A DNA stretch of 64,000 nucleotides from Lactobacillus sp. ESL0785 (lineage in GTDB: Bacteria; Bacillota; Bacilli; Lactobacillales; Lactobacillaceae), in assembly GCF_029395455.1 (NCBI RefSeq), contig NZ_CP113916.1, forward strand, positions 1,240,001 through 1,304,000. Direction: 5' to 3'. Below, piece by piece: positions 1 through 64,000 of this stretch (positions are counted from its first letter, which is position 1; the number at the start of each line of letters is the position of its first letter). Position numbers and translations under genes: made by a program. The notes below the pieces were generated by a model. The model saw nothing but the letters and a program-made list of their open reading frames with translations. It was not told the DNA's origin and ran no database searches.

Positions 1-380
1 TACAAATTTTAAATATGATATTTTTCGTTTTAGATGGTGAAACAGTTGAAACGATAATATCTCAGGCTGTTAAAACAATTGAGTTAAAATATCCTTTTAT
101 GCAAACTTTAAAAATTAGTTTTTTACTTAATAAGGGATACCTACGAATGAAACAAGAAAAATTAAAATCTGCTATTTTGATTTTCAAGAATTCACTAACA
201 TCAATTAAAAAATTAAACAGATATGATGAATTATTATTCATAAAAGGTCGAATAGAAATTTGCAATAAGAACAAAGCTAAAGCTCTAGCTTTCAAAAATT
301 TATTAATCTCAATAGAAGCGGATAGTACCGCCAATGCACTTAATTCAGAAATTCAAGAATTTGACTACCTCTTTAATTAA
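1..380 (+). CDS. Rgg-like transcriptional regulator, C-terminal part (5' end outside window)
   Basis: The frame is open to the left edge, so the gene starts before the window; about 125 codons are visible and end in TAA at 378-380. The protein aligns along its length with the C-terminal half of the next gene: LNM, then the tyrosine-proline-phenylalanine of the KYPF/YYPF motif, and the ending DYLFN versus SYLFN. In Rgg/GadR/MutR proteins this half is a TPR-like helical domain that binds a short peptide. No DNA-binding domain is visible because it would lie upstream. It is read as the first of two tandem paralogues. Regulated genes and pheromone are unknown. Confidence 0.7.
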   Translation, partial: QILNMIFFVLDGETVETIISQAVKTIELKYPFMQTLKISFLLNKGYLRMKQEKLKSAILIFKNSLTSIKKLNRYDELLFIKGRIEICNKNKAKALAFKNLLISIEADSTANALNSEIQEFDYLFN

Positions 381-506
381 CTTTCAACGGGAAATTGATA
401 TAAAAATAATTTTATTGCCAAAGATGCAGCGCAATACTAATCACTGAAACTAAAGTGTCTAACTTTATTCTATAATCTACTCTTTTAACTTAAAAATAAT
501 ATCAGC

Positions 507-542
507 AGAACATTTGATAAGGGTCTCCTTATCAAATGTTCT
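507..542. terminator. Perfect 16-bp hairpin between the two Rgg-like genes
   Basis: Two 16-base arms, starting AGAACATTTG and ending CAAATGTTCT, are exactly complementary around a 4-base loop. There is no clean T-run on either side, so it may be a weak bidirectional terminator of the upstream gene or an operator upstream of the second regulator. It lies about 60 bp upstream of the -35 box of the next gene. Confidence 0.5.
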
Positions 543-600
543 TGTAATTATCATAGCGCTTTCTAAAAACAATTTCTGTGCGTTTTCCGCACAATTAAAT

Positions 601-629
601 TTTACACTGCAAAATTATCTCTATATAAT
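601..629 (+). promoter_or_regulatory. Promoter of the second Rgg-like gene
   Basis: A -35 box TTTACA (601-606) and a perfect -10 box TATAAT (624-629) are separated by 17 bp. The ribosome binding site AAGAGGT (644-650) follows at a normal distance. This looks like a strong housekeeping sigma-70 (SigA) promoter. Confidence 0.75.
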
Positions 630-657
630 GTAGAATTTACTTAAAGAGGTGTTTCAA

Positions 658-1494
658 ATGTCAGATTTTGGTCAAACAATTCATCAATTACGTGTTTCCC
701 GTTCTATTAGTCAAGAGGAGTTAGCTGCTGGTATTTTCAATCGCAGTCGCTTATCAAGAATCGAAAGTAGTAGTGCTTATCCTTCTCAACAAGTTGCCAA
801 TCAATTAATTTCTCGTTTAAGTCTCACTCCTAAAGAGTTTGAATATATCCAGCATGATTATTCAGCTTCCAAAAAAGATCAAATTTTATACCAATTTTTC
901 AATATTGAATTTAATACTGAAACCAAAAAGATAAATTTACTTATCAAACAATGTGATAGTATCATAGATGATATCGACATTAAGCGCATTAAAAAAATAT
1001 TACAAGGCCAATTATTGCTAGGCACCTCTAACGGCTTAAAGCAAGCAAAAAAGCTAGTTCAGCCTATTTGGTATGATCATTTAGCTAACATTAAAGTATT
1101 AACAATAATTGATCTTGCTCTGTTGAACATGATTGCCTATGCCTTTGATGATGATACTAACCAACAAATTATTACTAAAATTCTTAATACAATTGACAAT
1201 TACTATCCTTTTTTAATTGCTTTAAAATGTAACGTCTTAATTAATCAGGCTAGCTTATTGCTAGAACAACATGATTTCAGTGCCGCTGAAAAATCTCTAA
1301 CTCAAGCTGCCGAATTAGCACAAAGTAACAATCAGTATGATAAGTTACTTCTATGTAAATCTGAATTAGCTATTTGTAATCAAGACCAACAACAAGCAGT
1401 TTATTATGCCAACTTACTAAATGAAATTGGTGCCGTCAACTTAGCACAATTATTACAGCAGCAAATCAAACAGTTCTCTTACCTTTTCAACTAA
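658..1494 (+). CDS. Rgg/GadR/MutR-type XRE transcriptional regulator
   Basis: This 278-residue protein has an N-terminal XRE helix-turn-helix (about residues 5-60, with SISQEELAAGIFNRSRLSRIE typical of the family) followed by a long helical TPR-like domain that in Rgg proteins binds an intracellular peptide pheromone. The ATG at 658 is chosen because AAGAGGT ends 7 bases before it; a GTG at 649 would overlap that ribosome binding site. It has its own promoter and ends at a terminator shared with groEL. The upstream gene is a paralogue. No short hydrophobic pheromone gene was seen next to it. The family call is firm; the target genes are unknown. Confidence 0.85.
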   Translation: MSDFGQTIHQLRVSRSISQEELAAGIFNRSRLSRIESSSAYPSQQVANQLISRLSLTPKEFEYIQHDYSASKKDQILYQFFNIEFNTETKKINLLIKQCDSIIDDIDIKRIKKILQGQLLLGTSNGLKQAKKLVQPIWYDHLANIKVLTIIDLALLNMIAYAFDDDTNQQIITKILNTIDNYYPFLIALKCNVLINQASLLLEQHDFSAAEKSLTQAAELAQSNNQYDKLLLCKSELAICNQDQQQAVYYANLLNEIGAVNLAQLLQQQIKQFSYLFN

Positions 1495-1506
1495 TCTTCA
1501 CCACAC

Positions 1507-1536
1507 AAAAAAGCCGCTCAAACGAGCGACTTTTTT
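1507..1536. terminator. Bidirectional terminator between Rgg-like gene and groEL
   Basis: A run of six A, a GC-rich stem (CGCTC/GAGCG) with a short AAAC loop and a run of six T form a rho-independent terminator that works on both strands and separates the convergent genes. Confidence 0.9.
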
Positions 1537-1556
1537 AATTATTATTTATCTTTTAA

Positions 1557-3490
<1,934 letters not shown>

Positions 3491-3541
3491 GACTGCCTCC
3501 TAAAATTAATTTTGCTAAATCTTATTATTGTTATTAAGTAG

Positions 3542-3568
3542 TTAGCACTCTTATTAGCTAAGTGCTAA
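3542..3568 (-). promoter_or_regulatory. CIRCE operator, promoter-proximal copy
   Basis: TTAGCACTC and AAGTGCTAA are separated by 9 bp, which is the HrcA-binding CIRCE consensus with one mismatch. It lies just downstream of the groES -10 box, so bound HrcA would block transcription and the element would also be in the transcript leader. Confidence 0.95.
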
Positions 3569-3580
3569 CTTACAAATATG

Positions 3581-3609
3581 ATAATAACCTCTTTTGCCAA
3601 AAAATGCAA
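3581..3609 (-). promoter_or_regulatory. groES-groEL promoter
   Basis: Read on the minus strand, -35 TTGCAT (3604-3609) and -10 TATTAT (3581-3586) have a 17-bp spacer. The promoter lies between the two CIRCE copies. Confidence 0.75.
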
Positions 3610-3616
3610 GAAAAAA

Positions 3617-3643
3617 TTAGCACTTTAGGCAAAAAAGTGCTAA
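3617..3643 (-). promoter_or_regulatory. CIRCE operator, distal copy
   Basis: TTAGCACTT and AAGTGCTAA with a 9-bp spacer form a second CIRCE, upstream of the -35 box. Paired operators around one promoter suggest tight HrcA repression, possibly through looping or stacked binding. Confidence 0.9.
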
Positions 3644-3876
3644 TTTTATTTTTTGCAAGTTCTTAACTCGCATCACGTCGCATATAATTAAAATTTTTCT
3701 TATCCATTTTTCAACTAATTTTTTGCTCTTATCATCATCAAATACTATCTAATTTAAATTAAAACTGTAAAAAACAGTGTGTAAAACTATTACATGTGCG
3801 CAAAATATTGTTTTTACTAGTTAAACTTAGAATGCCGTTTGCAATCAGCTTAGTAAAATAATTTAACCATAATAAA

Positions 3877-3911
3877 AACCCTAGAAATTAATTCATCTTA
3901 ATTTCAGGGTT
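3877..3911 (-). terminator. Terminator of the M13 peptidase gene
   Basis: On the minus strand the arms AACCCTGAAATTAA and its near-complement ending AGGGTT form a hairpin with one bulged base, followed by TTTTTATT. The rest of the 3644-3876 gap holds no recognisable gene or signal. Confidence 0.8.
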
Positions 3912-3938
3912 CATCTTACTATAACTCAAAAAGAAATA

Positions 3939-6029
3939 TTACCAAATTAGTACCCGCTTTTTTGGCGGCAGCCACATACCATCCGTCTTCTTAACTTTAA
4001 AGACCTTATAGAAGTCCGGTTGGCACTGTACTTGTACATTAGCTCGCAAGGCATTAGGTGAGTGAACATCAGTGGCGAGTAAGCCTTGAGTCACTTCTGG
4101 ACTTGCTTTTAACCGCCAAATTCGAGCATAATTTTTAAAAAGTTCACGCAAACTAACGTGATCCTTCTTAGCAGCTGCTATGGCCACAGATAATCCACCT
4201 TGATCGGCAATATTCTCTGATACTGTCAGCTTACCGTTAACCTTTTTACCGCCATACTTGATACCATTAAATAATTTGATTTCTGCCTTAATCCGCTTAT
4301 TAAATGCAGCATGATCTTTTTTAGTCCACCAATTATGCAAACTACCATATTTATCAAATTTAGCACCATTATTATCAAAGGCATGAGATATTTCATGACC
4401 AATAACTGCGCCAATACCGCCCAAGTTAGCAGCCTTACTTTGCTTCTTACTATAAAATGGTGCTTGCAAGATAGCTGCAGGAATAGTGATATCATTTTGT
4501 TCATCATTATAGCCTGCATTAACTTCATCGCCAGTGAAATACCAATCATCACGATTAACAGGTTCATCTAACTCTAAGATGCTTTCCTTAAGGGCTTGGA
4601 TAGTCATTGCTTTTCGATTAGCATACAAACTACCACCTTGGCTTGCCGGAACCACTTTTATATCATCATAAAAGTCGGTAACATCGCCTGGGTACCCGAC
4701 CTTAACCTTCATTGTCTTTAATTTAGCAATTGCCTTTTGTCTGGTTGACTTAGACAGCCACTTATTTTTTTGCAAACGATGTTCGTAAATTTTCAAAATT
4801 TGCTTAACTATCTTAGTGACATCTTTTTTAGCAGCAGAACCAAAATAGGTTTGGCCATAATATTCACCTATTAGGTCAGCATAATCACTATCTGTAATTG
4901 CAAATGCCTGTTTTGCAGTTGAAGACAATTCCTTTTGACCAGATTCTGCTTGCGCAAATGGTGCGCTGGCGTCAATAAATTGCTGTGACAAATTTCCTGC
5001 AACACCATTAATGAATTCAACGATCATCCAACCTTTAATTTCAGCGAAATTATCCTTATTGAGCAACTTGTTAACATTATTCAAGAAGTTCGGATCCGTG
5101 ACAATAATCTGGTCAGGTTCTTTACCAATTGCTCTTTGTAAAAAGCCCGCCATATCAAAGTCACTAAATTTCGCCTCAAAATCTTTGACATTCATTGGAT
5201 GATAATTGCTAGTCACTTCGGCGCTATCTTCAGCTGACTTAGTATTTTGCGCTATCTTACTATCAAACTTAAGCGCATTTTCAACATAGGTAGTTGCTTC
5301 AGCTTCTGATACACCGGCTAATTTTAATAGATTAATAGATTGTTTTTTAAAAATATCGAGTAACTCTTTTGCATTAGCATCTTGATAGCTAGTAGTATCA
5401 GGTAAAAATGTTCCAGCGGCGCCAAAGTAGAGGTCATTCTTTCGGGCATTTTTCAAATCAGGCTCTACATCCCACCCAATTGGCAGCGGCATCGTTTCAT
5501 TAAATAGTTTTGTTGCTTTAGTATTAAAATCAGCAAAATCCTTAATGTCTTCTAGTTCTGCTAAATCCTGTTTAATTGGTCCAGCACCATCGCGATTACG
5601 CTGATCCATATCTCGAGCTTGCTTATATAAAGCAACAGCCTTAGCAAAATTAGGAATATTCGGCAGTGGCTTTTTGCCATTAGCAAAAGCTGCCATATCT
5701 TGACTTAATTCAGTATTTACCTTAGTCGAAAGCTCATCAAAAGCACCAGTACGAGTACCATCTACTGGTATTTTAGCTTGCTTTAGCCATTTAGAATTAA
5801 CAGCTAAATACAAATTATCTTGTGGACGCGTACCGATTTGAGGTTTGAGCGTATTGCCAATGCCCCCACGTTTTCCTTTAACTTGCTTACTGCGGTGCTG
5901 GTTAATTTTACTTTTACTAGTAGCAGCTGAAACTGGCTGACTAAGATAATTACTAGTATTAGTTAAAACAAGAGAACCACTCATTATAATAGCAGTAAGT
6001 ATCGCTATTATCCTTGATCTTTTCTTCAT
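3939..6029 (-). CDS. pepO: Exported M13-family zinc endopeptidase (PepO-like)
   Basis: The 696-residue protein is a neprilysin-like M13 metallopeptidase cutting oligopeptides. The zinc site HEISH lies at residues 545-549 and the third zinc ligand in ENIAD at about 605; the substrate motif NAGYN and the typical C-terminal tryptophan are also present. A basic start plus a hydrophobic stretch ending near SAATS (about residues 1-36) is a signal peptide, so this copy is secreted, unlike the cytoplasmic PepO of dairy lactobacilli; the extra length is the leader. It is transcribed alone with its own terminator. The role is probably extracellular peptide supply. The name pepO is by family, not proven orthology. 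Confidence 0.9.
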   Translation of the reverse strand: MKKRSRIIAILTAIIMSGSLVLTNTSNYLSQPVSAATSKSKINQHRSKQVKGKRGGIGNTLKPQIGTRPQDNLYLAVNSKWLKQAKIPVDGTRTGAFDELSTKVNTELSQDMAAFANGKKPLPNIPNFAKAVALYKQARDMDQRNRDGAGPIKQDLAELEDIKDFADFNTKATKLFNETMPLPIGWDVEPDLKNARKNDLYFGAAGTFLPDTTSYQDANAKELLDIFKKQSINLLKLAGVSEAEATTYVENALKFDSKIAQNTKSAEDSAEVTSNYHPMNVKDFEAKFSDFDMAGFLQRAIGKEPDQIIVTDPNFLNNVNKLLNKDNFAEIKGWMIVEFINGVAGNLSQQFIDASAPFAQAESGQKELSSTAKQAFAITDSDYADLIGEYYGQTYFGSAAKKDVTKIVKQILKIYEHRLQKNKWLSKSTRQKAIAKLKTMKVKVGYPGDVTDFYDDIKVVPASQGGSLYANRKAMTIQALKESILELDEPVNRDDWYFTGDEVNAGYNDEQNDITIPAAILQAPFYSKKQSKAANLGGIGAVIGHEISHAFDNNGAKFDKYGSLHNWWTKKDHAAFNKRIKAEIKLFNGIKYGGKKVNGKLTVSENIADQGGLSVAIAAAKKDHVSLRELFKNYARIWRLKASPEVTQGLLATDVHSPNALRANVQVQCQPDFYKVFKVKKTDGMWLPPKKRVLIW

Positions 6030-6124
6030 TTATTTACCTCATGTACAAGCAACTTAATCACTAAGCTTTATTATAGCAATATTCTTCTATTAAAAAATAT
6101 ATTTTTTATGCAAAACCATTTCTA

Positions 6125-7306
6125 TTATAGCGTTAATTTAATTAGATGCTTTTCACACATAATGTAAATAGAAATAAGCATCATGCTAGCAGCTGTTATA
6201 AAAATTAAATGAATATCTATTTTAGCAAGAAAGCCACTGACCACAGCCATCACTGCTCCCATAATTCTAGTTAGAGTAGTTGCAGCGGAAGTTACCATCC
6301 CGCGATATTCTTTTTTAGTTAATGCTTGAACTATCGTAAAGAAGTTCGCCTGTGACCAGACACTGCCAAAGGATACCAATATATATCCTAGCGTAACCGT
6401 TAGCAGTGAATTAAGCAGCAACATCAGCATAAAACCCGCTAAAATCAAACTACCACTAATAATTAGCTGCAGGCCTAGCTTAATTTTTTGATTAAAATGC
6501 AAATAAATAAAATTGGCTAGAATACTAGCAATTGCAGCAGCCGTGAAAAAGACACTAACCATGCTGACTGATACTTTAAGATACTGCTTTAACGTAAAAG
6601 TCAACATCGGTACTACTACCTGAAACCCAAGATTAGCAACAAAGAAACCAGCAATTAACCATTTCAATTGTTGATTCTGCCAAATAAACTTCAAACCAGC
6701 AGTAATTTTATCCTTAATATTTTGCGTTTTCGGGCTAACATCATCTTCATGAACGTCTTTAATTATATAAGCCAGATAGCCAAAGCTAACACTATCAAGT
6801 GAGAAACCACTTAGATAACCCATTACATTAATAATAAGTGAAGCAACTCCTGGCCCCAACATTCGTTGAATTGATGAAACTAAACCTACTTGGCCAGAAA
6901 CCTGAGCTAATTCTTCTGCTGATAATGATTCTGCAAGCATGGTCTGATAACCCACCCACGACAATAAATCAAAGGTACCAAAAACAAAAATTGCTGTCAA
7001 AAGACACCAAAAAGGCCACTGCTTAAAAATCATGATTGGAATTAGTAATACCAATCCCATTTGCGCAAGCAGCGTGATTAACATCACGCGCCGCTTATTA
7101 TAGATATCAAACAAAACCCCAATCACTAAGCCGAAAAGTGCGGTTGGCAAATATTCTGTTGCCGTTAGCAAACCCATTGTCACTGGTGAATGATTAAACG
7201 CTAAAATAAGTAATGGTACCGCAAAAGTATAAAACTGGTCACCAAAACCTGATACAGTATAGCCTAACAATAATTTTCTTTTATTATTTAATTCTTGATT
7301 TTTCAT
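6125..7306 (-). CDS. MFS transporter (efflux type)
   Basis: This 393-residue membrane protein shows about 12 hydrophobic segments and the MFS loop after helix 2 (GVLFDIYNKRRVM). The start GFGDQFYTFAVPLLIL resembles the EntS/MFS_3 family of drug, siderophore or macrolide exporters. It lies alone between the M13 peptidase and rex on the same strand, with a hairpin in front of it. The substrate cannot be told from the sequence. Confidence 0.8.
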   Translation of the reverse strand: MKNQELNNKRKLLLGYTVSGFGDQFYTFAVPLLILAFNHSPVTMGLLTATEYLPTALFGLVIGVLFDIYNKRRVMLITLLAQMGLVLLIPIMIFKQWPFWCLLTAIFVFGTFDLLSWVGYQTMLAESLSAEELAQVSGQVGLVSSIQRMLGPGVASLIINVMGYLSGFSLDSVSFGYLAYIIKDVHEDDVSPKTQNIKDKITAGLKFIWQNQQLKWLIAGFFVANLGFQVVVPMLTFTLKQYLKVSVSMVSVFFTAAAIASILANFIYLHFNQKIKLGLQLIISGSLILAGFMLMLLLNSLLTVTLGYILVSFGSVWSQANFFTIVQALTKKEYRGMVTSAATTLTRIMGAVMAVVSGFLAKIDIHLIFITAASMMLISIYIMCEKHLIKLTL

Positions 7307-7329
7307 TTTTCTCGATCATATAAAGTAAA

Positions 7330-7365
7330 TAGCCGTATTATTTTTCCTTAAAAACAATACGGCTA
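7330..7365 (-). terminator. Long hairpin between rex and the MFS gene
   Basis: The arms TAGCCGTATT and AATACGGCTA continue inward through a G-T pair and TTTTT/AAAAA, giving a stem of about 16 pairs with a 4-base loop. On the minus strand it follows rex and precedes the MFS start, so it is either the rex terminator or a leader structure of the transporter. Confidence 0.55.
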
Positions 7366-7434
7366 CTACTTCTGGATCGACAACATTAGTAATTTGCATA
7401 TTAATTATCTCGGTGCAACAGCCTTGATCAATAA

Positions 7435-8076
7435 TTACTTATTCCTATCCTTATCAGAATCAAGAAAGTAAATTAACGTTTGTAATTCCGTTGCCAAATC
7501 AACATTTTGCACACGAATCCCGCTTGGTGCAGAAAGACGGATCGGCGTAAAGTTCATAATACCTTTAATTCCGGCATCAATCATTTCATCAGCCGTCGCT
7601 TGAGCAGTAGATGAAGGAACTGTCAAAATAGCAATGGAAATCTGTTGATCACTTAATTGCTTATTGAGTTCCGCCATACTATAAACAGGAACCCCACTTA
7701 AAATTTTACCTGTAATTTTCTGATCAATATCAAATGCACAAGAAATCCGAATGTTATTGCTGCGCTTAAAGTTGTAATTAAGCAGCGCGTGACCTAAATT
7801 ACCCACACCTACTAAAGCAACATTAGTCAGCGTATCTTGGTTCAAGATTTTTTTAAAAAACGATAATAAGCTCTTAACATCGTAACCGTAGCCACGCTTA
7901 CCTAAAGCACCAAAGTAAGAAAAGTCCCGTCGAATTGATGCACTATCAACTTGAACAGCATCAGACAATTCGGTTGAAGAAACTTTCTCTTTGCCGCTCT
8001 CATTTAAGATGATTAAATACCGATAATAAAGCGGCAATCTCTTAGCTGTTGCCGTAGGAATTTTGATTTTTTCCAT
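7435..8076 (-). CDS. rex: Redox-sensing transcriptional repressor Rex
   Basis: Rex represses fermentation and NADH-oxidising genes and releases DNA when NADH rises. The 213-residue protein has the N-terminal winged helix ([15 protein letters not shown], then [24 protein letters not shown]) and a Rossmann NADH domain with GVGNLG at residues 90-95. The ATG at 8076 is taken as start because family members begin here and GGGAGG lies upstream; the frame is open to a TTG at 8121 but that extension is not conserved-looking. It is a single gene with its own promoter. Confidence 0.95.
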
Positions 8077-8103
8077 TTTTATAAAAAGCCTCCCACATTT
8101 AGT

Positions 8104-8159
8104 TTGTGAATTAAGCACCAATCAGTATTATTTTACCTATAAAATTACGATTATTGCAA
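8104..8159 (-). promoter_or_regulatory. rex promoter with a Rex-like half site
   Basis: On the minus strand, TTGCAA (8154-8159) and TAAAAT (8130-8135) are spaced 18 bp. Downstream at 8104-8121 lies TTGGTGCTTAATTCACAA, whose right half TTCACAA matches the Rex box while the left half is poor. Autoregulation is possible but only suggested. Confidence 0.4.
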
Positions 8160-8380
8160 ATGTTTTTTTCACAATCTTGTAAATTTTACCACAAAAAAGC
8201 CTGATATCCTAGTGAATAAGCGTTACTAGCAGATAAATAAAATAATTATTTTTACCACTTAACTAACCACAATAACTAGTTAACTGCATTATGTAGCCAC
8301 TTAACTAATTTTTCCAGACAAACACCAAGCTTTTAGTTAAACTGCAATTAAGAACTAGGAGTATAACAATTTATTAATAT
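8160..8380. other. Intergenic region between LysR gene and rex promoter
   Basis: No open frame with a ribosome binding site was found. The AT-rich stretch has two direct copies of CCACTTAACTAA (about 8256 and 8298) and no clear terminator for the LysR gene. Confidence 0.5.
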
Positions 8381-9268
8381 TTAATCTAGTTTCTTTTTCA
8401 TTATCCATTTAGCAAAACTATTAGCACTAATCGAAACTGGTGGTTTAAGAACAACTGCACCATATGACAATGAAACAGGATAATCTAACGGAATGATTTT
8501 AAAAAATTCATGATTTTCGTATTCAGTAAAATCTGGTATAACGGCAATACCTAAACCTGATTCAACCATCGTATCGATTGCTGCAAAATTATTAACAATA
8601 ATACATTCAGCATCTGGACAAGAGGTTTTTATTAAATTTTGCAATTTTAATTGTTCAGGCGGACACCAACTGTTAACAAATAAAATAATTCTTTGATTAT
8701 TCAACATATCAAGTTTTATTTTTTTATTTCTGACTAATAAATTATTTGATGGAACTGCTACACTAAAGTTTCCCTTTATTAAAGAGTAATAAGCTATTTC
8801 TTTATAATCTACTACATCATCTTCTGTTGTAAAAATCACGTCACAGGTTTGTTGAATTAAATTTTGTTTTAATTGATTATGGTCATAATATTCTACATAT
8901 ACCCTAATATCTTGATTCAATTGACAATAATCTCTAATCAACTTAGGCAAAATATGAGCTTCAAAGGATGTCCCAGTTAAGCCAATTGTCAATGAACTTT
9001 TTTCACGCTGATAATTTTCGCGACTTTCAAAAATGGCTTTATCTAAAATTTTAACAGCAAGCTGAACTTTTGTATAAAACATATGCCCACTTACTGTTAA
9101 CTTTACTTCTCGCTTAGTTCGTTGAAATAGTGTAAAACCAATTTCATTTTCTAACGAGTGAATTGCCTGTGACACTGCTGGCTGAGAAACACTCATTGAA
9201 GCTGCAGTCTTAGAAAAATTTAGTGTCTCAGCCAAATTAATAAATATTTTTAAATGATCAAAATTCAT
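8381..9268 (-). CDS. LysR-family transcriptional regulator
   Basis: The 295-residue protein has the classic LysR helix-turn-helix at the N-terminus (FSKTAASMSVSQPAVSQAIHSLE, residues about 14-36) and a periplasmic-binding-protein-like effector domain. The ATG at 9268 is chosen because GGAAG lies 8 bases before it; the ATG five codons upstream has no such signal. It is divergent from the flavoprotein at 9433, the usual arrangement of a LysR regulator and its target. The inducer is unknown but may be the substrate of that enzyme. Confidence 0.9.
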   Translation of the reverse strand: MNFDHLKIFINLAETLNFSKTAASMSVSQPAVSQAIHSLENEIGFTLFQRTKREVKLTVSGHMFYTKVQLAVKILDKAIFESRENYQREKSSLTIGLTGTSFEAHILPKLIRDYCQLNQDIRVYVEYYDHNQLKQNLIQQTCDVIFTTEDDVVDYKEIAYYSLIKGNFSVAVPSNNLLVRNKKIKLDMLNNQRIILFVNSWCPPEQLKLQNLIKTSCPDAECIIVNNFAAIDTMVESGLGIAVIPDFTEYENHEFFKIIPLDYPVSLSYGAVVLKPPVSISANSFAKWIMKKKLD

Positions 9269-9340
9269 ATAATTATCTTCCATTCATAAGTTTTTATTAT
9301 TAGCAATTATATTTTCCAATTTCACGCGATATATTTATTG

Positions 9341-9383
9341 TGATATGTTTATCAATGTAAGCGCTACAAAAATATCGATATTT
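9341..9383. promoter_or_regulatory. Operator-like palindromes between LysR gene and flavoprotein gene
   Basis: Three symmetric elements stand in a row: TGATA-N4-TATCA (9341-9354), TGTAAGCGCTACA (9356-9368, also cre-like but one base short of the consensus) and the perfect palindrome AAATATCGATATTT (9370-9383). They are the likely LysR (and perhaps CcpA) control region for both divergent genes. Confidence 0.5.
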
Positions 9384-9432
9384 ATTTACGCTACTTAAAA
9401 TAATTCATTTAATTATGAAAGGCAAATTGAAA

Positions 9433-10917
9433 ATGAAAGAAATTAATACAGAAGTTCTAGTAGTAGGAGCGGGAAATGCTGGTATGATGGCCGCAGCTGC
9501 CGCAGCTGAAAAAGGTGCCAAAGTTACTGTCATTGAAAAAGAAGATTCTATTAACCTATTACGTGTTGGCTTAGCCGGAGTTGGAACTAATGCGCAAAAG
9601 CGAGCAAACATGACAATTAATAAATATGATTTAGTCGAATATTTAGCAGCTTTTGCCCAACACAATGTCGATGAAGGCTTAATTTATCATTGGGCTGATC
9701 ATAGTGCTGAAGCTGTTAACTGGGTTGAAGATAATATTCTGAAACCTCATGGTGCTCATTTACGAGCAGAACCAGATGCTATGGTGACAGGCCACGCATA
9801 TCAAGGCTTTGCAACAGAGAACGATCCAACTTTTGATGATAAGACTTTTACTTCTTATGGCAAATGGTTTATTCAAAAAGTAACCGAAATGGGTGTAGAT
9901 TTGGAATTTAACACAGAACTAGTTAAATTAATAAGTAAAAATAACCAAGTTACTGGTGTAATTGCCCATAGAAGTCAAGAAAATCAAGATATCCAAATTA
10001 ATGCATCTAAAGGTGTAATTATTTGTTCAGGTGGATATGCTGCGAATACAAAATTACTTAAAAAATGGAATCCATTATCTTTAAAGAAGAATGTTTATAA
10101 TGATAGTCCTCGTAATACAGGTAAAGGTATTACTGCTGCAATAGAAATCGGTGCTATCAAAGATGAAGAACCTGCTGAATGTATTTTTGACCGTGGACTA
10201 GTACCTGTAGGTAAAAAGACCGAAGACATGTATGTTCAAACAGATACCTATCAAGATTGGCTTTGGCTTGGCAGTCATCCTTTATTAAAAGTTAATTTAC
10301 GTGGTAAAAGATTTGCTAATGAATCTGTTCCTTATCAATTTATCGTCAATGCTGCAAGCAAACAACCCGGTTATCTCTATGCAATGATCTGGGATGATAA
10401 TTATGGTGAATATGCAAAACAATTCCATACTTTAGGTTGTGCTAGAGTAGGCTTCCCTGGTTATATGGCTAGTGCTGAAAAATTGATGGCTGATACTGAA
10501 CAATATGTTAAAAAAGGACTAGTTGTTAAAGCTAATACAATTGAAGAACTAGCGCAAAAATTAAATTTGCCAGTTAAAAATTTAGTTAATACTGTTAAAC
10601 GTAATAATAATTTAGTAACAGCCAATATTGATCAAGACTTTGGTAAAGAAGCTTACCGCTTAACACCAATCGAGAAGAAACCATATTATGGTTGTATTTT
10701 AGGTGGTCGTGTTCTAGATACACTTGATGGCTTAAGAATTAATAAGAAAATGGAAGTTCTTAACCAAGATTACGAACCCATCCAACACCTTTATGCAGCT
10801 GGAAATGCCAGTGGTGGCTTCTTCTTTGGTAGTTATCCAGATCGAATTCCTGGTTTAGCCGCAAGTCATGCTCAAACCTTTGGTCGCTTAGCCGGACAAC
10901 AAGCTGCTGAAAATTAA
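9433..10917 (+). CDS. FAD-dependent oxidoreductase, fumarate reductase flavoprotein family
   Basis: The 494-residue protein has the N-terminal dinucleotide motif GAGNAG (residues 12-17), the acidic residue of the second strand (VIEKE) and the C-terminal FAD contact AAGNASGG expected in the FAD_binding_2 family (fumarate reductase, urocanate reductase, 3-ketosteroid dehydrogenase). No FMN-binding or haem domain is attached. AAAGG 10 bases upstream supports ATG 9433 over ATG 9415. It is probably cytoplasmic, reducing an unsaturated acid or related acceptor; the substrate is not known. It is likely controlled by the divergent LysR gene and ends at its own terminator. Confidence 0.8.
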   Translation: MKEINTEVLVVGAGNAGMMAAAAAAEKGAKVTVIEKEDSINLLRVGLAGVGTNAQKRANMTINKYDLVEYLAAFAQHNVDEGLIYHWADHSAEAVNWVEDNILKPHGAHLRAEPDAMVTGHAYQGFATENDPTFDDKTFTSYGKWFIQKVTEMGVDLEFNTELVKLISKNNQVTGVIAHRSQENQDIQINASKGVIICSGGYAANTKLLKKWNPLSLKKNVYNDSPRNTGKGITAAIEIGAIKDEEPAECIFDRGLVPVGKKTEDMYVQTDTYQDWLWLGSHPLLKVNLRGKRFANESVPYQFIVNAASKQPGYLYAMIWDDNYGEYAKQFHTLGCARVGFPGYMASAEKLMADTEQYVKKGLVVKANTIEELAQKLNLPVKNLVNTVKRNNNLVTANIDQDFGKEAYRLTPIEKKPYYGCILGGRVLDTLDGLRINKKMEVLNQDYEPIQHLYAAGNASGGFFFGSYPDRIPGLAASHAQTFGRLAGQQAAEN

Positions 10918-10924
10918 TATTTGA

Positions 10925-10959
10925 AATAAGTCGTGCATAATTGTAATGTACGACTTATT
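10925..10959 (+). terminator. Terminator of the flavoprotein gene
   Basis: AATAAGTCGT and ACGACTTATT pair, with CAT/ATG extending the stem inward, followed by TTTTGTCTTTT. Confidence 0.85.
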
Positions 10960-11028
10960 TTTGTCTTTTCCATGATGAATTTTCACCAGGTCAAAATAAT
11001 ATGCTAAAATGGTTTCTAGGTGAAAAAT

Positions 11029-12954
11029 ATGATAATTGCACAAGGACACGATTTAGAAAAACAATTCGGTGCCAATACTTTATTTAAACACGTCAACTTT
11101 TCAATTGATGCAAATGCACGGATTGGACTCGTTGGTCCCAATGGAGTTGGCAAGACCACTCTACTTAAAATTATGACCGGTGAAGAAGATGCAACTCACG
11201 GCGAGTTTACCATTAATAAGGGAATCGACGTTGGTTATATTGCTCAGGAAAATAGTCTAAATGAAGATAAAACAATCTGGAATGAAATGCTGGAGGTTTT
11301 TACGCAACTAATCAAGATAGGTGAAAGAATTGCTGTCATGCAAGAAAAAATCGCTAATCATCCTGAAGACAAAGCCTTACTTAAGCAGTATGATCAGATG
11401 CAGTTTAACTTTGAACAGCAAGGCGGTTACACTTATCAAGCAGATATTAAGAGCATTCTCAACGGCTTTAACTTTCCGGAAACGACTTGGTCTAAAGTAA
11501 TCGGCAGTCTTTCTGGTGGGGAAAAAACGCGATTAGCATTTGTTAAATTATTATTACGCAAGCCACCACTATTGCTGCTTGATGAGCCCACAAACTATTT
11601 AGATCTTGATACATTAGATTGGTTAGAAAACTTCCTTAAAGGATATGCTGGTGCAATTTTAGTTGTTTCTCATGATCAGTACTTTTTAGATCACTTAGCC
11701 AACCAAATTTTCGAATTACAATTTGGTAAATTGACACCTTTTAAAGGTAACTATTCGAATTACGTTGCACAGCGTGAGCTTCGCGACCGCCAACAAGAAG
11801 AAGCTTACGAAAAACAACAAGATAAGATTAAAAAAGATGAGGAATTCATTCAAAAAAATATTGTACGGGCAACAACTACTAAACGAGCACAAAGCCGCCG
11901 TAAGCAATTAGAAAAAATTGAACGAATTAAGCCACCGAAACACAAAAATAAGGTGCGAATTAATTTCAAAAGTGAACGACCATCAGGCAAGGAAGTACTC
12001 ATTCTCAACCACTTAACAATTGGTTACCCTACTAAGACAATGGTTAAAGATATTTCATTTCAAATTAACAAGGGTGATCGAGTAGCTGTTATTGGTCCTA
12101 ACGGCATTGGTAAATCAACCTTGCTTAAGACCATTATGAAGGAATTAAAATCCAAAGCTGGTTCTATTAAATACGGTGCCTCGCTTGATATCGGCTATTA
12201 CGACCAAGAATTACAGGGCTTAGAACAGGGGAAAACTGTTCTTGATACTATCTGGGATAGACACAAAACAATGCCTGAGCGTGATGTCCGCTCAATCCTT
12301 GCTAGCTTTTTATTTACTGCTAAAGATATTGATAAGACTGTCGGCCAATTATCCGGTGGGCAAAAAGCCCGCTTGACTCTAACTGTCTTGTCGCTTGAGC
12401 ACAATAACTTCTTACTGATGGATGAACCAACCAACCACTTGGATATTGAAGCTAAAGAAGTGCTAGAACAAGCTTTGCAAAAGTTCGACGGTACCTTGCT
12501 CTTTGTTTCCCATGATCGGTACTTTATCAATCAACTAGCGAACAAGATTGTTGCCGTCAAAGATAATCATGCCCAAATTTACGAAGGTAACTATTCGTAT
12601 TACTTAGATGAACAGGCTAAACAAACTGCTGCTAATACCGTAACTCCCGCTAATCAGAATGCACAAGTAGAAACAACAGCTGCTAATTCCACTAAACTAT
12701 CTTATCAAGAGCAAAAGCAACGCGACTCGCAAAAACGCAAATTGCAACGTCAAGTAGAAGATGTTGAAGCCAAAATTGAAGAATTAGAACAAAAAGAGCA
12801 AGACATTCAAACCCAAATGGCTAATCCCGACATTGCTTCTGACTTTGGCAAATTAGGACCATTGCAAGAGGACCTAACGGCCACGCAGACCGAATTAGAT
12901 AAGGCCAATGAAGCTTGGGAACAGGCATTAACCGAGTTAGATAATTTTGAATAA
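11029..12954 (+). CDS. ABC-F family ATPase (Uup/EttA-like)
   Basis: The 641-residue protein carries two ABC ATPase domains and no membrane segment. Walker A motifs are GPNGVGKT (about residues 36-43) and GPNGIGKS (about 356-363); signatures are LSGGEKTRL and LSGGQKARL; both are followed by DEPTN. A charged linker joins the domains and the last ~100 residues form a coiled coil, as in Uup-like members. ABC-F proteins act on the ribosome in translation or antibiotic protection. AGGTGA 5 bases before ATG 11029 fixes the start; GTG 11020 overlaps that site. The last codons are duplicated at the far end of the island (25996-26043). Confidence 0.92.
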   Translation: MIIAQGHDLEKQFGANTLFKHVNFSIDANARIGLVGPNGVGKTTLLKIMTGEEDATHGEFTINKGIDVGYIAQENSLNEDKTIWNEMLEVFTQLIKIGERIAVMQEKIANHPEDKALLKQYDQMQFNFEQQGGYTYQADIKSILNGFNFPETTWSKVIGSLSGGEKTRLAFVKLLLRKPPLLLLDEPTNYLDLDTLDWLENFLKGYAGAILVVSHDQYFLDHLANQIFELQFGKLTPFKGNYSNYVAQRELRDRQQEEAYEKQQDKIKKDEEFIQKNIVRATTTKRAQSRRKQLEKIERIKPPKHKNKVRINFKSERPSGKEVLILNHLTIGYPTKTMVKDISFQINKGDRVAVIGPNGIGKSTLLKTIMKELKSKAGSIKYGASLDIGYYDQELQGLEQGKTVLDTIWDRHKTMPERDVRSILASFLFTAKDIDKTVGQLSGGQKARLTLTVLSLEHNNFLLMDEPTNHLDIEAKEVLEQALQKFDGTLLFVSHDRYFINQLANKIVAVKDNHAQIYEGNYSYYLDEQAKQTAANTVTPANQNAQVETTAANSTKLSYQEQKQRDSQKRKLQRQVEDVEAKIEELEQKEQDIQTQMANPDIASDFGKLGPLQEDLTATQTELDKANEAWEQALTELDNFE

Positions 12955-12960
12955 CAAAAA
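12913..12960 (+). repeat. 48-bp direct repeat, left copy (3' end of ABC-F gene)
   Basis: From GCTTGGGAACAGGCAT to GATAATTTTGAATAACAAAAA, 44 of 48 bases match 25996-26043; the four differences cluster in an 8-base middle part. It covers the last 14 codons, the stop and 6 bases beyond. It marks the left border of the glycoside island. Confidence 0.9.
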
Positions 12961-12974
12961 GTAAATTACAATCT

Positions 12975-13010
12975 AAACCCCGAAATTAGGACAACCTGAT
13001 TTCAGGGTTT
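12975..13010 (+). terminator. Terminator after the ABC-F gene
   Basis: AAACCC, GAAAT and AGG pair with CCT, ATTTC and GGGTTT around an ACAA loop, with single mismatches between the helices, followed by TATTTTG. Confidence 0.85.
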
Positions 13011-13042
13011 TATTTTGACTAAATTTTGGAACAGATAAAAAG

Positions 13043-13073
13043 TTGGGATTCTGACTGAAAGAAAAAATCCCAA
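13043..13073. repeat. Inverted repeat in the island's left flank
   Basis: TTGGGATT and AATCCCAA are exactly complementary with a 15-bp spacer. The role is unknown; it may be a second weak terminator or a relic of the junction. Confidence 0.4.
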
Positions 13074-13138
13074 AGTTAGCTACACTAATTTCGAGATTTT
13101 TAAATTTTATTGATCATTAAACTTGCTATCAATTAATT

Positions 13139-13276
13139 TTATTTATTATCAGCGATAACATAAGCAACATGTTTACCAGAATAAAAGACAGAGCCTGCTT
13201 CGGTTCCTGGCATATTTGGACCATAGGTATCCCTAATTAACATTCCAGCTGAGTCATTACCAGCCAGAGCAAAAAA
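13139..13276 (-). pseudogene. C-terminal remnant of a fumarate reductase-type flavoprotein
   Basis: About 45 codons, ending in TAA at 13139-13141, read AGNDSAGMLIRDTYG, then PGTEAG and YSGKHVA, which is the conserved FAD-binding C-terminus of the FAD_binding_2 family. Upstream of 13276 the similarity stops and no start codon or ribosome binding site exists, so the rest of the gene is gone. It differs from the end of the intact flavoprotein at 9433, so it is not a local copy of it. It lies just inside the left border of the island and looks like debris from the rearrangement. Confidence 0.75.
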
Positions 13277-13346
13277 GCAAAATTATACTATGCAGTTAAT
13301 TTATTTGAAAAGCAACAAATCTAAACCTCTAAAACAATTCGTTAAA

Positions 13347-14816
13347 TCAATCAAAATAATTTTCTATTGTAATAAACATACATCCATTAGCAGGAATTAC
13401 CGTTTTAATTTTTCCATTCTCACAATTAAGTTTTTCAACTTTTAAAGATGATGCTTCATCTAATTCCTTGATCTGGCTTAAAGTAAGATACTCAGGCACC
13501 CCTATTTCTTGCCAATATCCTTTTGCGTTAGCATGATCATCATCAATTCTAATTGAGCTTACTTTTTGATTATAATCTTTTTCTATATCAATTAAAATTT
13601 CTAAGTCACTTATTTCTTCTGTTGGTACATTGTGATTATATATAATTAACTGAACCGCTCCGTTTTTCTTTACTGCTAACATCTCAGCTGTTGCTTCAGG
13701 TTGCGAAGATGTTACTTGTAAACGGATATTTCCTAATTGATGGAATAGTTCAAAAATTCGATATGCAGGTTTAGCAATACCCTGATATGTTTGCAAACCA
13801 AAACCACCATGAAATACATTTGGCTTTTGAAATTGTTCTTCAAATATATCTGAAAAAGTCCAAAATGAATAGCCATCAACTAAGCCATCATTGTCAGCCA
13901 ATGTCTTAGCAATCATTGCAGAAGCATAAGGCTCATCATGAATGCTATCCCCAAGCATAGCAGATACGTTCCATTCCGTATAATAAAGCGGATAATTTTT
14001 TGCTTGCTGCTTAGTTTTTTGCGTCATTTCTTTAAGAACACCTCGCGGATATTTTGCATCTCCACCGTGTGTCTTACTAAAATATTCTTCAATATCCATT
14101 CCACTTTTCCATAGTGGATCATCTGTTGGATAATGATGGGTAGATATAAAATCTAAAGGTACAGCATTTTCTTCACAAAAATCTATCATCTCTGGAATCC
14201 ATGAATTAAAGGAAGTTGCAGGACCACCAACTTTTAAATTACCATTAATCGCTTTAATTGCTCTTACAGTTATTTCATACAAATGAAAGTAATCATTTTT
14301 ATTTCCCGCAAAGAATAATGGTAAGTTTGGTTCGTTCCAAATCTCGAAAAACCAAGATTCTACTTCTTCTGTGCCATATCTTTTTAAAACATGTTTGATA
14401 AATTTACTAATTAATTCTTGCCATTTTTCATCAGACTTAGGCATAGAATTGTTACCACCGTAAGGGAATATTTTTCCTTTACTAGATGCCAAACATTCAG
14501 GCATGAACCCTAACTCTACAAAAGGTTTCATACCTATTGAAAGCAAAAAATCAAAAATAGTGTCAATATTTTCAAAATTATAAATCATACCATGTGAAAT
14601 TCCATCAAACCCGGTCATTTCTGTGCAGATGCTCATTTCATCATCAAAAATACCGTGAAAACGCACATATTTAAATCCTAACTCTCGATGTGCTTTCTCC
14701 AATTGTTTCTGATAGTCAGCCCTTAAAGCTGTATATGCGTGACTACTACCAACACATAATTCCCAATAATGAGGAAAACTACGCTGCTCTTTTGAATTAA
14801 CCTTAAAATTTATCAT
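13347..14816 (-). CDS. GH39 family glycosidase, beta-xylosidase-like
   Basis: This 489-residue enzyme of the GH39 clan-A fold has the acid/base in IWNEPN (E162) and the nucleophile in YYTEWN (E281), both intact, with the family motif VRFHG near residue 51. No signal peptide is present, so it acts in the cytoplasm. GH39 members release xylose or, less often, other sugars from the non-reducing end of short chains or plant glycosides. AAAGGAG 6 bases before the ATG supports the start. It is the last gene of the MFS-esterase-GH2-GH39 operon, 11 bp after GH2. The sugar specificity is not proven. Confidence 0.85.
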   Translation of the reverse strand: MINFKVNSKEQRSFPHYWELCVGSSHAYTALRADYQKQLEKAHRELGFKYVRFHGIFDDEMSICTEMTGFDGISHGMIYNFENIDTIFDFLLSIGMKPFVELGFMPECLASSKGKIFPYGGNNSMPKSDEKWQELISKFIKHVLKRYGTEEVESWFFEIWNEPNLPLFFAGNKNDYFHLYEITVRAIKAINGNLKVGGPATSFNSWIPEMIDFCEENAVPLDFISTHHYPTDDPLWKSGMDIEEYFSKTHGGDAKYPRGVLKEMTQKTKQQAKNYPLYYTEWNVSAMLGDSIHDEPYASAMIAKTLADNDGLVDGYSFWTFSDIFEEQFQKPNVFHGGFGLQTYQGIAKPAYRIFELFHQLGNIRLQVTSSQPEATAEMLAVKKNGAVQLIIYNHNVPTEEISDLEILIDIEKDYNQKVSSIRIDDDHANAKGYWQEIGVPEYLTLSQIKELDEASSLKVEKLNCENGKIKTVIPANGCMFITIENYFD

Positions 14817-14827
14817 TAGAAACTCCT

Positions 14828-17275
14828 TTATAGTTGTGTAGTTATGGATAATCCAGTTTCAGTTTTCACATTCAAACTGACCACTTCTTTTCCTGTTCGC
14901 TCTATAATAATTAATGCTCTACCCTGATAAGTATTACTACTCTTATTATTCAATTCTGTTATAGGTTTAGGATTTCCACTACCAACTGCTAAAATCTTTG
15001 CATTTCCTGAAACAACTTCAACAGTGAACAGGACATCTTCATCTGTTATCGTTGTTCCTTGATCATCGACTAGCTTCACATCGATATAAGATAGATTATG
15101 ACTCTCATGAAAATCTAACTGATTAAATAACGTCTCAGGTTTTAATTTCAATTGTGTAGCTCCCTGAGCTGAAAGTAACTCTGTCCTTGCTAATTCCTTT
15201 CCATTATCGTAAGATACTGCAACTAATTCGCCTTTAACATAATTTGTTTCAAACAAAGTACGATAATTAACTTTCTCTCCTGCAGGCTTTCTTCCTAAAC
15301 TATGACCATTTAAAAATAATTCGACTTCAGTTCCTCCGCTATAGACTTCCACAATTAATTTAGAATTTTCAGGTACATCCCATGACCAGCTTGATACGGT
15401 ATCACTCAAAATCCATGGAGTTAACTGAACTTGCTTTCCATAATGATGTGGGTCCTGTACTGCAATATATGGAGCTTGACGTAAGCCAAAGACAATTTCA
15501 CGATAATAAGAGATAGGTCTTCTAAAACCAATTAAGTCGAAATCACCAACATTAGAAGTTAAAATTGGAAATTTTGCACCAAAGCCACCATCACCAAAAT
15601 GATAACTAGGGACGCCAACACCGGCCTCACCTAAATAGTCCCAACCAGTCCAAGTAAAGTCTCCAATTACCTGTGATAATTTCAAGACATTATTCCAATT
15701 ACGAGCAATTTCTGGTGGATAAGTTTCACTGCCTACCATAATTTGATTAGGATAAGAATCACTATCTTGTTTGTATCTTGCTCCCATATAGTTATAACCA
15801 ACTATATCAATTTGAGCAGCTACCTTTTTAATTTGTTTAGAAATAGCTGGATCGGTAACTATTTGATCAAGATACTTATCCATATATGTCATAAATTCAT
15901 TTACATTTTGATCACTTAACTTCTTTTTTTCTTGCTTATATGTAACATTAACAATGATTTTCAACAAATCAGTTCCGACAGTGTACATACCATTAATAGC
16001 GGCAAGAGTATATCTTGTATCATCAAGTTTCTTAATCAAGCTATTGATTTGTTCGCAAATTTTCAACCCCTGATCAGTTGCAATCTCTGGAATTTCATTA
16101 CCAATAGAATACAAAATAACGCTAGGATGATTAAAGTCCTTTTTAGCCATTGCTGCTACGTCGTTATGCCAATCAGAAGAAAAATTAAGGCTATAATCAT
16201 AATCAGATTTACTTCGATTCCACATATCAAAAGTTTCATCCAAAATATACATTCCTAATTCATCACAAGCACGAAGAAGTGCTGGTGCAGCCGGTTGATG
16301 AGCCATTCTAATAGCATTAAAGCCAGCTTTTTTCAGTAAGTATATCTGACGATAAGAATTTTTTTGTAATGTCATAGAACCCAGTAAACCACTGTCATGA
16401 TGAATTGCAGCACCTCTTAACTTAACTGAGTTTCCATTAACTGCAAGTCCATTAATGGGATCTAAAGTTAATTGCCTGATACCTGTAACTACTTTTTCTT
16501 CATCAGCCAAATCATTATTTTCTAATAATCTAAAGTCCACTGTATATAGGTTCGGATGTTCCGCATCCCATAATTTAGGTTGATTAACATACAATCGCTG
16601 TCTTAAATTTCGCTTTTCATTGGCAAACAGGACTACTTGAGATTCTTCCTTGGTAACTACTTTGTTTTCGTTATCATAGACAATTGTTTGTAAACAAAAC
16701 TCATTCTTATATCCTGTATTATTAATCGTTATCTCTGCTTGCAAAGTAGCAAGTGAATTCGTAATTGATCTTGTCTTAACAAAAATATTATCAGAGCAAA
16801 TATAAGTACTACCACTAGTTAATAAATAAACGTCACGATAAATACCAGCTCCAGAATACCAACGACTGTTGGGCTCTGCACCTGATTTGGTCACGACACG
16901 TATTTCATTATGCTTATCAAAGTTTAAATAATCATTTAAATAAACATAGAAATTCGAATAGCCATAATGATTTTGACCTGCTAACTGACCATTAACAAAA
17001 ACTTGAGCATCTTTATATACTCCCTCGAAATTCAAAATAAAATTTTGATTAATTTGATTTTGTGTAACAAATAGGTCTTTCGTATAAACAAAAGTTCCGC
17101 CATCATAATAGCCTGTATTCCCACCGTTACTACTATTCTTATTTCGTTTACCCATTATCATTGCATCATGTGGTAGCGTAACTTTTTGTGCATTATCTGG
17201 AGTTGTCCAAACTAACGAAAACGAATTTTTATCTTCCCAAAAATACCAATCTTTATTCCAATTTTCTTTTTTCAT
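14828..17275 (-). CDS. GH2 family glycoside hydrolase (beta-galactosidase/beta-glucuronidase type)
   Basis: The 815-residue protein has the GH2 layout: N-terminal sugar-binding jelly roll (about 1-155), Ig-like domain, TIM barrel (about 280-580), then a DUF4982-like and further beta-sandwich region. The acid/base is E394 in GNE and the nucleophile E517 in VGSETY. Long GH2 proteins of this build act on beta-galactosides or related plant-derived beta-glycosides. No signal peptide, hence intracellular. It lies 11 bp before GH39 and shares its operon; a weak terminator separates it from the upstream esterase gene. The exact substrate is open. Confidence 0.87.
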   Translation of the reverse strand: MKKENWNKDWYFWEDKNSFSLVWTTPDNAQKVTLPHDAMIMGKRNKNSSNGGNTGYYDGGTFVYTKDLFVTQNQINQNFILNFEGVYKDAQVFVNGQLAGQNHYGYSNFYVYLNDYLNFDKHNEIRVVTKSGAEPNSRWYSGAGIYRDVYLLTSGSTYICSDNIFVKTRSITNSLATLQAEITINNTGYKNEFCLQTIVYDNENKVVTKEESQVVLFANEKRNLRQRLYVNQPKLWDAEHPNLYTVDFRLLENNDLADEEKVVTGIRQLTLDPINGLAVNGNSVKLRGAAIHHDSGLLGSMTLQKNSYRQIYLLKKAGFNAIRMAHQPAAPALLRACDELGMYILDETFDMWNRSKSDYDYSLNFSSDWHNDVAAMAKKDFNHPSVILYSIGNEIPEIATDQGLKICEQINSLIKKLDDTRYTLAAINGMYTVGTDLLKIIVNVTYKQEKKKLSDQNVNEFMTYMDKYLDQIVTDPAISKQIKKVAAQIDIVGYNYMGARYKQDSDSYPNQIMVGSETYPPEIARNWNNVLKLSQVIGDFTWTGWDYLGEAGVGVPSYHFGDGGFGAKFPILTSNVGDFDLIGFRRPISYYREIVFGLRQAPYIAVQDPHHYGKQVQLTPWILSDTVSSWSWDVPENSKLIVEVYSGGTEVELFLNGHSLGRKPAGEKVNYRTLFETNYVKGELVAVSYDNGKELARTELLSAQGATQLKLKPETLFNQLDFHESHNLSYIDVKLVDDQGTTITDEDVLFTVEVVSGNAKILAVGSGNPKPITELNNKSSNTYQGRALIIIERTGKEVVSLNVKTETGLSITTQL

Positions 17276-17297
17276 TGAAATGTACTTCTTTCATAAC

Positions 17298-17325
17298 AAA
17301 AAGTGTGCTTTAAACGCACACTTTT
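17298..17325 (-). terminator. Partial terminator between esterase and GH2 genes
   Basis: GTGTGC and GCACAC, flanked by A and T runs, form a small hairpin directly after the esterase stop. It probably lowers rather than stops read-through into GH2. Confidence 0.7.
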
Positions 17326-17327
17326 AT

Positions 17328-18293
17328 TTACTTGATTTTTTCTTGCATTTTTTCAAAATCGCTTTTTTCTGGTAAATCAAGGGCAAAATATTTTTCCAAC
17401 CATTTAGTACACAAAGTCGTCCATTGACCAACTTTTGGATTTATTTGTGACTTTGCTTCGGCAACCGCTTGAGTACCTAAACTTAATCCATGACCACCTT
17501 CACCAAAAATATGAATTTCATAAGGAACTTTATGTTCTGCTAATACTTTTGCTAAGTTTAAAGAATTAATTGGCGTAACCAAAGGGTCAGTAGCAGTCGT
17601 CCAGATAAAGAACGGAGGTGTATCAGTATCGACATGATCAACAGGACTCACTTTCCATTCTGTTTCCTCATCAGGAAATTCTTGACCCAAAAAGGCAACA
17701 TTTGAAGCTTTCATAAATGCATAATCCATTGGTGAGTTCTTTTTAGCTTTTACATCCTGATCCAATAAATGATAATCAGTAATCGCATAGCCTAAAATTG
17801 TGGCTGCTGGACGTAATTCTTTTGCAGTAGCTCCCAAGTAATCAGTCAGAACTGGCTCATTAAACACAGTTGAATACAATGCTGCAACATGGCCGCCTGC
17901 TGAAAAGCCACACACTCCGATTCTTTTAGAATCAATGTGCCATTTTTCAGCATTCTTCCTTATCAGCAACATTGACTGTCCTAATTCTCGTATTTGTTTC
18001 GGATATTGTGATTCTTTCTTTTCTGGTAATGGCTTAGATAAATCTGGCATAGCTAAACTACCTTTAGCATAAGTTGTATATCTAAGTACAAAAGTATGGT
18101 AACCCTGATTAGCAAAATACATTGCAACAGGTTCAGCTTCACGATCAGAACAACTAAAATATCCTCCTCCTGGACAAATAATTAATGCTGGCCGTGGTGT
18201 TCCTTTAAGCATTTCATGTGAATCATCTAATAAATATGCTGTTAAAGTAACATCAGGATTATTTTTATTTAAATTAAATTTTTTAATTTGCAT
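17328..18293 (-). CDS. Alpha/beta-hydrolase, acetyl (xylan) esterase-like
   Basis: The 321-residue protein has the lipase-type elbow GFSAGG (nucleophile S131), the oxyanion segment PGGGY (about 41-45), an acid in TATDP and a C-terminal histidine in GGHG. It matches the family of cytoplasmic carbohydrate deacetylases found in xylan and plant-glycoside clusters. Lying between an MFS importer and GH2/GH39 genes, it likely removes acetyl groups from imported sugars so that the hydrolases can act. GAGG before the ATG supports the start. Confidence 0.8.
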   Translation of the reverse strand: MQIKKFNLNKNNPDVTLTAYLLDDSHEMLKGTPRPALIICPGGGYFSCSDREAEPVAMYFANQGYHTFVLRYTTYAKGSLAMPDLSKPLPEKKESQYPKQIRELGQSMLLIRKNAEKWHIDSKRIGVCGFSAGGHVAALYSTVFNEPVLTDYLGATAKELRPAATILGYAITDYHLLDQDVKAKKNSPMDYAFMKASNVAFLGQEFPDEETEWKVSPVDHVDTDTPPFFIWTTATDPLVTPINSLNLAKVLAEHKVPYEIHIFGEGGHGLSLGTQAVAEAKSQINPKVGQWTTLCTKWLEKYFALDLPEKSDFEKMQEKIK

Positions 18294-18320
18294 AATTTTA
18301 CCTCACAATAATTAGATTTT

Positions 18321-19502
18321 TTAATTTGCTCGTTTAGCAATTTGATTACCAAATCTTGTAACAAAGAGAATTGCTGCCACAGCAATAGAAATACAAATTC
18401 CAAAGATAAAAGAATTGAATCCTGGTTGAATTTTAATTGCTGCAAGCATCAAAGGAACAATCATTCCTGCAATAGATGAAACCAATGTATTAATTGAAAT
18501 TGCCACAGTAAAGTGTTTTTGATCAGCTAAAGTTGACAATTCGAATGGAACAGTGGCATTAACCATCACAATTCCCATACCTGAAAACATATTTCCTAAA
18601 ACATGCATAACTACGTTAGTAGAGAAAATAATGCAAGCAAAAGAAAGTGCAAAAGCAATGAATCCCCAGGCAATAGTATCATTTTTAGTAAGTTTTCTTA
18701 TATAAGTGAGTACAGCCGCAGTTATAATCCCTCCGATATTACCAACAGCTATAACAGTTGCTGTATAAGCAGTACCTTTACCTTGACTAGCGAGGCAAAT
18801 AGATTGATTAGCTAAAAAAGTCATCATTGCAATTGATAAGAAGAACGTTATTAAGTAAATAAAATAAACAAAGGGATCTAAACTCTTCAAAAGTGAAAAT
18901 ACACTTTCTTTATTACCACTATTTTCAGTTTTACTTTGGTCCAACTTTTTATCTTTAGGAATTAAAACGTATGCAATTACAAAAATAATTAATCCTATTC
19001 CATAAACCCAAAATAGATTACGCCAATTTGTCCCACCAAGCATACCACCTAAAAATGTAAACAACATCATACCTATATTGTTTGCACCAGCTGACCAACC
19101 CATAACGGTTGCACGATCTTCACCATCAAAGTTTTCCTGAATCAAAACTGGAACAACATTACTAATTACACCTGTACCAAAACCCAGCAAAACCATACAT
19201 GCTAAAATCAAATTTAAGCTATTGCTATATAAGGCAGGAATTAAACCTGCAATCGCAGTTATTGCAACTGAAATTACACCCATGTTCTTTCGTGTAAATC
19301 TAAAAGCAAGCCAACTAAAAAATGCAGTCGCAATAATTTGTCCTAACTGTGGAATTGAGCCTATTAATTGAACCTTAGAAATTGGTTCTCTTGGAAATGA
19401 TTTTGCAATTGCAGCTATTGCAGAGCCAGCTGTTGATGTCGACATTAACATTAAATTCATGCTCAGCATACCAACTGCAGCAGTTAATTTCTTCTTTTCC
19501 AT
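18321..19502 (-). CDS. MFS transporter of the glycoside island (putative importer)
   Basis: This 393-residue protein has about 12 hydrophobic helices, the MFS signature in the 2-3 loop (AFRFTRKNMG) and FGTGVISNVVPVLIQE in helix 4. It is the first gene of the operon with the esterase, GH2 and GH39 and is preceded by AAAGGAG and a cre-like site. Because the hydrolases are all cytoplasmic, import of a short glycoside is the most natural role; export is not ruled out. No PTS or ABC sugar system is in the island. Confidence 0.8.
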   Translation of the reverse strand: MEKKKLTAAVGMLSMNLMLMSTSTAGSAIAAIAKSFPREPISKVQLIGSIPQLGQIIATAFFSWLAFRFTRKNMGVISVAITAIAGLIPALYSNSLNLILACMVLLGFGTGVISNVVPVLIQENFDGEDRATVMGWSAGANNIGMMLFTFLGGMLGGTNWRNLFWVYGIGLIIFVIAYVLIPKDKKLDQSKTENSGNKESVFSLLKSLDPFVYFIYLITFFLSIAMMTFLANQSICLASQGKGTAYTATVIAVGNIGGIITAAVLTYIRKLTKNDTIAWGFIAFALSFACIIFSTNVVMHVLGNMFSGMGIVMVNATVPFELSTLADQKHFTVAISINTLVSSIAGMIVPLMLAAIKIQPGFNSFIFGICISIAVAAILFVTRFGNQIAKRAN

Positions 19503-19515
19503 TTTATCTCCTTTT

Positions 19516-19529
19516 TGTTTACGCTTTCA
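19516..19529 (-). promoter_or_regulatory. cre-like site (CcpA) at the MFS operon start
   Basis: On the minus strand TGAAAGCGTAAACA matches the catabolite-responsive consensus at 13 of 14 positions. It sits between the promoter and the ribosome binding site, so CcpA would act as a roadblock when glucose is present. Confidence 0.65.
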
Positions 19530-19532
19530 ACG

Positions 19533-19576
19533 ACAAATTAAGTTTATTATTTTAATTTGTAGATAGCTATATTCAA
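19533..19576 (-). promoter_or_regulatory. Promoter and inverted-repeat operator of the MFS operon
   Basis: On the minus strand TTGAAT (19571-19576) and TAAAAT (19549-19554) are spaced 16 bp. A perfect 9-bp inverted repeat, ACAAATTAA-N10-TTAATTTGT (19533-19560), covers the -10 box and start point. A repressor rather than an activator would be expected to bind there. Confidence 0.55.
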
Positions 19577-19680
19577 AAATCAGAGATAATCTATTCATTT
19601 CCCAGATTCATTTTAAATCTTAATCACATAAATAATTAAAAAGTACGGCATTATATATGCCACTAAAGCCGTTAACAGAG

Positions 19681-20694
19681 CTATTTTTTAATTTCTTTTC
19701 GATACTCAGCCGGTGACATACCAAAATATTTTTTAAAAATCTTATAAAAGTATGATGGATTTTCATAACCAACTTTATTAGAAATTTTTGCTATAGACGC
19801 ATTTGTATAGCTTAAATACCTTGCTGCTACATTCACTCGTTGCAAATGAACTAAATTGATAAATGTTTTCCCGGTGTGCTTTTGCAAATAATCAGACAAA
19901 TAATTGGGATTAAAGCCAAAATTATCTGCCATTTTTGTAAGAGTGATGTCCTTATAATTTCTTTCAATATATAGCAATAATGAAAGAAGATTGTTCTTTT
20001 GGCGCTGATTACTTTTTACCTTGATATCAGAGTAATTGACTTGACGAATTAAGCGAGAAAACAAAGTCAACATTTCCAGTTTAATAATTTGATCTGATTG
20101 AATCTCTGGAAAATAGTATTCGCCAATAATGTCATAAACTAAGTCGACTATCTTTTGATTATGATTTATTTCAAATAAGCTGTAACGCCCTTCCCCATAC
20201 TCTTCATCCGATAATAAAGAAAAAAGCAAGTTTGAAATTGCCGAACTACTCTCTTTTGCTTGCAAAAAATTCAGTTCATTTAAAGAAAAAGCCGAGGCTT
20301 TTAAAGCTATGTTTATAACAATTCCCTTCTTGCTAATTGGTTTAACCTGATGAATTGTCTGGTTACCCATGAAAATAATATCCTCTTGCTTAACTTTAAT
20401 CTTAGTATGCTCTAAAACAATCTCACAGTCTTCAACTAGTGGAATCATAATTTCCACATAATCATGGATATGAAAAGGAATAAATGATTCAACTGGTTGA
20501 AGAGAGATAGTAATTGCACTACTATTCAAAATTAAATCATCCGAATACGTATCATAAAATTGATATACTGGCTCGCAATCTATCATTCGTACTCTATGAG
20601 CTATTTTCCCATTATCTTTAATTTCTGCAAAAACATCATCCCAGCTTCGCTGATGATTTTTTGTACGTAAATAATTAATTAGCTTATTAGTCAA
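19681..20694 (-). CDS. AraC-family transcriptional regulator
   Basis: The 337-residue protein has an N-terminal cupin-type sensing domain (about 40-160, with HIHDYVEI) and two C-terminal helix-turn-helix units (about 235-335) ending in the family signature GYENPSYFYKIFKKYFGMSPAEYR. The start is TTG at 20694, preceded by AGAGGG at a proper distance. It is divergent from the GH3-GH78-pgmB operon and upstream of the MFS operon on its own strand, so it is the likely inducer-responsive regulator of both halves of the island. Confidence 0.9.
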   Translation of the reverse strand: MTNKLINYLRTKNHQRSWDDVFAEIKDNGKIAHRVRMIDCEPVYQFYDTYSDDLILNSSAITISLQPVESFIPFHIHDYVEIMIPLVEDCEIVLEHTKIKVKQEDIIFMGNQTIHQVKPISKKGIVINIALKASAFSLNELNFLQAKESSSAISNLLFSLLSDEEYGEGRYSLFEINHNQKIVDLVYDIIGEYYFPEIQSDQIIKLEMLTLFSRLIRQVNYSDIKVKSNQRQKNNLLSLLLYIERNYKDITLTKMADNFGFNPNYLSDYLQKHTGKTFINLVHLQRVNVAARYLSYTNASIAKISNKVGYENPSYFYKIFKKYFGMSPAEYRKEIKK

Positions 20695-20731
20695 ATTTTT
20701 CCCTCTTAGCCATACTATAAATCTGTGAAAT

Positions 20732-20750
20732 AAACACAGTTCTTGTGTTT
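20732..20750. promoter_or_regulatory. Inverted repeat in the AraC/GH3 divergent control region
   Basis: AAACACA-N5-TGTGTTT is a perfect 7-bp inverted repeat. It overlaps a possible -35 (TCTTGT) that is 17 bp from TACTAT, the likely promoter of the GH3 operon, and is a candidate binding site for the AraC-type protein. Confidence 0.45.
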
Positions 20751-20831
20751 TTTAACGATAGCATACTATTAAACAGTAAGATAAACTAAACCTAAATTCA
20801 ATAATTATTAAACAATGGATAGAGGTAAACT

Positions 20832-22535
20832 ATGACAGATTTAACTAAAAAGCCTTACAATTTAACCACTGAACAAATTGAATTTGTTCAAAAAAAAGTT
20901 GCAAGCATGACAATGGATGCTAAGATAGGTCAGTTGTTTTTCGTAATTGGTCAAGATGAAGATACAACTAATCTAAAGGACTTCATCAATAAATATCAAC
21001 CAGGTGGAATTATGTATCGACCTGATAAAGCTAAAAAATTACAGCATGAAATTGAAACCATTCAAAAAGAAAGTGAAATTCCACTATTTATTTCTGCTAA
21101 TCTTGAAGCTGGTGGTAATGGCTTAATCAGTGAAGGCACTTGGTTTGCTCGCCCAATGCAGGCAGCTGCAACTAATGATCCGCAATCAGCTTATAATCTT
21201 GGCGATGTTTCTGGATATGAAGCCAAACAAGTTGGTGGAAATATGTCATTTTCGCCAATTGTTGATCTTGATGAGAATTTTCGTAATCCCATTATGAACA
21301 CACGTACTTTTGGCAGTAATGAAGACACTGTTATCAAAATGGCTGACGCAGAAATTAACGGTTTGAAAAACAATAATATTATTCCTGTCGCTAAACACTT
21401 CCCTGGTGATGGTGTTGATGAGCGTGATCAACACTTACTCAGTTCAATTAATTCTTTATCCGCTGAAGACTGGATGGAATCTTATGGTCAAATTTATCAT
21501 CATTTAATCGAAAATGGCCTGCCAAGTATCATGATTGCTCACATCATGCAGCCTGCTTGGGAACGAAAATTAGAGCCAGGAATTGAAGACAAGGATTTAC
21601 GGCCAGCCACTACTTCCAAATTGCTGATTAATGGTTTATTACGTAAAGTTTTAAAATTTAATGGTTTAACAATTACTGATGCAACTCCAATGATTGGTTA
21701 CAATGCCATCATGCCTCGTTCCAAAGCTCTGCCAACAACAATTAACGCTGGAATTGACATGATTTTATTCAATAAAAACATTGATGAAGATTATCAATTT
21801 ATCAAAGATGCAGTAAATGACGGTACTCTTTCAGTAAAGCGAATAGATGAAGCAGTCACACGAATAATCGCCACCAAAGTTGCCCAAAAAGTAATGAATA
21901 CCAACTGCGAATTACTTGAACCAGTACCAGCTAAGTTTGATCTGAAATTGGCTGAACATGAAAAGCTTGCTGCTGAAGTTGCTAGAAAATCTGTAACTTT
22001 AGTTAAAGATAGGGACCAAATTCTGCCTATCACTCCTCAAAAATATCCACGCTTACGCCTTGTTGTCTTAGGCGATACTGATGATGGTGGCTTTAAAGAA
22101 GGCGGCCAAGTAACTGCTAAGTTCAAGAAAAAGTTGGAAGCACTTGGATTTCAAGTTTCAGTATTTGACCGAAAAAATTTAGACTTTTATGAAGTGTTTG
22201 AAGGCGGTCTGCAAGACGAAAAGAACAAATTCGACCTTGCCTTATACATTGCAAATGTGGAAACGGCTAGCAATCAAACCACAACCAGAATTGATTGGAT
22301 TCACCTAATGGCAGCTGATGCACCTTGGTTTATGCGCAGCATTCCAACTGTCTTTGTATCAATGTGCAATCCATATCACCTGTTCGATATTCCAATGGTT
22401 TCGACTTATATCAATGCTTATACTGGAAATGATGTGACCATCGATGCGGTTTTACGGAAATTAATGGGTAAAGAAAAATTCTTGGGTCATAATCCTGTTG
22501 ATCCATTCTGCGGTCGCTTTGAAACCAGACTATAA
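20832..22535 (+). CDS. GH3 family glycosidase with NagZ-type His/Asp dyad
   Basis: The 567-residue enzyme shows the GH3 motifs KHFPGDG (188-194) and the nucleophile aspartate in TITDATP (D283). The stretch D199-Q-H201 matches the Asp-His pair that serves as acid/base in NagZ-like GH3 enzymes in place of a glutamate. A second domain (about 400-567) is present as in two-domain NagZ relatives. It may be a beta-N-acetylglucosaminidase or a beta-glucosidase; some GH3 enzymes with this dyad are phosphorylases. No signal peptide. AGAGGT before the ATG sets the start. It leads the operon with GH78 and pgmB. Confidence 0.83.
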   Translation: MTDLTKKPYNLTTEQIEFVQKKVASMTMDAKIGQLFFVIGQDEDTTNLKDFINKYQPGGIMYRPDKAKKLQHEIETIQKESEIPLFISANLEAGGNGLISEGTWFARPMQAAATNDPQSAYNLGDVSGYEAKQVGGNMSFSPIVDLDENFRNPIMNTRTFGSNEDTVIKMADAEINGLKNNNIIPVAKHFPGDGVDERDQHLLSSINSLSAEDWMESYGQIYHHLIENGLPSIMIAHIMQPAWERKLEPGIEDKDLRPATTSKLLINGLLRKVLKFNGLTITDATPMIGYNAIMPRSKALPTTINAGIDMILFNKNIDEDYQFIKDAVNDGTLSVKRIDEAVTRIIATKVAQKVMNTNCELLEPVPAKFDLKLAEHEKLAAEVARKSVTLVKDRDQILPITPQKYPRLRLVVLGDTDDGGFKEGGQVTAKFKKKLEALGFQVSVFDRKNLDFYEVFEGGLQDEKNKFDLALYIANVETASNQTTTRIDWIHLMAADAPWFMRSIPTVFVSMCNPYHLFDIPMVSTYINAYTGNDVTIDAVLRKLMGKEKFLGHNPVDPFCGRFETRL

Positions 22536-22553
22536 AAGAAAATGTGATAGGAA

Positions 22554-25376
22554 ATGCAAATTTTAGAAATTTCAATCAATCATATGCATGAACCAATTGG
22601 TTTTGATTTTGGCAATAGTATTCGAATAGAATTTAGCGCTGAAGTTGAAAACAAAGTTGATTCGGTTCAAAAAAGATTAATTATTAAAACAGATAGTCCT
22701 ATTTTTGATTCATCTTGGCAAAGTTACGACAATAATGTTTTTGATGAGACTATCCCCTTAAAGCCTCGCACTCGCTACACAGTAACCGTTCAATTAAAGC
22801 AAGCCGATAAAATTAGCGAAGGTTCAACATTTTTTGAAACAGGAAAAATGTCTGAAATTTTTAAAGGTAAATGGATTGGTAACTCAAACAGTAATTTACA
22901 AAATACACTATTGCGGAAACATTTTAAAATTGAAAAACCAATTAAAAGTACTCGATTATACATTACTGGTCTTGGTTTATATGAAGCCTACCTTAATGGT
23001 AAAAAAATTGGTAATGAATTTCTTGCTCCTGGTGTAACAGCCTATGATAAATTAATCCAAGTCCAAACTTACGATATCGACAATCTTGTAACTAATAACT
23101 TACAGCAAGAACTGCTAATTTCTCTTGGTGATGGCTGGTATAAAGGAAATTTTGGCTTCGATGGTGGTAAAGATAATATTTACGGCTCAAGACAAATGGC
23201 ATTAGCTGAACTACACATTAACTACCAAGATGGTACAAGTGATGTGATACTAAGCAACCATTCATGGCAAACAACTGCTGGGAAGATCACTAAATCCGCA
23301 ATTTATTATGGTGAAGATTATGATGACAGAATCGCCATTACTAATTGGCAACCAGCAGTAGAAATTGATCATTCATTTGCACCTTTGCATGATCGCCTAA
23401 GTTTGCCAATTAAGAGTCATGAATTTTTACCAGTTAAGAAAATTATCCATACTCCAAAAGGAGAAACTGTTTTAGACTTTGGTCAGAACCATGCAGGTTG
23501 GCCAGAATTCTTAAATCACGAACCTACTGGAACAACTGTTAAATTGCAAATGGGAGAAATATTGCAAAACGGTAACTTCTATCGCGACAATTTACGTGAG
23601 GCCAGAGCTAGTTTCGTTTATACATCGGATGGCAAAGAAAAATGGGTGCGGCCTCACTTTACTTACTATGGTTATCGCTATGTCAAAGTTACGGGATTGA
23701 CTAAACCGATTTCTGCAGCTGATTTTCGCTCAAATGTTATGTACTCTGACATGAAAATCACTGGCGGCATTATTACAAATAATTCAAAAGTTAATCGTTT
23801 GTTTCAAAATGTTCTTTGGGGACAAAAGAGCAACTTTATGGATGTACCAACAGACTGCCCTCAACGTGATGAACGCTTAGGCTGGTCTGGAGATGCGGAT
23901 GTCTTTTCAGAAACAGCTGTTTTAAACATGAACAGTTATGCTTTCTTTAAAAAATATGCTAAAGATATGCTGATTGAACAAAACGAACATCATGGTATGC
24001 TAACAATGTACGCCCCAGCTATGGGTGCCAATGATGGTGGTGCTGCCGTTTGGGGCGATGCCGCTACTATTATTCCGTGGACAGCATATTTATCTACTGG
24101 TGATCCTGCAATTTTAAGACAAAATTATTCAGGAATGAAAGCATGGGTTGACTGGATTAATGCTCACAGTTCAACATCAAACCTATGGACTGGTCAATTT
24201 CAATTTGGAGATTGGCTTTCACTAGATGGTGAAAATCCTGCACTTCCAACTGGCAAAACAGATGAGGACTTTATTGCTTCAGTATATTACTATTATTCAA
24301 CCTTAATTGTCTCCAAAACAGCTAAAATACTTAAACTCAAAACAGACGAAGCTGATAAATATTTAGCAAAGGCTAAAAAAATAAAGGAAGCAATTCGTAA
24401 AGAATACATTACTCTAAATGGTCGGTTAGCAATTGATACCCAAACTGCTTACGCATTAGCTCTATACTTTAATTTAGTTCCAGAAGACCAAAAGAAGCGA
24501 GTAGTAACTGACTTGATTACTAGACTAGATAAAGATAATAATCATCTTAAAACAGGCTTTGTTGGTACGCCAATAATTTGTCAGGTCTTATCAGATAATG
24601 GGTATCATAAACTGGCAACGCAAATTTTCTTAAATGAAGATTTTCCAAGTTGGTTATATGCAGTTAACTTAGGAGCAACGACAGTTTGGGAAAGATGGAA
24701 TTCTGTATTACCTGATGGTTCAATGAATCCTGAAGGAATGAATTCGTTAAATCATTACTCCATTGGGGCAATTATGCAGTGGGCATACAAATATGTTTTG
24801 GGACTTAGAGAACAAACAAATGGTTATCAAAATGTCCTGCTTTCACCACAATTTGACTATCGCTTAAAACATGTTATTGGCTTTTATGAAAGCTCTTATG
24901 GTCAATTAAAAGTAGATTATCAATTGGAAACTGACGAAAATCATACCGTAAAAATGAGACTTGAAGTTCCGTTTGGACAAACAGTTAATTTAAAGTTACC
25001 TAACTATCAAGAAGGTAGTATTAAAGTTAATGGATTAAAGAAGAATGACGAGTTAACTTTAACAAACGGTATATTTAATATCACTTTTATACCTCAAAAT
25101 AGCTATATTGAATATTATACTTTAAATATGCCAGTTAAATTATTAATGAGTGATTCAGAGTTACTTACACAGCTGACACCAATTAATTCAGTATTTTTAT
25201 TTCTTAAAGACAAGACAAACTTAGATAATTTGGGTTCAATGTCATTAAAACAACTAGATACCATGCTACCCTTTATTAATATTTCCGATACTGACTTCAG
25301 TAAAATTGAACAGATATTAAATCAAACACCATTACCAGAAGAAAGGAAGTTTTTGCATGAAAGGCGTTCTCTTTGA
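22554..25376 (+). CDS. GH78 family alpha-L-rhamnosidase
   Basis: This 940-residue protein has N-terminal beta-sandwich domains (about 1-400) with the motif LDFGQNHAGW and an (alpha/alpha)6 barrel whose catalytic segment DCPQRDERLGWSGD lies at 434-447. Such enzymes release L-rhamnose from flavonoid and other plant glycosides or pectin fragments. It lacks a signal peptide. About 75 residues after the usual C-terminal beta domain form an extra helical segment of unknown role. It starts 18 bp after GH3 and overlaps pgmB by 20 bp, so the three are co-translated. No rhamnose pathway genes are in the window. Confidence 0.9.
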   Translation: MQILEISINHMHEPIGFDFGNSIRIEFSAEVENKVDSVQKRLIIKTDSPIFDSSWQSYDNNVFDETIPLKPRTRYTVTVQLKQADKISEGSTFFETGKMSEIFKGKWIGNSNSNLQNTLLRKHFKIEKPIKSTRLYITGLGLYEAYLNGKKIGNEFLAPGVTAYDKLIQVQTYDIDNLVTNNLQQELLISLGDGWYKGNFGFDGGKDNIYGSRQMALAELHINYQDGTSDVILSNHSWQTTAGKITKSAIYYGEDYDDRIAITNWQPAVEIDHSFAPLHDRLSLPIKSHEFLPVKKIIHTPKGETVLDFGQNHAGWPEFLNHEPTGTTVKLQMGEILQNGNFYRDNLREARASFVYTSDGKEKWVRPHFTYYGYRYVKVTGLTKPISAADFRSNVMYSDMKITGGIITNNSKVNRLFQNVLWGQKSNFMDVPTDCPQRDERLGWSGDADVFSETAVLNMNSYAFFKKYAKDMLIEQNEHHGMLTMYAPAMGANDGGAAVWGDAATIIPWTAYLSTGDPAILRQNYSGMKAWVDWINAHSSTSNLWTGQFQFGDWLSLDGENPALPTGKTDEDFIASVYYYYSTLIVSKTAKILKLKTDEADKYLAKAKKIKEAIRKEYITLNGRLAIDTQTAYALALYFNLVPEDQKKRVVTDLITRLDKDNNHLKTGFVGTPIICQVLSDNGYHKLATQIFLNEDFPSWLYAVNLGATTVWERWNSVLPDGSMNPEGMNSLNHYSIGAIMQWAYKYVLGLREQTNGYQNVLLSPQFDYRLKHVIGFYESSYGQLKVDYQLETDENHTVKMRLEVPFGQTVNLKLPNYQEGSIKVNGLKKNDELTLTNGIFNITFIPQNSYIEYYTLNMPVKLLMSDSELLTQLTPINSVFLFLKDKTNLDNLGSMSLKQLDTMLPFINISDTDFSKIEQILNQTPLPEERKFLHERRSL

Positions 25377-26037
25377 TTTAGACGGCGTTATTGCCGATAC
25401 ATCAATTTATCATTTTCAAGCATGGCGTAAACTAATTAAGGATCACTTTTCATTAAACTTACCTAATGAATTGGAACAACAAACTAAAGGTGTTAGTCGA
25501 GCAGATTCCTTAAAAGCTATCCTGAATTTTTTAAATATTAATGTTAGCAAAGAACAATTTGAGCAATTAGCCGCTGAAAAAAATCAAACATATCAAAAGT
25601 TACTAAACAACTTAACTCCAAAAGATATTTTACCTGGAATCCAAAAATTAATTAATGATTTTAAGAGCCATGATGTCAAGCTTTCTCTTGCTTCTGCAAG
25701 TTTAAATGCTCCTTTAATTTTAGAAAAATTAGATTTACGGCAAGATTTCGATGCAATAGCTAACCCAAATGAAGTTAAACTTGGAAAACCTGCACCAGAT
25801 ATTTTTCTTCAAGCTGCAAAAGAAATTGACGTGCAGCCAAAAGATTGCGTTGGCATTGAAGATTCGATTGCCGGAATTAATGCAATCAATAGTGCTGGCA
25901 GCTTATCAATTGGTGTAGGGGAAAAGGAAGAATTAAATAAAGCAAAATTATTATTTCCAACAACAGCAGACTTAAATTACAGCCAAATCGAAATGGCTTG
26001 GGAACAGGCATCAGCCAAATTAGATAATTTTGAATAA
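25357..26037 (+). CDS. pgmB: Beta-phosphoglucomutase with an ABC-F-derived C-terminal tail
   Basis: A 226-residue HAD enzyme converting beta-glucose-1-phosphate to glucose-6-phosphate. The phosphorylated aspartate D7 and acid/base D9 lie in FDLDGVIAD, followed by the cap-domain motif YHFQAW typical of beta-phosphoglucomutase. AAAGGAAG precedes the ATG, which overlaps the GH78 end. The last residues WEQASAKLDNFE are nearly those of the ABC-F protein (WEQALTELDNFE), encoded by the 48-bp repeat, so the native C-terminus was replaced at the island border. No GH65 or other inverting phosphorylase gene is nearby to make its substrate. Confidence 0.88.
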   Translation: MKGVLFDLDGVIADTSIYHFQAWRKLIKDHFSLNLPNELEQQTKGVSRADSLKAILNFLNINVSKEQFEQLAAEKNQTYQKLLNNLTPKDILPGIQKLINDFKSHDVKLSLASASLNAPLILEKLDLRQDFDAIANPNEVKLGKPAPDIFLQAAKEIDVQPKDCVGIEDSIAGINAINSAGSLSIGVGEKEELNKAKLLFPTTADLNYSQIEMAWEQASAKLDNFE

Positions 26038-26043
26038 CAAAAA
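25996..26043 (+). repeat. 48-bp direct repeat, right copy (end of pgmB)
   Basis: Matches 12913-12960 at 44 of 48 positions, in the same reading frame including the stop. Because a terminator facing tsaD follows at once, this copy probably sits where the ABC-F gene originally ended. Confidence 0.9.
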
Positions 26044-26077
26044 AGACGAAGAAGTTAAGTATTTCCTCGTCTTTTTT
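26039..26077. terminator. Bidirectional terminator between pgmB and tsaD
   Basis: Six A plus GACGA pair with TCGTC plus six T around a 17-base loop; it serves both convergent transcripts. Confidence 0.85.
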
Positions 26078-26086
26078 AATTTGTTT

Positions 26087-27136
26087 TTATTCTAACATAC
26101 TCTTAGCATATGGTAATTCTAACGATGGGTCTGCATTCAATGTTAAATCTGCAAATTGACCTTCATTATACAAATTATAAGCCGCTGCACCAATCATTGC
26201 TGCATTATCACCACACAACTTAAGACTAGGTAAAATTACTTTAGGCGCCATTTTTGATGGTAATGCCGCAATTTCGTGCTGCATGCGGTCACGCAAGCCA
26301 AGATTAGCAGCCACACCGCCTCCCATAATAAAGGTCTTAGGCTGATACTGCTTAATTGCCCGTATAGTTTTATGAGCCAAAACATCTACAACTGCTGCTT
26401 GAAAACTTGCAGCTAAATCATACTTATTCAACTCCTGATGAATTTGGTCAGCATGATGACAAGTATTGATAAACGCACTCTTTAATCCAGAAAAAGAAAA
26501 ATCATAATCATTATCTTCCATCATTGCCCGGGGGAAGTTAAAAGTATCTTGACCTTGATGGGCCCATTCATCAATTGTTTTACCCGCTGGGTACTTTACG
26601 CCGAGAACTCGACCAATCTTATCATAAGCTTCACCAGCGGCATCATCGCGCGTATCACCTACAATTTCAAAATGAGTTGGATCCTTTAATAGAACAATTT
26701 CGGTATGCCCACCTGAAACTTGCAGAGCCAAAGCTGGATACGTAATCTCATCTGTTAACTGTGCAGCCATAATGTGCCCCATAATATGGTCAACGCCGAT
26801 TAGCGGAATTCCAGTTGCCATTGATACTGCCTTAGCCGCACTAACGCCAATTAATAACGCGCCAACAAGTCCAGGACCATAAGTTACAGCAATCGCATCA
26901 ATATCATTCCAATTTATATTTGCTTCAACTAAGGCTTCTGTCGTAATCTGACTAATTACTTCAATGTGATGACGACTAGCGACTTCTGGCACTACACCGC
27001 CAAAGCGCTGGTGACTTTTAATTTGAGTAGCAACTATTAAACTCTCAATCTCACGACCATTTTTAATTACTGCAGTTGAAGTTTCATCACAGGAACTTTC
27101 ATAAGCTAAAATACGAATATCTTTTTGTTTATTCAA
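26087..27136 (-). CDS. tsaD: tRNA N6-threonylcarbamoyladenosine synthase subunit TsaD
   Basis: TsaD (349 residues) transfers the threonylcarbamoyl group to A37 of ANN-reading tRNAs, working with TsaB (and TsaE). The ASKHA fold start [12 protein letters not shown], the metal ligands H117 and H121 in DHIMGH and the GGGVAAN glycine motif are all present. The start is TTG at 27136, which overlaps the stop of a small upstream frame (see 27133); AAAGGG lies 9 bases before it. It belongs to the minus-strand unit tsaB-(rimI remnant)-tsaD. Length and motifs are normal. Confidence 0.96.
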
Positions 27137-27237
27137 AACTTAATCCCTTTCTTTTTCCGTTCTGGCAGCATTTTCAACACCAGCAAACCATTCTTTACTA
27201 CCTCTTGATCGCAATTAATACGGCCAACGAATTGATC
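27133..27237 (-). pseudogene. Probable C-terminal remnant of rimI between tsaB and tsaD
   Basis: A 34-codon open stretch, bounded upstream by a stop and with no start codon signal, ends in a TGA that overlaps the tsaD TTG. Its text (VGRIN, then KNGLLVLKMLPE) looks coding and is compatible with the end of a RimI-type N-acetyltransferase, the gene that sits between tsaB and tsaD in many lactobacilli. The match is weak by eye; the position is the main argument. Confidence 0.4.
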
Positions 27238-27256
27238 TCAAAAATAATTAATATTT

Positions 27257-27997
27257 TTAAACTTCTTCTACATAATTACTGTCTGGTGCAAATGGTTGTC
27301 CCGTCTTCTTATGCCAATCTACTTCGGCTTGAGTACGGCGTAAATATCGTGGCAGCAGTTGATCAGGAGCAGTTGGTTCTGCAGTTACTGCTAACTTGCC
27401 AATTAAGCCAGCGTGAATGATATTTTGCTCATCTGTACCATAACTGAACGATGCCGGTAATTGTTTAAGTAATTCTTCCTGCTTAGTAAAACCTGAACCA
27501 ATAAAAACAACTTTAGCTATTTCATTAGTAACCAAATACTCTTTAACTGCAGCCAATAAAGCTGTAATCTGATAATGACCATCGGCAATTACATTAACAG
27601 GTTGCCCGTTTTGATTAAGGTAAGCTCCAGCAAAGTAATTATCATTGCGCGCATCAATTCCCGCTACAATTAATGTATCCTTATCTTCGCAGCTTGCAGC
27701 TAATGCCTGCAGAGTTGAAATGCCAACAACATCCTTATGCAAAATACTGGCAAACATTTTAACAGTAGTAATCCCAATCCGCAATCCCGTATAAGATCCT
27801 GGCCCAATTGCAACAGCAAAACGATCAATATCTTTTAATTGCAAATTATTAGCTGCTAAGATTTCAGTAATTAACGGATCAAGATGCTCACTATGATTAC
27901 GCTCATCTTGTTCGCCTTTTTCTATGATCACTGTCTGGCCGTCATTCAACGCGACACTCAAATGATTAGTTGCCGTTGATACACTTAATATTTTCAT
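27257..27997 (-). CDS. tsaB: tRNA threonylcarbamoyladenosine biosynthesis protein TsaB
   Basis: The 246-residue protein is the TsaD partner that forms the t6A synthesis complex and has an ASKHA fold without full catalytic residues. The N-terminal ILSVSTATNHLSVAL, ERNHSEHLDPLI and GPGSYTGLRIG motifs are diagnostic. It precedes tsaD on the same strand, separated by a 120-bp stretch where rimI would be expected. A plain ribosome binding sequence precedes the ATG at 27997. Confidence 0.95.
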   Translation of the reverse strand: MKILSVSTATNHLSVALNDGQTVIIEKGEQDERNHSEHLDPLITEILAANNLQLKDIDRFAVAIGPGSYTGLRIGITTVKMFASILHKDVVGISTLQALAASCEDKDTLIVAGIDARNDNYFAGAYLNQNGQPVNVIADGHYQITALLAAVKEYLVTNEIAKVVFIGSGFTKQEELLKQLPASFSYGTDEQNIIHAGLIGKLAVTAEPTAPDQLLPRYLRRTQAEVDWHKKTGQPFAPDSNYVEEV

Positions 27998-28026
27998 TTC
28001 AAATTACTTTTCCCTTTTTAAAAAAT

Positions 28027-28545
28027 CTACTTTCTTATTTTAACACGAGAAAGAGCTTGCAAAACAAAGTAGGTTACAAACATTTGCATCCAAGGAACAA
28101 TTAGTTCCTTAGCTCCTCGCTGCAGCAATGCTGCCTTGAAGTCTAAGCCATATAAAAGATGTAGCCATAATGTGTTCAAGCCCAAATTAATAATCACCGT
28201 TACCATAATAGTAGCAACGACAATCCGCCCAATTTTAATCGGTTGCCGATAAAGTAATAGCCCATAAATCACCGGTCCCAGCATTGCACTCACCGTAAAA
28301 CCGGCAAAAAAGCCACCTTGATTACCAAAAAAAGCGGAAGAAACTAAATCACCGATACCACCACCAACAGCTCCCCAGATAGGGCCAAACAAATATCCTA
28401 GCAGCACATTACCGATAAAATCCAGACTAATATGAACGACTTGTGTGCCAATACTAAACTGTTTAAGAATAATTTTCATTGCTACAACCATCCCTAATAG
28501 AATTAGATCCCGCAATTGTAGTTTGAAAGTTTCTTTTGAAATCAT
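28027..28545 (-). CDS. folT: ECF transporter S component, folate type (FolT-like)
   Basis: This 172-residue membrane protein has five to six hydrophobic helices and the S-component features of the folate family: a basic start LQLRDLILLGMVVAMKIIL, then GPIWGAVGGGIGDL and LNTLWLH. S components bind the vitamin and dock to the shared EcfA-EcfA'-EcfT energising module encoded elsewhere. No tetrahydrofolate riboswitch was seen upstream, where a terminator of the preceding gene lies. The folate assignment is by family resemblance. Confidence 0.8.
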   Translation of the reverse strand: MISKETFKLQLRDLILLGMVVAMKIILKQFSIGTQVVHISLDFIGNVLLGYLFGPIWGAVGGGIGDLVSSAFFGNQGGFFAGFTVSAMLGPVIYGLLLYRQPIKIGRIVVATIMVTVIINLGLNTLWLHLLYGLDFKAALLQRGAKELIVPWMQMFVTYFVLQALSRVKIRK

Positions 28546-28563
28546 TGGCCTGCACTTCCTCTC

Positions 28564-28592
28564 ATTAAAAAAGCATGACGACCAGCCATGCT
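28564..28592 (-). terminator. Terminator after the thioesterase gene
   Basis: On the minus strand AGCATG and CATGCT, with inner pairing, are followed by TTTTTAAT. It separates the thioesterase unit from folT. Confidence 0.8.
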
Positions 28593-28604
28593 CAATTAAT
28601 TATA

Positions 28605-29342
28605 TTATATTTGCCGCCAAGTTAGTTCACAAACGGCTCTAGAATTGCCTGCCTCATCTTCAATTAGATGAAATGACTTAATACCGTCCTCATTATCCTC
28701 TAACTGAACACAGGCAAACGGTTTTTGCCCATATGTTACTTCCTGATTAAATTTAATCTCAATTGTTTGTACTAAGTGCTGTTGCAAAAATTCTCGCGGT
28801 AAAGTATCAATAAACCAGCTAAAATAATGACCGTTCGTCATATGGTGATTAGTATCAAGGTCATCATAGCGAACACGATACTGCTGCTTGGTTTGATATT
28901 CTTTTTGTGGCCGCAAACGAGGGAAACGTGGTAATTTTTTAAGTAGTGGTATCCCTAGTTCGGTCATCATTTTTTCATCAGTAGCTACCATTTTACGCTT
29001 TTTCAAATCAAACAGTACCCATTCACTCTTAACCTTAATTAGTTCGTTACCTTGATTATCGCTAAAAGTAAAATCACGATATTCCAAAAAACGATTATAA
29101 CCAACAGCATTTGTTGTCACTGTTATCTGATCATTAGGCTGCGGCAAATTTGTCACCTCAATATGATATTGGGTAACCACCCAGCCCAAACCACGTGCAG
29201 TCAAGGCATTAGTACTCGCATCTCCCTTGCTAAGTTGATGTTCTGATACACTCATCATCAAATCAACCATTGCTGGCAATTTCAAATGTTGGTTTTCATC
29301 ACATTCATAAAATTCAATGTGCTTTTGTTCACTATACTTCAT
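28605..29342 (-). CDS. Acyl-ACP thioesterase
   Basis: A 245-residue double hot-dog protein of the plant/bacterial acyl-ACP thioesterase family (PF01643), which releases fatty acids from acyl carrier protein. Recognisable are the N-terminal FYECDENQHLKLPAMVDLMM, GWVVTQYHIEV and the second-domain motif DDLDTNHHMTNGHYFSWF. It follows rsmI by 11 bp on the same strand. In lactobacilli it likely tunes membrane fatty acids. Confidence 0.9.
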   Translation of the reverse strand: MKYSEQKHIEFYECDENQHLKLPAMVDLMMSVSEHQLSKGDASTNALTARGLGWVVTQYHIEVTNLPQPNDQITVTTNAVGYNRFLEYRDFTFSDNQGNELIKVKSEWVLFDLKKRKMVATDEKMMTELGIPLLKKLPRFPRLRPQKEYQTKQQYRVRYDDLDTNHHMTNGHYFSWFIDTLPREFLQQHLVQTIEIKFNQEVTYGQKPFACVQLEDNEDGIKSFHLIEDEAGNSRAVCELTWRQI

Positions 29343-29353
29343 TTAATGCCCTC

Positions 29354-30208
29354 CTATTTTTGATGGTACTGATCATAAAGTTCATTTTTAGACACATTAT
29401 TATTTTTAGCCACTTCCTTAATTGCCGACTTTTTAGTTTCGCCTTTAGCAACTAGCTCATCAACTAGCTTAATCAGCTCTGGCCAAGTTAATTGCTTCGG
29501 TGTTGCTGTACTTGGTGACACCAACATTACGAATTCACCTCGAGGTGTATTCACAGTAAAATAATCAAATAATTCACTAACTGTTCCCCGAATAAATTCT
29601 TCGTGAATTTTAGTTAATTCTCGTGCGGCAACAATTTGCCTATCTGCTGCCAAAACTGTACTCATATTTTTTAAGGTTTTAACCAATCTATGCGGTGCTT
29701 CATAAAAAATCGACGTTGCATGAGCAATATTCATCTGTTCAAAGTACGGCTTCTGTTCACTTACCTTGCGCGGTAAAAAACCATAGTAAGTAAATGGTTG
29801 CGCATCAAACCCCGATGCAATCAAAGCCGTTGTAAACGCCGATGGTCCCGGAAGTGGCACAACTGGAATATCATGTTTAATGCACTCCTGCACTAAAATA
29901 TAACCTGGATCAGAAATCACAGGCATCCCCGCATCACTGATTTCAGCAATTACAGCCCCCTCCTGCATCAATTTTACTAATTCAGGTGCGCGCTCTTTAG
30001 AATTATATTTATGAAAAGACAGCATCCGATTATGAACACCAATTTTTTCTAATAAAATCCCACTGGTACGTGTATCTTCAGCTGCAATATAGTCTGCATT
30101 AGTTAAAATCTTCTGTGCCCGAATTGTAATATCTTCTAAATTACCAATCGGTGTTGGTACTAAATAAAGCTTGCCCTGATCTTGAGCATAACTACTTTGC
30201 CGCTGCAT
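29354..30208 (-). CDS. rsmI: 16S rRNA (cytidine(1402)-2'-O)-methyltransferase RsmI
   Basis: The 284-residue tetrapyrrole-methylase-fold enzyme methylates the ribose of C1402 in the ribosomal decoding site. Visible motifs: LYLVPTPIGNLEDITIRA, ISDAGMPVISDPG and the S-adenosylmethionine loop PLPGPSAF. It follows yabA by 12 bp in the dnaX-region gene order tmk-darA-holB-yabA-rsmI that is standard in Firmicutes. Confidence 0.97.
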   Translation of the reverse strand: MQRQSSYAQDQGKLYLVPTPIGNLEDITIRAQKILTNADYIAAEDTRTSGILLEKIGVHNRMLSFHKYNSKERAPELVKLMQEGAVIAEISDAGMPVISDPGYILVQECIKHDIPVVPLPGPSAFTTALIASGFDAQPFTYYGFLPRKVSEQKPYFEQMNIAHATSIFYEAPHRLVKTLKNMSTVLAADRQIVAARELTKIHEEFIRGTVSELFDYFTVNTPRGEFVMLVSPSTATPKQLTWPELIKLVDELVAKGETKKSAIKEVAKNNNVSKNELYDQYHQK

Positions 30209-30220
30209 ATTATCCGTCCT

Positions 30221-30565
30221 TTAATGTACTTTCTTTTTTTCACCAAAATTATCAAGAATGTCTAAGCAAAACATGCAATCTGAACTTGGGTCACGGTGCG
30301 ATCCATAATACATATTACAAATGTGATAACCCGAATTATATATTTGCCGCAGTGATTCAAGCCCACTCTGCGTCTTAATCGCACTATTATGCGTATTTGC
30401 ACTCGTCATCTTATCCATTTTTTCACGTAATAACTGATTTTCAACTTTAAGCTCGGTATTTTCTTTTAATGTATCTAAGATATCATTTTCCAGGCTTTCA
30501 ATTGTCTTAGTCATTTTAACCATTGAATCATGGAGCTGTTGTAATTTTGAATATGAATCCACCAT
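30221..30565 (-). CDS. yabA: Replication initiation control protein YabA
   Basis: YabA (114 residues) is a tetrameric regulator that binds DnaA and the DnaN clamp to limit over-initiation. It has an N-terminal coiled coil (about 1-60) and a C-terminal zinc module HICN...DCMFCLDIL. The ATG at 30565 is chosen: AGGTGG lies 4 bases before it and the ORF start 7 codons upstream lacks a site and overlaps holB. It is part of the holB-yabA-rsmI unit. Confidence 0.93.
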   Translation of the reverse strand: MVDSYSKLQQLHDSMVKMTKTIESLENDILDTLKENTELKVENQLLREKMDKMTSANTHNSAIKTQSGLESLRQIYNSGYHICNMYYGSHRDPSSDCMFCLDILDNFGEKKKVH

Positions 30566-30573
30566 CAAACCAC

Positions 30574-31434
30574 CTACCGTTTCCATTGCAGAGCAAGATA
30601 ATCCAATAAATTGCGAAAACTAACATTGCTAAACCGCATTTTGTCAATTTGCACTAAATCTTTCAGCATCTTAGCTCCAACTACCTGATTATCATTGCTT
30701 AATTCTGCTTGCGCTTTCATTTTTAATAATAATAAAACATAATTCTGACTTACCTTGCTCTTAGCTAATTCTGCCAACTTATGCGCACTAACTACTGCTA
30801 AGGAATTATCTTCCAGCATTTCTTGATAAAAATATTTAACCAATTGGTCTAAATTACGCGTATCATTTAGCTCTGCTATTTCATCATTAGTAAAGCCATT
30901 TTGAATTAACAGGGACGTCTTGTCATCAACTTGCTCAGCGTTGTTAAAATTAATAATTTGCGTTCTTGAACGAACTGTCGGCAAAATTTGATCTGCATTA
31001 TTGGTAATTAAAACCGTCACTACCGGAGCAACTGGTTCCTCTAATAAGTTGAGCAAAGCATTAGCTGCAGATAAAGTTAGTTTTTGTGCCTCATTAATAA
31101 TGAAAAACCGACAACTGCTTTGCACTGGGCTCTTAGCTAGTTCTTCTTTTAGCGGTCGAATTTGATCAATGCCCAAGCTTTGCTTACCCTCTGTTGTCAC
31201 AAGTAAAACATCGGGATGATTACCCGAGATAATTTGCCGGCAATTTTGACATGTGCCATCAGGACGTTTTTCACCTGTACAATTAAATAAGCAAGCAAGC
31301 CAATAAGCAGTATTCACTGCTTGTTCCTCATCACCAGCAACAAACAAATAACTATGTGCCAATTGTTTGCGCGTAAATGCCCGCGCTAAAAAGGCTGCTT
31401 CTTTAGCGCCCTTTTTTGTAATATCGATTGTCAT
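30574..31434 (-). CDS. holB: DNA polymerase III delta' subunit
   Basis: This 286-residue clamp-loader subunit has the AAA+ fold with cysteines (CLFNC, CQNC) of the zinc module and the sensor-like SRTQ after RTQI. Its degenerate ATP site is usual for delta'. The ATG overlaps the darA stop by one base (TAATG), showing translational coupling. The neighbouring tmk and yabA are the usual partners. Confidence 0.93.
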   Translation of the reverse strand: MTIDITKKGAKEAAFLARAFTRKQLAHSYLFVAGDEEQAVNTAYWLACLFNCTGEKRPDGTCQNCRQIISGNHPDVLLVTTEGKQSLGIDQIRPLKEELAKSPVQSSCRFFIINEAQKLTLSAANALLNLLEEPVAPVVTVLITNNADQILPTVRSRTQIINFNNAEQVDDKTSLLIQNGFTNDEIAELNDTRNLDQLVKYFYQEMLEDNSLAVVSAHKLAELAKSKVSQNYVLLLLKMKAQAELSNDNQVVGAKMLKDLVQIDKMRFSNVSFRNLLDYLALQWKR

Positions 31435-31757
31435 TAAAATTGCTTAAACTCTTCCACAGGCAACACAAAGCAAGTTGCGCCACCAACCGTAATCTTAATG
31501 GGTTGGCTACTTATATCAAAACCGGTCATAACCATATTCGGATTCATATATTCCTCACGTGATTTGGATTCTGTCTTAATCAGCCGCAATACTTCCTGCA
31601 CATGTTCATTATCGATTCCGACAATAAAGGTAGTGTTGCCTTGACTAAGAAAGCCACCGGTTGTCGCCAACTTAGTTGCCCGAATATTTTCCCGAATAAA
31701 GGCGTGCTGTAACCGACTAGCATCCTCTCTTTGAACAATTGCAATTATTAACTTCAT
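31434..31757 (-). CDS. darA: Cyclic di-AMP receptor DarA/PstA (PII-like)
   Basis: The 107-residue trimeric PII-like protein binds c-di-AMP. The start MKLIIAIVQREDASRL, the TTGGFL loop and the GGATCFVLPVE C-terminus are diagnostic of the YaaQ/DUF970 family. It lies 5 bp after tmk and is coupled to holB, the conserved tmk-darA-holB order. Its downstream target is still not well defined in any species. Confidence 0.95.
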   Translation of the reverse strand: MKLIIAIVQREDASRLQHAFIRENIRATKLATTGGFLSQGNTTFIVGIDNEHVQEVLRLIKTESKSREEYMNPNMVMTGFDISSQPIKITVGGATCFVLPVEEFKQF

Positions 31758-31762
31758 CTAAA

Positions 31763-32410
31763 TCAGTCCTTTAGCAATTCTGGTGGTAAATGGTTTGCGA
31801 TAATTTTAACACAATCGGCAACAACCTGATCAAGCGAACGTTCAGCATCAACCACCTGAATTCGCTCATGATCTTGCTCATTAACCTGCTGGTAACCTTG
31901 ATAAACTCGTTGATGAAAAGTTAATTTTTCTTGTTCTAAGCGATCCTCTTGACCAGAGCGATCTTTAGCAATTCTAGCGAGGCCAACTTCTGGTCGCACA
32001 TCTAAAAAGAGCGTCAAATCAGGGGCAATACCACTAGTGGCAAAATCATTAATCTGTTTAACCGCCGCAATTCCTAAATTACGACCCATGCCTTGATAAG
32101 CTAATGAACTATCAACAAACCGATCAGAAAAAACAACCTTGCCAGCTGCCAACGCCGGAATAATCGTTTCCGCCATATGTTGACTTCTAGAAGCGGCATA
32201 AAGCAACGCTTCAGTTTTAGCTGTCAACTTGTCATTTTTTGGATCCAAAATAAACTGGCGAATCTGCTCCGCAATTTTTGAGCCACCAGGTTCGCGCGTC
32301 ACAAGATATTGTGTTGCTAATTTTGGTGCGATTTTAGCAGCAACCTGCGCAATAACTGTGCTTTTACCGGCCCCATCAGGACCTTCAAAACTAATGAAGT
32401 AACTTCCCAT
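31763..32410 (-). CDS. tmk: Thymidylate kinase
   Basis: Tmk (215 residues) phosphorylates dTMP to dTDP. The P-loop [10 protein letters not shown] (about residues 8-17), the DR(F/Y) motif [13 protein letters not shown] and the LID region with DRSGQEDR are present. The start ATG 32410 is set by AAGGAG 7-8 bases upstream; the frame is open 70 codons further but that part crosses the terminator at 32489 and is not coding. It is the first gene of the tmk-darA-holB-yabA-rsmI unit. Confidence 0.96.
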
Positions 32411-32488
32411 AAAAACTCTCCTTACTTCTATTCTACAGAAGTTATCGTTACCTGAACACCCCCAGCACTTTTTTATTTTAGTAAAAAT

Positions 32489-32515
32489 AAAAAAGCCTAC
32501 AACCGTAAGCTTTTT
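32489..32515. terminator. Terminator between yaaL and tmk
   Basis: AAAAAGC, a mismatch and TAC pair with GTA, a mismatch and GCTTTTT around AACC. It overlaps the yaaL stop codon and ends the dnaX-ybaB-recR-yaaL transcript. Confidence 0.8.
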
Positions 32516-32744
32516 ATTCAGAAATTGCATTAGTATAACCACTAAATCTTGTATGTCGATGACGCGCTTCATTATATAAGAATGAATATTTAGCCTGCAA
32601 AATTTTACTGGCAATAACATTATCTTCCGACATATCTAAGGTTGTCGGATCCAAACTCTTTTGTACTGCAATCTCATCCTGTAATTTTTCAATAACAGTG
32701 ACTAACATGTCATCGCCCATTTGCTTAACTTTATTCCGTGCCAT
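32514..32744 (-). CDS. yaaL: YaaL/DUF2508 family small protein
   Basis: A 76-residue soluble protein of unknown function found next to recR across Firmicutes. The central pattern [20 protein letters not shown] is typical of DUF2508. Its ATG overlaps the recR stop by one base (TAATG). Nothing is known of its biochemical role; linkage to recR suggests only co-expression. Confidence 0.85.
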
Positions 32745-33343
32745 TAGATCGATGTTCTCCCTTGCACTGCCCGTTTTAAGGTAATCGAATTTGCATACTC
32801 AATATCGCTGCCAACCGCCAGACCTGCAGCTAAGCGCGTTACTTTGATACCAGCTGGTTTAATCAACTTACTGATATACATTGCCGTTGATTCACCTTCA
32901 GGCGTTGAGTTTAAGGCTAAAATTACTTCTTTAACACTATCCTGCTTCTGCAAGCGGACAATCAAAGACTTAATATTAATCTCTTCTGGCCCAATACCAT
33001 CCATCGGTGACAAAACCCCGTGTAAAACATGGTACAAGCCAGAATACTCGCCCATTTCTTCAAATGCCATAACATCTTTAGGCTGTTCAACCACCATGAT
33101 TGTCGATTGGTCACGTTCAGAATTCGTACACACAATACACGGATCTTGCTCAGTAATGTTACCGCAAATTGAACAACGATGCAGTTTTTCCTTAACTTCT
33201 TTAAGCGCTGCACCAAAATCATAAACATCATCATCCGGCATGTCCAATGTATAAAAAGCAAGGCGGGTCGCTGTTTTTTCACCAATTCCCGGTAATTTCA
33301 TATAGGATTCAATTAAATGCGCAATTGGTGCTGGATACTGCAA
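32744..33343 (-). CDS. recR: Recombination protein RecR
   Basis: RecR (199 residues) forms a DNA clamp with RecO to load RecA at gaps. The helix-hairpin-helix start ([15 protein letters not shown]), the zinc finger CSIC...CIVC and the TOPRIM domain ([19 protein letters not shown]) are all visible. The start is a TTG at 33343 right after the ybaB TAA. Standard dnaX-ybaB-recR operon. Confidence 0.97.
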
Positions 33344-33682
33344 TTAAATCATACCCTTCGTATATTTTCCTAAACTTGCCTGTGTTGCCTGATCAATCTC
33401 TGCTAAGCCCTTATTTACAGCATCAATAATTAAATCTTGCAGCATATCTGGATCATCTGGATCAATTGCTTCCTTATTAATTGTCAAATCTTTTAACTTA
33501 CGATCACCGCTAAAAGTTGCAACTACCAAGTCATCAGCGGATTTACCCACAAATTCCTGCATGGTAATATTTTGCTGCTCTTGCATCATCTGTTCCTGCA
33601 TCTTTTTAGCTTGTTTCATCATTTGCTGCATGTTCATTCCACCCATGCCGCCCATTGCACCAAAATTAGGTTTTCTACTCAT
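33344..33682 (-). CDS. YbaB/EbfC nucleoid-associated protein
   Basis: A 112-residue dimeric DNA-binding protein with the usual Met/Gly-rich N-terminus (GGMGGMNMQQMMKQAKKMQ) and the conserved DLVVATFSG and TINKEAIDPDDPDML segments. It lies between dnaX and recR as in most bacteria. Its precise role is unclear. Confidence 0.95.
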   Translation of the reverse strand: MSRKPNFGAMGGMGGMNMQQMMKQAKKMQEQMMQEQQNITMQEFVGKSADDLVVATFSGDRKLKDLTINKEAIDPDDPDMLQDLIIDAVNKGLAEIDQATQASLGKYTKGMI

Positions 33683-33693
33683 TGTTTTCTCCT

Positions 33694-35490
33694 TTAATCT
33701 TTAATATTGACTGCATCACCAAATAAATCTTTGGCCTTCGTCACAACTTCATTATTTTCTTCAGTTGCAAGTGGTTCTTTGGCAACTGTGCTTTGCTTTT
33801 TAACCAGTTCTTTACCATGTGTCTTAATAAAATCTTGTCGTACTTTAAGCCAATCCTCATCCGGCACTAGCACAATCTCATAATCATGCTGCGTAAATTT
33901 TGCAATTTCACCTGTCAGCTTGGTCAAAAGGTCATCATCTGAACTAGCTTTTTCAAACCATAAGGTATATTTGCACTTCATCACTACTTGATCAGGACTT
34001 GCTGCCACAGGTTCCAACACGTCAAGCAATGCTCGCTGTGAAACCGCCAAGACTGATTGTAAATCCGGCCAAACATCCTTAATTGCCTGCAAATCTTTTT
34101 TAGTTGCATTTTCAAGTACATGATAGACTTGCTGACGGTTTTGTTCATTAGCACGAGCAGTATTCTTTGCTGCTTTCTTTTTCTTAGGTTTAGCTGGAGC
34201 CGCATGCTGCACCTTAGACTGCGGCTTAGAACTAGGACTGTCAATATGATAAATTTGGTCACTATTATAGTTAGCTGGCATTTGCGCTAACTTAGAAAAC
34301 TGTTCGGTTAAATCAACGACCTGCTTCTTCAAAGCTGTAATTTCAGCCTGCAGATCTGTCCCACCATCATTAGCCTTATTAGCTGGTGCGCCAACTGTTG
34401 CAGCCGCTTGGGGCAGCACATCATTTGTACTAGCAACTAAGAAAACTTCCAACGGAATCTGCTGCTGATTGGTGTAACGCAAATCATTTAGTGCGGTATT
34501 AGCTGCCGCAATTAAATGAAAATAACGTTGGGCTGGAACATTCGCAATCTTTTTAATAAAATCACTACTTAAAAAGTTACTCTGATTAACACCATCAGCT
34601 TTAACAATCATTAAAGCATTAGTTGCCATATCAATCAGCTCATCTAAGATATTCTTAGAACTAGCACCATTTTGTAATTCTGTCTGTGCTAAAGTCAATG
34701 CCTTACTGGCATCCCGCTCTAAAAGCGCCAGCAAAATCGCTTCAATCTTTTCTTTAGCAGCAAAACCCGTAATTTGTAACGCATCCTCATAATTGACGGT
34801 TTCTTTTTCATAACTAAGCAATTGATCCAAAATACTGAGTGCATCCCGCATCCCGCCATCAGCTACTTGGGCAATTACTGCTAATGCCTTATCATCATAC
34901 TTAATTTGCTCTTGATCCAGAATATACTTCATTCGCTGTTCAAGGTCTACTTGAGCAATGCGCTTAAAATTATAGCGTTGCGTCCGCGAAATAATTGTTG
35001 CTGGTACCTTCTGTAATTCCGTTGTTGCCAAAATAAAGACAACATGTTCTGGCGGCTCTTCCAAGGTTTTTAGTAAAGCATTGAAAGCACCCATTGATAA
35101 CATATGGACTTCGTCAATAATATAAACCTTGTATTTGCCCTGTGTCGGCGCATATTTAACCTTGTCCCGAATCTCGCGTATTTCATCAACACCGTTATTA
35201 GAAGCGGCATCAATTTCCATGATATCAGGCATTACTCCTTTATCGGCAGCTAAACAATTAGCGCACTCATTGCAAGGTTCACCATCTTGCAGGTTAGTAC
35301 AATTCAAGGCCTTCGCAAAAATTTTGGCACACGAAGTCTTACCGGTCCCGCGTGGACCAGCAAACAAAAAAGCATGCGAAACTGTGCCGCGCTTAATCGC
35401 ATTTTTCAAAGTATTCGTAATATCTTCTTGACCGACAACACTATCAAAGGTGCGTGGTCGCCATTTGCGGTATAACGCTTGATAAGCCAT
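33694..35490 (-). CDS. dnaX: DNA polymerase III subunits gamma/tau
   Basis: The 598-residue clamp-loader ATPase has Walker A GPRGTGKTS (45-53), zinc cysteines C64, C73, C76 and C79, Walker B IIDEVHML and sensor SRTQRY. The Lys/Ala-rich segment (about 405-435) links to a C-terminal tau domain. It follows the SRP RNA gene and leads the dnaX-ybaB-recR-yaaL unit. No programmed frameshift was searched for in detail; the Lys-rich region AAACCTAAGAAAAAG is not an obvious slip site. Confidence 0.97.
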   Translation of the reverse strand: MAYQALYRKWRPRTFDSVVGQEDITNTLKNAIKRGTVSHAFLFAGPRGTGKTSCAKIFAKALNCTNLQDGEPCNECANCLAADKGVMPDIMEIDAASNNGVDEIREIRDKVKYAPTQGKYKVYIIDEVHMLSMGAFNALLKTLEEPPEHVVFILATTELQKVPATIISRTQRYNFKRIAQVDLEQRMKYILDQEQIKYDDKALAVIAQVADGGMRDALSILDQLLSYEKETVNYEDALQITGFAAKEKIEAILLALLERDASKALTLAQTELQNGASSKNILDELIDMATNALMIVKADGVNQSNFLSSDFIKKIANVPAQRYFHLIAAANTALNDLRYTNQQQIPLEVFLVASTNDVLPQAAATVGAPANKANDGGTDLQAEITALKKQVVDLTEQFSKLAQMPANYNSDQIYHIDSPSSKPQSKVQHAAPAKPKKKKAAKNTARANEQNRQQVYHVLENATKKDLQAIKDVWPDLQSVLAVSQRALLDVLEPVAASPDQVVMKCKYTLWFEKASSDDDLLTKLTGEIAKFTQHDYEIVLVPDEDWLKVRQDFIKTHGKELVKKQSTVAKEPLATEENNEVVTKAKDLFGDAVNIKD

Positions 35491-35504
35491 GATTATCTTT
35501 CTCT

Positions 35505-35543
35505 AGTAAAAAACTCTTAACTCTTCAGAAGAGTTAAGAGTTT
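35505..35543 (-). terminator. Strong terminator of the SRP RNA gene
   Basis: A perfect 15-bp stem (AAACTCTTAACTCTT and its complement) with a 3-base loop is followed on the minus strand by a T-run. It lies between the SRP RNA and dnaX. Confidence 0.9.
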
Positions 35544-35544
35544 A

Positions 35545-35635
35545 TCAATATCTAATAAAAGGCACATGCCTGAGCAACCTTAGTGCTGCTACCTTCCGGT
35601 CCTGACACGCTTCAGAGGTCAAACATTGCCCAATA
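35545..35635 (-). ncRNA. ffs: Signal recognition particle RNA, small bacterial type
   Basis: On the minus strand the apical loop GTCAGGACCGGAAGGTAGCAGC is conserved exactly (split here as GTCAGGACCGG and AAGGTAGCAGC): the GGAA tetraloop and the asymmetric Ffh-binding loop. The flanking GGCAATGTTTGA and TCAGGCATGTGCC arms pair with G-U pairs. A -10-like TATGAT lies just upstream (about 35639-35644). The ends are estimates. The tadA-ffs-dnaX order is typical of Firmicutes. Confidence 0.93.
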
Positions 35636-35667
35636 AATATCATACCGTATTTAGCTTATTTTTTCCA

Positions 35668-36165
35668 CTACTTTGCTGAATTTTTCGCTAATTTTTGCTG
35701 ACGGCGAATTTTACGAAAAAAATCTTTTAACATCTGACTAGCTTCTTCACGATACAAACCACGAATCACATGTGGATGATGATTAAATTTAGCAACTGCG
35801 AATAAGTCAACGACGCTACCAGCAGCCCCAGCTTTAGGATCAAGTGCACCATAAAAAACATTTTTAATCCGAGAATTAATAATCGCACCGGCACACATTG
35901 AACATGGTTCTAAGGTTACAAATAAGCTGCAGTCAATTAACCGCCAACTATGAAGTTCAGCACAGCCTTGTCTAATCGCCATCATTTCTGCGTGTTGCGT
36001 CCCGTCTTGATCTAATTCGCGCCGGTTATAACCCGTTCCAATCACTTGCCCTGCAGGATCAACTAAGACAGCGCCAATTGGCACTTCACCTAAGGAAGCA
36101 GCTTTTTTTGCTTGCACAAAGGCTAGTTGCATATACTTTTTCTTTTCTTCACTTGAAAACGTCAT
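35668..36165 (-). CDS. tadA: tRNA-specific adenosine deaminase TadA
   Basis: TadA (165 residues) deaminates A34 of tRNA-Arg(ACG) to inosine. The zinc site is H58 and the proton-shuttle E60 in HAE, with C88 and C91 in PCSMC. Its ATG overlaps the stop of the upstream methyltransferase (TAATG). Length and motifs are normal. Confidence 0.96.
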   Translation of the reverse strand: MTFSSEEKKKYMQLAFVQAKKAASLGEVPIGAVLVDPAGQVIGTGYNRRELDQDGTQHAEMMAIRQGCAELHSWRLIDCSLFVTLEPCSMCAGAIINSRIKNVFYGALDPKAGAAGSVVDLFAVAKFNHHPHVIRGLYREEASQMLKDFFRKIRRQQKLAKNSAK

Positions 36166-36785
36166 TAGTTCTTCACTGCCTGTAAAATGTAATAACCCTT
36201 GTCACGAGTTAAAATTGTACAATTGCCAAAAGTTGCCTTAAGTAATTTTCGTGCACTCGGTTCACCCTGCTTCTTTTGAATCACAACCAATAAAACGCCA
36301 CCGTTAACCAAATGCTCTTCAGCGCCTACTAAAATTCCAGAAACTACTTTTTTGCCAGCTCTAATCGGAGGATTAGTAACAATTAAGCCGAATTTCTTAG
36401 TTGCAGCAAGCGAACTATATCTATCTGATTGATAAATATGCACATTTTCAATTTGATTTAAGGCTGCATTTCTTCGTGCTAATTCTAACCCACGTTCATT
36501 AACATCAACTAAGTCGACTGTTTGCTGCGGCCAAAATTTTGCTGCAAATAACCCAATTGGGCCATACCCAGCACCAACGTCTAAAATATTTTCAGCTGGA
36601 AAAGAAATATCCACCATTTTCTTGATTAAAACGCCAGAACCGTAATCGACCCGCATTTTTGAAAAAACACCAGCATCTGTATTAAATTTTAAATCAACAC
36701 CGTTAACATGATAATCCACAACATGCTCATCATGATCAGCGGTCGGTTGCGCGGCAAAATACATTTCTTGTTTTTTGTTAGCCAT
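36165..36785 (-). CDS. Class I SAM-dependent methyltransferase (RsmC/YbxB-like)
   Basis: The 206-residue protein has the AdoMet motif ILDVGAGYGPIG and the catalytic NPPIRAG motif of small-domain rRNA guanine-N2 methyltransferases. YbxB-type proteins in Firmicutes occupy this place next to tadA. An rRNA guanine target is likely but not proven. Coupled to tadA by a TAATG overlap. Confidence 0.87.
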   Translation of the reverse strand: MANKKQEMYFAAQPTADHDEHVVDYHVNGVDLKFNTDAGVFSKMRVDYGSGVLIKKMVDISFPAENILDVGAGYGPIGLFAAKFWPQQTVDLVDVNERGLELARRNAALNQIENVHIYQSDRYSSLAATKKFGLIVTNPPIRAGKKVVSGILVGAEEHLVNGGVLLVVIQKKQGEPSARKLLKATFGNCTILTRDKGYYILQAVKN

Positions 36786-36823
36786 TATCTACTCATTTCT
36801 AAATTAATCGTTGTTAATATTAA

Positions 36824-37960
36824 TTAACCCTTTACAAAAGTATGCTTCTTAATTCGTTGCAAAATCTGATAGCCGACTTTCTTTTCAGAGGCAGCATTAT
36901 CATTAGTCTGATTCAAAAACATTACAATCCCATTCTGATTATTGGCAGTCAGTTGAACCCAAGTAGCATAGTGTGTGCCGTGCAAATTGCCGTAAGCAAC
37001 TTTTAACTTACCACCCTTTTTAATGTGCAGCCCTCCAGAATAGCCAGTCACCTTACTATCTAGGTGTGTTAAATAATGGTACTCATTAGTAGTTAAAATC
37101 TGACCATTAAGCAAACCATTTTGAATTTCATAATACTCTTTAGGCGTAGTAAATAAATTTCCGGCACCCAAAAGTTGTGAAGCAAAAGCTTTGGTTACTA
37201 AAACCGGATGCCGATAATTATAATCACCATTAGAGTAATAAGAAGAAGCAATCAACTTATTCTTAGGAATATTTGAAGAAACAAAAGTATTTTTTAAACC
37301 TAATTTGTTAACAATCCGTTCCTTCAAGTTAGCTTGATAAGACTTGCCAGTTTCTTTCCGAATAATGCCAGCCAGCAAAATATAATTCGTATTATTATAA
37401 TGATATGAATTAACCTCACCAGCAGCATAATTATTAGCATTATTAACAACCCAATTAACAGCTGCATTTTCAGAATAGGTATGATAACGCCAAATTTCTG
37501 TATTCGTTGCCTTAATACCAGAAGTATGGGTCAACAAGTTGCCTAATGAAATTTTCTTTGCATTCACTAACTTTGGATACCAACGTGAAATCTTGGTATT
37601 TTGGTCAAAGCTGCTACTAGTTCTTTTTTTCTGATTCATTATTTGCATAATCATGGCACCAGTAACCACTTTTTGTAAAGAACCAGTTGGATAAACAATT
37701 TGGGCATTGCCATTACCAATTTGAGCACCATACAAAGCATACCCATAACTAATTTGCTGCGGCTTGCCGTCTTGGACAACAACAACTGAGCCGCGAACAT
37801 GATACTTAGACATTGTTTTGCGAACGAATTTGCGCATTTCGGCTTTAGTCGCCGCCTGAACTATCTCAGGTTGAGCAGCCGGTATCATAGCTGAACCACC
37901 TAAAGTAAAGATTATTAGCGTTAAAATTATTTTCCAAAGTCGCTTTTTGATTATAATCAC
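36824..37960 (-). CDS. Exported serine hydrolase, beta-lactamase/class C PBP family
   Basis: This 378-residue protein has a signal or anchor helix (about 8-35) and the class C penicillin-binding fold: SLQK (S94-K97), YNN (Y188-N190) and a C-terminal HGT in place of KTG. Such lactobacillar proteins are putative D-stereospecific peptidases or esterases at the surface and are not resistance enzymes. It is the first of seven exported proteins in a row; its start lies 218 bp from the divergent secreted protein gene. Confidence 0.82.
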   Translation of the reverse strand: MIIIKKRLWKIILTLIIFTLGGSAMIPAAQPEIVQAATKAEMRKFVRKTMSKYHVRGSVVVVQDGKPQQISYGYALYGAQIGNGNAQIVYPTGSLQKVVTGAMIMQIMNQKKRTSSSFDQNTKISRWYPKLVNAKKISLGNLLTHTSGIKATNTEIWRYHTYSENAAVNWVVNNANNYAAGEVNSYHYNNTNYILLAGIIRKETGKSYQANLKERIVNKLGLKNTFVSSNIPKNKLIASSYYSNGDYNYRHPVLVTKAFASQLLGAGNLFTTPKEYYEIQNGLLNGQILTTNEYHYLTHLDSKVTGYSGGLHIKKGGKLKVAYGNLHGTHYATWVQLTANNQNGIVMFLNQTNDNAASEKKVGYQILQRIKKHTFVKG

Positions 37961-38177
37961 CTTTTCTTAAAAAATATTTTCAATCAAAAAATCCCATCAG
38001 CATATTTGTGATATCTATCTATTATAATTCAAAATAGATAAAGTTTATATCAAATACACTAGATCAACAAAAACAAATTCACGAAAATAATTCTTACTTT
38101 CTTAAACACAAGATTGCATCTTTTCATGATCCATATTAGGAATTATAATTAAGGTATATCAATAATAGGAGAATATT

Positions 38178-38717
38178 ATGAATTGCAAACACGCTTATTT
38201 ATTGGCTACTGTGCTGTTAGCCATCGGAGCCAATAATCTAATTACGACTAAAACCGCTGCAGCTGCCGATCTTAATTCAGCGCCAATTATATCTTACCCT
38301 AAAAATATGCGGGGATCTTGGTACTACTATGATACTTATACCAAAAAAGTCAATAAAGAAATTTTTACCAAAACAACAGCCAAATTCTATGTTGGCAAGA
38401 AAGAAGTCGGTTATACAAAATTGCACGCTTATGTTAAGCATAATTCGTTGAAAGCAGACTCCAAATACCAGGAAAAGACAGCCCGCTGGGTTTACGCAGA
38501 TAGTCAGGATACCATCAACGGCGTGATCTGGTTAAATATCTTAAGTTGGGACCAAAAAGTCGGTGCCAGCTATAATGTTACCGATCTTGATAATAACTCT
38601 GTCCTAACCAGTGCCAGCGGTAATAAGCCTCTAGTTGATCATCATGCCTATCGTACTCCTAAGCTAGCTCAAGATTTAAAAGATATACATTATCAAGTAT
38701 TTAATTATTATAATTAA
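38178..38717 (+). CDS. Secreted protein of unknown function
   Basis: A 179-residue protein with a signal peptide ending near AAAAD (about residue 31) after AGGAG. The mature part starts PKNMRGSWYYYD, a pattern seen in lactobacillus-specific exported proteins, and is rich in Tyr, Lys and Asp, without cysteine or a known catalytic motif. The MRG-W-Y start suggests a beta-rich, lipocalin-like fold, which is only a guess. It is monocistronic, divergent from the serine hydrolase, and ends at a strong terminator. Confidence 0.75.
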   Translation: MNCKHAYLLATVLLAIGANNLITTKTAAAADLNSAPIISYPKNMRGSWYYYDTYTKKVNKEIFTKTTAKFYVGKKEVGYTKLHAYVKHNSLKADSKYQEKTARWVYADSQDTINGVIWLNILSWDQKVGASYNVTDLDNNSVLTSASGNKPLVDHHAYRTPKLAQDLKDIHYQVFNYYN

Positions 38718-38735
38718 TTTAATCTCCACACAAAT

Positions 38736-38762
38736 AGCACCACAATTAATAATTGTGGTGCT
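38736..38762 (+). terminator. Terminator of the secreted-protein gene
   Basis: AGCACCACAATT and AATTGTGGTGCT form a perfect 12-bp stem with a 3-base loop, followed by TATTATTTT. Confidence 0.88.
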
Positions 38763-38863
38763 TATTATTTTGATCTTCCTTATGACTAGCAAATATATTT
38801 AGGACTAGAAATTTTTTTCAAGCTGTTCTTCCCGCAAAGAAAAGAAGCAGATAGTTATAAATT

Positions 38864-39421
38864 TTACTTAATAATAACACGTAACCCTGTTGGTGCCTGA
38901 TGGTAAAACCACCGGGCATCACTAGTACTCAAGTGAACACAACCATGTGAACTAGGCTTTTTACCCAACTTTTGGGCTACTGACTTAATTGTTCGCTGGT
39001 GAACATTGCGTGGATTTTCATGGAATAAGTAGAGTCCGCCTTGCAAAAAGCCAACCGCATATCTGGCACCCATCTTTTCACTAGCTGAATAAAACCACAG
39101 TGCGCGATAAGTATTTATGCGGTAATGACCCCGCGGCGTTGAATTATGGGCACCCGTTGAAACATAAAATTCATAACGTGTCTTTTTACCCCGTTTTAAA
39201 TATGCCCGCTGCTTTTTAACCGGAACAACAATGCGGTCCTTTTTAGCACTTATATGCTTAGGGTACGGTTTAATTTCAGAAGACTTTGTATAACTAATCG
39301 GTTCACGCATTGCTGCTTGGGGCACTTCATCACTGGCATTGACTGGTAACGGACTACTTAATAAAGTAATTTCACTAGCGATTAAGCCAATAACTAATAA
39401 GCCAACTTTTTTAATCATCAT
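38864..39421 (-). CDS. L,D-transpeptidase (YkuD family)
   Basis: The 185-residue exported protein has a signal peptide (about 1-29) and a YkuD domain with the active-site motif SHGCVH (158-163, nucleophile C161). L,D-transpeptidases make 3-3 cross-links or anchor proteins in peptidoglycan. It begins 6 bp after the D,D-carboxypeptidase gene and is co-transcribed with it, a sensible pairing because the carboxypeptidase produces the tetrapeptide donor. Confidence 0.9.
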   Translation of the reverse strand: MMIKKVGLLVIGLIASEITLLSSPLPVNASDEVPQAAMREPISYTKSSEIKPYPKHISAKKDRIVVPVKKQRAYLKRGKKTRYEFYVSTGAHNSTPRGHYRINTYRALWFYSASEKMGARYAVGFLQGGLYLFHENPRNVHQRTIKSVAQKLGKKPSSHGCVHLSTSDARWFYHQAPTGLRVIIK

Positions 39422-39427
39422 TTTTTC

Positions 39428-40426
39428 CTAATTATTTAAATTCTGATAAGTAAAGCGCATTAACTTAACTGTATCAGAAAACTCGTTATTATCGTGCAAT
39501 GTAACTGTAATCAAACCAGCACCTTTTTCGCAGGTGCCGACAAAGCAAAAGCCAGCACGCGGCGTCCATCCAGTCTTCATGCCATCAACTTTAAATGTTT
39601 TATGATAGTATTTTTTGCCTGGGAGCATCCGATTTTGATTGACCAAGTTCTGCCCTGCAACCATCATTGACTCAGTTGCAAAATATTTCATTGAACTAGG
39701 ATAGTCATGAGCCACGTGATAAGCAATAACTGCTAAACTCTTAGCCGACAACAAATTCCCCGAAGTACGGCCACCTTTAACATAGTAACCATAGCGTGCT
39801 AAGTCATCGTTTTCCAGTCCCGAAGCTGACGTAAACTTAGCCTTCACATGCCACAATTTAGCCTGCTTGTTCATCATTTTAATAAACTTACGGTTTGACC
39901 CGGCTACCCATTGTCCCAGCCGGATCGCTGAATTATCATCGGAATCAATAATTGCCGATTCAAACACCTGCTTAACAGTATACGTGTGGCCCTTTTTCAC
40001 ATGAAAACCATCAAAGTTTGGATCAGTCCCCATTTTAATCAGTGACTTAGAAAATCTAAGCCGCTTTTGCCAATCATGTGGGTGATTAGCCAACTTACGC
40101 CTAGCTAAATAAATCGTCATTAACTTTCCAGTTGATGCTACTAAACATTGCTTATTAGCATTCTTCTGCACTAAAATCGCACCAGTTTTGCGATTAAGTA
40201 CTATGTATGCTTTCGCCTTAGTCTTGGGTTTCTTAGCAATTATTTGTCTGTCATTCTGACCAACGGTTTTCGCTTGATAATGACTGTACACCTGCTTTTT
40301 CTTTTGGTGTAGCGTCATTGCACTTTCATCAGTTAATCCCGTACTGGTAGCTTTAACGGGAATAACTGCACTAATCAATAAACAAAAAATCACAGTAATC
40401 CCCGCAAAGCAACGCCTAGTTTTCAA
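39428..40426 (-). CDS. D-alanyl-D-alanine carboxypeptidase (S11, DacA-like)
   Basis: The 332-residue low-molecular-weight penicillin-binding protein has a signal peptide (about 1-27), the SxxK motif STGK (S98-K101), an SxD/N-type motif in DSDDNSA (about 161-167) and KTGWT (284-288). It trims the terminal D-Ala of stem peptides. No C-terminal amphipathic anchor is obvious, so it may be released. It heads the two-gene unit with the L,D-transpeptidase and is divergent from the NlpC/P60 gene at 40545. Confidence 0.9.
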   Translation of the reverse strand: MKTRRCFAGITVIFCLLISAVIPVKATSTGLTDESAMTLHQKKKQVYSHYQAKTVGQNDRQIIAKKPKTKAKAYIVLNRKTGAILVQKNANKQCLVASTGKLMTIYLARRKLANHPHDWQKRLRFSKSLIKMGTDPNFDGFHVKKGHTYTVKQVFESAIIDSDDNSAIRLGQWVAGSNRKFIKMMNKQAKLWHVKAKFTSASGLENDDLARYGYYVKGGRTSGNLLSAKSLAVIAYHVAHDYPSSMKYFATESMMVAGQNLVNQNRMLPGKKYYHKTFKVDGMKTGWTPRAGFCFVGTCEKGAGLITVTLHDNNEFSDTVKLMRFTYQNLNN

Positions 40427-40544
40427 ATTTAACAGCCTCCCACATAGCTATTCATTAATATTAATTTAAAAAATAATTATTCACGCACTCTATTATAATA
40501 TAAAATATTAACTGTGTATTGTATTTTTAAGAAAGGACCCCAAG

Positions 40545-41579
40545 ATGTCAATTAAAGTCAAGCATTTTTTGATTGCTCTATTAATTAGTACAGCCTGCAT
40601 CCATAGCGCCAATGTTAAAGTCACGGCTGCTACTCAAGAAGCAGTGCCAAATCCTCCAAGTCAAACAGTACAAAATAATAACCAGCAAACTACTCCAGCA
40701 GCTGCCAAGCACAAACCTGCTATTTATCAGCAAAAAGGTTCAGGCGTTATCTTTCAAACTCATTATGGTTTCAGTAAAAAACTAAACCAAAAAGGCAAAG
40801 TAACTAAAGGCTACTATAATAAACGAATTAACTATTCTAAAGTTGCCAAAACTACCAAAGGTATTTTTGTTAAAACAAAACATGGCTGGTTAAACAAAAA
40901 TGCGTTCAATCAATATTTAATCACTAAAAGTAAATTAAATTACAAGATGAAGGTTAACGCTAATGCAGCCTTGTATAACAAGCCCGCTTACACTAATGGC
41001 GCTCGCAAAATCACCACCACCAATAAGCTACGCCTTAAAAACAAATGGGTGCATGCCAATATGATTGCGCATACTAACATAAACATTACTTATTATCGGT
41101 TCAACTTTAATCACCAAAATTATTGGCTTCAAGGGACAAAATTAAGGTTCAATCTAAATGCCTTAAAAGGCAATAATCGCCAGTTAGAACATGCCATTAC
41201 CAAAGGCGAAAAGATGATTGGTCATTCTGTTTATAACGAAAATACGCGCCACTATGATTGTTCCAGCTTTGTAAATTATCTCTACTCAAGTATTGGTCAC
41301 CATTTAGGCTCAACGACATTTAGTCAATGTAACAATGGTCATGGTGTCAGTTACAAACATAAAAAGCGTGGTGACTTGATTTTCTTTGATGATCGATCTG
41401 ACGGTCACTTAGCACACGTTGGACTTTATCTAGGCAAGGGACTTTTCCTGCACGATAGTCCCTACACAACTACTGGCGGTGTTGACGTTTCGAGTTTACA
41501 CGATGCATTTTGGAATTCTCGTTCTACCCAATCAAAAATAGTCCATTATCCCGATGGTATTGTTAGAAGAATTATTTAA
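40545..41579 (+). CDS. Exported NlpC/P60 peptidoglycan endopeptidase
   Basis: A 344-residue protein: signal peptide (about 1-29), a short Pro/Gln linker, a Lys/Tyr-rich region resembling two SH3-like wall-binding units (about 60-200) and a C-terminal NlpC/P60 domain with C239 in DCSSF, H291 in AHVG and H303. Such enzymes cut D-Glu-diamino acid bonds in the wall. AAAGGA precedes the ATG. It ends at a terminator shared with the convergent NlpC/P60 gene. Confidence 0.88.
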   Translation: MSIKVKHFLIALLISTACIHSANVKVTAATQEAVPNPPSQTVQNNNQQTTPAAAKHKPAIYQQKGSGVIFQTHYGFSKKLNQKGKVTKGYYNKRINYSKVAKTTKGIFVKTKHGWLNKNAFNQYLITKSKLNYKMKVNANAALYNKPAYTNGARKITTTNKLRLKNKWVHANMIAHTNINITYYRFNFNHQNYWLQGTKLRFNLNALKGNNRQLEHAITKGEKMIGHSVYNENTRHYDCSSFVNYLYSSIGHHLGSTTFSQCNNGHGVSYKHKKRGDLIFFDDRSDGHLAHVGLYLGKGLFLHDSPYTTTGGVDVSSLHDAFWNSRSTQSKIVHYPDGIVRRII

Positions 41580-41583
41580 AAAC

Positions 41584-41611
41584 AAAAAGCACTTCAATTG
41601 AAGTGCTTTTT
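41584..41611. terminator. Bidirectional terminator between the two NlpC/P60 genes
   Basis: AAAAAGCACTTCAA and TTGAAGTGCTTTTT form a perfect palindrome with A- and T-runs, serving both convergent genes. Confidence 0.9.
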
Positions 41612-41618
41612 TACTAAA

Positions 41619-42686
41619 TTAATTTTTTTCGTGAACAGACTTAGTATGCGTTACTGGGAAAATTCGCTTAGCATAATAATAATGTTGGAAGTTTGCGGCA
41701 GTTACTGTTACTCCCCAATTAGGCCATGAATGCAAAGCCTTGTTATTGCCTAAGTAAATACCAACATGGTAAACATCTGGCTTTGGTCGACCATAGAAAA
41801 TAATGTCACCACGTTTTAAGTGGTTCAAGCTAACTGTTTGCAAAGTCTTACTTTGAACAAATGAACGGCAACCCCATTCGTGAGTTGAATGCCATCTTGG
41901 ATTAGCTGGTGATGGATCAATTCCAGTTGCATACATACATTGCATGATTAATCCTGAACAGTCAACGGATGTTCCCGGAGTCTTAGAAGTAAAATCAATC
42001 CAAGCAGTACCAGCATTCTTATATTGGTAACCACGCTTAATAAATGCTTTAACATAATCACTTCTAGTTGAAGCATAGTTCAAGCTTTTATCTAATGGAC
42101 TAGTGTAATAACCCTTAAGATGCAAACTCTTCATATGCAATTGACGGTAACCCTTAGGAATTTGGTAACGCCGTACCGTTGAAATACCGATTTTCTTACT
42201 CTTAGCTGCAGTAGCATCATTAGTTGCAGGTGCATACAACCGCCAAGTTGTATGCAAATGGTGGTACCAAGCTGCTGGATAAGTTACTTTAAAATTACCC
42301 TTAGCATCTGTACGGTATTTTTTCTCATTAACATACTTTTTACCATTCCACTTTTGCAGATAAACTGGACGTTTTTCTGCACTATTCAAGACAACTTGGT
42401 CACTAATTTTATCTCCAGCAGTCCATTTATACTTAGTACTTAATCCCTTAAAAGTAGTCGTTGTCTTGGCTGGTTTAGCTGGTTTAACAGGTGCTGAATT
42501 ACTATCAGCTGTCGTATTCCCATTTGTACCATTAGTTGCAGTACCATCTGGATTATTAGCGGGTGCTTGTGTGCTAGAAGTCGGTTCTGCGGCAGTGGTG
42601 TCAGCCGCTAAAACTGTCCCAGAAGTCGTTCCTGTTAGAATCATTGCTGTGGCAAAGCCAGCAAACAATTGTTTGTAATGTTTCAT
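41619..42686 (-). CDS. Exported NlpC/P60 endopeptidase with Thr/Asn/Pro linker
   Basis: This 355-residue protein has a signal peptide ending near LAADT (about 28), a Thr/Asn/Ala/Pro-rich linker with KPAKPAK (about 30-75), a probable Ig-like domain (about 80-170) and an NlpC/P60 domain with C243 in DCSGL, H307 in YHVGIY and H319. It is not a simple duplicate of the 40545 protein: outside the catalytic motifs the two differ. Wall remodelling or autolysis is the expected role. Confidence 0.88.
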   Translation of the reverse strand: MKHYKQLFAGFATAMILTGTTSGTVLAADTTAAEPTSSTQAPANNPDGTATNGTNGNTTADSNSAPVKPAKPAKTTTTFKGLSTKYKWTAGDKISDQVVLNSAEKRPVYLQKWNGKKYVNEKKYRTDAKGNFKVTYPAAWYHHLHTTWRLYAPATNDATAAKSKKIGISTVRRYQIPKGYRQLHMKSLHLKGYYTSPLDKSLNYASTRSDYVKAFIKRGYQYKNAGTAWIDFTSKTPGTSVDCSGLIMQCMYATGIDPSPANPRWHSTHEWGCRSFVQSKTLQTVSLNHLKRGDIIFYGRPKPDVYHVGIYLGNNKALHSWPNWGVTVTAANFQHYYYAKRIFPVTHTKSVHEKN

Positions 42687-42732
42687 ATTCTTTTCCCTTC
42701 AAAATAAATATCAACTAATAAATCAACGCGAA

Positions 42733-43713
42733 TTAATAGCTCAAGGCACGATAACCATCACCAGACCAATGCCCAACAAAGCTACTTTCACTAATAGAGG
42801 CCTTACTACCTGTCCACGGATCATTGTAATAGATCCGGCCATTGTGATAGCCCGTTAAAGCCAAGGCGTGATTAGAAAAGTTATCAATGCCTTTAACCCA
42901 AGCAACTACTAAGTGAGAATGCAGCAACTTATTCTTTATTGCCTGCAAACTACTCCTAGTCATTACTTTGGCCTTACCTAAATAATGTTTTACAACGCCC
43001 TTTATTCCCTTAGGTGTAACCCAATAGCCACCAGGATATTCTTTATATGGTGAACCAATAAAACCTTTATCAGGATTACTGCTGCGCGGTGTCTTTTTGG
43101 CAACTGTAAATTTAGAAACTTTTTTACCAGCAAAATTTAACATCATTGCTACTGCCGTCATTTCACAACCAGTTGGTAATTCTGGGCGTTGACAAATAAC
43201 TTTTGCATTATTCTTAATCCCAGTAATTTTACCTTTTTTAATCCAATAATAAGCTTTCTTAGTAGCTAGTGACTTTTCACTGCGCTTACCATTAGCCTTA
43301 TAGTAACCGTAAGAGGTAGACTTAGGTTTTTTTCTCATGCCGGTAAGCATAACACCCTTTTTGTTAAACAGATAATAATTTTTACCCAGCCTAACTAAGC
43401 CTTTAACCTTCCGATTATTTTTATAATAGTACTTCTTATTACTCTTATTAATCCAGCCTTGTTTCTGTACTATTGGCTTAGTAAGTTTATCATTGTCAGT
43501 AACCGTTGTCGACTTAACCTTATTAGGTTTTTGTGGCTCTATTTTATTCGCCTGTTCAGGTTGTTGGTTCGAATCTTGAACTTTAACTGGTGTATTAGTA
43601 GCAGAAGATTGGTTGATTGTCTGCTCTGCAGCAGCAACTTTAACCGTATTCAGTCCCATAAAACTCACTGTTAAAAATGTCACAACTAAAGTAATAAAGA
43701 ACCTTTTATTCAT
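42733..43713 (-). CDS. Exported C39-like cysteine peptidase with wall-binding repeats
   Basis: The 326-residue protein has a signal peptide (about 1-29), an N-terminal Gln/Asn/Lys linker, two to three glucan/choline-binding-like repeats (GWINKSNKKYYYKNN, YYLFNKKG, about 85-165) and a peptidase_C39_2 domain with C183 in TGCEM, H282 in NHALALTGY and D298. No ABC exporter accompanies it, so it is a free surface peptidase, not a bacteriocin processor. It is preceded by AAGGAGG and a promoter. Confidence 0.85.
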   Translation of the reverse strand: MNKRFFITLVVTFLTVSFMGLNTVKVAAAEQTINQSSATNTPVKVQDSNQQPEQANKIEPQKPNKVKSTTVTDNDKLTKPIVQKQGWINKSNKKYYYKNNRKVKGLVRLGKNYYLFNKKGVMLTGMRKKPKSTSYGYYKANGKRSEKSLATKKAYYWIKKGKITGIKNNAKVICQRPELPTGCEMTAVAMMLNFAGKKVSKFTVAKKTPRSSNPDKGFIGSPYKEYPGGYWVTPKGIKGVVKHYLGKAKVMTRSSLQAIKNKLLHSHLVVAWVKGIDNFSNHALALTGYHNGRIYYNDPWTGSKASISESSFVGHWSGDGYRALSY

Positions 43714-43747
43714 GTTCCCTCCTTCAAAATATAATTATTACTGGAGT

Positions 43748-43777
43748 AGTATAACATTTTAAAGAATACGATTACAA
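43748..43777 (-). promoter_or_regulatory. Promoter of the C39-like peptidase gene
   Basis: On the minus strand TTGTAA (43772-43777) and TATACT (43748-43753) are spaced 18 bp, about 35 bp upstream of the start codon. Confidence 0.55.
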
Positions 43778-43924
43778 CATCGCTTTTTTAAAATAACTTT
43801 ATTAGTTATTACTAAACATTTATCTAGCAAGATAATCTTCACAGATTAAACAACATAAGATTTTTCGTATTTTTTAAAATTAATACTGGGCTTAATAAAT
43901 AAGATCGAATTTAAGCCAAAACAA

Positions 43925-43962
43925 AAACCGCACAAGCTCTAAATGTTGAGCTTATGCGGTTT
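43925..43962 (-). terminator. Terminator of rplJ-rplL
   Basis: AAACCGCA, a mismatch and AAGCTC pair with their complement around an 8-base loop, and the minus strand continues TTTTTGTTTTG. Confidence 0.9.
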
Positions 43963-43990
43963 CTTATGAGCTTGTCCAGTTGGACTGTAA

Positions 43991-44353
43991 CTATTTAAGG
44001 GTTACAGTAGCGCCAACTTCTTCAAGCTTAGACTTAATGTCGTTAGCTTCGTCTTCAGAAACGCCTTCCTTAACGTTCTTAGGAGCACCATCAACCATGT
44101 CCTTTGAGTCCTTAAGGCCAAGACCAGTAATGTCGCGAACAGCCTTAATAACCTTAACTTTTTCTTGACCTGCTTCAGTCAATTCAACATCGTAAGTTGA
44201 CTTAGCAGCGGCAGCATCGCCAGCACCTGCAGCAGCAACTGGTGCAGCAGCAGTAACATCAAATTCATCTTCAATAGCCTTTACAAGGTCGTTTAATTCA
44301 AGAATTGAAGCACCTTTTAAGTCTTCAATAATCTTATCAGTATCTAAAGCCAT
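43991..44353 (-). CDS. rplL: 50S ribosomal protein L7/L12
   Basis: L7/L12 (120 residues) forms the stalk that recruits translation factors. The N-terminal dimer domain ([24 protein letters not shown]), the Ala/Gly hinge and the C-terminal [25 protein letters not shown] are typical. It follows rplJ by 45 bp and ends at a strong terminator. Confidence 0.99.
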
Positions 44354-44398
44354 ATTTAAGTATCCTCCGAAAAATCAGTATTAGATATAATTATAATT

Positions 44399-44908
44399 TT
44401 ATTCTGCAGCTTCGTCTTTTGAATCAGCAACAGCTTTAACAACACAAGCGAAATCGCGAACTGGAGCTTGTAATACAGAAACAAGCATTGACAGTAAGCC
44501 TTCGCGTCCAGGGATAGCAGCAAGTTCCTTGATTTCTTCCTTAGAAGTCAATTTACCTTCAAGCATACCACCTTTAATGTTCAGAACTTCAAAGTTATCT
44601 TCGTACTTAGAAACAATCCGTGCAGGTTCAGTAATATCATCAGCATTATCAGTGTAAACAACAGCAGTTGGACCAACAAAAGTATCATCTAAGCCTTCAA
44701 TACCAGCTTTAGCAGCAGCACGTCTTAGGTAAGTGTTCTTAATAACCTTCATCTTAACATCGTTATCACGAAGTTCCTTACGCATGTCAGTAACTTCTTC
44801 AACAGTCAAACCAAGGTAATCAATTACCAAGATAGCCTTTGCAGCTTTAAGTTCTTCGGCAAAAGCATCAACCAGCTTTTCCTTTGCAGCAATAGCAGCT
44901 TTACTCAA
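44399..44908 (-). CDS. rplJ: 50S ribosomal protein L10
   Basis: L10 (169 residues) is the base of the ribosomal stalk and binds L7/L12 dimers. The start AIAAKEKLVDAFAEELKAAK and IKNTYLRRAA are characteristic. The 155-nt leader upstream holds the autoregulatory L10 structure and an attenuator. The gene has its own promoter just behind phoU. Confidence 0.98.
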   Translation of the reverse strand: MSKAAIAAKEKLVDAFAEELKAAKAILVIDYLGLTVEEVTDMRKELRDNDVKMKVIKNTYLRRAAAKAGIEGLDDTFVGPTAVVYTDNADDITEPARIVSKYEDNFEVLNIKGGMLEGKLTSKEEIKELAAIPGREGLLSMLVSVLQAPVRDFACVVKAVADSKDEAAE

Positions 44909-44954
44909 TCTAATTCACCTCCATAAAATTCATTAATAAATCCTATAAGGCCTT

Positions 44955-45062
44955 AAAAACTCCATGCCACAAAGACATGGAGTTTTACAAAAATCTTCAT
45001 TATCTTCTGGCCTCGGCGGGAAATTAAGGCATCACGCCACCCGAGTCTTAGGTAGAATTTAC
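44955..45062 (-). promoter_or_regulatory. L10 leader with attenuator hairpin
   Basis: Between promoter and rplJ the transcript carries GGGTGGCGTGATGCC...CCCGCC structures followed by a terminator-like hairpin (AAAACTCCATG and CATGGAGTTTT, 44956-44986) with a T-run. This is the arrangement of the Firmicutes L10 leader, where the L10-L12 complex binds its own RNA and promotes termination. Confidence 0.8.
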
Positions 45063-45069
45063 TTTGTTA

Positions 45070-45098
45070 AGTATAGCAGGCCTAATTAATTTACGCAA
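45070..45098 (-). promoter_or_regulatory. rplJ-rplL promoter
   Basis: On the minus strand TTGCGT (45093-45098) and TATACT (45070-45075) are spaced 17 bp. It lies immediately behind the phoU stop codon at 45103. Confidence 0.8.
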
Positions 45099-45102
45099 GC
45101 AT

Positions 45103-45771
45103 TTATTCTGCTTTTAGGTCCGCTAGTTCAAACAGCTCACCAGTAATTTTATAAATAACCCAACTAGCCAGATTAACAATGTGGTCGCTAATTCGTTTGA
45201 GCAACCTAATAATTACAAAATAACTGGCAGAAGCAACTGCCGCATTAGGATCTTTTTCAATCCCGTCAATAATATCTTTGCGTGCCTTTTGGTAATTGGC
45301 AGTAATAGCTTCACGCCGAACCACCATTGAACGTGCTGTCTTTTCATCTTCTTGAACATAAGCTGTTAAGACTTCGATTAGCATTTTACGGACTTCATGA
45401 GTCATTTGTGAAATAATCTTTTCAACTTCTGGGATTCGCGGGTTACCCTTTACTCTGACAGTTTCGACTGCCAAGCTAATCGCATTTTCGCCAATTCGTT
45501 CTAAGTCAGTAGCAGCTTTCAAAATACTGATTACTATCCGAAAATCGGTGGCAACTGGTTGCTGAAGTGCTATTAGATCCAATGCCTTTTTTTCAATTCT
45601 AATTGTCTCTTGGGGTACAATATCAGCTTCTTTAATCATCTTTTGGGCTGTTGTTTTATCATGAGCAACAAAAGAGCGCGTTCCTTGGTCAATTTGATCG
45701 TTAACTAGAACACCCATTTCCATAAATTGCGTATTCAGTTTTTTTAATTCATCTAAAAATATCTCGTGCAT
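45103..45771 (-). CDS. phoU: Phosphate-specific transport system accessory protein PhoU
   Basis: PhoU (222 residues) is a two-domain three-helix-bundle protein with metal-binding acidic motifs (TDLERIGENAISLA and KRISDHIVNLA) that restrains Pst uptake and signalling. GAGG 5-6 bases before ATG 45771 sets the start; the longer frame overlaps pstB. It is the last gene of the pstS-C-A-B-B-phoU operon. Confidence 0.95.
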   Translation of the reverse strand: MHEIFLDELKKLNTQFMEMGVLVNDQIDQGTRSFVAHDKTTAQKMIKEADIVPQETIRIEKKALDLIALQQPVATDFRIVISILKAATDLERIGENAISLAVETVRVKGNPRIPEVEKIISQMTHEVRKMLIEVLTAYVQEDEKTARSMVVRREAITANYQKARKDIIDGIEKDPNAAVASASYFVIIRLLKRISDHIVNLASWVIYKITGELFELADLKAE

Positions 45772-45784
45772 ATATTCCTCACTT

Positions 45785-46540
45785 TTAACCAAACCGGCCA
45801 TTTAGGTAATTACTTGTGATTTCTTTTTTAGGTGCCAAAAACATTTCTTCAGTTGAACCTGATTCAATTAAATCACCATTCATCAAAAACGCAACTTGAT
45901 CCGCAACCCGACTCGCCTGCTGCAGATTATGCGTCACCATAATAAATGTATACTTAGTCTTAAGACCCATTAGCGTTTCTTCAATTTCCGAACTAGAAAT
46001 TGGGTCTAGAGCAGACGTTGGCTCATCAAGCAGAACCACGGCTGGTCTTACCGCTAATGCCCGCGCAATACAAATTCGCTGCTGCTGACCGCCTGAAAAA
46101 TCCTGCGCATTGCGACCCAAACTATCTTTGGTTTCCTCCCAAATTGCTGCTTGTTTCAGACTCTCTTCAACTCGCTGCTCAATTAATTCTTTATCCTTAA
46201 CACCCGCAACTTTTAAGCCATAAGCTACATTATCAAAAACAGAAAATGGGAACGGCGTCGGCTGCTGAAACACCATCCCGACATTTTTACGTAGTTTAAC
46301 TAAATCAAGGTGCGGCCGATAAATATCCTGCCCGTCAAGCAGAATATCACCCGTAATTTTGATATTGTCAATATCGTCATTCATGCGGTTAAGACAGCGC
46401 AATAACGTTGACTTTCCACATCCCGAAGGCCCAATTAATGCTGTTAATTTTTGCTCTGGAAATGCCAGACTAATACCATGCAGAGCTTCATAATCACCAT
46501 AATTTAATCTGACATTTTTGACTTCCATGATATTCTTCAT
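45785..46540 (-). CDS. pstB: Phosphate ABC transporter ATPase PstB, second copy
   Basis: A 251-residue ATPase with Walker [10 protein letters not shown], the PstB-specific LRCLNRMND, signature FSGGQQQR and Walker [14 protein letters not shown]. It energises the PstC-PstA permease. It lies 12 bp after the first pstB and 13 bp before the phoU start. Two non-identical pstB genes in one operon are usual in lactobacilli and streptococci. Confidence 0.96.
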
Positions 46541-46552
46541 CGTTATGCTCCT

Positions 46553-47353
46553 TTAGCCAAAACTGCCCTGAATATACTGTTCAGTAATTTTCCCCTGCGG
46601 ATTAGTGAAAACATTGGTAGTTGTATCATATTCAAGCGCATGACCTAAATGAAAAAATGCGGTATAGTCACTAATTCTTGAAGCCTGCTGCATATTGTGC
46701 GTCACCATAATCATCGTATACTTACTGCGCAATTGTTTGAGCGTATCTTCAAGTTTTGCTGTTGATACAGGATCTAGCGCACTAGCTGGCTCGTCGAGCA
46801 ATAATACTTCTGGTTTTAAGGCGATTGCACGAGCAATACATAAGCGTTGCTGCTGCCCCCCTGATAACGCCAAGGCACTTTGGTCTAGCTTATCCTTGAC
46901 CTCATCCCACAAAGCAGCAGCTCGCAAGCTTTCCTCAACAATTTGCTTTAATTTTGTCTTATCTTGCTCACCATTTGCCTTTAATGCATAGGTAATATTT
47001 TCCTTAATTGACTTCGGGAAGGGATTAGGCTTCTGGAAGACCATACCAATCGCCTTGCGCAATTCGTAAACGTTGATTTTTTTCTGATTAATATCAAGTT
47101 CATGAAACATGATGTTGCCGTCAACTCTAGCAACACGGTCATTCAACCTATTTAACGAACGCAAAAAAGTAGATTTGCCTGAACCTGAAGCACCAATCAA
47201 AGCTGTAATGGTGTTCTTTTTAAAGCCCAGACTAACATCAAACAGTTTTTGCACTGCATCACCATAAAAGACACTTAAATTATGCGTATAGAGGGCACAC
47301 TCCTCATTATTAAAAGTCTTAATATATTTTTTTTGCGTTTGCCAATTTTCCAT
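46553..47353 (-). CDS. pstB: Phosphate ABC transporter ATPase PstB, first copy
   Basis: The 266-residue ATPase has Walker A GASGSGKST, LRSLNRLND, signature LSGGQQQR and Walker B VLLLDEPASALDP. It carries about 18 more N-terminal residues than its neighbour. The differences between the two copies suggest an old duplication and possible heterodimers. It follows pstA by 9 bp. Confidence 0.96.
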   Translation of the reverse strand: MENWQTQKKYIKTFNNEECALYTHNLSVFYGDAVQKLFDVSLGFKKNTITALIGASGSGKSTFLRSLNRLNDRVARVDGNIMFHELDINQKKINVYELRKAIGMVFQKPNPFPKSIKENITYALKANGEQDKTKLKQIVEESLRAAALWDEVKDKLDQSALALSGGQQQRLCIARAIALKPEVLLLDEPASALDPVSTAKLEDTLKQLRSKYTMIMVTHNMQQASRISDYTAFFHLGHALEYDTTTNVFTNPQGKITEQYIQGSFG

Positions 47354-47362
47354 ATGAATTCC

Positions 47363-48256
47363 TTATTTTACTTTTGCAGCAGTTAAATGCTTGTAGAGCC
47401 AATTACCCAAAAAGCGAGCGCCAAAATTAAAGATAATTACCACAATTACGAGCAAAGCCGATGTTGCCGCTGAAACAAGATTTACGTCAGGAATAATTCC
47501 TTCAGTGTTTACCTTCCAAATATGCACTGCCAAAGTTTCTGCTGGGCGCATCACATTCAAAAAGCTAGTTGGACTAAACATATTCCAATTAGAATAATCG
47601 ACTGTTGAGCCACTTTGTCCAGCTGTATATATTAGTGCGGCAGCTTCTCCAAAAACTCGTCCAGCACTTAAAATAACTCCGGTAATAATTCCCGGTAATG
47701 CTGCAGGTAAAACAATCCCGCGAATAGTTTTCCAATTTGACAATCCTAGTGCCCAACCTGCCTCACGCTGCGTTTGCGGAACGCCGTTAATTGCCTGTTC
47801 AATATTGCTCGTTAATATTGGCAAATTGAAAAAGGTTAGTGCCAAAGCACCAGCAATAATTGAAAAGCCTAAACCAAACTGAACTACAAACAAGAGATAG
47901 CCAAACAGCCCGACAACAATTGATGGTAGTGAACTCAAGATTTCAATTGTTGTTCTAATCAGGCGCGTTACCCAAGTATCTTGTGCATATTCAGCTAAAT
48001 AAATAGCCGCTCCTAATGCAATTGGCAGTGAAATTACCAGCGTTAAAACTAATAAATAAAGTGAATTAAATAATTGGTCACGAATACCGCCGCCAGCTTC
48101 AAATGATGAGGATATTGATGTTAAAAAGTGCCATGACAAATGTGGTACACCAGCAATTAAAATATTGCCTAAAATACCAACTAATATCAAAATGACGATT
48201 GCAACTAACAAGTAAATTACACCTGTCGCAATTCGATCAACTTTTTTTGAATTCAT
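47363..48256 (-). CDS. pstA: Phosphate ABC transporter permease PstA
   Basis: A 297-residue inner-membrane permease with six predicted helices and the cytoplasmic EAA loop (EAGWALGLSNWKTIRGIVLPAALPGI) that contacts PstB. It pairs with PstC, which ends 3 bp upstream. Confidence 0.95.
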   Translation of the reverse strand: MNSKKVDRIATGVIYLLVAIVILILVGILGNILIAGVPHLSWHFLTSISSSFEAGGGIRDQLFNSLYLLVLTLVISLPIALGAAIYLAEYAQDTWVTRLIRTTIEILSSLPSIVVGLFGYLLFVVQFGLGFSIIAGALALTFFNLPILTSNIEQAINGVPQTQREAGWALGLSNWKTIRGIVLPAALPGIITGVILSAGRVFGEAAALIYTAGQSGSTVDYSNWNMFSPTSFLNVMRPAETLAVHIWKVNTEGIIPDVNLVSAATSALLVIVVIIFNFGARFLGNWLYKHLTAAKVK

Positions 48257-48259
48257 CAG

Positions 48260-49252
48260 CTACCTCTTCTTTCCAATTAGGCGAACCAAGAAGTTAAACA
48301 CTAGTGACATAATTAATAACAATAAAGCCAATGACCATAAAGCATTATTAGGCAGCGTGCCCATAACTGTATTGCCCATTTGACTAGTTAATTGACTGGT
48401 TAATGTTGCTGCTGGACTTACTAAATTATATGGCATTAAAACTGCGTTACCAATCACCATTTGGACAGCTAACGCCTCACCAAAGGCGCGCGCCATCCCA
48501 AAAATAATTGCTGTCAAAATTCGCGGACGGGCCGCACGCAATACAACATGATAAATTGTCTGCCAGCGCGTTGCCCCCAAAGCTGCAGAAGACTGCCGCA
48601 AGTCCTTAGGAACTACCTTAAAAGCATCAACCGTTAGCGAAGTAATCGTTGGCAAAACCATGATAAATAAAATCAAGGTCGCAGCCAAAATACCAAACCC
48701 CGTTCCTCCAAAGATAGTGCGAATTACGGGGACAATCACAGTTAAGCCTAAGAAGCCATAAACAACTGAAGGTATACCGACTAATAATTCCATGACAGAT
48801 TGTAACAAGCGTGTTTGCTTACCAGATTCATACTCTGTCATAAACAAAGCAATAGCAATGGCAAATGGAGTTGCCAACAATGCAGCCAGTAAAGTTACCG
48901 CAAAAGAAGTTACAAGCATTGCTGCGGCGCCAACATGATCTTTGCCAGCACTAGGATTCCAACTACTAGTAAACAAAAAATGAAAAATGTTTACTTTATT
49001 ATTAACAAAAGTTGCTAAGCCATGCACGCCAACGAACCCAATAATTGCCACAATTAAAATGGCAATAACCACAATTGCTAAAAAGGTCAATCCTTTACCC
49101 CAACGCTCTTGCCGCGTTTCTTTAGATTGACTAGTTAAGCGAGCAAGATCAACACTTTCTGGGTCAATCTTTTTAAACTTTACATGTGGTACTTTCTGCT
49201 GGGCAATTGCCTGATCGACAACTTTTTGCAAGTCCTGTTCGTGTTTACTCAT
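48260..49252 (-). CDS. pstC: Phosphate ABC transporter permease PstC
   Basis: A 330-residue permease with a long cytoplasmic N-terminus (about 50 residues), six helices and the EAA loop QSSAALGATRWQTIYHVVLRAA. The ATG at 49252 is chosen because AGGTGG lies 5 bases before it; it overlaps the pstS stop, so translation is coupled. A GTG three codons upstream is the alternative start. Confidence 0.94.
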   Translation of the reverse strand: MSKHEQDLQKVVDQAIAQQKVPHVKFKKIDPESVDLARLTSQSKETRQERWGKGLTFLAIVVIAILIVAIIGFVGVHGLATFVNNKVNIFHFLFTSSWNPSAGKDHVGAAAMLVTSFAVTLLAALLATPFAIAIALFMTEYESGKQTRLLQSVMELLVGIPSVVYGFLGLTVIVPVIRTIFGGTGFGILAATLILFIMVLPTITSLTVDAFKVVPKDLRQSSAALGATRWQTIYHVVLRAARPRILTAIIFGMARAFGEALAVQMVIGNAVLMPYNLVSPAATLTSQLTSQMGNTVMGTLPNNALWSLALLLLIMSLVFNFLVRLIGKKR

Positions 49253-50120
49253 ACGCACCACCTACTTTTGCAATCCGATTATGACTATCGCGAGTAACTT
49301 TCATTTCATTAATGCTTAAATAACCGATCTTAGGTACCAATTCGCGCTGTACTTTTTTACTCAAGATATAAGTAATAAACGCAGACGTTTCTTTATCCGG
49401 CTTGCCCTTAGTGTACATATGCTCATAAGACCATAGTGGCCACTTATTCGTCGGAATATTTCGATTCGTTGGCTGCACATGATCCACACTTAATTTTTGA
49501 ATATTAGGATCATTTGCATAAGGAAAAGAAATATATGAAATTGTTCCCGGCGTTGTACTGACAATCTTTTTAACAGTACCGTTAGAATCTTGCTCTTGCG
49601 AGTTAACAGCTTCCTTGCCCTTTAAAATCAAGCTTTCAAAAGTTGTTCTAGTACCACTGCCACGAGAACGGTTAATTACAATAACGTGCAAATTTTTACC
49701 GCCAACTTGACGCCAGTTTGTGATTTTACCAGTAAAAATTGCCATTAATTGCTTAGGCGACAAATTGGACACGCCAACATTCTTGTTAACAATTGGTACA
49801 ATCCCAACAACAGCAACTTGAAAATCGTGCAATTTATTTGCGTCAATTCCCTTTTGCGTATCCGCAAAGACATCGGAAGTTCCTACCTGAACGGCACCGG
49901 CTTGCACTTGACTGAGACCAGTACCTGAACCACCACCTTGAACAATAATGTTGCTATCAAGATGGACTAAGTGATAATCATTACCTGCTTGTTCAATCAA
50001 TGGCTGCAAGGCACTTGACCCAACAATTGTTATTTTGGTGTGATCTTTACTACAGCCAACCAAAAAAAGTGGCAATGCTAAAAAAAGAATTAGCGATTTG
50101 CCCAATTTCAATTTATGCAT
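49245..50120 (-). CDS. pstS: Phosphate-binding lipoprotein PstS
   Basis: The 291-residue substrate-binding protein of the Pst system. The signal sequence ends in the lipobox LVGC (about residue 23), so it is lipid-anchored. Phosphate-contact motifs GSSALQPL, GGGSGTGLSQVQ and RSRGSGTR are visible. GAGG 6 bases before ATG 50120 sets the start. It heads the operon; no PhoP box or two-component genes were recognised nearby. Confidence 0.95.
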   Translation of the reverse strand: MHKLKLGKSLILFLALPLFLVGCSKDHTKITIVGSSALQPLIEQAGNDYHLVHLDSNIIVQGGGSGTGLSQVQAGAVQVGTSDVFADTQKGIDANKLHDFQVAVVGIVPIVNKNVGVSNLSPKQLMAIFTGKITNWRQVGGKNLHVIVINRSRGSGTRTTFESLILKGKEAVNSQEQDSNGTVKKIVSTTPGTISYISFPYANDPNIQKLSVDHVQPTNRNIPTNKWPLWSYEHMYTKGKPDKETSAFITYILSKKVQRELVPKIGYLSINEMKVTRDSHNRIAKVGGAYE

Positions 50121-50208
50121 ATGCTTCCTCAATATATAAACTAGATTTTGTTACAGTTTAACAAAGAATTCATAGCAGACCAAATTATAACCTCTTTAAA
50201 ATATACAA

Positions 50209-50245
50209 AAAAAGCAACTTACTCAATTAAAGTAAGTTGCTTTTT
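50209..50245. terminator. Terminator between rplA and the pst operon
   Basis: AAAAAGCAACTTACT and its complement AGTAAGTTGCTTTTT form a 15-bp stem with a 7-base loop; it ends rplK-rplA just upstream of the pst operon. Confidence 0.92.
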
Positions 50246-50261
50246 AATTAATCTAAATTAA

Positions 50262-50954
50262 TTAGTCCAAGTTTAATGGATCAAGTTTGATCCCTGGGCC
50301 AAAGGTTGCTGCAACAGCAACACTCTTAATGTATTGACCCTTAGCTGCTGCTGGACGTGCACGCAAGATAACATCACGTAAAGCATCAAAGTTTTCTACC
50401 AATTGTTCATCAGTAAATGAAACTTTACCAATAGCTGCATGAATAGCAGCTTGACGGTCAACCCGGTATTCAACTTGACCAGCTTTAACGTTCTTAACAG
50501 CCTTTTCGATGTCCATTGTAACTGTGCCAGTCTTAGGGTTAGGCATTAAACCTTTAGGCCCTAAAATCCGACCTAAACGTCCAACCTTAGCCATCATCAT
50601 TGGTGTTGCAACAACAACGTCAAAGTCCAAATAACCATTTTGAACTTTTTCTACTAAGTCATCTGAACCAACTTCATCAGCACCAGCAGCCTTAGCTTGT
50701 TCAGCTTGTGGGCCTTCAGCAAAGACAACAACCTTTTGAGTTTTACCAGTACCATTAGGCAATACTAATGAACCACGAATTTGTTGGTCAGCTTGCTTAG
50801 GATCAACACTCAAGTCGTATGAAACTTCAACTGAAGCATCAAAGCCAGCGTATGAAGTTTCTTTAACCAACTTCATAGCTTCAGCAACTGAATATAATTT
50901 CTTTGAATCTACTTTTTTAGCAGCTTCTAAATATTTTTTACCATGCTTTGGCAT
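50262..50954 (-). CDS. rplA: 50S ribosomal protein L1
   Basis: L1 (230 residues) forms the mobile L1 stalk near the E site and can bind its own mRNA. The start [37 protein letters not shown] and [14 protein letters not shown] C-terminus are typical. It follows rplK with a structured 74-bp spacer. Confidence 0.98.
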
Positions 50955-50969
50955 GTGATTTCCTCCTTA

Positions 50970-51007
50970 ATATGTGGTCAAACAAGCCCCACCGAGCTCT
51001 CCCACCT
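50970..51007 (-). promoter_or_regulatory. Structured spacer between rplK and rplA (possible L1 site)
   Basis: On the minus strand GTGGGAGAGCTCGGTGGGG and TTTGACCAC can form a GTGG/CCAC-closed hairpin just before the rplA ribosome binding site AGGAGG. The motif GTGGGAG also occurs in the rplK leader. L1 autoregulation at such sites is known; the match here is by shape only. Confidence 0.4.
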
Positions 51008-51028
51008 AAATTGTTATAAATAACAGGA

Positions 51029-51454
51029 TTAGTCTTCGACTTCGATACCCATGCTTCTAGCAGTACCTTCGATCATCCGCATAGCAGCTTCGACATCAGC
51101 AGCGTTAAGGTCCTTCATCTTAGTTTCAGCGATTTCCTTAACTTGGTCCTTAGTTACCTTACCAACCTTCTTGGTATTAGGTTCACCAGAAGCCTTATCA
51201 ATCTTCGCAGCTTGCTTAAGCAATACTGGAGCTGGTGGAGTCTTAGTAATGAATTCGAATGAACGATCTTCATAAACAGTGATGACTACAGGAATAATCA
51301 TGCCCTTTTGATCAGCAGTTCTAGCATTAAAGTCCTTAGTAAAACCAACAATGTTGATTCCTGCTTGACCTAAAGCTGGACCAACTGGAGGTGCGGGTGT
51401 TGCAGCACCAGCTGGAATTTGTAATTTGACAACGTTAATAACTTTCTTTGCCAC
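51029..51454 (-). CDS. rplK: 50S ribosomal protein L11
   Basis: L11 (141 residues) lies at the GTPase centre of the ribosome. The motifs [27 protein letters not shown] and the C-terminal [16 protein letters not shown] are all present. The start is GTG at 51454, 8 bases after AAGGAGG; the frame is open 21 codons further but lies in the leader. Confidence 0.98.
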
Positions 51455-51566
51455 GGTCAAAACCTCCTTGATTCCGTGTGTGGTTAAAATGGAAAAGTTA
51501 CCTACTTTTCCTCCCACAATAATAAAAGTACGTTAGTATCTTATCATCGATTGGGTTTAATTGCAA
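51455..51566 (-). promoter_or_regulatory. rplK-rplA promoter and leader
   Basis: On the minus strand TTGCAA (51561-51566) and TAAGAT (51538-51543) are spaced 17 bp. The leader contains GTGGGAGGAAAAG pairing with CTTTTCC, a possible regulatory hairpin before the Shine-Dalgarno sequence. Confidence 0.7.
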
Positions 51567-51579
51567 TAATTAACAGTAG

Positions 51580-52128
51580 TTAATCGAGCTTTTTAACTTG
51601 ATCATAATCAAGTTCTGTCGTTGTTGCCCGACCAAACATATCCACAGAAACAAACAACTTATACTTATCAGGTTGAATTTCTGTAATTTTACCCTCGACT
51701 CCGTTAAACGCACCATCAATAATCGTAACAGTTTCACCAACTTCAAAGTCAATTTGTGGCCGTTTAGCAGGTTCACCTTGTTGACGTAACAAGCGATTAA
51801 CTTCTTCATCTAAAAGTGGTGACGGCTTAGAACCACCACCATGTGAACCGACAAATCCAGTAACGTTAGGCGTATTTCTGACAACAAACCAACTTTCATC
51901 GGTCATAACCATTTCTACCAACACGTAACCAGGGAAAATCTTTTCTTCGACTTCCTTCTTCTTGTCATGAACCGTTTCAATTTTCTCTTGTTCAGGCACC
52001 ATTACGCGGAAGATATAATCTTGCATTCCCATACTTTGTGCACGTGACAATAAGTCCGACTTAACCTTGTCTTCATAACCAGAATAAGTATGCAATACGT
52101 ACCATTGCTTCTTCGTCGTTTCAACCAT
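51580..52128 (-). CDS. nusG: Transcription termination/antitermination protein NusG
   Basis: NusG (182 residues) binds RNA polymerase and affects pausing and Rho action. The NGN domain (KQWYVLHTYSGYEDKVKSDL) and the C-terminal KOW domain (VGETVTIIDGAFNGVEGKI) are clear. ATG 52128 is taken as start: AAGGAG lies 11 bases upstream, somewhat long; the longer frame begins with TTG and is unlikely. A terminator-like hairpin lies between secE and nusG. Confidence 0.96.
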   Translation of the reverse strand: MVETTKKQWYVLHTYSGYEDKVKSDLLSRAQSMGMQDYIFRVMVPEQEKIETVHDKKKEVEEKIFPGYVLVEMVMTDESWFVVRNTPNVTGFVGSHGGGSKPSPLLDEEVNRLLRQQGEPAKRPQIDFEVGETVTIIDGAFNGVEGKITEIQPDKYKLFVSVDMFGRATTTELDYDQVKKLD

Positions 52129-52160
52129 TAGTTCAACTTCTCCTTTATTTTTTGGCAAAC

Positions 52161-52182
52161 AAAAAAACCTCCACCAGAGGTT
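52161..52182 (-). terminator. Terminator-like hairpin between secE and nusG
   Basis: On the minus strand AACCTC and GAGGTT pair around a 5-base loop and are followed by seven T. It lies inside the rpmG-secE-nusG unit, 33 bases upstream of the nusG start, so it probably attenuates nusG. Confidence 0.7.
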
Positions 52183-52227
52183 CTTTTAACTTGTTATTAT
52201 TATACCACGGATAGAAAATTATTTCTA

Positions 52228-52398
52228 TTACATCACTATCTGGGTCAAACTACTAAATGCTAAGTCAAGTAGACCTAAATATGCTGCAAACAAGATTGAA
52301 GTTACGATTACCGTCATTGTATCGTGTCGATTTTGTTTAGCAGTTGGCCAAGTAACTAATTTCATCTCTTGAACAACGCTCTTAAAAAACTTAATCAT
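52228..52398 (-). CDS. secE: Preprotein translocase subunit SecE
   Basis: A 56-residue single-span membrane protein, too short for many gene finders. The N-terminal amphipathic helix with the SecE hallmark FFKSVVQEMKLVTWPTAKQ is followed by one hydrophobic helix (about 28-50). It clamps SecY in the translocon. It lies 7 bp after rpmG and before nusG, the conserved order. Confidence 0.96.
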   Translation of the reverse strand: MIKFFKSVVQEMKLVTWPTAKQNRHDTMTVIVTSILFAAYLGLLDLAFSSLTQIVM

Positions 52399-52405
52399 TA
52401 AACTT

Positions 52406-52555
52406 CTACCTCGTTTCCTTATGCACAGTCATTTTACCGCAATGCTTACAAAACTTTTTTAGTTCAAGCCGTTGAGTGCGATTTTTACTTGCCGTGATCG
52501 AGTAGTTACGCGAGCCGCAAACGCTGCAGGCCAAAGATGCTTTTTTCACTGCCAT
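52406..52555 (-). CDS. rpmG: 50S ribosomal protein L33, zinc-binding form
   Basis: A 49-residue protein beginning [18 protein letters not shown] with a second pair CKHC, so it is the zinc-ribbon (C+) type of L33. It precedes secE and nusG, as in most Firmicutes. Confidence 0.95.
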
Positions 52556-52739
52556 AATCTCACTTCCAAACTATTACATTCTAGCAAAAAAACGCCTCAT
52601 GAGCAATCAATTTACCAATTATTATCTATTTTCAAACAAGACCTTTAACTTGTTTCTCTTGTCCAAAATAAAGTATTTTATAATTGTTAAAAAAACATTA
52701 TAATTATTCCAACTTATATTTGTCTACTAGGAGGAAAAC

Positions 52740-54476
52740 ATGAATAAACATCCAGATTATTTACTAAATAAAATTGCTGGGCCAGCAGATCTCAAAAAGC
52801 TTAACCTAGAGCAGATGAAACAATTAGCTAGTGAAATTCGCACCTTAATCATTGAAAAAGACGCCGTAACTGGTGGCCACTTAGGACCAGACTTAGGAAT
52901 TGTTGAAATGACCATTGCCTACCACTATGTATTTGACGCACCTGAAGACAAAATTATTTGGGACGTCTCTCATCAAACTTATCCGCACAAAATGCTCACA
53001 GGACGTGCGCAAGCTTGGCTTGATCCAGAACATTATGACGATGTTTCTCCTTACACTGACCCTAACGAAAGTCCTTATGACTACTACGCTATTGGTCACA
53101 CATCAACTTCCATTGCCCTAGCAACCGGAATGGCTAAAGCCCGCGACTTATTAGGCAAACACGAAAATATTATGGCTTTAATCGGTGACGGGGCATTAAC
53201 TGGCGGTCTTGCTTATGAGGGACTCAACAATGCCGCAATTGAAAAACACAACCTTGTCGTCGTCGTTAACGATAATCAATGGTCAATTGATAAAAATGTT
53301 GGCGGCTTAGTTACTGCCTTAGATAAATTACGTGCCACCAATGGTGAAACTGCAACTAATCCATTTATTGCAATGGGCTTTGATTACCGCTATGTAGCTG
53401 ACGGTAATGATCTCTTTGAGATGATTGCTGCTTTTAAAGCAATTAAGGATGTTGACCACCCTGTCTTATTGCATATCAATACCTTGAAAGGTAAAGGCTA
53501 CGAACCAGCTCTTAAAGACGAAGAAAAATATCATTGGGTATCAGCAGCAGAACTTACTGGTCATCAGCAGCCAACTACTGTACCGACAGCTAATTCAGTT
53601 GCTATTTCAACCATTAAAGAAGAAATTAACGCTGGCAAAAAAATCATGGCGATTGATGCTGCCATCCCTGGTAGTTTTGGCCTTGATGAACTCAAACTCA
53701 ATTTTCCCGAGCATTACACCGATGTTGGCATCGCTGAACAAGAATCTGTTGCCTTTGCAGCTGGTTTTGCCAAAGAAGGTGCTGTTCCAGTTTTATTTGA
53801 AAATGCCAGTTTCTTGCAGCGGGCATTTGATCAGCTCTCACATGACGTTGCCGCCAATGACCTTCCCGTTGTAATGCTAGTTGGCAATAACGGCATTACT
53901 CCCCAATCCAAAACTCACCTTGGAATGTTTGACCAAGTGTTAATCTCCAACTTGCCCAACTGGACTTATTTAGCTCCAACAACTTTAGCTGAAGAAAAAG
54001 CAATGCTCAAGTGGGCACTTAAGCAGCGGCAGCATCCCATTGCTATTAAGCTGCCAAGTAAACCTGTTACTGAAGGTAACACTCCTAATTCAACTGATTA
54101 CATCCAAATTCATTACCAAGTTAAGTCTGGCAAAGACGTAGCAATCATTGCTCTGGGTGATTTTTACCAACTAGGTAAACAAGTTGCCGACCAAATTAAT
54201 GCTACTTTGGTCAATCCACTCTCGGCCAATATTCTAGACGAACAAACACTTGACCAATTAGCACAAACGCACAAGACAATTGTAACTCTTGAAGATGACC
54301 TCTTAGATGGCGGTTTAGGTCAAAAAATTGCTTCTTATCTTAGTAAGCAAAAAATTACCGTCTTAAATTACGGCCAAAACCGCATTTATACTGACCAATT
54401 ACCCTTAGAAACTAACTATCAAGCCAATCACCCGACCGCTACGCAGATTATTGCTGATTTGCAAAAACTAAATTAA
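52740..54476 (+). CDS. dxs: 1-deoxy-D-xylulose-5-phosphate synthase-like thiamine diphosphate enzyme
   Basis: The 578-residue protein resembles DXS throughout: GGHLGPDLGIVEMTIAYHYVF, DVSHQTYPHKMLTGR, the thiamine diphosphate motif GDGALTGG...NDNQWSI, then the pyrimidine and C-terminal transketolase domains. DXS joins pyruvate and glyceraldehyde-3-phosphate. It has AGGAGG before the ATG, TATAAT at 52679-52684, and is transcribed alone, opposite to its neighbours. No other MEP-pathway gene is here, and this group is known to make isoprenoids from mevalonate, so the product may serve thiamine or pyridoxal synthesis or the enzyme may have another donor/acceptor. The gene symbol is by homology only. 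Confidence 0.8.
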   Translation: MNKHPDYLLNKIAGPADLKKLNLEQMKQLASEIRTLIIEKDAVTGGHLGPDLGIVEMTIAYHYVFDAPEDKIIWDVSHQTYPHKMLTGRAQAWLDPEHYDDVSPYTDPNESPYDYYAIGHTSTSIALATGMAKARDLLGKHENIMALIGDGALTGGLAYEGLNNAAIEKHNLVVVVNDNQWSIDKNVGGLVTALDKLRATNGETATNPFIAMGFDYRYVADGNDLFEMIAAFKAIKDVDHPVLLHINTLKGKGYEPALKDEEKYHWVSAAELTGHQQPTTVPTANSVAISTIKEEINAGKKIMAIDAAIPGSFGLDELKLNFPEHYTDVGIAEQESVAFAAGFAKEGAVPVLFENASFLQRAFDQLSHDVAANDLPVVMLVGNNGITPQSKTHLGMFDQVLISNLPNWTYLAPTTLAEEKAMLKWALKQRQHPIAIKLPSKPVTEGNTPNSTDYIQIHYQVKSGKDVAIIALGDFYQLGKQVADQINATLVNPLSANILDEQTLDQLAQTHKTIVTLEDDLLDGGLGQKIASYLSKQKITVLNYGQNRIYTDQLPLETNYQANHPTATQIIADLQKLN

Positions 54477-54489
54477 TAAAAACCATTAA

Positions 54490-54521
54490 AAAAGCAGCTG
54501 TTCATAAGAGCAGCTGCTTTT
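54490..54521 (+). terminator. Terminator of the DXS-like gene
   Basis: AAAAGCAGCTG and CAGCTGCTTTT form an 11-bp stem with a 10-base loop and terminal T-run. Confidence 0.88.
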
Positions 54522-54524
54522 CTA

Positions 54525-54549
54525 GTGGTCAAACATTCAGCGTGACCAC
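54525..54549. repeat. Inverted repeat downstream of the 71-residue protein gene
   Basis: GTGGTCA and TGACCAC are complementary with an 11-bp spacer, without a T-run. It may help terminate the minus-strand gene at 54578. Confidence 0.4.
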
Positions 54550-54577
54550 CGGGCGTAGAACATTATCATAGTCGGAT

Positions 54578-54793
54578 TTACTTCTTAAGATTTTCGTTTA
54601 CGAAGGATTCGATTTTATCATCAGTGTCTTTCAAAAATGGAAGCATGTCTGCTTCTGTTTTCATGGTATCTCTACCATTCTTTTCCATAAAATAATCCCA
54701 AAGGGCATCTCTAACCGGAATATCAGAATCACTCCAGTCAAATACTTCCTTCATGTGACGGTCTAACAATGCAGTCTTTTCAACTTCTGCCAT
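54578..54793 (-). CDS. Small hypothetical protein, 71 residues
   Basis: A soluble, acidic and mostly helical protein ([33 protein letters not shown]) without membrane segment, cysteine or known motif. AGGAGG lies 8 bases before the ATG, and codon use is like its neighbours, so it is a real gene. I do not recognise the family. It stands between sigH and the DXS-like gene and has probably its own promoter. Confidence 0.75.
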
Positions 54794-54872
54794 CTTAATT
54801 ACCTCCTAAAAAATTTATTCTACAAAGTAAATTATACATCATTTACACATAATCTTCTAATAAAGCTGTTAC

Positions 54873-55436
54873 TTAAAGCAAGGCCTGACGCATCTTTTGC
54901 ATTAATCGTGAACGAGCACGAATTAATGTTATTTGCTCTATTTTTAGCTTCTTTAACGCTTCTTCTTGAGACCATTTACCCAAAATAATTAGTAAAGCCT
55001 TAATTTCTAAATCCGACAATTGGGTTAATAATTCTGCAAACTTTTCACTTAAAGGAATTTCAATAGCCTGTGTTAACGGCTGATGTAATGAACTTAAACC
55101 ACTTTCAACTGCCGCTTCTAGTGAAATCGACTGTGCTAATGCCCGTCTACGATATGCCATCTCATAACGCAATAATGTTTTAATATGATTAGTTAACCGC
55201 GTTTTAAAATAACTACCAAATTTCCCTCTTGCAGAGTCATAATTTAAGGCTGTTTCATAACAGATAATCATTGCATCTTGCTGCCAATCTTGACGATCAT
55301 AAGAACGAATAAAGTATTGCCGTTCAAGATTGTTAATCAAGGGTTGATAATAGCAGCATAATTGCCGTAATGCTTCATCATTTCCTAGCTTAATCTGCTC
55401 AATTAATTCTTTTTCAATCTTTTCCGTTAACTGCAT
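54873..55436 (-). CDS. sigH: RNA polymerase sigma factor, SigH/ComX-like
   Basis: A 187-residue sigma-70-type protein with region 2 (EALRQLCCYYQPLINN, YDRQDWQQDAMIICYETALNYDSARGKFGSYF) and region 4 (SDLEIKALLIILGKWSQEEALKKLKIEQITLIRARSRL). In Firmicutes the sigH gene lies near rpmG-secE-nusG and rlmB, as here, and in lactobacilli it controls late competence genes. AAGGAGG precedes the ATG. Confidence 0.88.
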   Translation of the reverse strand: MQLTEKIEKELIEQIKLGNDEALRQLCCYYQPLINNLERQYFIRSYDRQDWQQDAMIICYETALNYDSARGKFGSYFKTRLTNHIKTLLRYEMAYRRRALAQSISLEAAVESGLSSLHQPLTQAIEIPLSEKFAELLTQLSDLEIKALLIILGKWSQEEALKKLKIEQITLIRARSRLMQKMRQALL

Positions 55437-55621
55437 TGTTTTCCTCCTTAAAGCGGTTTTTTTAATCTTTAAGAAGAATACTTATTTTTTTAATTGCAAA
55501 ATATCGAACTAATGTTCAGAAATGCCAGTGAAACTCAATTGCCTAATACCAATAAAACAAAATTAATTTTTTGTTTAATCCAACTAATTTACTAAAAAAA
55601 TAGTTTATTTTTTTGCATACA

Positions 55622-55652
55622 AAAATCATTCAGCAATTAGCCAAATGATTTT
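55622..55652 (-). terminator. Terminator of the cysS-mrnC-rlmB unit
   Basis: On the minus strand AATCATT and AATGATT pair around a wide loop and are followed by TTTTTG. The rest of the 55437-55621 gap has no recognisable gene. Confidence 0.65.
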
Positions 55653-55658
55653 AAAGTT

Positions 55659-56414
55659 TTATTTAATTGAATTACGACTGTTTAACATTTGGTAGAGCAG
55701 CACCCCAGTAGCCACACTCGCATTAAGCGACTGGACATGGCCCACCATGGGCAGTGTTAGCATTTGGTCCATTTGCTCTTTTAATAAGCGAGCAATTCCC
55801 TTACCTTCATTACCAATTACCAGCACTGTTTTGCCTTTAGCATCCCACTTACGATAATCTGTCCCCTGCATATCTGTTCCAAACAACCAGTAACCGCGCT
55901 TTTTCAATAATTGACTTGTCTGTACTAGATTATTAACGCGGGCAACAGGAACATAATCAATTGCTCCTGTTGATGTCTTCGCTACCACTGAGGTTAAGCC
56001 TGTGGCGTGGCGCTTGGGAATAATAACCGCGTCAACGCCAGTCGCATCAGCTGACCGTAAAATCGACCCCAAATTATGAGGATCCTCAATTGAATCCAGC
56101 ATTAACAAAAATGGCTCCTTACCTTGCTCATCAAATTGATCAAGGAGCTGGTCTAGTTCAGCATATTCAAAACTGGCAACCGTCAATACCAAACCTTGGT
56201 GATTGCCGCCTTGCACTAAACGATCCAGTTTGCTTTTAGGAACAGTTTGAACAATAATACCCTTCTTTTTAGCTAAACCATACACTTGATTAGCAAGACT
56301 TTCTTGCACACCTTGCTGTAAAAAGACCTTATTAATATGATCAGCATCCTGCGTTTTTAAATAATCTAAGCCCGCATGTCTACCAAAGACAAAATCTTTA
56401 TCAGTTGAAGTCAT
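55659..56414 (-). CDS. rlmB: 23S rRNA (guanosine(2251)-2'-O)-methyltransferase RlmB
   Basis: The 251-residue SPOUT enzyme methylates the ribose of G2251 in the peptidyl-transferase P loop. The N-terminal substrate-binding domain ([12 protein letters not shown]) and the knotted domain with [29 protein letters not shown] and [15 protein letters not shown] are clear. The start is uncertain: ATG 56414 gives the family's usual N-terminus, while an in-frame GTG at 56429 has a closer GAGG. It overlaps mrnC. Confidence 0.94.
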
Positions 56415-56844
56415 AATTATCAATGCCACCTTCCTCTACTGCTTGAATACACCAGTTCGTCAATTCACGCACACGATCTTTTTGCCCCAATAAATCTAAG
56501 TAACCCCAAACGGCTTCAAAGCCAGTTGACAACTGATACGTGGCTAAACTGGTATTCTTAGCTTTAGTATGGGTCTTAGCATTGCGGCCACGCCGAAAAG
56601 TCGCTAACTCATCCTCAGTAAGCATCTGTTCATCCTGCATTTTAGTAATCAATGCAGCTTGTGCTTTAGCCGACACATAATGTGTTGCTTCACGCTGCAA
56701 TACCTGCGGTTTTACAATGCCGCCTTTAATTAAATGCCGTCTAATAAATAGTTCGTAAACAGCATCCCCTAAATACGCCAATGTTTGTCCACTAAGCGTA
56801 GCAGGATTAATTTTTGTTTCTGTTAATTGTTTGATTTTAGTCAC
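56401..56844 (-). CDS. mrnC: Mini-ribonuclease III MrnC
   Basis: A 147-residue RNase III-like enzyme without the double-strand-binding domain, maturing 23S rRNA ends. The catalytic helix [17 protein letters not shown] carries the conserved Asp and Glu, and [12 protein letters not shown] lies in the middle. It overlaps cysS by 8 bp and rlmB by 14 bp, the standard cysS-mrnC-rlmB order. Confidence 0.95.
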
Positions 56845-58264
56845 GTGTCCACCTTGTTCCTTGCGGCGTATCTTGAATTGTAATGCCCATATTCTTTAAT
56901 TGATCGCGCAGCTCATCGCTCCTAGCCCAATCTTTATTCTGCCGTGCTTGGTCGCGTGCCTTGACTAATTCAGCAATCTGCGCATCATCATCTCCAGCCT
57001 GCTTAGCCGTCGTTAATTTAATCGTATCAATACCAAAAATACCGAGCCACTTAATTAAATAATCTTTTGCCTGCTGCAACGTCTTCTTGTCTACTTGAGC
57101 CGCATTCAGATTAGCGTTAAGTACCGACAATAAATCATAAATTGCTGCCAAAGCATTCTGCACGTTAAAGTCATCATCCATCGCTTGTTCAAATTTAACC
57201 TGTGTGTGCTTTAACGTCCGCTGTAAGTCTGCTGCCACTTTACTTGCAGTAGCATCATTTAAGCGGTAATCAAGATTAGTTAACGTATTCTTAAACCGTT
57301 GTAAAATAATCTCTGCCTGCTGTAAATTTTCTTGCGAATAATTTATCTGCTTACGATACTGCACGCTTGCCATGAAAAAGCGCAATACTTGTGGATCAAC
57401 CGTTTTTAACAAATCATGAACCGTCACAAAGTTATGCAATGACTTAGACATCTTCTCTTGGTCACTGCCTACCGTCACAAAACCATTATGCATCCAATAA
57501 TGAACAAACTTCTGTCCAGTAGCTGCCTCACTCTGCGCAATTTCATTTTCATGATGCGGAAATTCTAAATCTTGACCGCCGCCATGAATATCAATCGTCT
57601 TACCCAAATACTTGGTTGACATCACCGAACATTCAATATGCCAACCTGGACGCCCTAATCCCCATGGCGCTTGCCACGCAATTTCATCAGGTTGCTTTTG
57701 CTTCTTCCACAAGGCAAAGTCAATTGGGTCTTCCTTACGCTGCTGCTCTTCATCGTTAACATGCTCGGATGCGCCTTCCTCAAGTTCCGCAATATTTTGA
57801 CTGCTTAATTCACCATAATGCTTGAACTTTTTAGCCCGGTAATAAACATCACCAGCAGCTTCATAAGCATAACCATTTTTGATTAATTGTTCAATAAATT
57901 CGATAATTTCAGGAATTTCATGAGTTGCTCTGGGGTGCTTAGTTGCCGGTTCCACATTTAACGCCGCCGTATCTTCAAGGTAAAACTTAATATAACGCTC
58001 AGCTAGTTCTGACACTGTAATGCCTTCAGCTTGCGCTTCATTAATCATTTTATCGTCAACATCCGTGAAGTTAGAGACATAATTCACCTTGTATCCGCGA
58101 TATTCAAAGTAACGCCGAATTGTATCAAAGGCAATCACGCTGCGGGCATTACCAATGTGGATGTAATTATAAACCGTCGGCCCACAGACATACATCGAGA
58201 TTTGTCCTTCAACTAATGGCTTAAATTCTTCTTTTCTTTTTGTCAAAGTATTATAAATTTTCAC
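56837..58264 (-). CDS. cysS: Cysteinyl-tRNA synthetase
   Basis: The 475-residue class I synthetase has the HIGN motif ([13 protein letters not shown]), the KMSKS motif ([11 protein letters not shown]) and zinc ligands in [15 protein letters not shown] and [14 protein letters not shown]. No T-box leader was found in the 65 bp upstream; instead a 38-codon peptide gene lies there. Length is normal. Confidence 0.97.
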
Positions 58265-58329
58265 GGCTCAGCCTCTTTTCTGTAAATAGCTATTCCCATT
58301 TTAGCAGAATACGGCTAACTTGCTAACCT

Positions 58330-58446
58330 TCAAGTACAAACAGTTACAATTCCTTGTTCAATAATAGTTTGTTCATTAACGTTAGGCAATTGCTGTTGTT
58401 GCAAAAATTCTAGTAGATTAAATTCATTCTTCGATTTTTTAAACAT
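58330..58446 (-). CDS. Candidate 38-residue peptide gene upstream of cysS
   Basis: An ATG at 58446 is preceded by AGGAG with a 7-base gap and by a credible promoter; the frame runs 38 codons to TGA. The peptide starts basic (MFKKSKNEF), is Leu/Gln-rich in the middle ([13 protein letters not shown]) and ends GIVTVCT with one cysteine. The charged N-terminal part and small hydrophobic cysteine-containing tail resemble a leader/core peptide in form, but no modification, export or immunity gene was recognised for certain nearby. A regulatory leader peptide for cysS (it ends in Val-Cys-Thr) is another possibility. Confidence 0.5.
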   Translation of the reverse strand: MFKKSKNEFNLLEFLQQQQLPNVNEQTIIEQGIVTVCT

Positions 58447-58470
58447 TTTTTGCACTCCTATTATCATTTA

Positions 58471-58498
58471 ATAATAAAACAATATTTTTTTGCTTCAA
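58471..58498 (-). promoter_or_regulatory. Promoter of the small peptide gene
   Basis: On the minus strand TTGAAG (58493-58498) and TATTAT (58471-58476) are spaced 16 bp, about 25 bp upstream of the start codon. Confidence 0.5.
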
Positions 58499-58578
58499 TC
58501 ACATTATTTTATTATATAATATCCTTATCAATACTAAAATTATATAGTATAACTAGCAAAAAGTGAGGTAAGTACCTA

Positions 58579-58953
58579 ATGTTTGAAATTAAATTGACTA
58601 AAAAACAAATAATGCGGTTAATCGCAGTTTTACAAGTAATCATTGCTGGAGTTTATTATTACATTGATCGGCCAAACACCGATTCAATTAGTATTATTAT
58701 CTACTTAATAATTGGTCTTTTATTCTTGGGCATATCTTTTTCCAAGCGTCTAACAGCTGGAAAAACCATCAAAAAAGCTGATATGACTAAAAATCAGAAA
58801 TTTGAACAAAAACTTGAACTTTTTGCACTAGGACTAGCATTATTCTCAATAGTCATTAATTTTTCGGATTGGAGTTCCGAGCTATTTTTCATAGATTGCT
58901 GCCTAATGCAATTGCTGATGTCGCCAATGGCTGATAGAACAACAGCAAAATAA
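58579..58953 (+). CDS. Small integral membrane protein of unknown function
   Basis: A 124-residue protein with three to four hydrophobic helices (about 12-28, 37-54, 81-97, 103-114) joined by a Lys-rich loop (KRLTAGKTIKKADMTKNQKFEQ). GAGG precedes the ATG, with TATAAT at 58515-58520 as a likely -10 box. I do not recognise the family. It is divergent from the 38-residue peptide gene and convergent with the HTH membrane protein; size and build would fit an immunity-type protein, which is speculation. Confidence 0.65.
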   Translation: MFEIKLTKKQIMRLIAVLQVIIAGVYYYIDRPNTDSISIIIYLIIGLLFLGISFSKRLTAGKTIKKADMTKNQKFEQKLELFALGLALFSIVINFSDWSSELFFIDCCLMQLLMSPMADRTTAK

Positions 58954-58955
58954 TA

Positions 58956-58991
58956 AAAAGCGTATTATCTTCACCAGATAATACGTTTTTT
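58956..58991. terminator. Terminator of the small membrane protein gene
   Basis: CGTATTATC and GATAATACG form a 9-bp stem with a 7-base loop, flanked by an A-run and TTTTTT. Confidence 0.88.
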
Positions 58992-59052
58992 ATTGCTTTC
59001 TTTTAAGCAAACAACTTGGTCTTGCTGCATCATCAATCACTTTAGCAATAGT

Positions 59053-59661
59053 CTAATGTTTACGATGACGATATATCCAAATTCCCACTAAAAATCCAGT
59101 TCCTAATCCTAGCAAAGCACTGCCACCTACATCTTGACCTATATAAAATAATCCTGCACCAATCAGACTTAGAACAATTCCTAGTGCGATTTCGATATAT
59201 TTACCTTTTTTACTAGTCAAAAATTTTTGCCAGCCATATTCCAGACCTAAGGATTGTGACTCATCAAAATTATTAATATCTATCAAGGCAAAACAAAGCA
59301 TTAAGTAGCCTACCCAAGATGAAATTTTTATAATAGAATTTATACTCTTAATAATCATTATCCCTATACTTATGCCCAACACAATAACAGCAATTATCAA
59401 TTTCTTCTTGACCTGCTTCAAATTACTAACAACTTCTCGCTTTTGCAGTGTTTCCCGCATCCCCGTATCTTCCTTCAATAATTCATCAAGTGAAAGCTGA
59501 TAATAATCACTTAACTTAATCAAACTATTGATATCGGGGTAGGACTTTTCATTTTCCCAATTTGAAAGTGTCTGTCTGGTAATTGCAAATTCTTGCGCGA
59601 CTTGTTCTTGCGTTAATTTTTTGTCTAGCCGTGCTTGTTTTAAATGTTCACCAAATTTCAT
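59053..59661 (-). CDS. XRE-family regulator with C-terminal membrane domain
   Basis: A 202-residue protein with an N-terminal XRE helix-turn-helix (about 5-60: LTQEQVAQEFAITRQTLSNWENEKSYPD) followed by three to four hydrophobic helices (about 84-200). Such membrane-tethered HTH proteins are common in Firmicutes and often sit by immunity or transport genes. GGAGG 8 bases before ATG 59661 sets the start. An inverted repeat in its leader may be its own operator. The signal it senses is unknown. Confidence 0.85.
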   Translation of the reverse strand: MKFGEHLKQARLDKKLTQEQVAQEFAITRQTLSNWENEKSYPDINSLIKLSDYYQLSLDELLKEDTGMRETLQKREVVSNLKQVKKKLIIAVIVLGISIGIMIIKSINSIIKISSWVGYLMLCFALIDINNFDESQSLGLEYGWQKFLTSKKGKYIEIALGIVLSLIGAGLFYIGQDVGGSALLGLGTGFLVGIWIYRHRKH

Positions 59662-59687
59662 CGCTTGCTCCTCCACTACATAATTAA

Positions 59688-59721
59688 TTTTGCTTAACAA
59701 TTAAATGAAATTCAAGCAAAA
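59688..59721 (-). promoter_or_regulatory. Inverted repeat upstream of the XRE membrane regulator
   Basis: TTTTGCTT and AAGCAAAA are perfect 8-bp arms with an 18-bp spacer, about 27 bp upstream of the start codon; a candidate autoregulatory site. Confidence 0.45.
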
Positions 59722-59832
59722 TTTCTTTGCATGCTGGTCTAGCAAGGTTTTGGCAATTAAAAAGTTCTGCTATTGAACAGAATCTAAAAATACAAATTGG
59801 CAGCTTATATTGTTTAAGGAATAGATTCCCAC

Positions 59833-59913
59833 TTAACTTTCATCATTTACTTTGCCAAAAACTATTTTTCTAACTTCTTCAGCTGATGCTATTCCTGTTG
59901 ATTCATTTAACAT
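59833..59913 (-). pseudogene. Possible gene remnant downstream of the amino-acid permease
   Basis: A short frame reading MLNESTGIASAEEVRKIVFG and ending KVNDES has protein-like composition and stays open further upstream, but no ribosome binding site is present and the upstream part runs into the permease terminator. It could be the tail of a lost gene. The remainder of the 59722-59951 gap shows nothing. Confidence 0.25.
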
Positions 59914-59951
59914 TTTATGATCGATACATATTCTAAAAGCAAGCCAAACAA

Positions 59952-59988
59952 AACACACGACCCCGATAAAATATCGAAATCGTGTGTT
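59952..59988 (-). terminator. Terminator of the amino-acid permease gene
   Basis: AACACACGA and TCGTGTGTT pair, with an inner CGATA/TATCG helix, and the minus strand continues TTTTGTTTGG. Confidence 0.85.
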
Positions 59989-60002
59989 AATAACATTACA
60001 AT

Positions 60003-61406
60003 CTATTCCAATTCTTGCCATTCTTTTCGAGAAATTAAATACATCAATAATGGCAAAATCACAAAACCAAAGGCCACTGCTAAAATTGCATACCAATTAA
60101 TACCAACCACTTGACCATTGACAATTGTACCGAATTGAACCCGCCAATTATATTCAACTAACATAAAAATCACAATCAGCACCGAAAAGACGGGTGCCAC
60201 AACATCAGTCAAGAAATTCTTATTAGCTGGCAAAACTCTTTCTTTGGTATGTCCGCGATAAAACTGAATAACCGAAATCGGCACTACCGCAAACTCCAAA
60301 AATCTAACAATTGATCCCAAAGTAACTAAATTCGTCAATTCATATTGAAAAGCCATTGGAATCAAAGTCATGATTGCTGCCGAAATAAAAAACGTCCTAA
60401 TTGGGAAGTTACGCTTTGTTCTCTTAGTCAACTTCGTTGATAATTGATGCTCGCGTGCCATCGCTTCTAAAAAACGTGGTGCACTAAAGCTATAAGCAAA
60501 ATTAATGCCCAGCATTGAGATTAATGCCCCCGCCAAAATGATATTGTTTAACACCGGATTAGCAAAAATTGTTGCTAATGCTACTACCTGATCTGTTTTC
60601 ATCAGTGCGTTCGGATTAAGCAGCATTGCCACTGCCAAAACGCCAATATATATAAAAGCAATCAAAATTACAGCCAAGGGAATGGCTCGTGGCAAGTTTT
60701 TTTCAGGTTCTTCCATATCCTCAGCACCAGAAGCTACTGCCTCAAAGCCCGAAAAGGCATACAGTGCCGAAATAACTGCCATCATAAATGTACTAATCGT
60801 CACTGTCGGAACAATAACTTTACCACCTTCGCGAATTCGGTCAACCGCGCTCAAATCATAATGGCCACCAGCAGTCATTAAAATAATAGCTCCAGCTACA
60901 ATTAAAACAACTAATGATAAAGTTTTACAAATTGTTGATAAATTCATAACATATTTCGTTATTCTTTGTCCGAATAAATTAACGATTAAATTTAATAACA
61001 TTAATAACAATAATCCAATGGTAATTGTCATAAAGCGATTGGGATTGCCACCCAAAATCGCAATAATTGCCTTCACGATCCCGACCGAGCTTGTGCACCA
61101 CACGGCATCATTAGCAAAATAGCAGGTAACCCCAATATAAAAACCAAATTTATTACCAAATGCGGCCTTAGCGTAAGCATAGGAAGAGCCAGATTTATTA
61201 ACATATTTTGATGCTGATGCAAATGGCAGTGCCAATACAGCTGCGAAAATTGCAGCTAATAGGTAAACGAGTAGTGACTTACTGCCCACCTGTCTAACTA
61301 CCGTACCAGGTGTCAAAAAGATACCCGACCCAATAATTAAATTAATTGTTAAAAATACGATCGCCATAAACCCTAATTTATCGCTCGCTTGCTTGCGCTT
61401 ATTCAT
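60003..61406 (-). CDS. APC-superfamily amino-acid permease
   Basis: A 467-residue protein with about 12 membrane helices and the APC motif near the start (INLIIGSGIFLTPGTVVRQVG), LPFASASKYVNKSGSSYAYA and GFEAVASGAEDMEEPEKNLPRAIP. It imports an amino acid by cation symport or exchanges it; which one cannot be told. It is a single gene between gltX and the XRE membrane regulator, with its own terminator. Confidence 0.88.
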   Translation of the reverse strand: MNKRKQASDKLGFMAIVFLTINLIIGSGIFLTPGTVVRQVGSKSLLVYLLAAIFAAVLALPFASASKYVNKSGSSYAYAKAAFGNKFGFYIGVTCYFANDAVWCTSSVGIVKAIIAILGGNPNRFMTITIGLLLLMLLNLIVNLFGQRITKYVMNLSTICKTLSLVVLIVAGAIILMTAGGHYDLSAVDRIREGGKVIVPTVTISTFMMAVISALYAFSGFEAVASGAEDMEEPEKNLPRAIPLAVILIAFIYIGVLAVAMLLNPNALMKTDQVVALATIFANPVLNNIILAGALISMLGINFAYSFSAPRFLEAMAREHQLSTKLTKRTKRNFPIRTFFISAAIMTLIPMAFQYELTNLVTLGSIVRFLEFAVVPISVIQFYRGHTKERVLPANKNFLTDVVAPVFSVLIVIFMLVEYNWRVQFGTIVNGQVVGINWYAILAVAFGFVILPLLMYLISRKEWQELE

Positions 61407-61510
61407 TATTTTACCCCATTTCTTCAGTATATTGTTAATATTATATTAAATTATTAAAATTAAATCTAGTAAAATATAAAATTTTATAGTGATTATGATA
61501 AGCACATACA

Positions 61511-61549
61511 AAAAAAGCTGATTTACTTTTAAAGTATGTCAGCTTTTTT
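61511..61549. terminator. Terminator between gltX and the permease gene
   Basis: AAAAAAGCTGA and TCAGCTTTTTT pair, with inner ACTTT/AAAGT pairing; it ends the gltX transcript just before the permease promoter. Confidence 0.88.
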
Positions 61550-61565
61550 ATTAAAAAATTATTAC

Positions 61566-63065
61566 CTATAAACCGTTTTCGCTCATTTGCTTTAAGGTCA
61601 AATCAAGGTGCTCCAGCACTCTATTCTTGCCTAATAGTTCCATGGCTTCACCCACTCCAGGACCAACCATTGATCTAGTTGTCGCAATCCGGATTGGCAT
61701 AAACAAGCGTCTACCTTTAATTCCAGTTTCACGCCGTGTTGCCTGCACTGCATTCATAATTTGTGGTGCTGTAAAGCGAGGAATTAAATTAATTTGCTTC
61801 TTAAATTCTTCAATTACTGGACGTGCTTCATCTTTGCGAATTTCAGCAATTTCTTCATCACTTAAATCCTTAGGTGCAGCGAAGAAAATTTTAGCCAAAT
61901 CAACAATTTGCTTGGTGTAAGACATTTGCACTGAATAAATGTTAACCAGTTGCCGAACCCATTCCATCTTCTCTGGTGTTGGGTCTGCCTCAACTAAACC
62001 TGCTTCTTGTAAATTGTTCAACGCAAGATCCAGCAAGGTGTCACGATCTGCCTTTTTGATATATTGGTTGTTAATCCACTCCAACTTCTTTTGATCAAAA
62101 GTAGCTGGTGATTTTGACAGCCGTTCTGGATCAAATTGCTTGATCAATTCACGTTGGTTAAAGATTTCATTTTCGCCACCCGGTGACCAACCAAGCAAAG
62201 TAATAAAGTTGAACATTGCCTCAGGTAAGTAACCAAGATCACGATATTGCTCAATAAATTGCAAAACTGATTCATCACGCTTAGATAATTTCTTACCCGT
62301 ATCAGCACTGATAATCAAAGTCATATGGCCGAACTTCGGTGGTTCCCAGCCAAGTGCTTGATAAACCGCTAATTGCTTAGGCGTATTAGAAATATGGTCA
62401 TCCCCACGCAGAACGTGTGTAATCTCCATCAAGTGGTCATCAATAACAACCGCAAAGTTGTAAGTTGGCATTCCGTCGCGCTTTTGAATAACGAAGTCGC
62501 CGCCAATTGTATCAGATTCAAAGCTTAAGTGACCTTTAACGATATCATCCCAAGCATAAGTAACCATTTCTGGAATGTGAATCCGGACAACTGGAGTTAA
62601 GCCTTTAGCTTCGGCATCAGCTTGAGCTTGCTTGATTTCATCAGCAGTCATGCCCTCATACTCATAAGTATAATGCGGTGCAATGCCCATTGCCCGTTGT
62701 TCTTCACGTTGTTCTTCCAGCTCTTCCTCAGTTTTGTATGAGTAATAAGCTTTGCCTTCATCAATTAACTGCTTAATGTACTTATTATAAATATCTTTAC
62801 GCTCTGACTGACGATAAGGACCATAGTCGCCGCCCTTATCTGGGCCTTCGTCCCAATCAATGCCCAGCCAGTGCAAGTTCTCCATTTGGGAACGAGCACC
62901 ACCTTTGACATTACGCTTCAAGTCAGTGTCTTCAATTCGTAAAACTAGCGTTCCCTTAGTATGCCGCGCAAACAAATAATTAAAAAGTGCGGTCCGTGCG
63001 TTACCAATGTGTAAGTGTCCCGTTGGACTTGGGGCATATCTTACACGAATTTTTTGTTTTGCCAA
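61566..63065 (-). CDS. gltX: Glutamyl-tRNA synthetase
   Basis: The 499-residue class I synthetase has the HIGN motif at the N-terminus ([25 protein letters not shown]) and the KLSKR motif ([13 protein letters not shown]). In lactobacilli it usually also charges tRNA-Gln for later amidation. It follows radA on the same strand, the common radA-gltX-cysS order, here with extra genes between gltX and cysS. Confidence 0.97.
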
Positions 63066-63140
63066 AATTCATGCCTCTTTCAAAATAGTAAATTCAAACA
63101 ATTTTAGTTTACCCGTAATAGCAAAAAAGTTCAATCTTTC

Positions 63141-64000
63141 CTAGCCCAAAACCAATTTTAAAGCCTGAGGAATACTTGCAACCGGAATTACTTCAATCCC
63201 TAAATTTTTTAAACTAGCCTGCATATTATGCCGCGGAATAAAAATCCGCTTAAAGCCGACTTTAGCTGCTTCCTTAATGCGTACCTCAATCTTATTGACA
63301 CGGCGCACCTCGCCAGTTAAACCAACTTCACCAACAAAACAATCTGTTGGCAAAATTTCTTGATTTTTATAGCTTGATGCAATTGCCATCACTACTGCCA
63401 AGTCAACTGCCGGCTCATTCAACCGAATACCACCAGTTGCTGTCAAATAGACATCTTGGTTTTGCAGCATTAAATTGCCACGCTTTTCCAAAACTGCAAG
63501 TAACAAAGCAGCGCGGTTGTAATCAATCCCAGAAGTTGTCCTTTTAGCATAACCAAATGCCGTTGGAGTTACTAGCGCTTGAATTTCTGCTAATAACGGT
63601 CTTGTTCCTTCAAGTGAAACAACTACTGCTGAACCCGTTGACTTAGGTAATCGTTCATCTAAAAAAATCGCTGATGGATTAGTCACTTCCTGTAAACCTT
63701 CATTAACCATTTCGAACATTCCAATTTCATTGGCTGCACCGAACCGGTTTTTGACAGAATGCAGAATTCGATAAGCATGATGCTCATCACCTTCAAAATA
63801 AAGTACCGTATCCACCATATGCTCTAAAATTTTAGGGCCAGCAATCGTCCCCTCCTTAGTCACATGACCAATGACAAAGACCGTAATCGCATCCATCTTC
63901 GCGATTTTCATTAATTCACTAGTAACTTCGCGCACCTGCGAAGCCGAACCGGTCATGGAATCTAAACTTGGTTCATTCATCGTTTGAATTGAATCAATTA
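63141..64000 (-). CDS. radA: DNA repair protein RadA (5' part outside window)
   Basis: About 286 C-terminal codons of RadA/Sms, a RecA-like helicase assisting recombination. Visible are the end of the ATPase core (IDSIQTM, then [14 protein letters not shown] and [15 protein letters not shown]), the RadA-specific KNRFG motif and the Lon-like C-terminal domain ([32 protein letters not shown]). The frame continues past 64000, so the zinc finger and Walker A are not seen. Confidence 0.95.

Follow-up and report, generated by a model that had tools for sequence, protein, structure and literature searches.

Background

How did a block of glycosidase genes come to lie between an ABC-F ATPase gene and tsaD, with the 3' end of the ABC-F gene present a second time, 13 kb away, as the end of another gene? 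The question is raised by the window analysed here, a stretch of 64,000 nucleotides (G000:C1:1240001-1304000) from the genome of Lactobacillus sp. ESL0785, which consists of one contig of 1.69 Mb. The original prediction, made from this sequence alone, was that about 13.1 kb of carbohydrate genes had entered at the ABC-F 3' end by recombination, regenerating that gene and giving pgmB an ABC-F tail. The locus was compared with a set of one genome per species. Its features are collected in Table 1.

Table 1. Features of the ABC-F/tsaD locus in the window
Feature	Position	Strand	Basis or remark
ABC-F ATPase gene, bordering the slot on the left	11020..12954	+	ORF
Left repeat copy, the ABC-F gene's own end	12913..12960	+	Sequence comparison
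IS3-family element, 5'-end remnant, with terminator-like hairpin (12982-13003)	12965..13083	+	Genus-repeated core
Flavoprotein gene end remnant (13135-13264) and LysR gene end remnant (13265-13357)	13085..13357		Intact in G033
GH39 glycosidase	13347..14816	-	Pfam PF01229
GH2 glycosidase	14828..17275	-	Pfam PF02836, PF00703, PF02837
Esterase-like alpha/beta hydrolase	17328..18293	-	Pfam PF20434 BD-FAE
MFS carrier	18321..19502	-	Pfam PF07690
AraC-type regulator	19681..20694	-	Pfam PF12833
GH3 glycosidase	20832..22535	+	Pfam PF00933
GH78 alpha-L-rhamnosidase	22554..25376	+	Pfam PF17389, PF08531, PF05592
pgmB, beta-phosphoglucomutase-like HAD phosphatase, with grafted tail	25357..26037	+	Pfam PF00702, PF13419
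Right repeat copy	25996..26043	+	First at least 9 bases native to pgmB, remainder (from 26005 to 26014 on) ABC-F derived
Terminator hairpin	26039..26077	+	Same one behind ABC-F in island-free G056 and G049
tsaD, bordering the slot on the right	26087..27136	-	ORF

Results

The border repeat

The two copies of the border repeat are identical at 44 of 48 positions without a gap, and the distance between them is 13083 bp, in agreement with the predicted second copy at the end of pgmB about 13 kb away. The predicted degree of identity and reading frame hold, but what recurs is 13 codons, the stop and six further bases, rather than the last 14 ABC-F codons plus stop. In frame, the ABC-F copy reads AWEQALTELDNFE and the pgmB copy AWEQASAKLDNFE, each followed by the stop codon. 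Elsewhere in the window, the best match to the 48-mer is 26/48 on the forward strand and 27/48 on the reverse strand. Two gene ends might be alike by chance, considering that relatives of pgmB natively end in AWE and that the ABC-F gene happens to have AWE near its end. Against this, the best 48-mer match in 200 simulated windows of the same length (first-order Markov) is 31/48, and the likeness of the two copies extends beyond the stop codons. The probability of a chance origin is thus practically nil, and it is rejected; the border repeat is real.

The slot between ABC-F and tsaD

ABC-F was found in all 61 genus genomes searched (in G041 as a distant paralogue only), and tsaD in 73 of 75. 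The nearest named relatives of the window's ABC-F are those of Lactobacillus sp. ESL0701 and ESL0679, followed by L. apis. Slot lengths were taken from 53 of the 61 genomes, after setting aside G041 (no true ABC-F match), five in which the two genes lie on different contigs and two with no tsaD match. In all 53, which have both genes on one contig, the two face each other; the gap is below 150 bp in 12, 150-1000 bp in three, and from 1 to 26 kb in the other 38. The two genes had been expected to be direct neighbours in related lactobacilli. Since they are so in 12 of 53 genomes, G056 and G049 included, adjacency is one common state, but not the rule; and since the slot measures at least 1 kb in 38, the island sits in a general cargo slot. 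The content between this one pair of core genes varies across many genomes, as in a hotspot. The slots read number 41 of the 53, including 33 of the 38 of at least 1 kb, with those of the window, G052 and G033 among them.

In the island-free sister species G056 and G049, the ABC-F stop is followed by an A run, a GACGA-GAAG...CTTCCTCG hairpin, and tsaD, with 50 to 54 bases in all. This is the empty-site junction foreseen from the window, whose right border has the same terminator. The tsaD-facing hairpin stands behind the right repeat copy only, again as foreseen; the left copy is followed by a different terminator-like hairpin inside the IS remnant.

Two side observations concern neighbouring arrangements. 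In G010, the slot (L082:3781-4210) holds no cargo genes, although the IS remnant still follows ABC-F and half of the terminator is left in front of tsaD; it looks as though it had been emptied by deletion. A RimI-like acetyltransferase gene, present between tsaB and tsaD in relatives including G033, G049 and G052, is missing at 27137-27256 in the window, and no homologue was found in the whole window genome at E 1e-5; G015 is likewise without it between tsaB and tsaD.

The left border

A 126-bp query from the left border (core 12976-13025) matches somewhere in 38 of 75 genus genomes. Four of six fetched copies of the core directly precede a reading frame that is 328-473 residues long, and the frame behind the L152 copy, the one scanned, contains rve and HTH_21 domains. 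The core is therefore the start of an IS3-family element. The remnant is common to the window, G052 and G010 at 83-88% identity. Between the window and G052 it is 83.5% identical over 103 bp, far below the 96-98% found between araC and GH3, and it is regarded as old.

The recently exchanged DNA begins near 13085 (27 bp at 96%), about 125 bp inward of the left repeat copy, and the recently shared span extends from approximately 13085 to 26013. The flavoprotein and LysR remnants at its left end are about 2.2 kb shorter than the G033 version, at 90-91% identity. A second LysR and flavoprotein gene pair lies directly left of ABC-F (8381-10917). The window's ABC-F contains no stretch of island-like identity (75-90% in 150-bp steps), and the left crossover is not visible. 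A clean insertion bounded by the repeat is rejected, because neither ABC-F nor the IS remnant shows the island's identity level. Of the predicted entry of 13.1 kb at the ABC-F 3' end, the addition of carbohydrate genes at this place therefore stands, but the clean bounding by the repeat does not.

The position of the IS3-family remnant directly 3' of the left copy raises the alternative that such an element beside ABC-F captured the cargo. A second IS end, however, was not recognised at the right border. Elements of the IS3-family type duplicate few target bases, as against 48 bp here. Capture by the element is accordingly regarded as very improbable.

Cargo and exchange between lineages

The predicted cargo would be in keeping with utilisation of plant glycosides, rhamnose-bearing ones among them; the homologues of the last gene carry the name beta-phosphoglucomutase. 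A rhamnosidase-inducing bee-gut Lactobacillus species is described as deglycosylating rutin (PMC8456714). The two systems share a rhamnosidase gene in a bee-associated Lactobacillus; the two genes may differ, and the cluster of the window is at most a candidate for acting on rutin.

The araC-GH3-GH78-pgmB block also occupies this slot in G052 and G033, with 93-94% DNA identity to the window, and the GH39-to-esterase part is 92% identical to G033. In contrast to the island, the flanks of these genomes are only 81% (ABC-F), 82-83% (tsaD) and 78% (genes beyond) identical to those of the window. With 100% support, a tree built from five core genes groups G056, G049, G052, G033 and G010 in a clade that excludes the window. 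The identity step, together with the tree, indicates that the island was exchanged between lineages. Between G052 and G033, the divergence is 3.7% in the island and 4.3-6.1% in the flanking DNA.

In 15 other genomes, a GH78 gene 66-70% identical to that of the window has pgmB right behind it, on a contig other than that of tsaD or far from tsaD. The block is near pgi in three of the four such genomes opened, and directly adjoins it in one. Such a GH78 occurs once in the window genome, whose pgi (714989) is half a megabase off. Among plasmid records, 59 match the island in part; identity is 60-80% in 58 and 80-90% in the remaining one, and none of the 59 covers more than 80% of the island query; in the phage collection, 39 records match pgmB, all below 60%. 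Given the low identity and partial coverage, carriage of the island by known plasmids or phages is rejected.

The best plasmid matches are in Melissococcus plutonius. One of its plasmids (L131:11979-20219) has araC, GH3, rhamnosidase and pgmB in this order, followed by a beta-xylosidase gene, with matching DNA of about 70%. This similar gene order suggests that the rhamnosidase operon may travel among bee-associated bacteria.

The graft on pgmB

In most relatives of pgmB, AW and a short run of residues close the protein, AWEKFNLN and AWEEFK being examples (85 of the 120 homologues listed, of 343 in all), and LDNF, DNFE, DEFE and ELDN are absent from the last 16 residues of these 120. The repeat therefore begins with AWE codons that pgmB had of its own, while ABC-F has AWEQA near its own end, and the graft comprises the last 30-39 bp of the repeat. 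The predicted ABC-F tail of pgmB is upheld as a graft, except that the first codons of the repeat belonged to pgmB already. The full ABC-F-like tail occurs in none of the 27 pgmB relatives located elsewhere, which indicates that ABC-F sequence was grafted onto pgmB. A tailed pgmB common away from ABC-F, named in the original prediction as evidence against itself, was therefore not encountered among these relatives. Endings vary in both families: the L118 pgmB has the unusual end AWQNFNQNSN, and the ABC-F tail varies somewhat across the genus, a few genes, including that of G015 (L088 region), ending in EF or NF before the stop, without the final E.

At the slot, an ABC-F-like pgmB end is present in three copies, whole in the window and apparently decayed in G052 and G033. 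The protein ends are AWEQASIK in G033 and AWEQASIR in G052, and from that point to beyond the stop the DNA is still similar to the end of ABC-F. Scored against the ABC-F end of G049, G033 reaches 26.5 and G052 22, as against 13 or less for 27 other pgmB genes; against a composite ABC-F end, the scores are 26.5 and 24. Beyond the first 18 bases, the score of G033 against the composite is reached by none of 792 gene ends and that of G052 by two, the 792 being what remained of 845 ends after 53 with ABC-F- or pgmB-like protein ends had been excluded beforehand. Of 5000 shuffles of this part, two reach the G033 score and none the G052 score. In an earlier control with a coarser exclusion, which possibly included ABC-F or pgmB ends, the full scores were reached by 2 to 7 of 437 ends, and those of the later part by 1 to 5, or by up to 40 of 437 when compared with G052's own ABC-F end.

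These ends are read here as one old graft that appears to have decayed by small indels in G033 and G052 and to have stayed whole in the window; it is possible that the tail in G033 and G052 is instead a native pgmB end with a chance likeness. A CAG in both window copies corresponds to CAA in ABC-F of the five nearest relatives and in pgmB of G052 and G033, a difference suggesting an origin of the right copy within the lineage of the window.

The apparent tail remnants in G052 and G033, the sharing of the IS remnant with G052 and G010 at the identity given above, and a tree in which the five near relatives form a clade without the window would also suit an ancestor that already had the island between two ABC-F ends, with G056 and G049 having deleted the DNA between the copies. 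The island, however, is much more alike than the flanks between the window and G052 or G033, so it was not simply inherited, and exchange with island-free alleles predicts the empty sites equally well. Such an ancestral island seems unlikely.

Absence of a recurring repeat and of an integrase

When whole slots are searched for a second ABC-F tail, the score is 39 in the window, 22.0 in G052 and 19.5 in G033. The latter two barely exceed the shuffle maxima of the same slots (20.5 and 18.0 in 40 shuffles each), and they fall within what is reached by another slot's shuffles (22.5) and by the reverse strand (20.0). In the 33 other slots of at least 400 bp, the scores range from 9 to 17 and the per-slot shuffle maxima from 11.5 to 22.5; L093 and L135 score slightly above the 40 shuffles made of each, at sites distant from tsaD. 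No convincing second tail was found in these 33 slots, 30 of which measure at least 1 kb; within them, the search at other island borders proposed originally thus came back empty. The contrast between 9-17 in the other slots and 39 in the window means that the repeat does not serve the slot as a standing docking site.

Some integrative elements use the 3' end of a gene as att site. As in such elements, a gene 3' end is doubled at the borders here and the gene regenerated; unlike in them, no integrase was found, the repeat does not recur in the other slots and the left edge of exchange lies elsewhere. An integrase since lost might have integrated a circular molecule at the 3' end of ABC-F, the repeat being attL and attR, and the foreign genes flanked by a gene-end repeat, the regenerated gene and the precise empty site speak for this. 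On the other hand, as originally noted, no integrase was found in the slot: none of the nine slot proteins scanned contains an integrase domain (Pfam), and five integrases of the same genome, among the PF00589 matches listed, match none of 41 of the 53 slots. The nearest integrase of the genome is about 140 kb from the slot, and the recently exchanged DNA starts away from the left copy. The L145 slot matches an IS3-type transposase.

With no convincing second tail in 30 slots and no integrase match in 41, an att site is unlikely. Of the usual marks of an integrase island, the recombinase gene and the recurring att repeat were not found and the precise empty site is present; the last is also expected from allele exchange. 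Insertion by a lost integrase is considered quite unlikely, and the att site was dropped as the main reading.

Discussion

On balance, it is probable that this integrase-free slot turns over by recombination among related lactobacilli, mostly at the flanking core genes, and that one short-homology join took place in it. From the observed slot, empty-site junction, tail, absence of the tail from pgmB relatives elsewhere and identity step, we infer the following join, order of events and direction of transfer. A rhamnosidase operon ending in pgmB would have been joined to an island-free chromosome. The native pgmB 3' end would have offered at least 9 bases (GCTTGGGAA, up to 16 in the genes of relatives) matching the ABC-F 3' end. 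At this match, a crossover or a join by short homology would have fused the last ABC-F codons, the stop and the terminator in frame to pgmB, leaving the upstream ABC-F whole. The joined island would then have been exchanged between the lineage of the window and that of G052 and G033, in the latter of which the tail would have decayed. GCTTGGGAA is present both in native pgmB ends, such as that of L105, and in ABC-F. The repeat is thus probably a fossil of the recombination that placed the island.

A further function of the graft may be imagined, in which it is a homology arm borne by the cargo, so that a tailed island could dock behind ABC-F in other, related species through ordinary recombination and leave without a scar, the tail replacing an att site where no integrase exists. 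If true, this would account both for the clean empty sites seen in G056 and G049 and for the passage of the island from species to species, but we regard it as a distinctly doubtful extension of the recombination account.

The slot resembles the integrase-free hotspots described by Oliveira et al. 2017 (PMC5635113) in its variable cargo, conserved core flanks, lack of an integrase and exchange among relatives. It differs in that plain double recombination in core genes leaves no fused tail, whereas the window keeps one border join inside the cargo. For this join, the closer parallel is homology-facilitated illegitimate recombination (PMC3240628, PMC5361080), in which one side is homologous, the other is joined at a short match, and a 3' end is orphaned; orphaned 3' ends arising by such joins are proposed in these reports for Vibrio and Rhs arrays. 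The short sequence shared at one join, GCTTGGGAA, is of the kind that this process uses. The difference is that in the window the process is not observed and its anchor side cannot be located. Judged by title, no published account of a tsaD/ABC-F hotspot in Lactobacillus or of a bee-gut rhamnosidase island was found.

Conclusion

The event at this locus is of a known kind, well preserved and unusually legible. A long in-frame repeat of a gene end is no proof of an integrase. Integrase-free hotspots rarely reveal how their cargo entered, whereas here the join seems readable from the short match, the fused tail, the empty site of the sister species and what looks like a decayed form in two further species. 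The locus may thus serve as a test case for the swapping of sugar-use genes among related lactobacilli.
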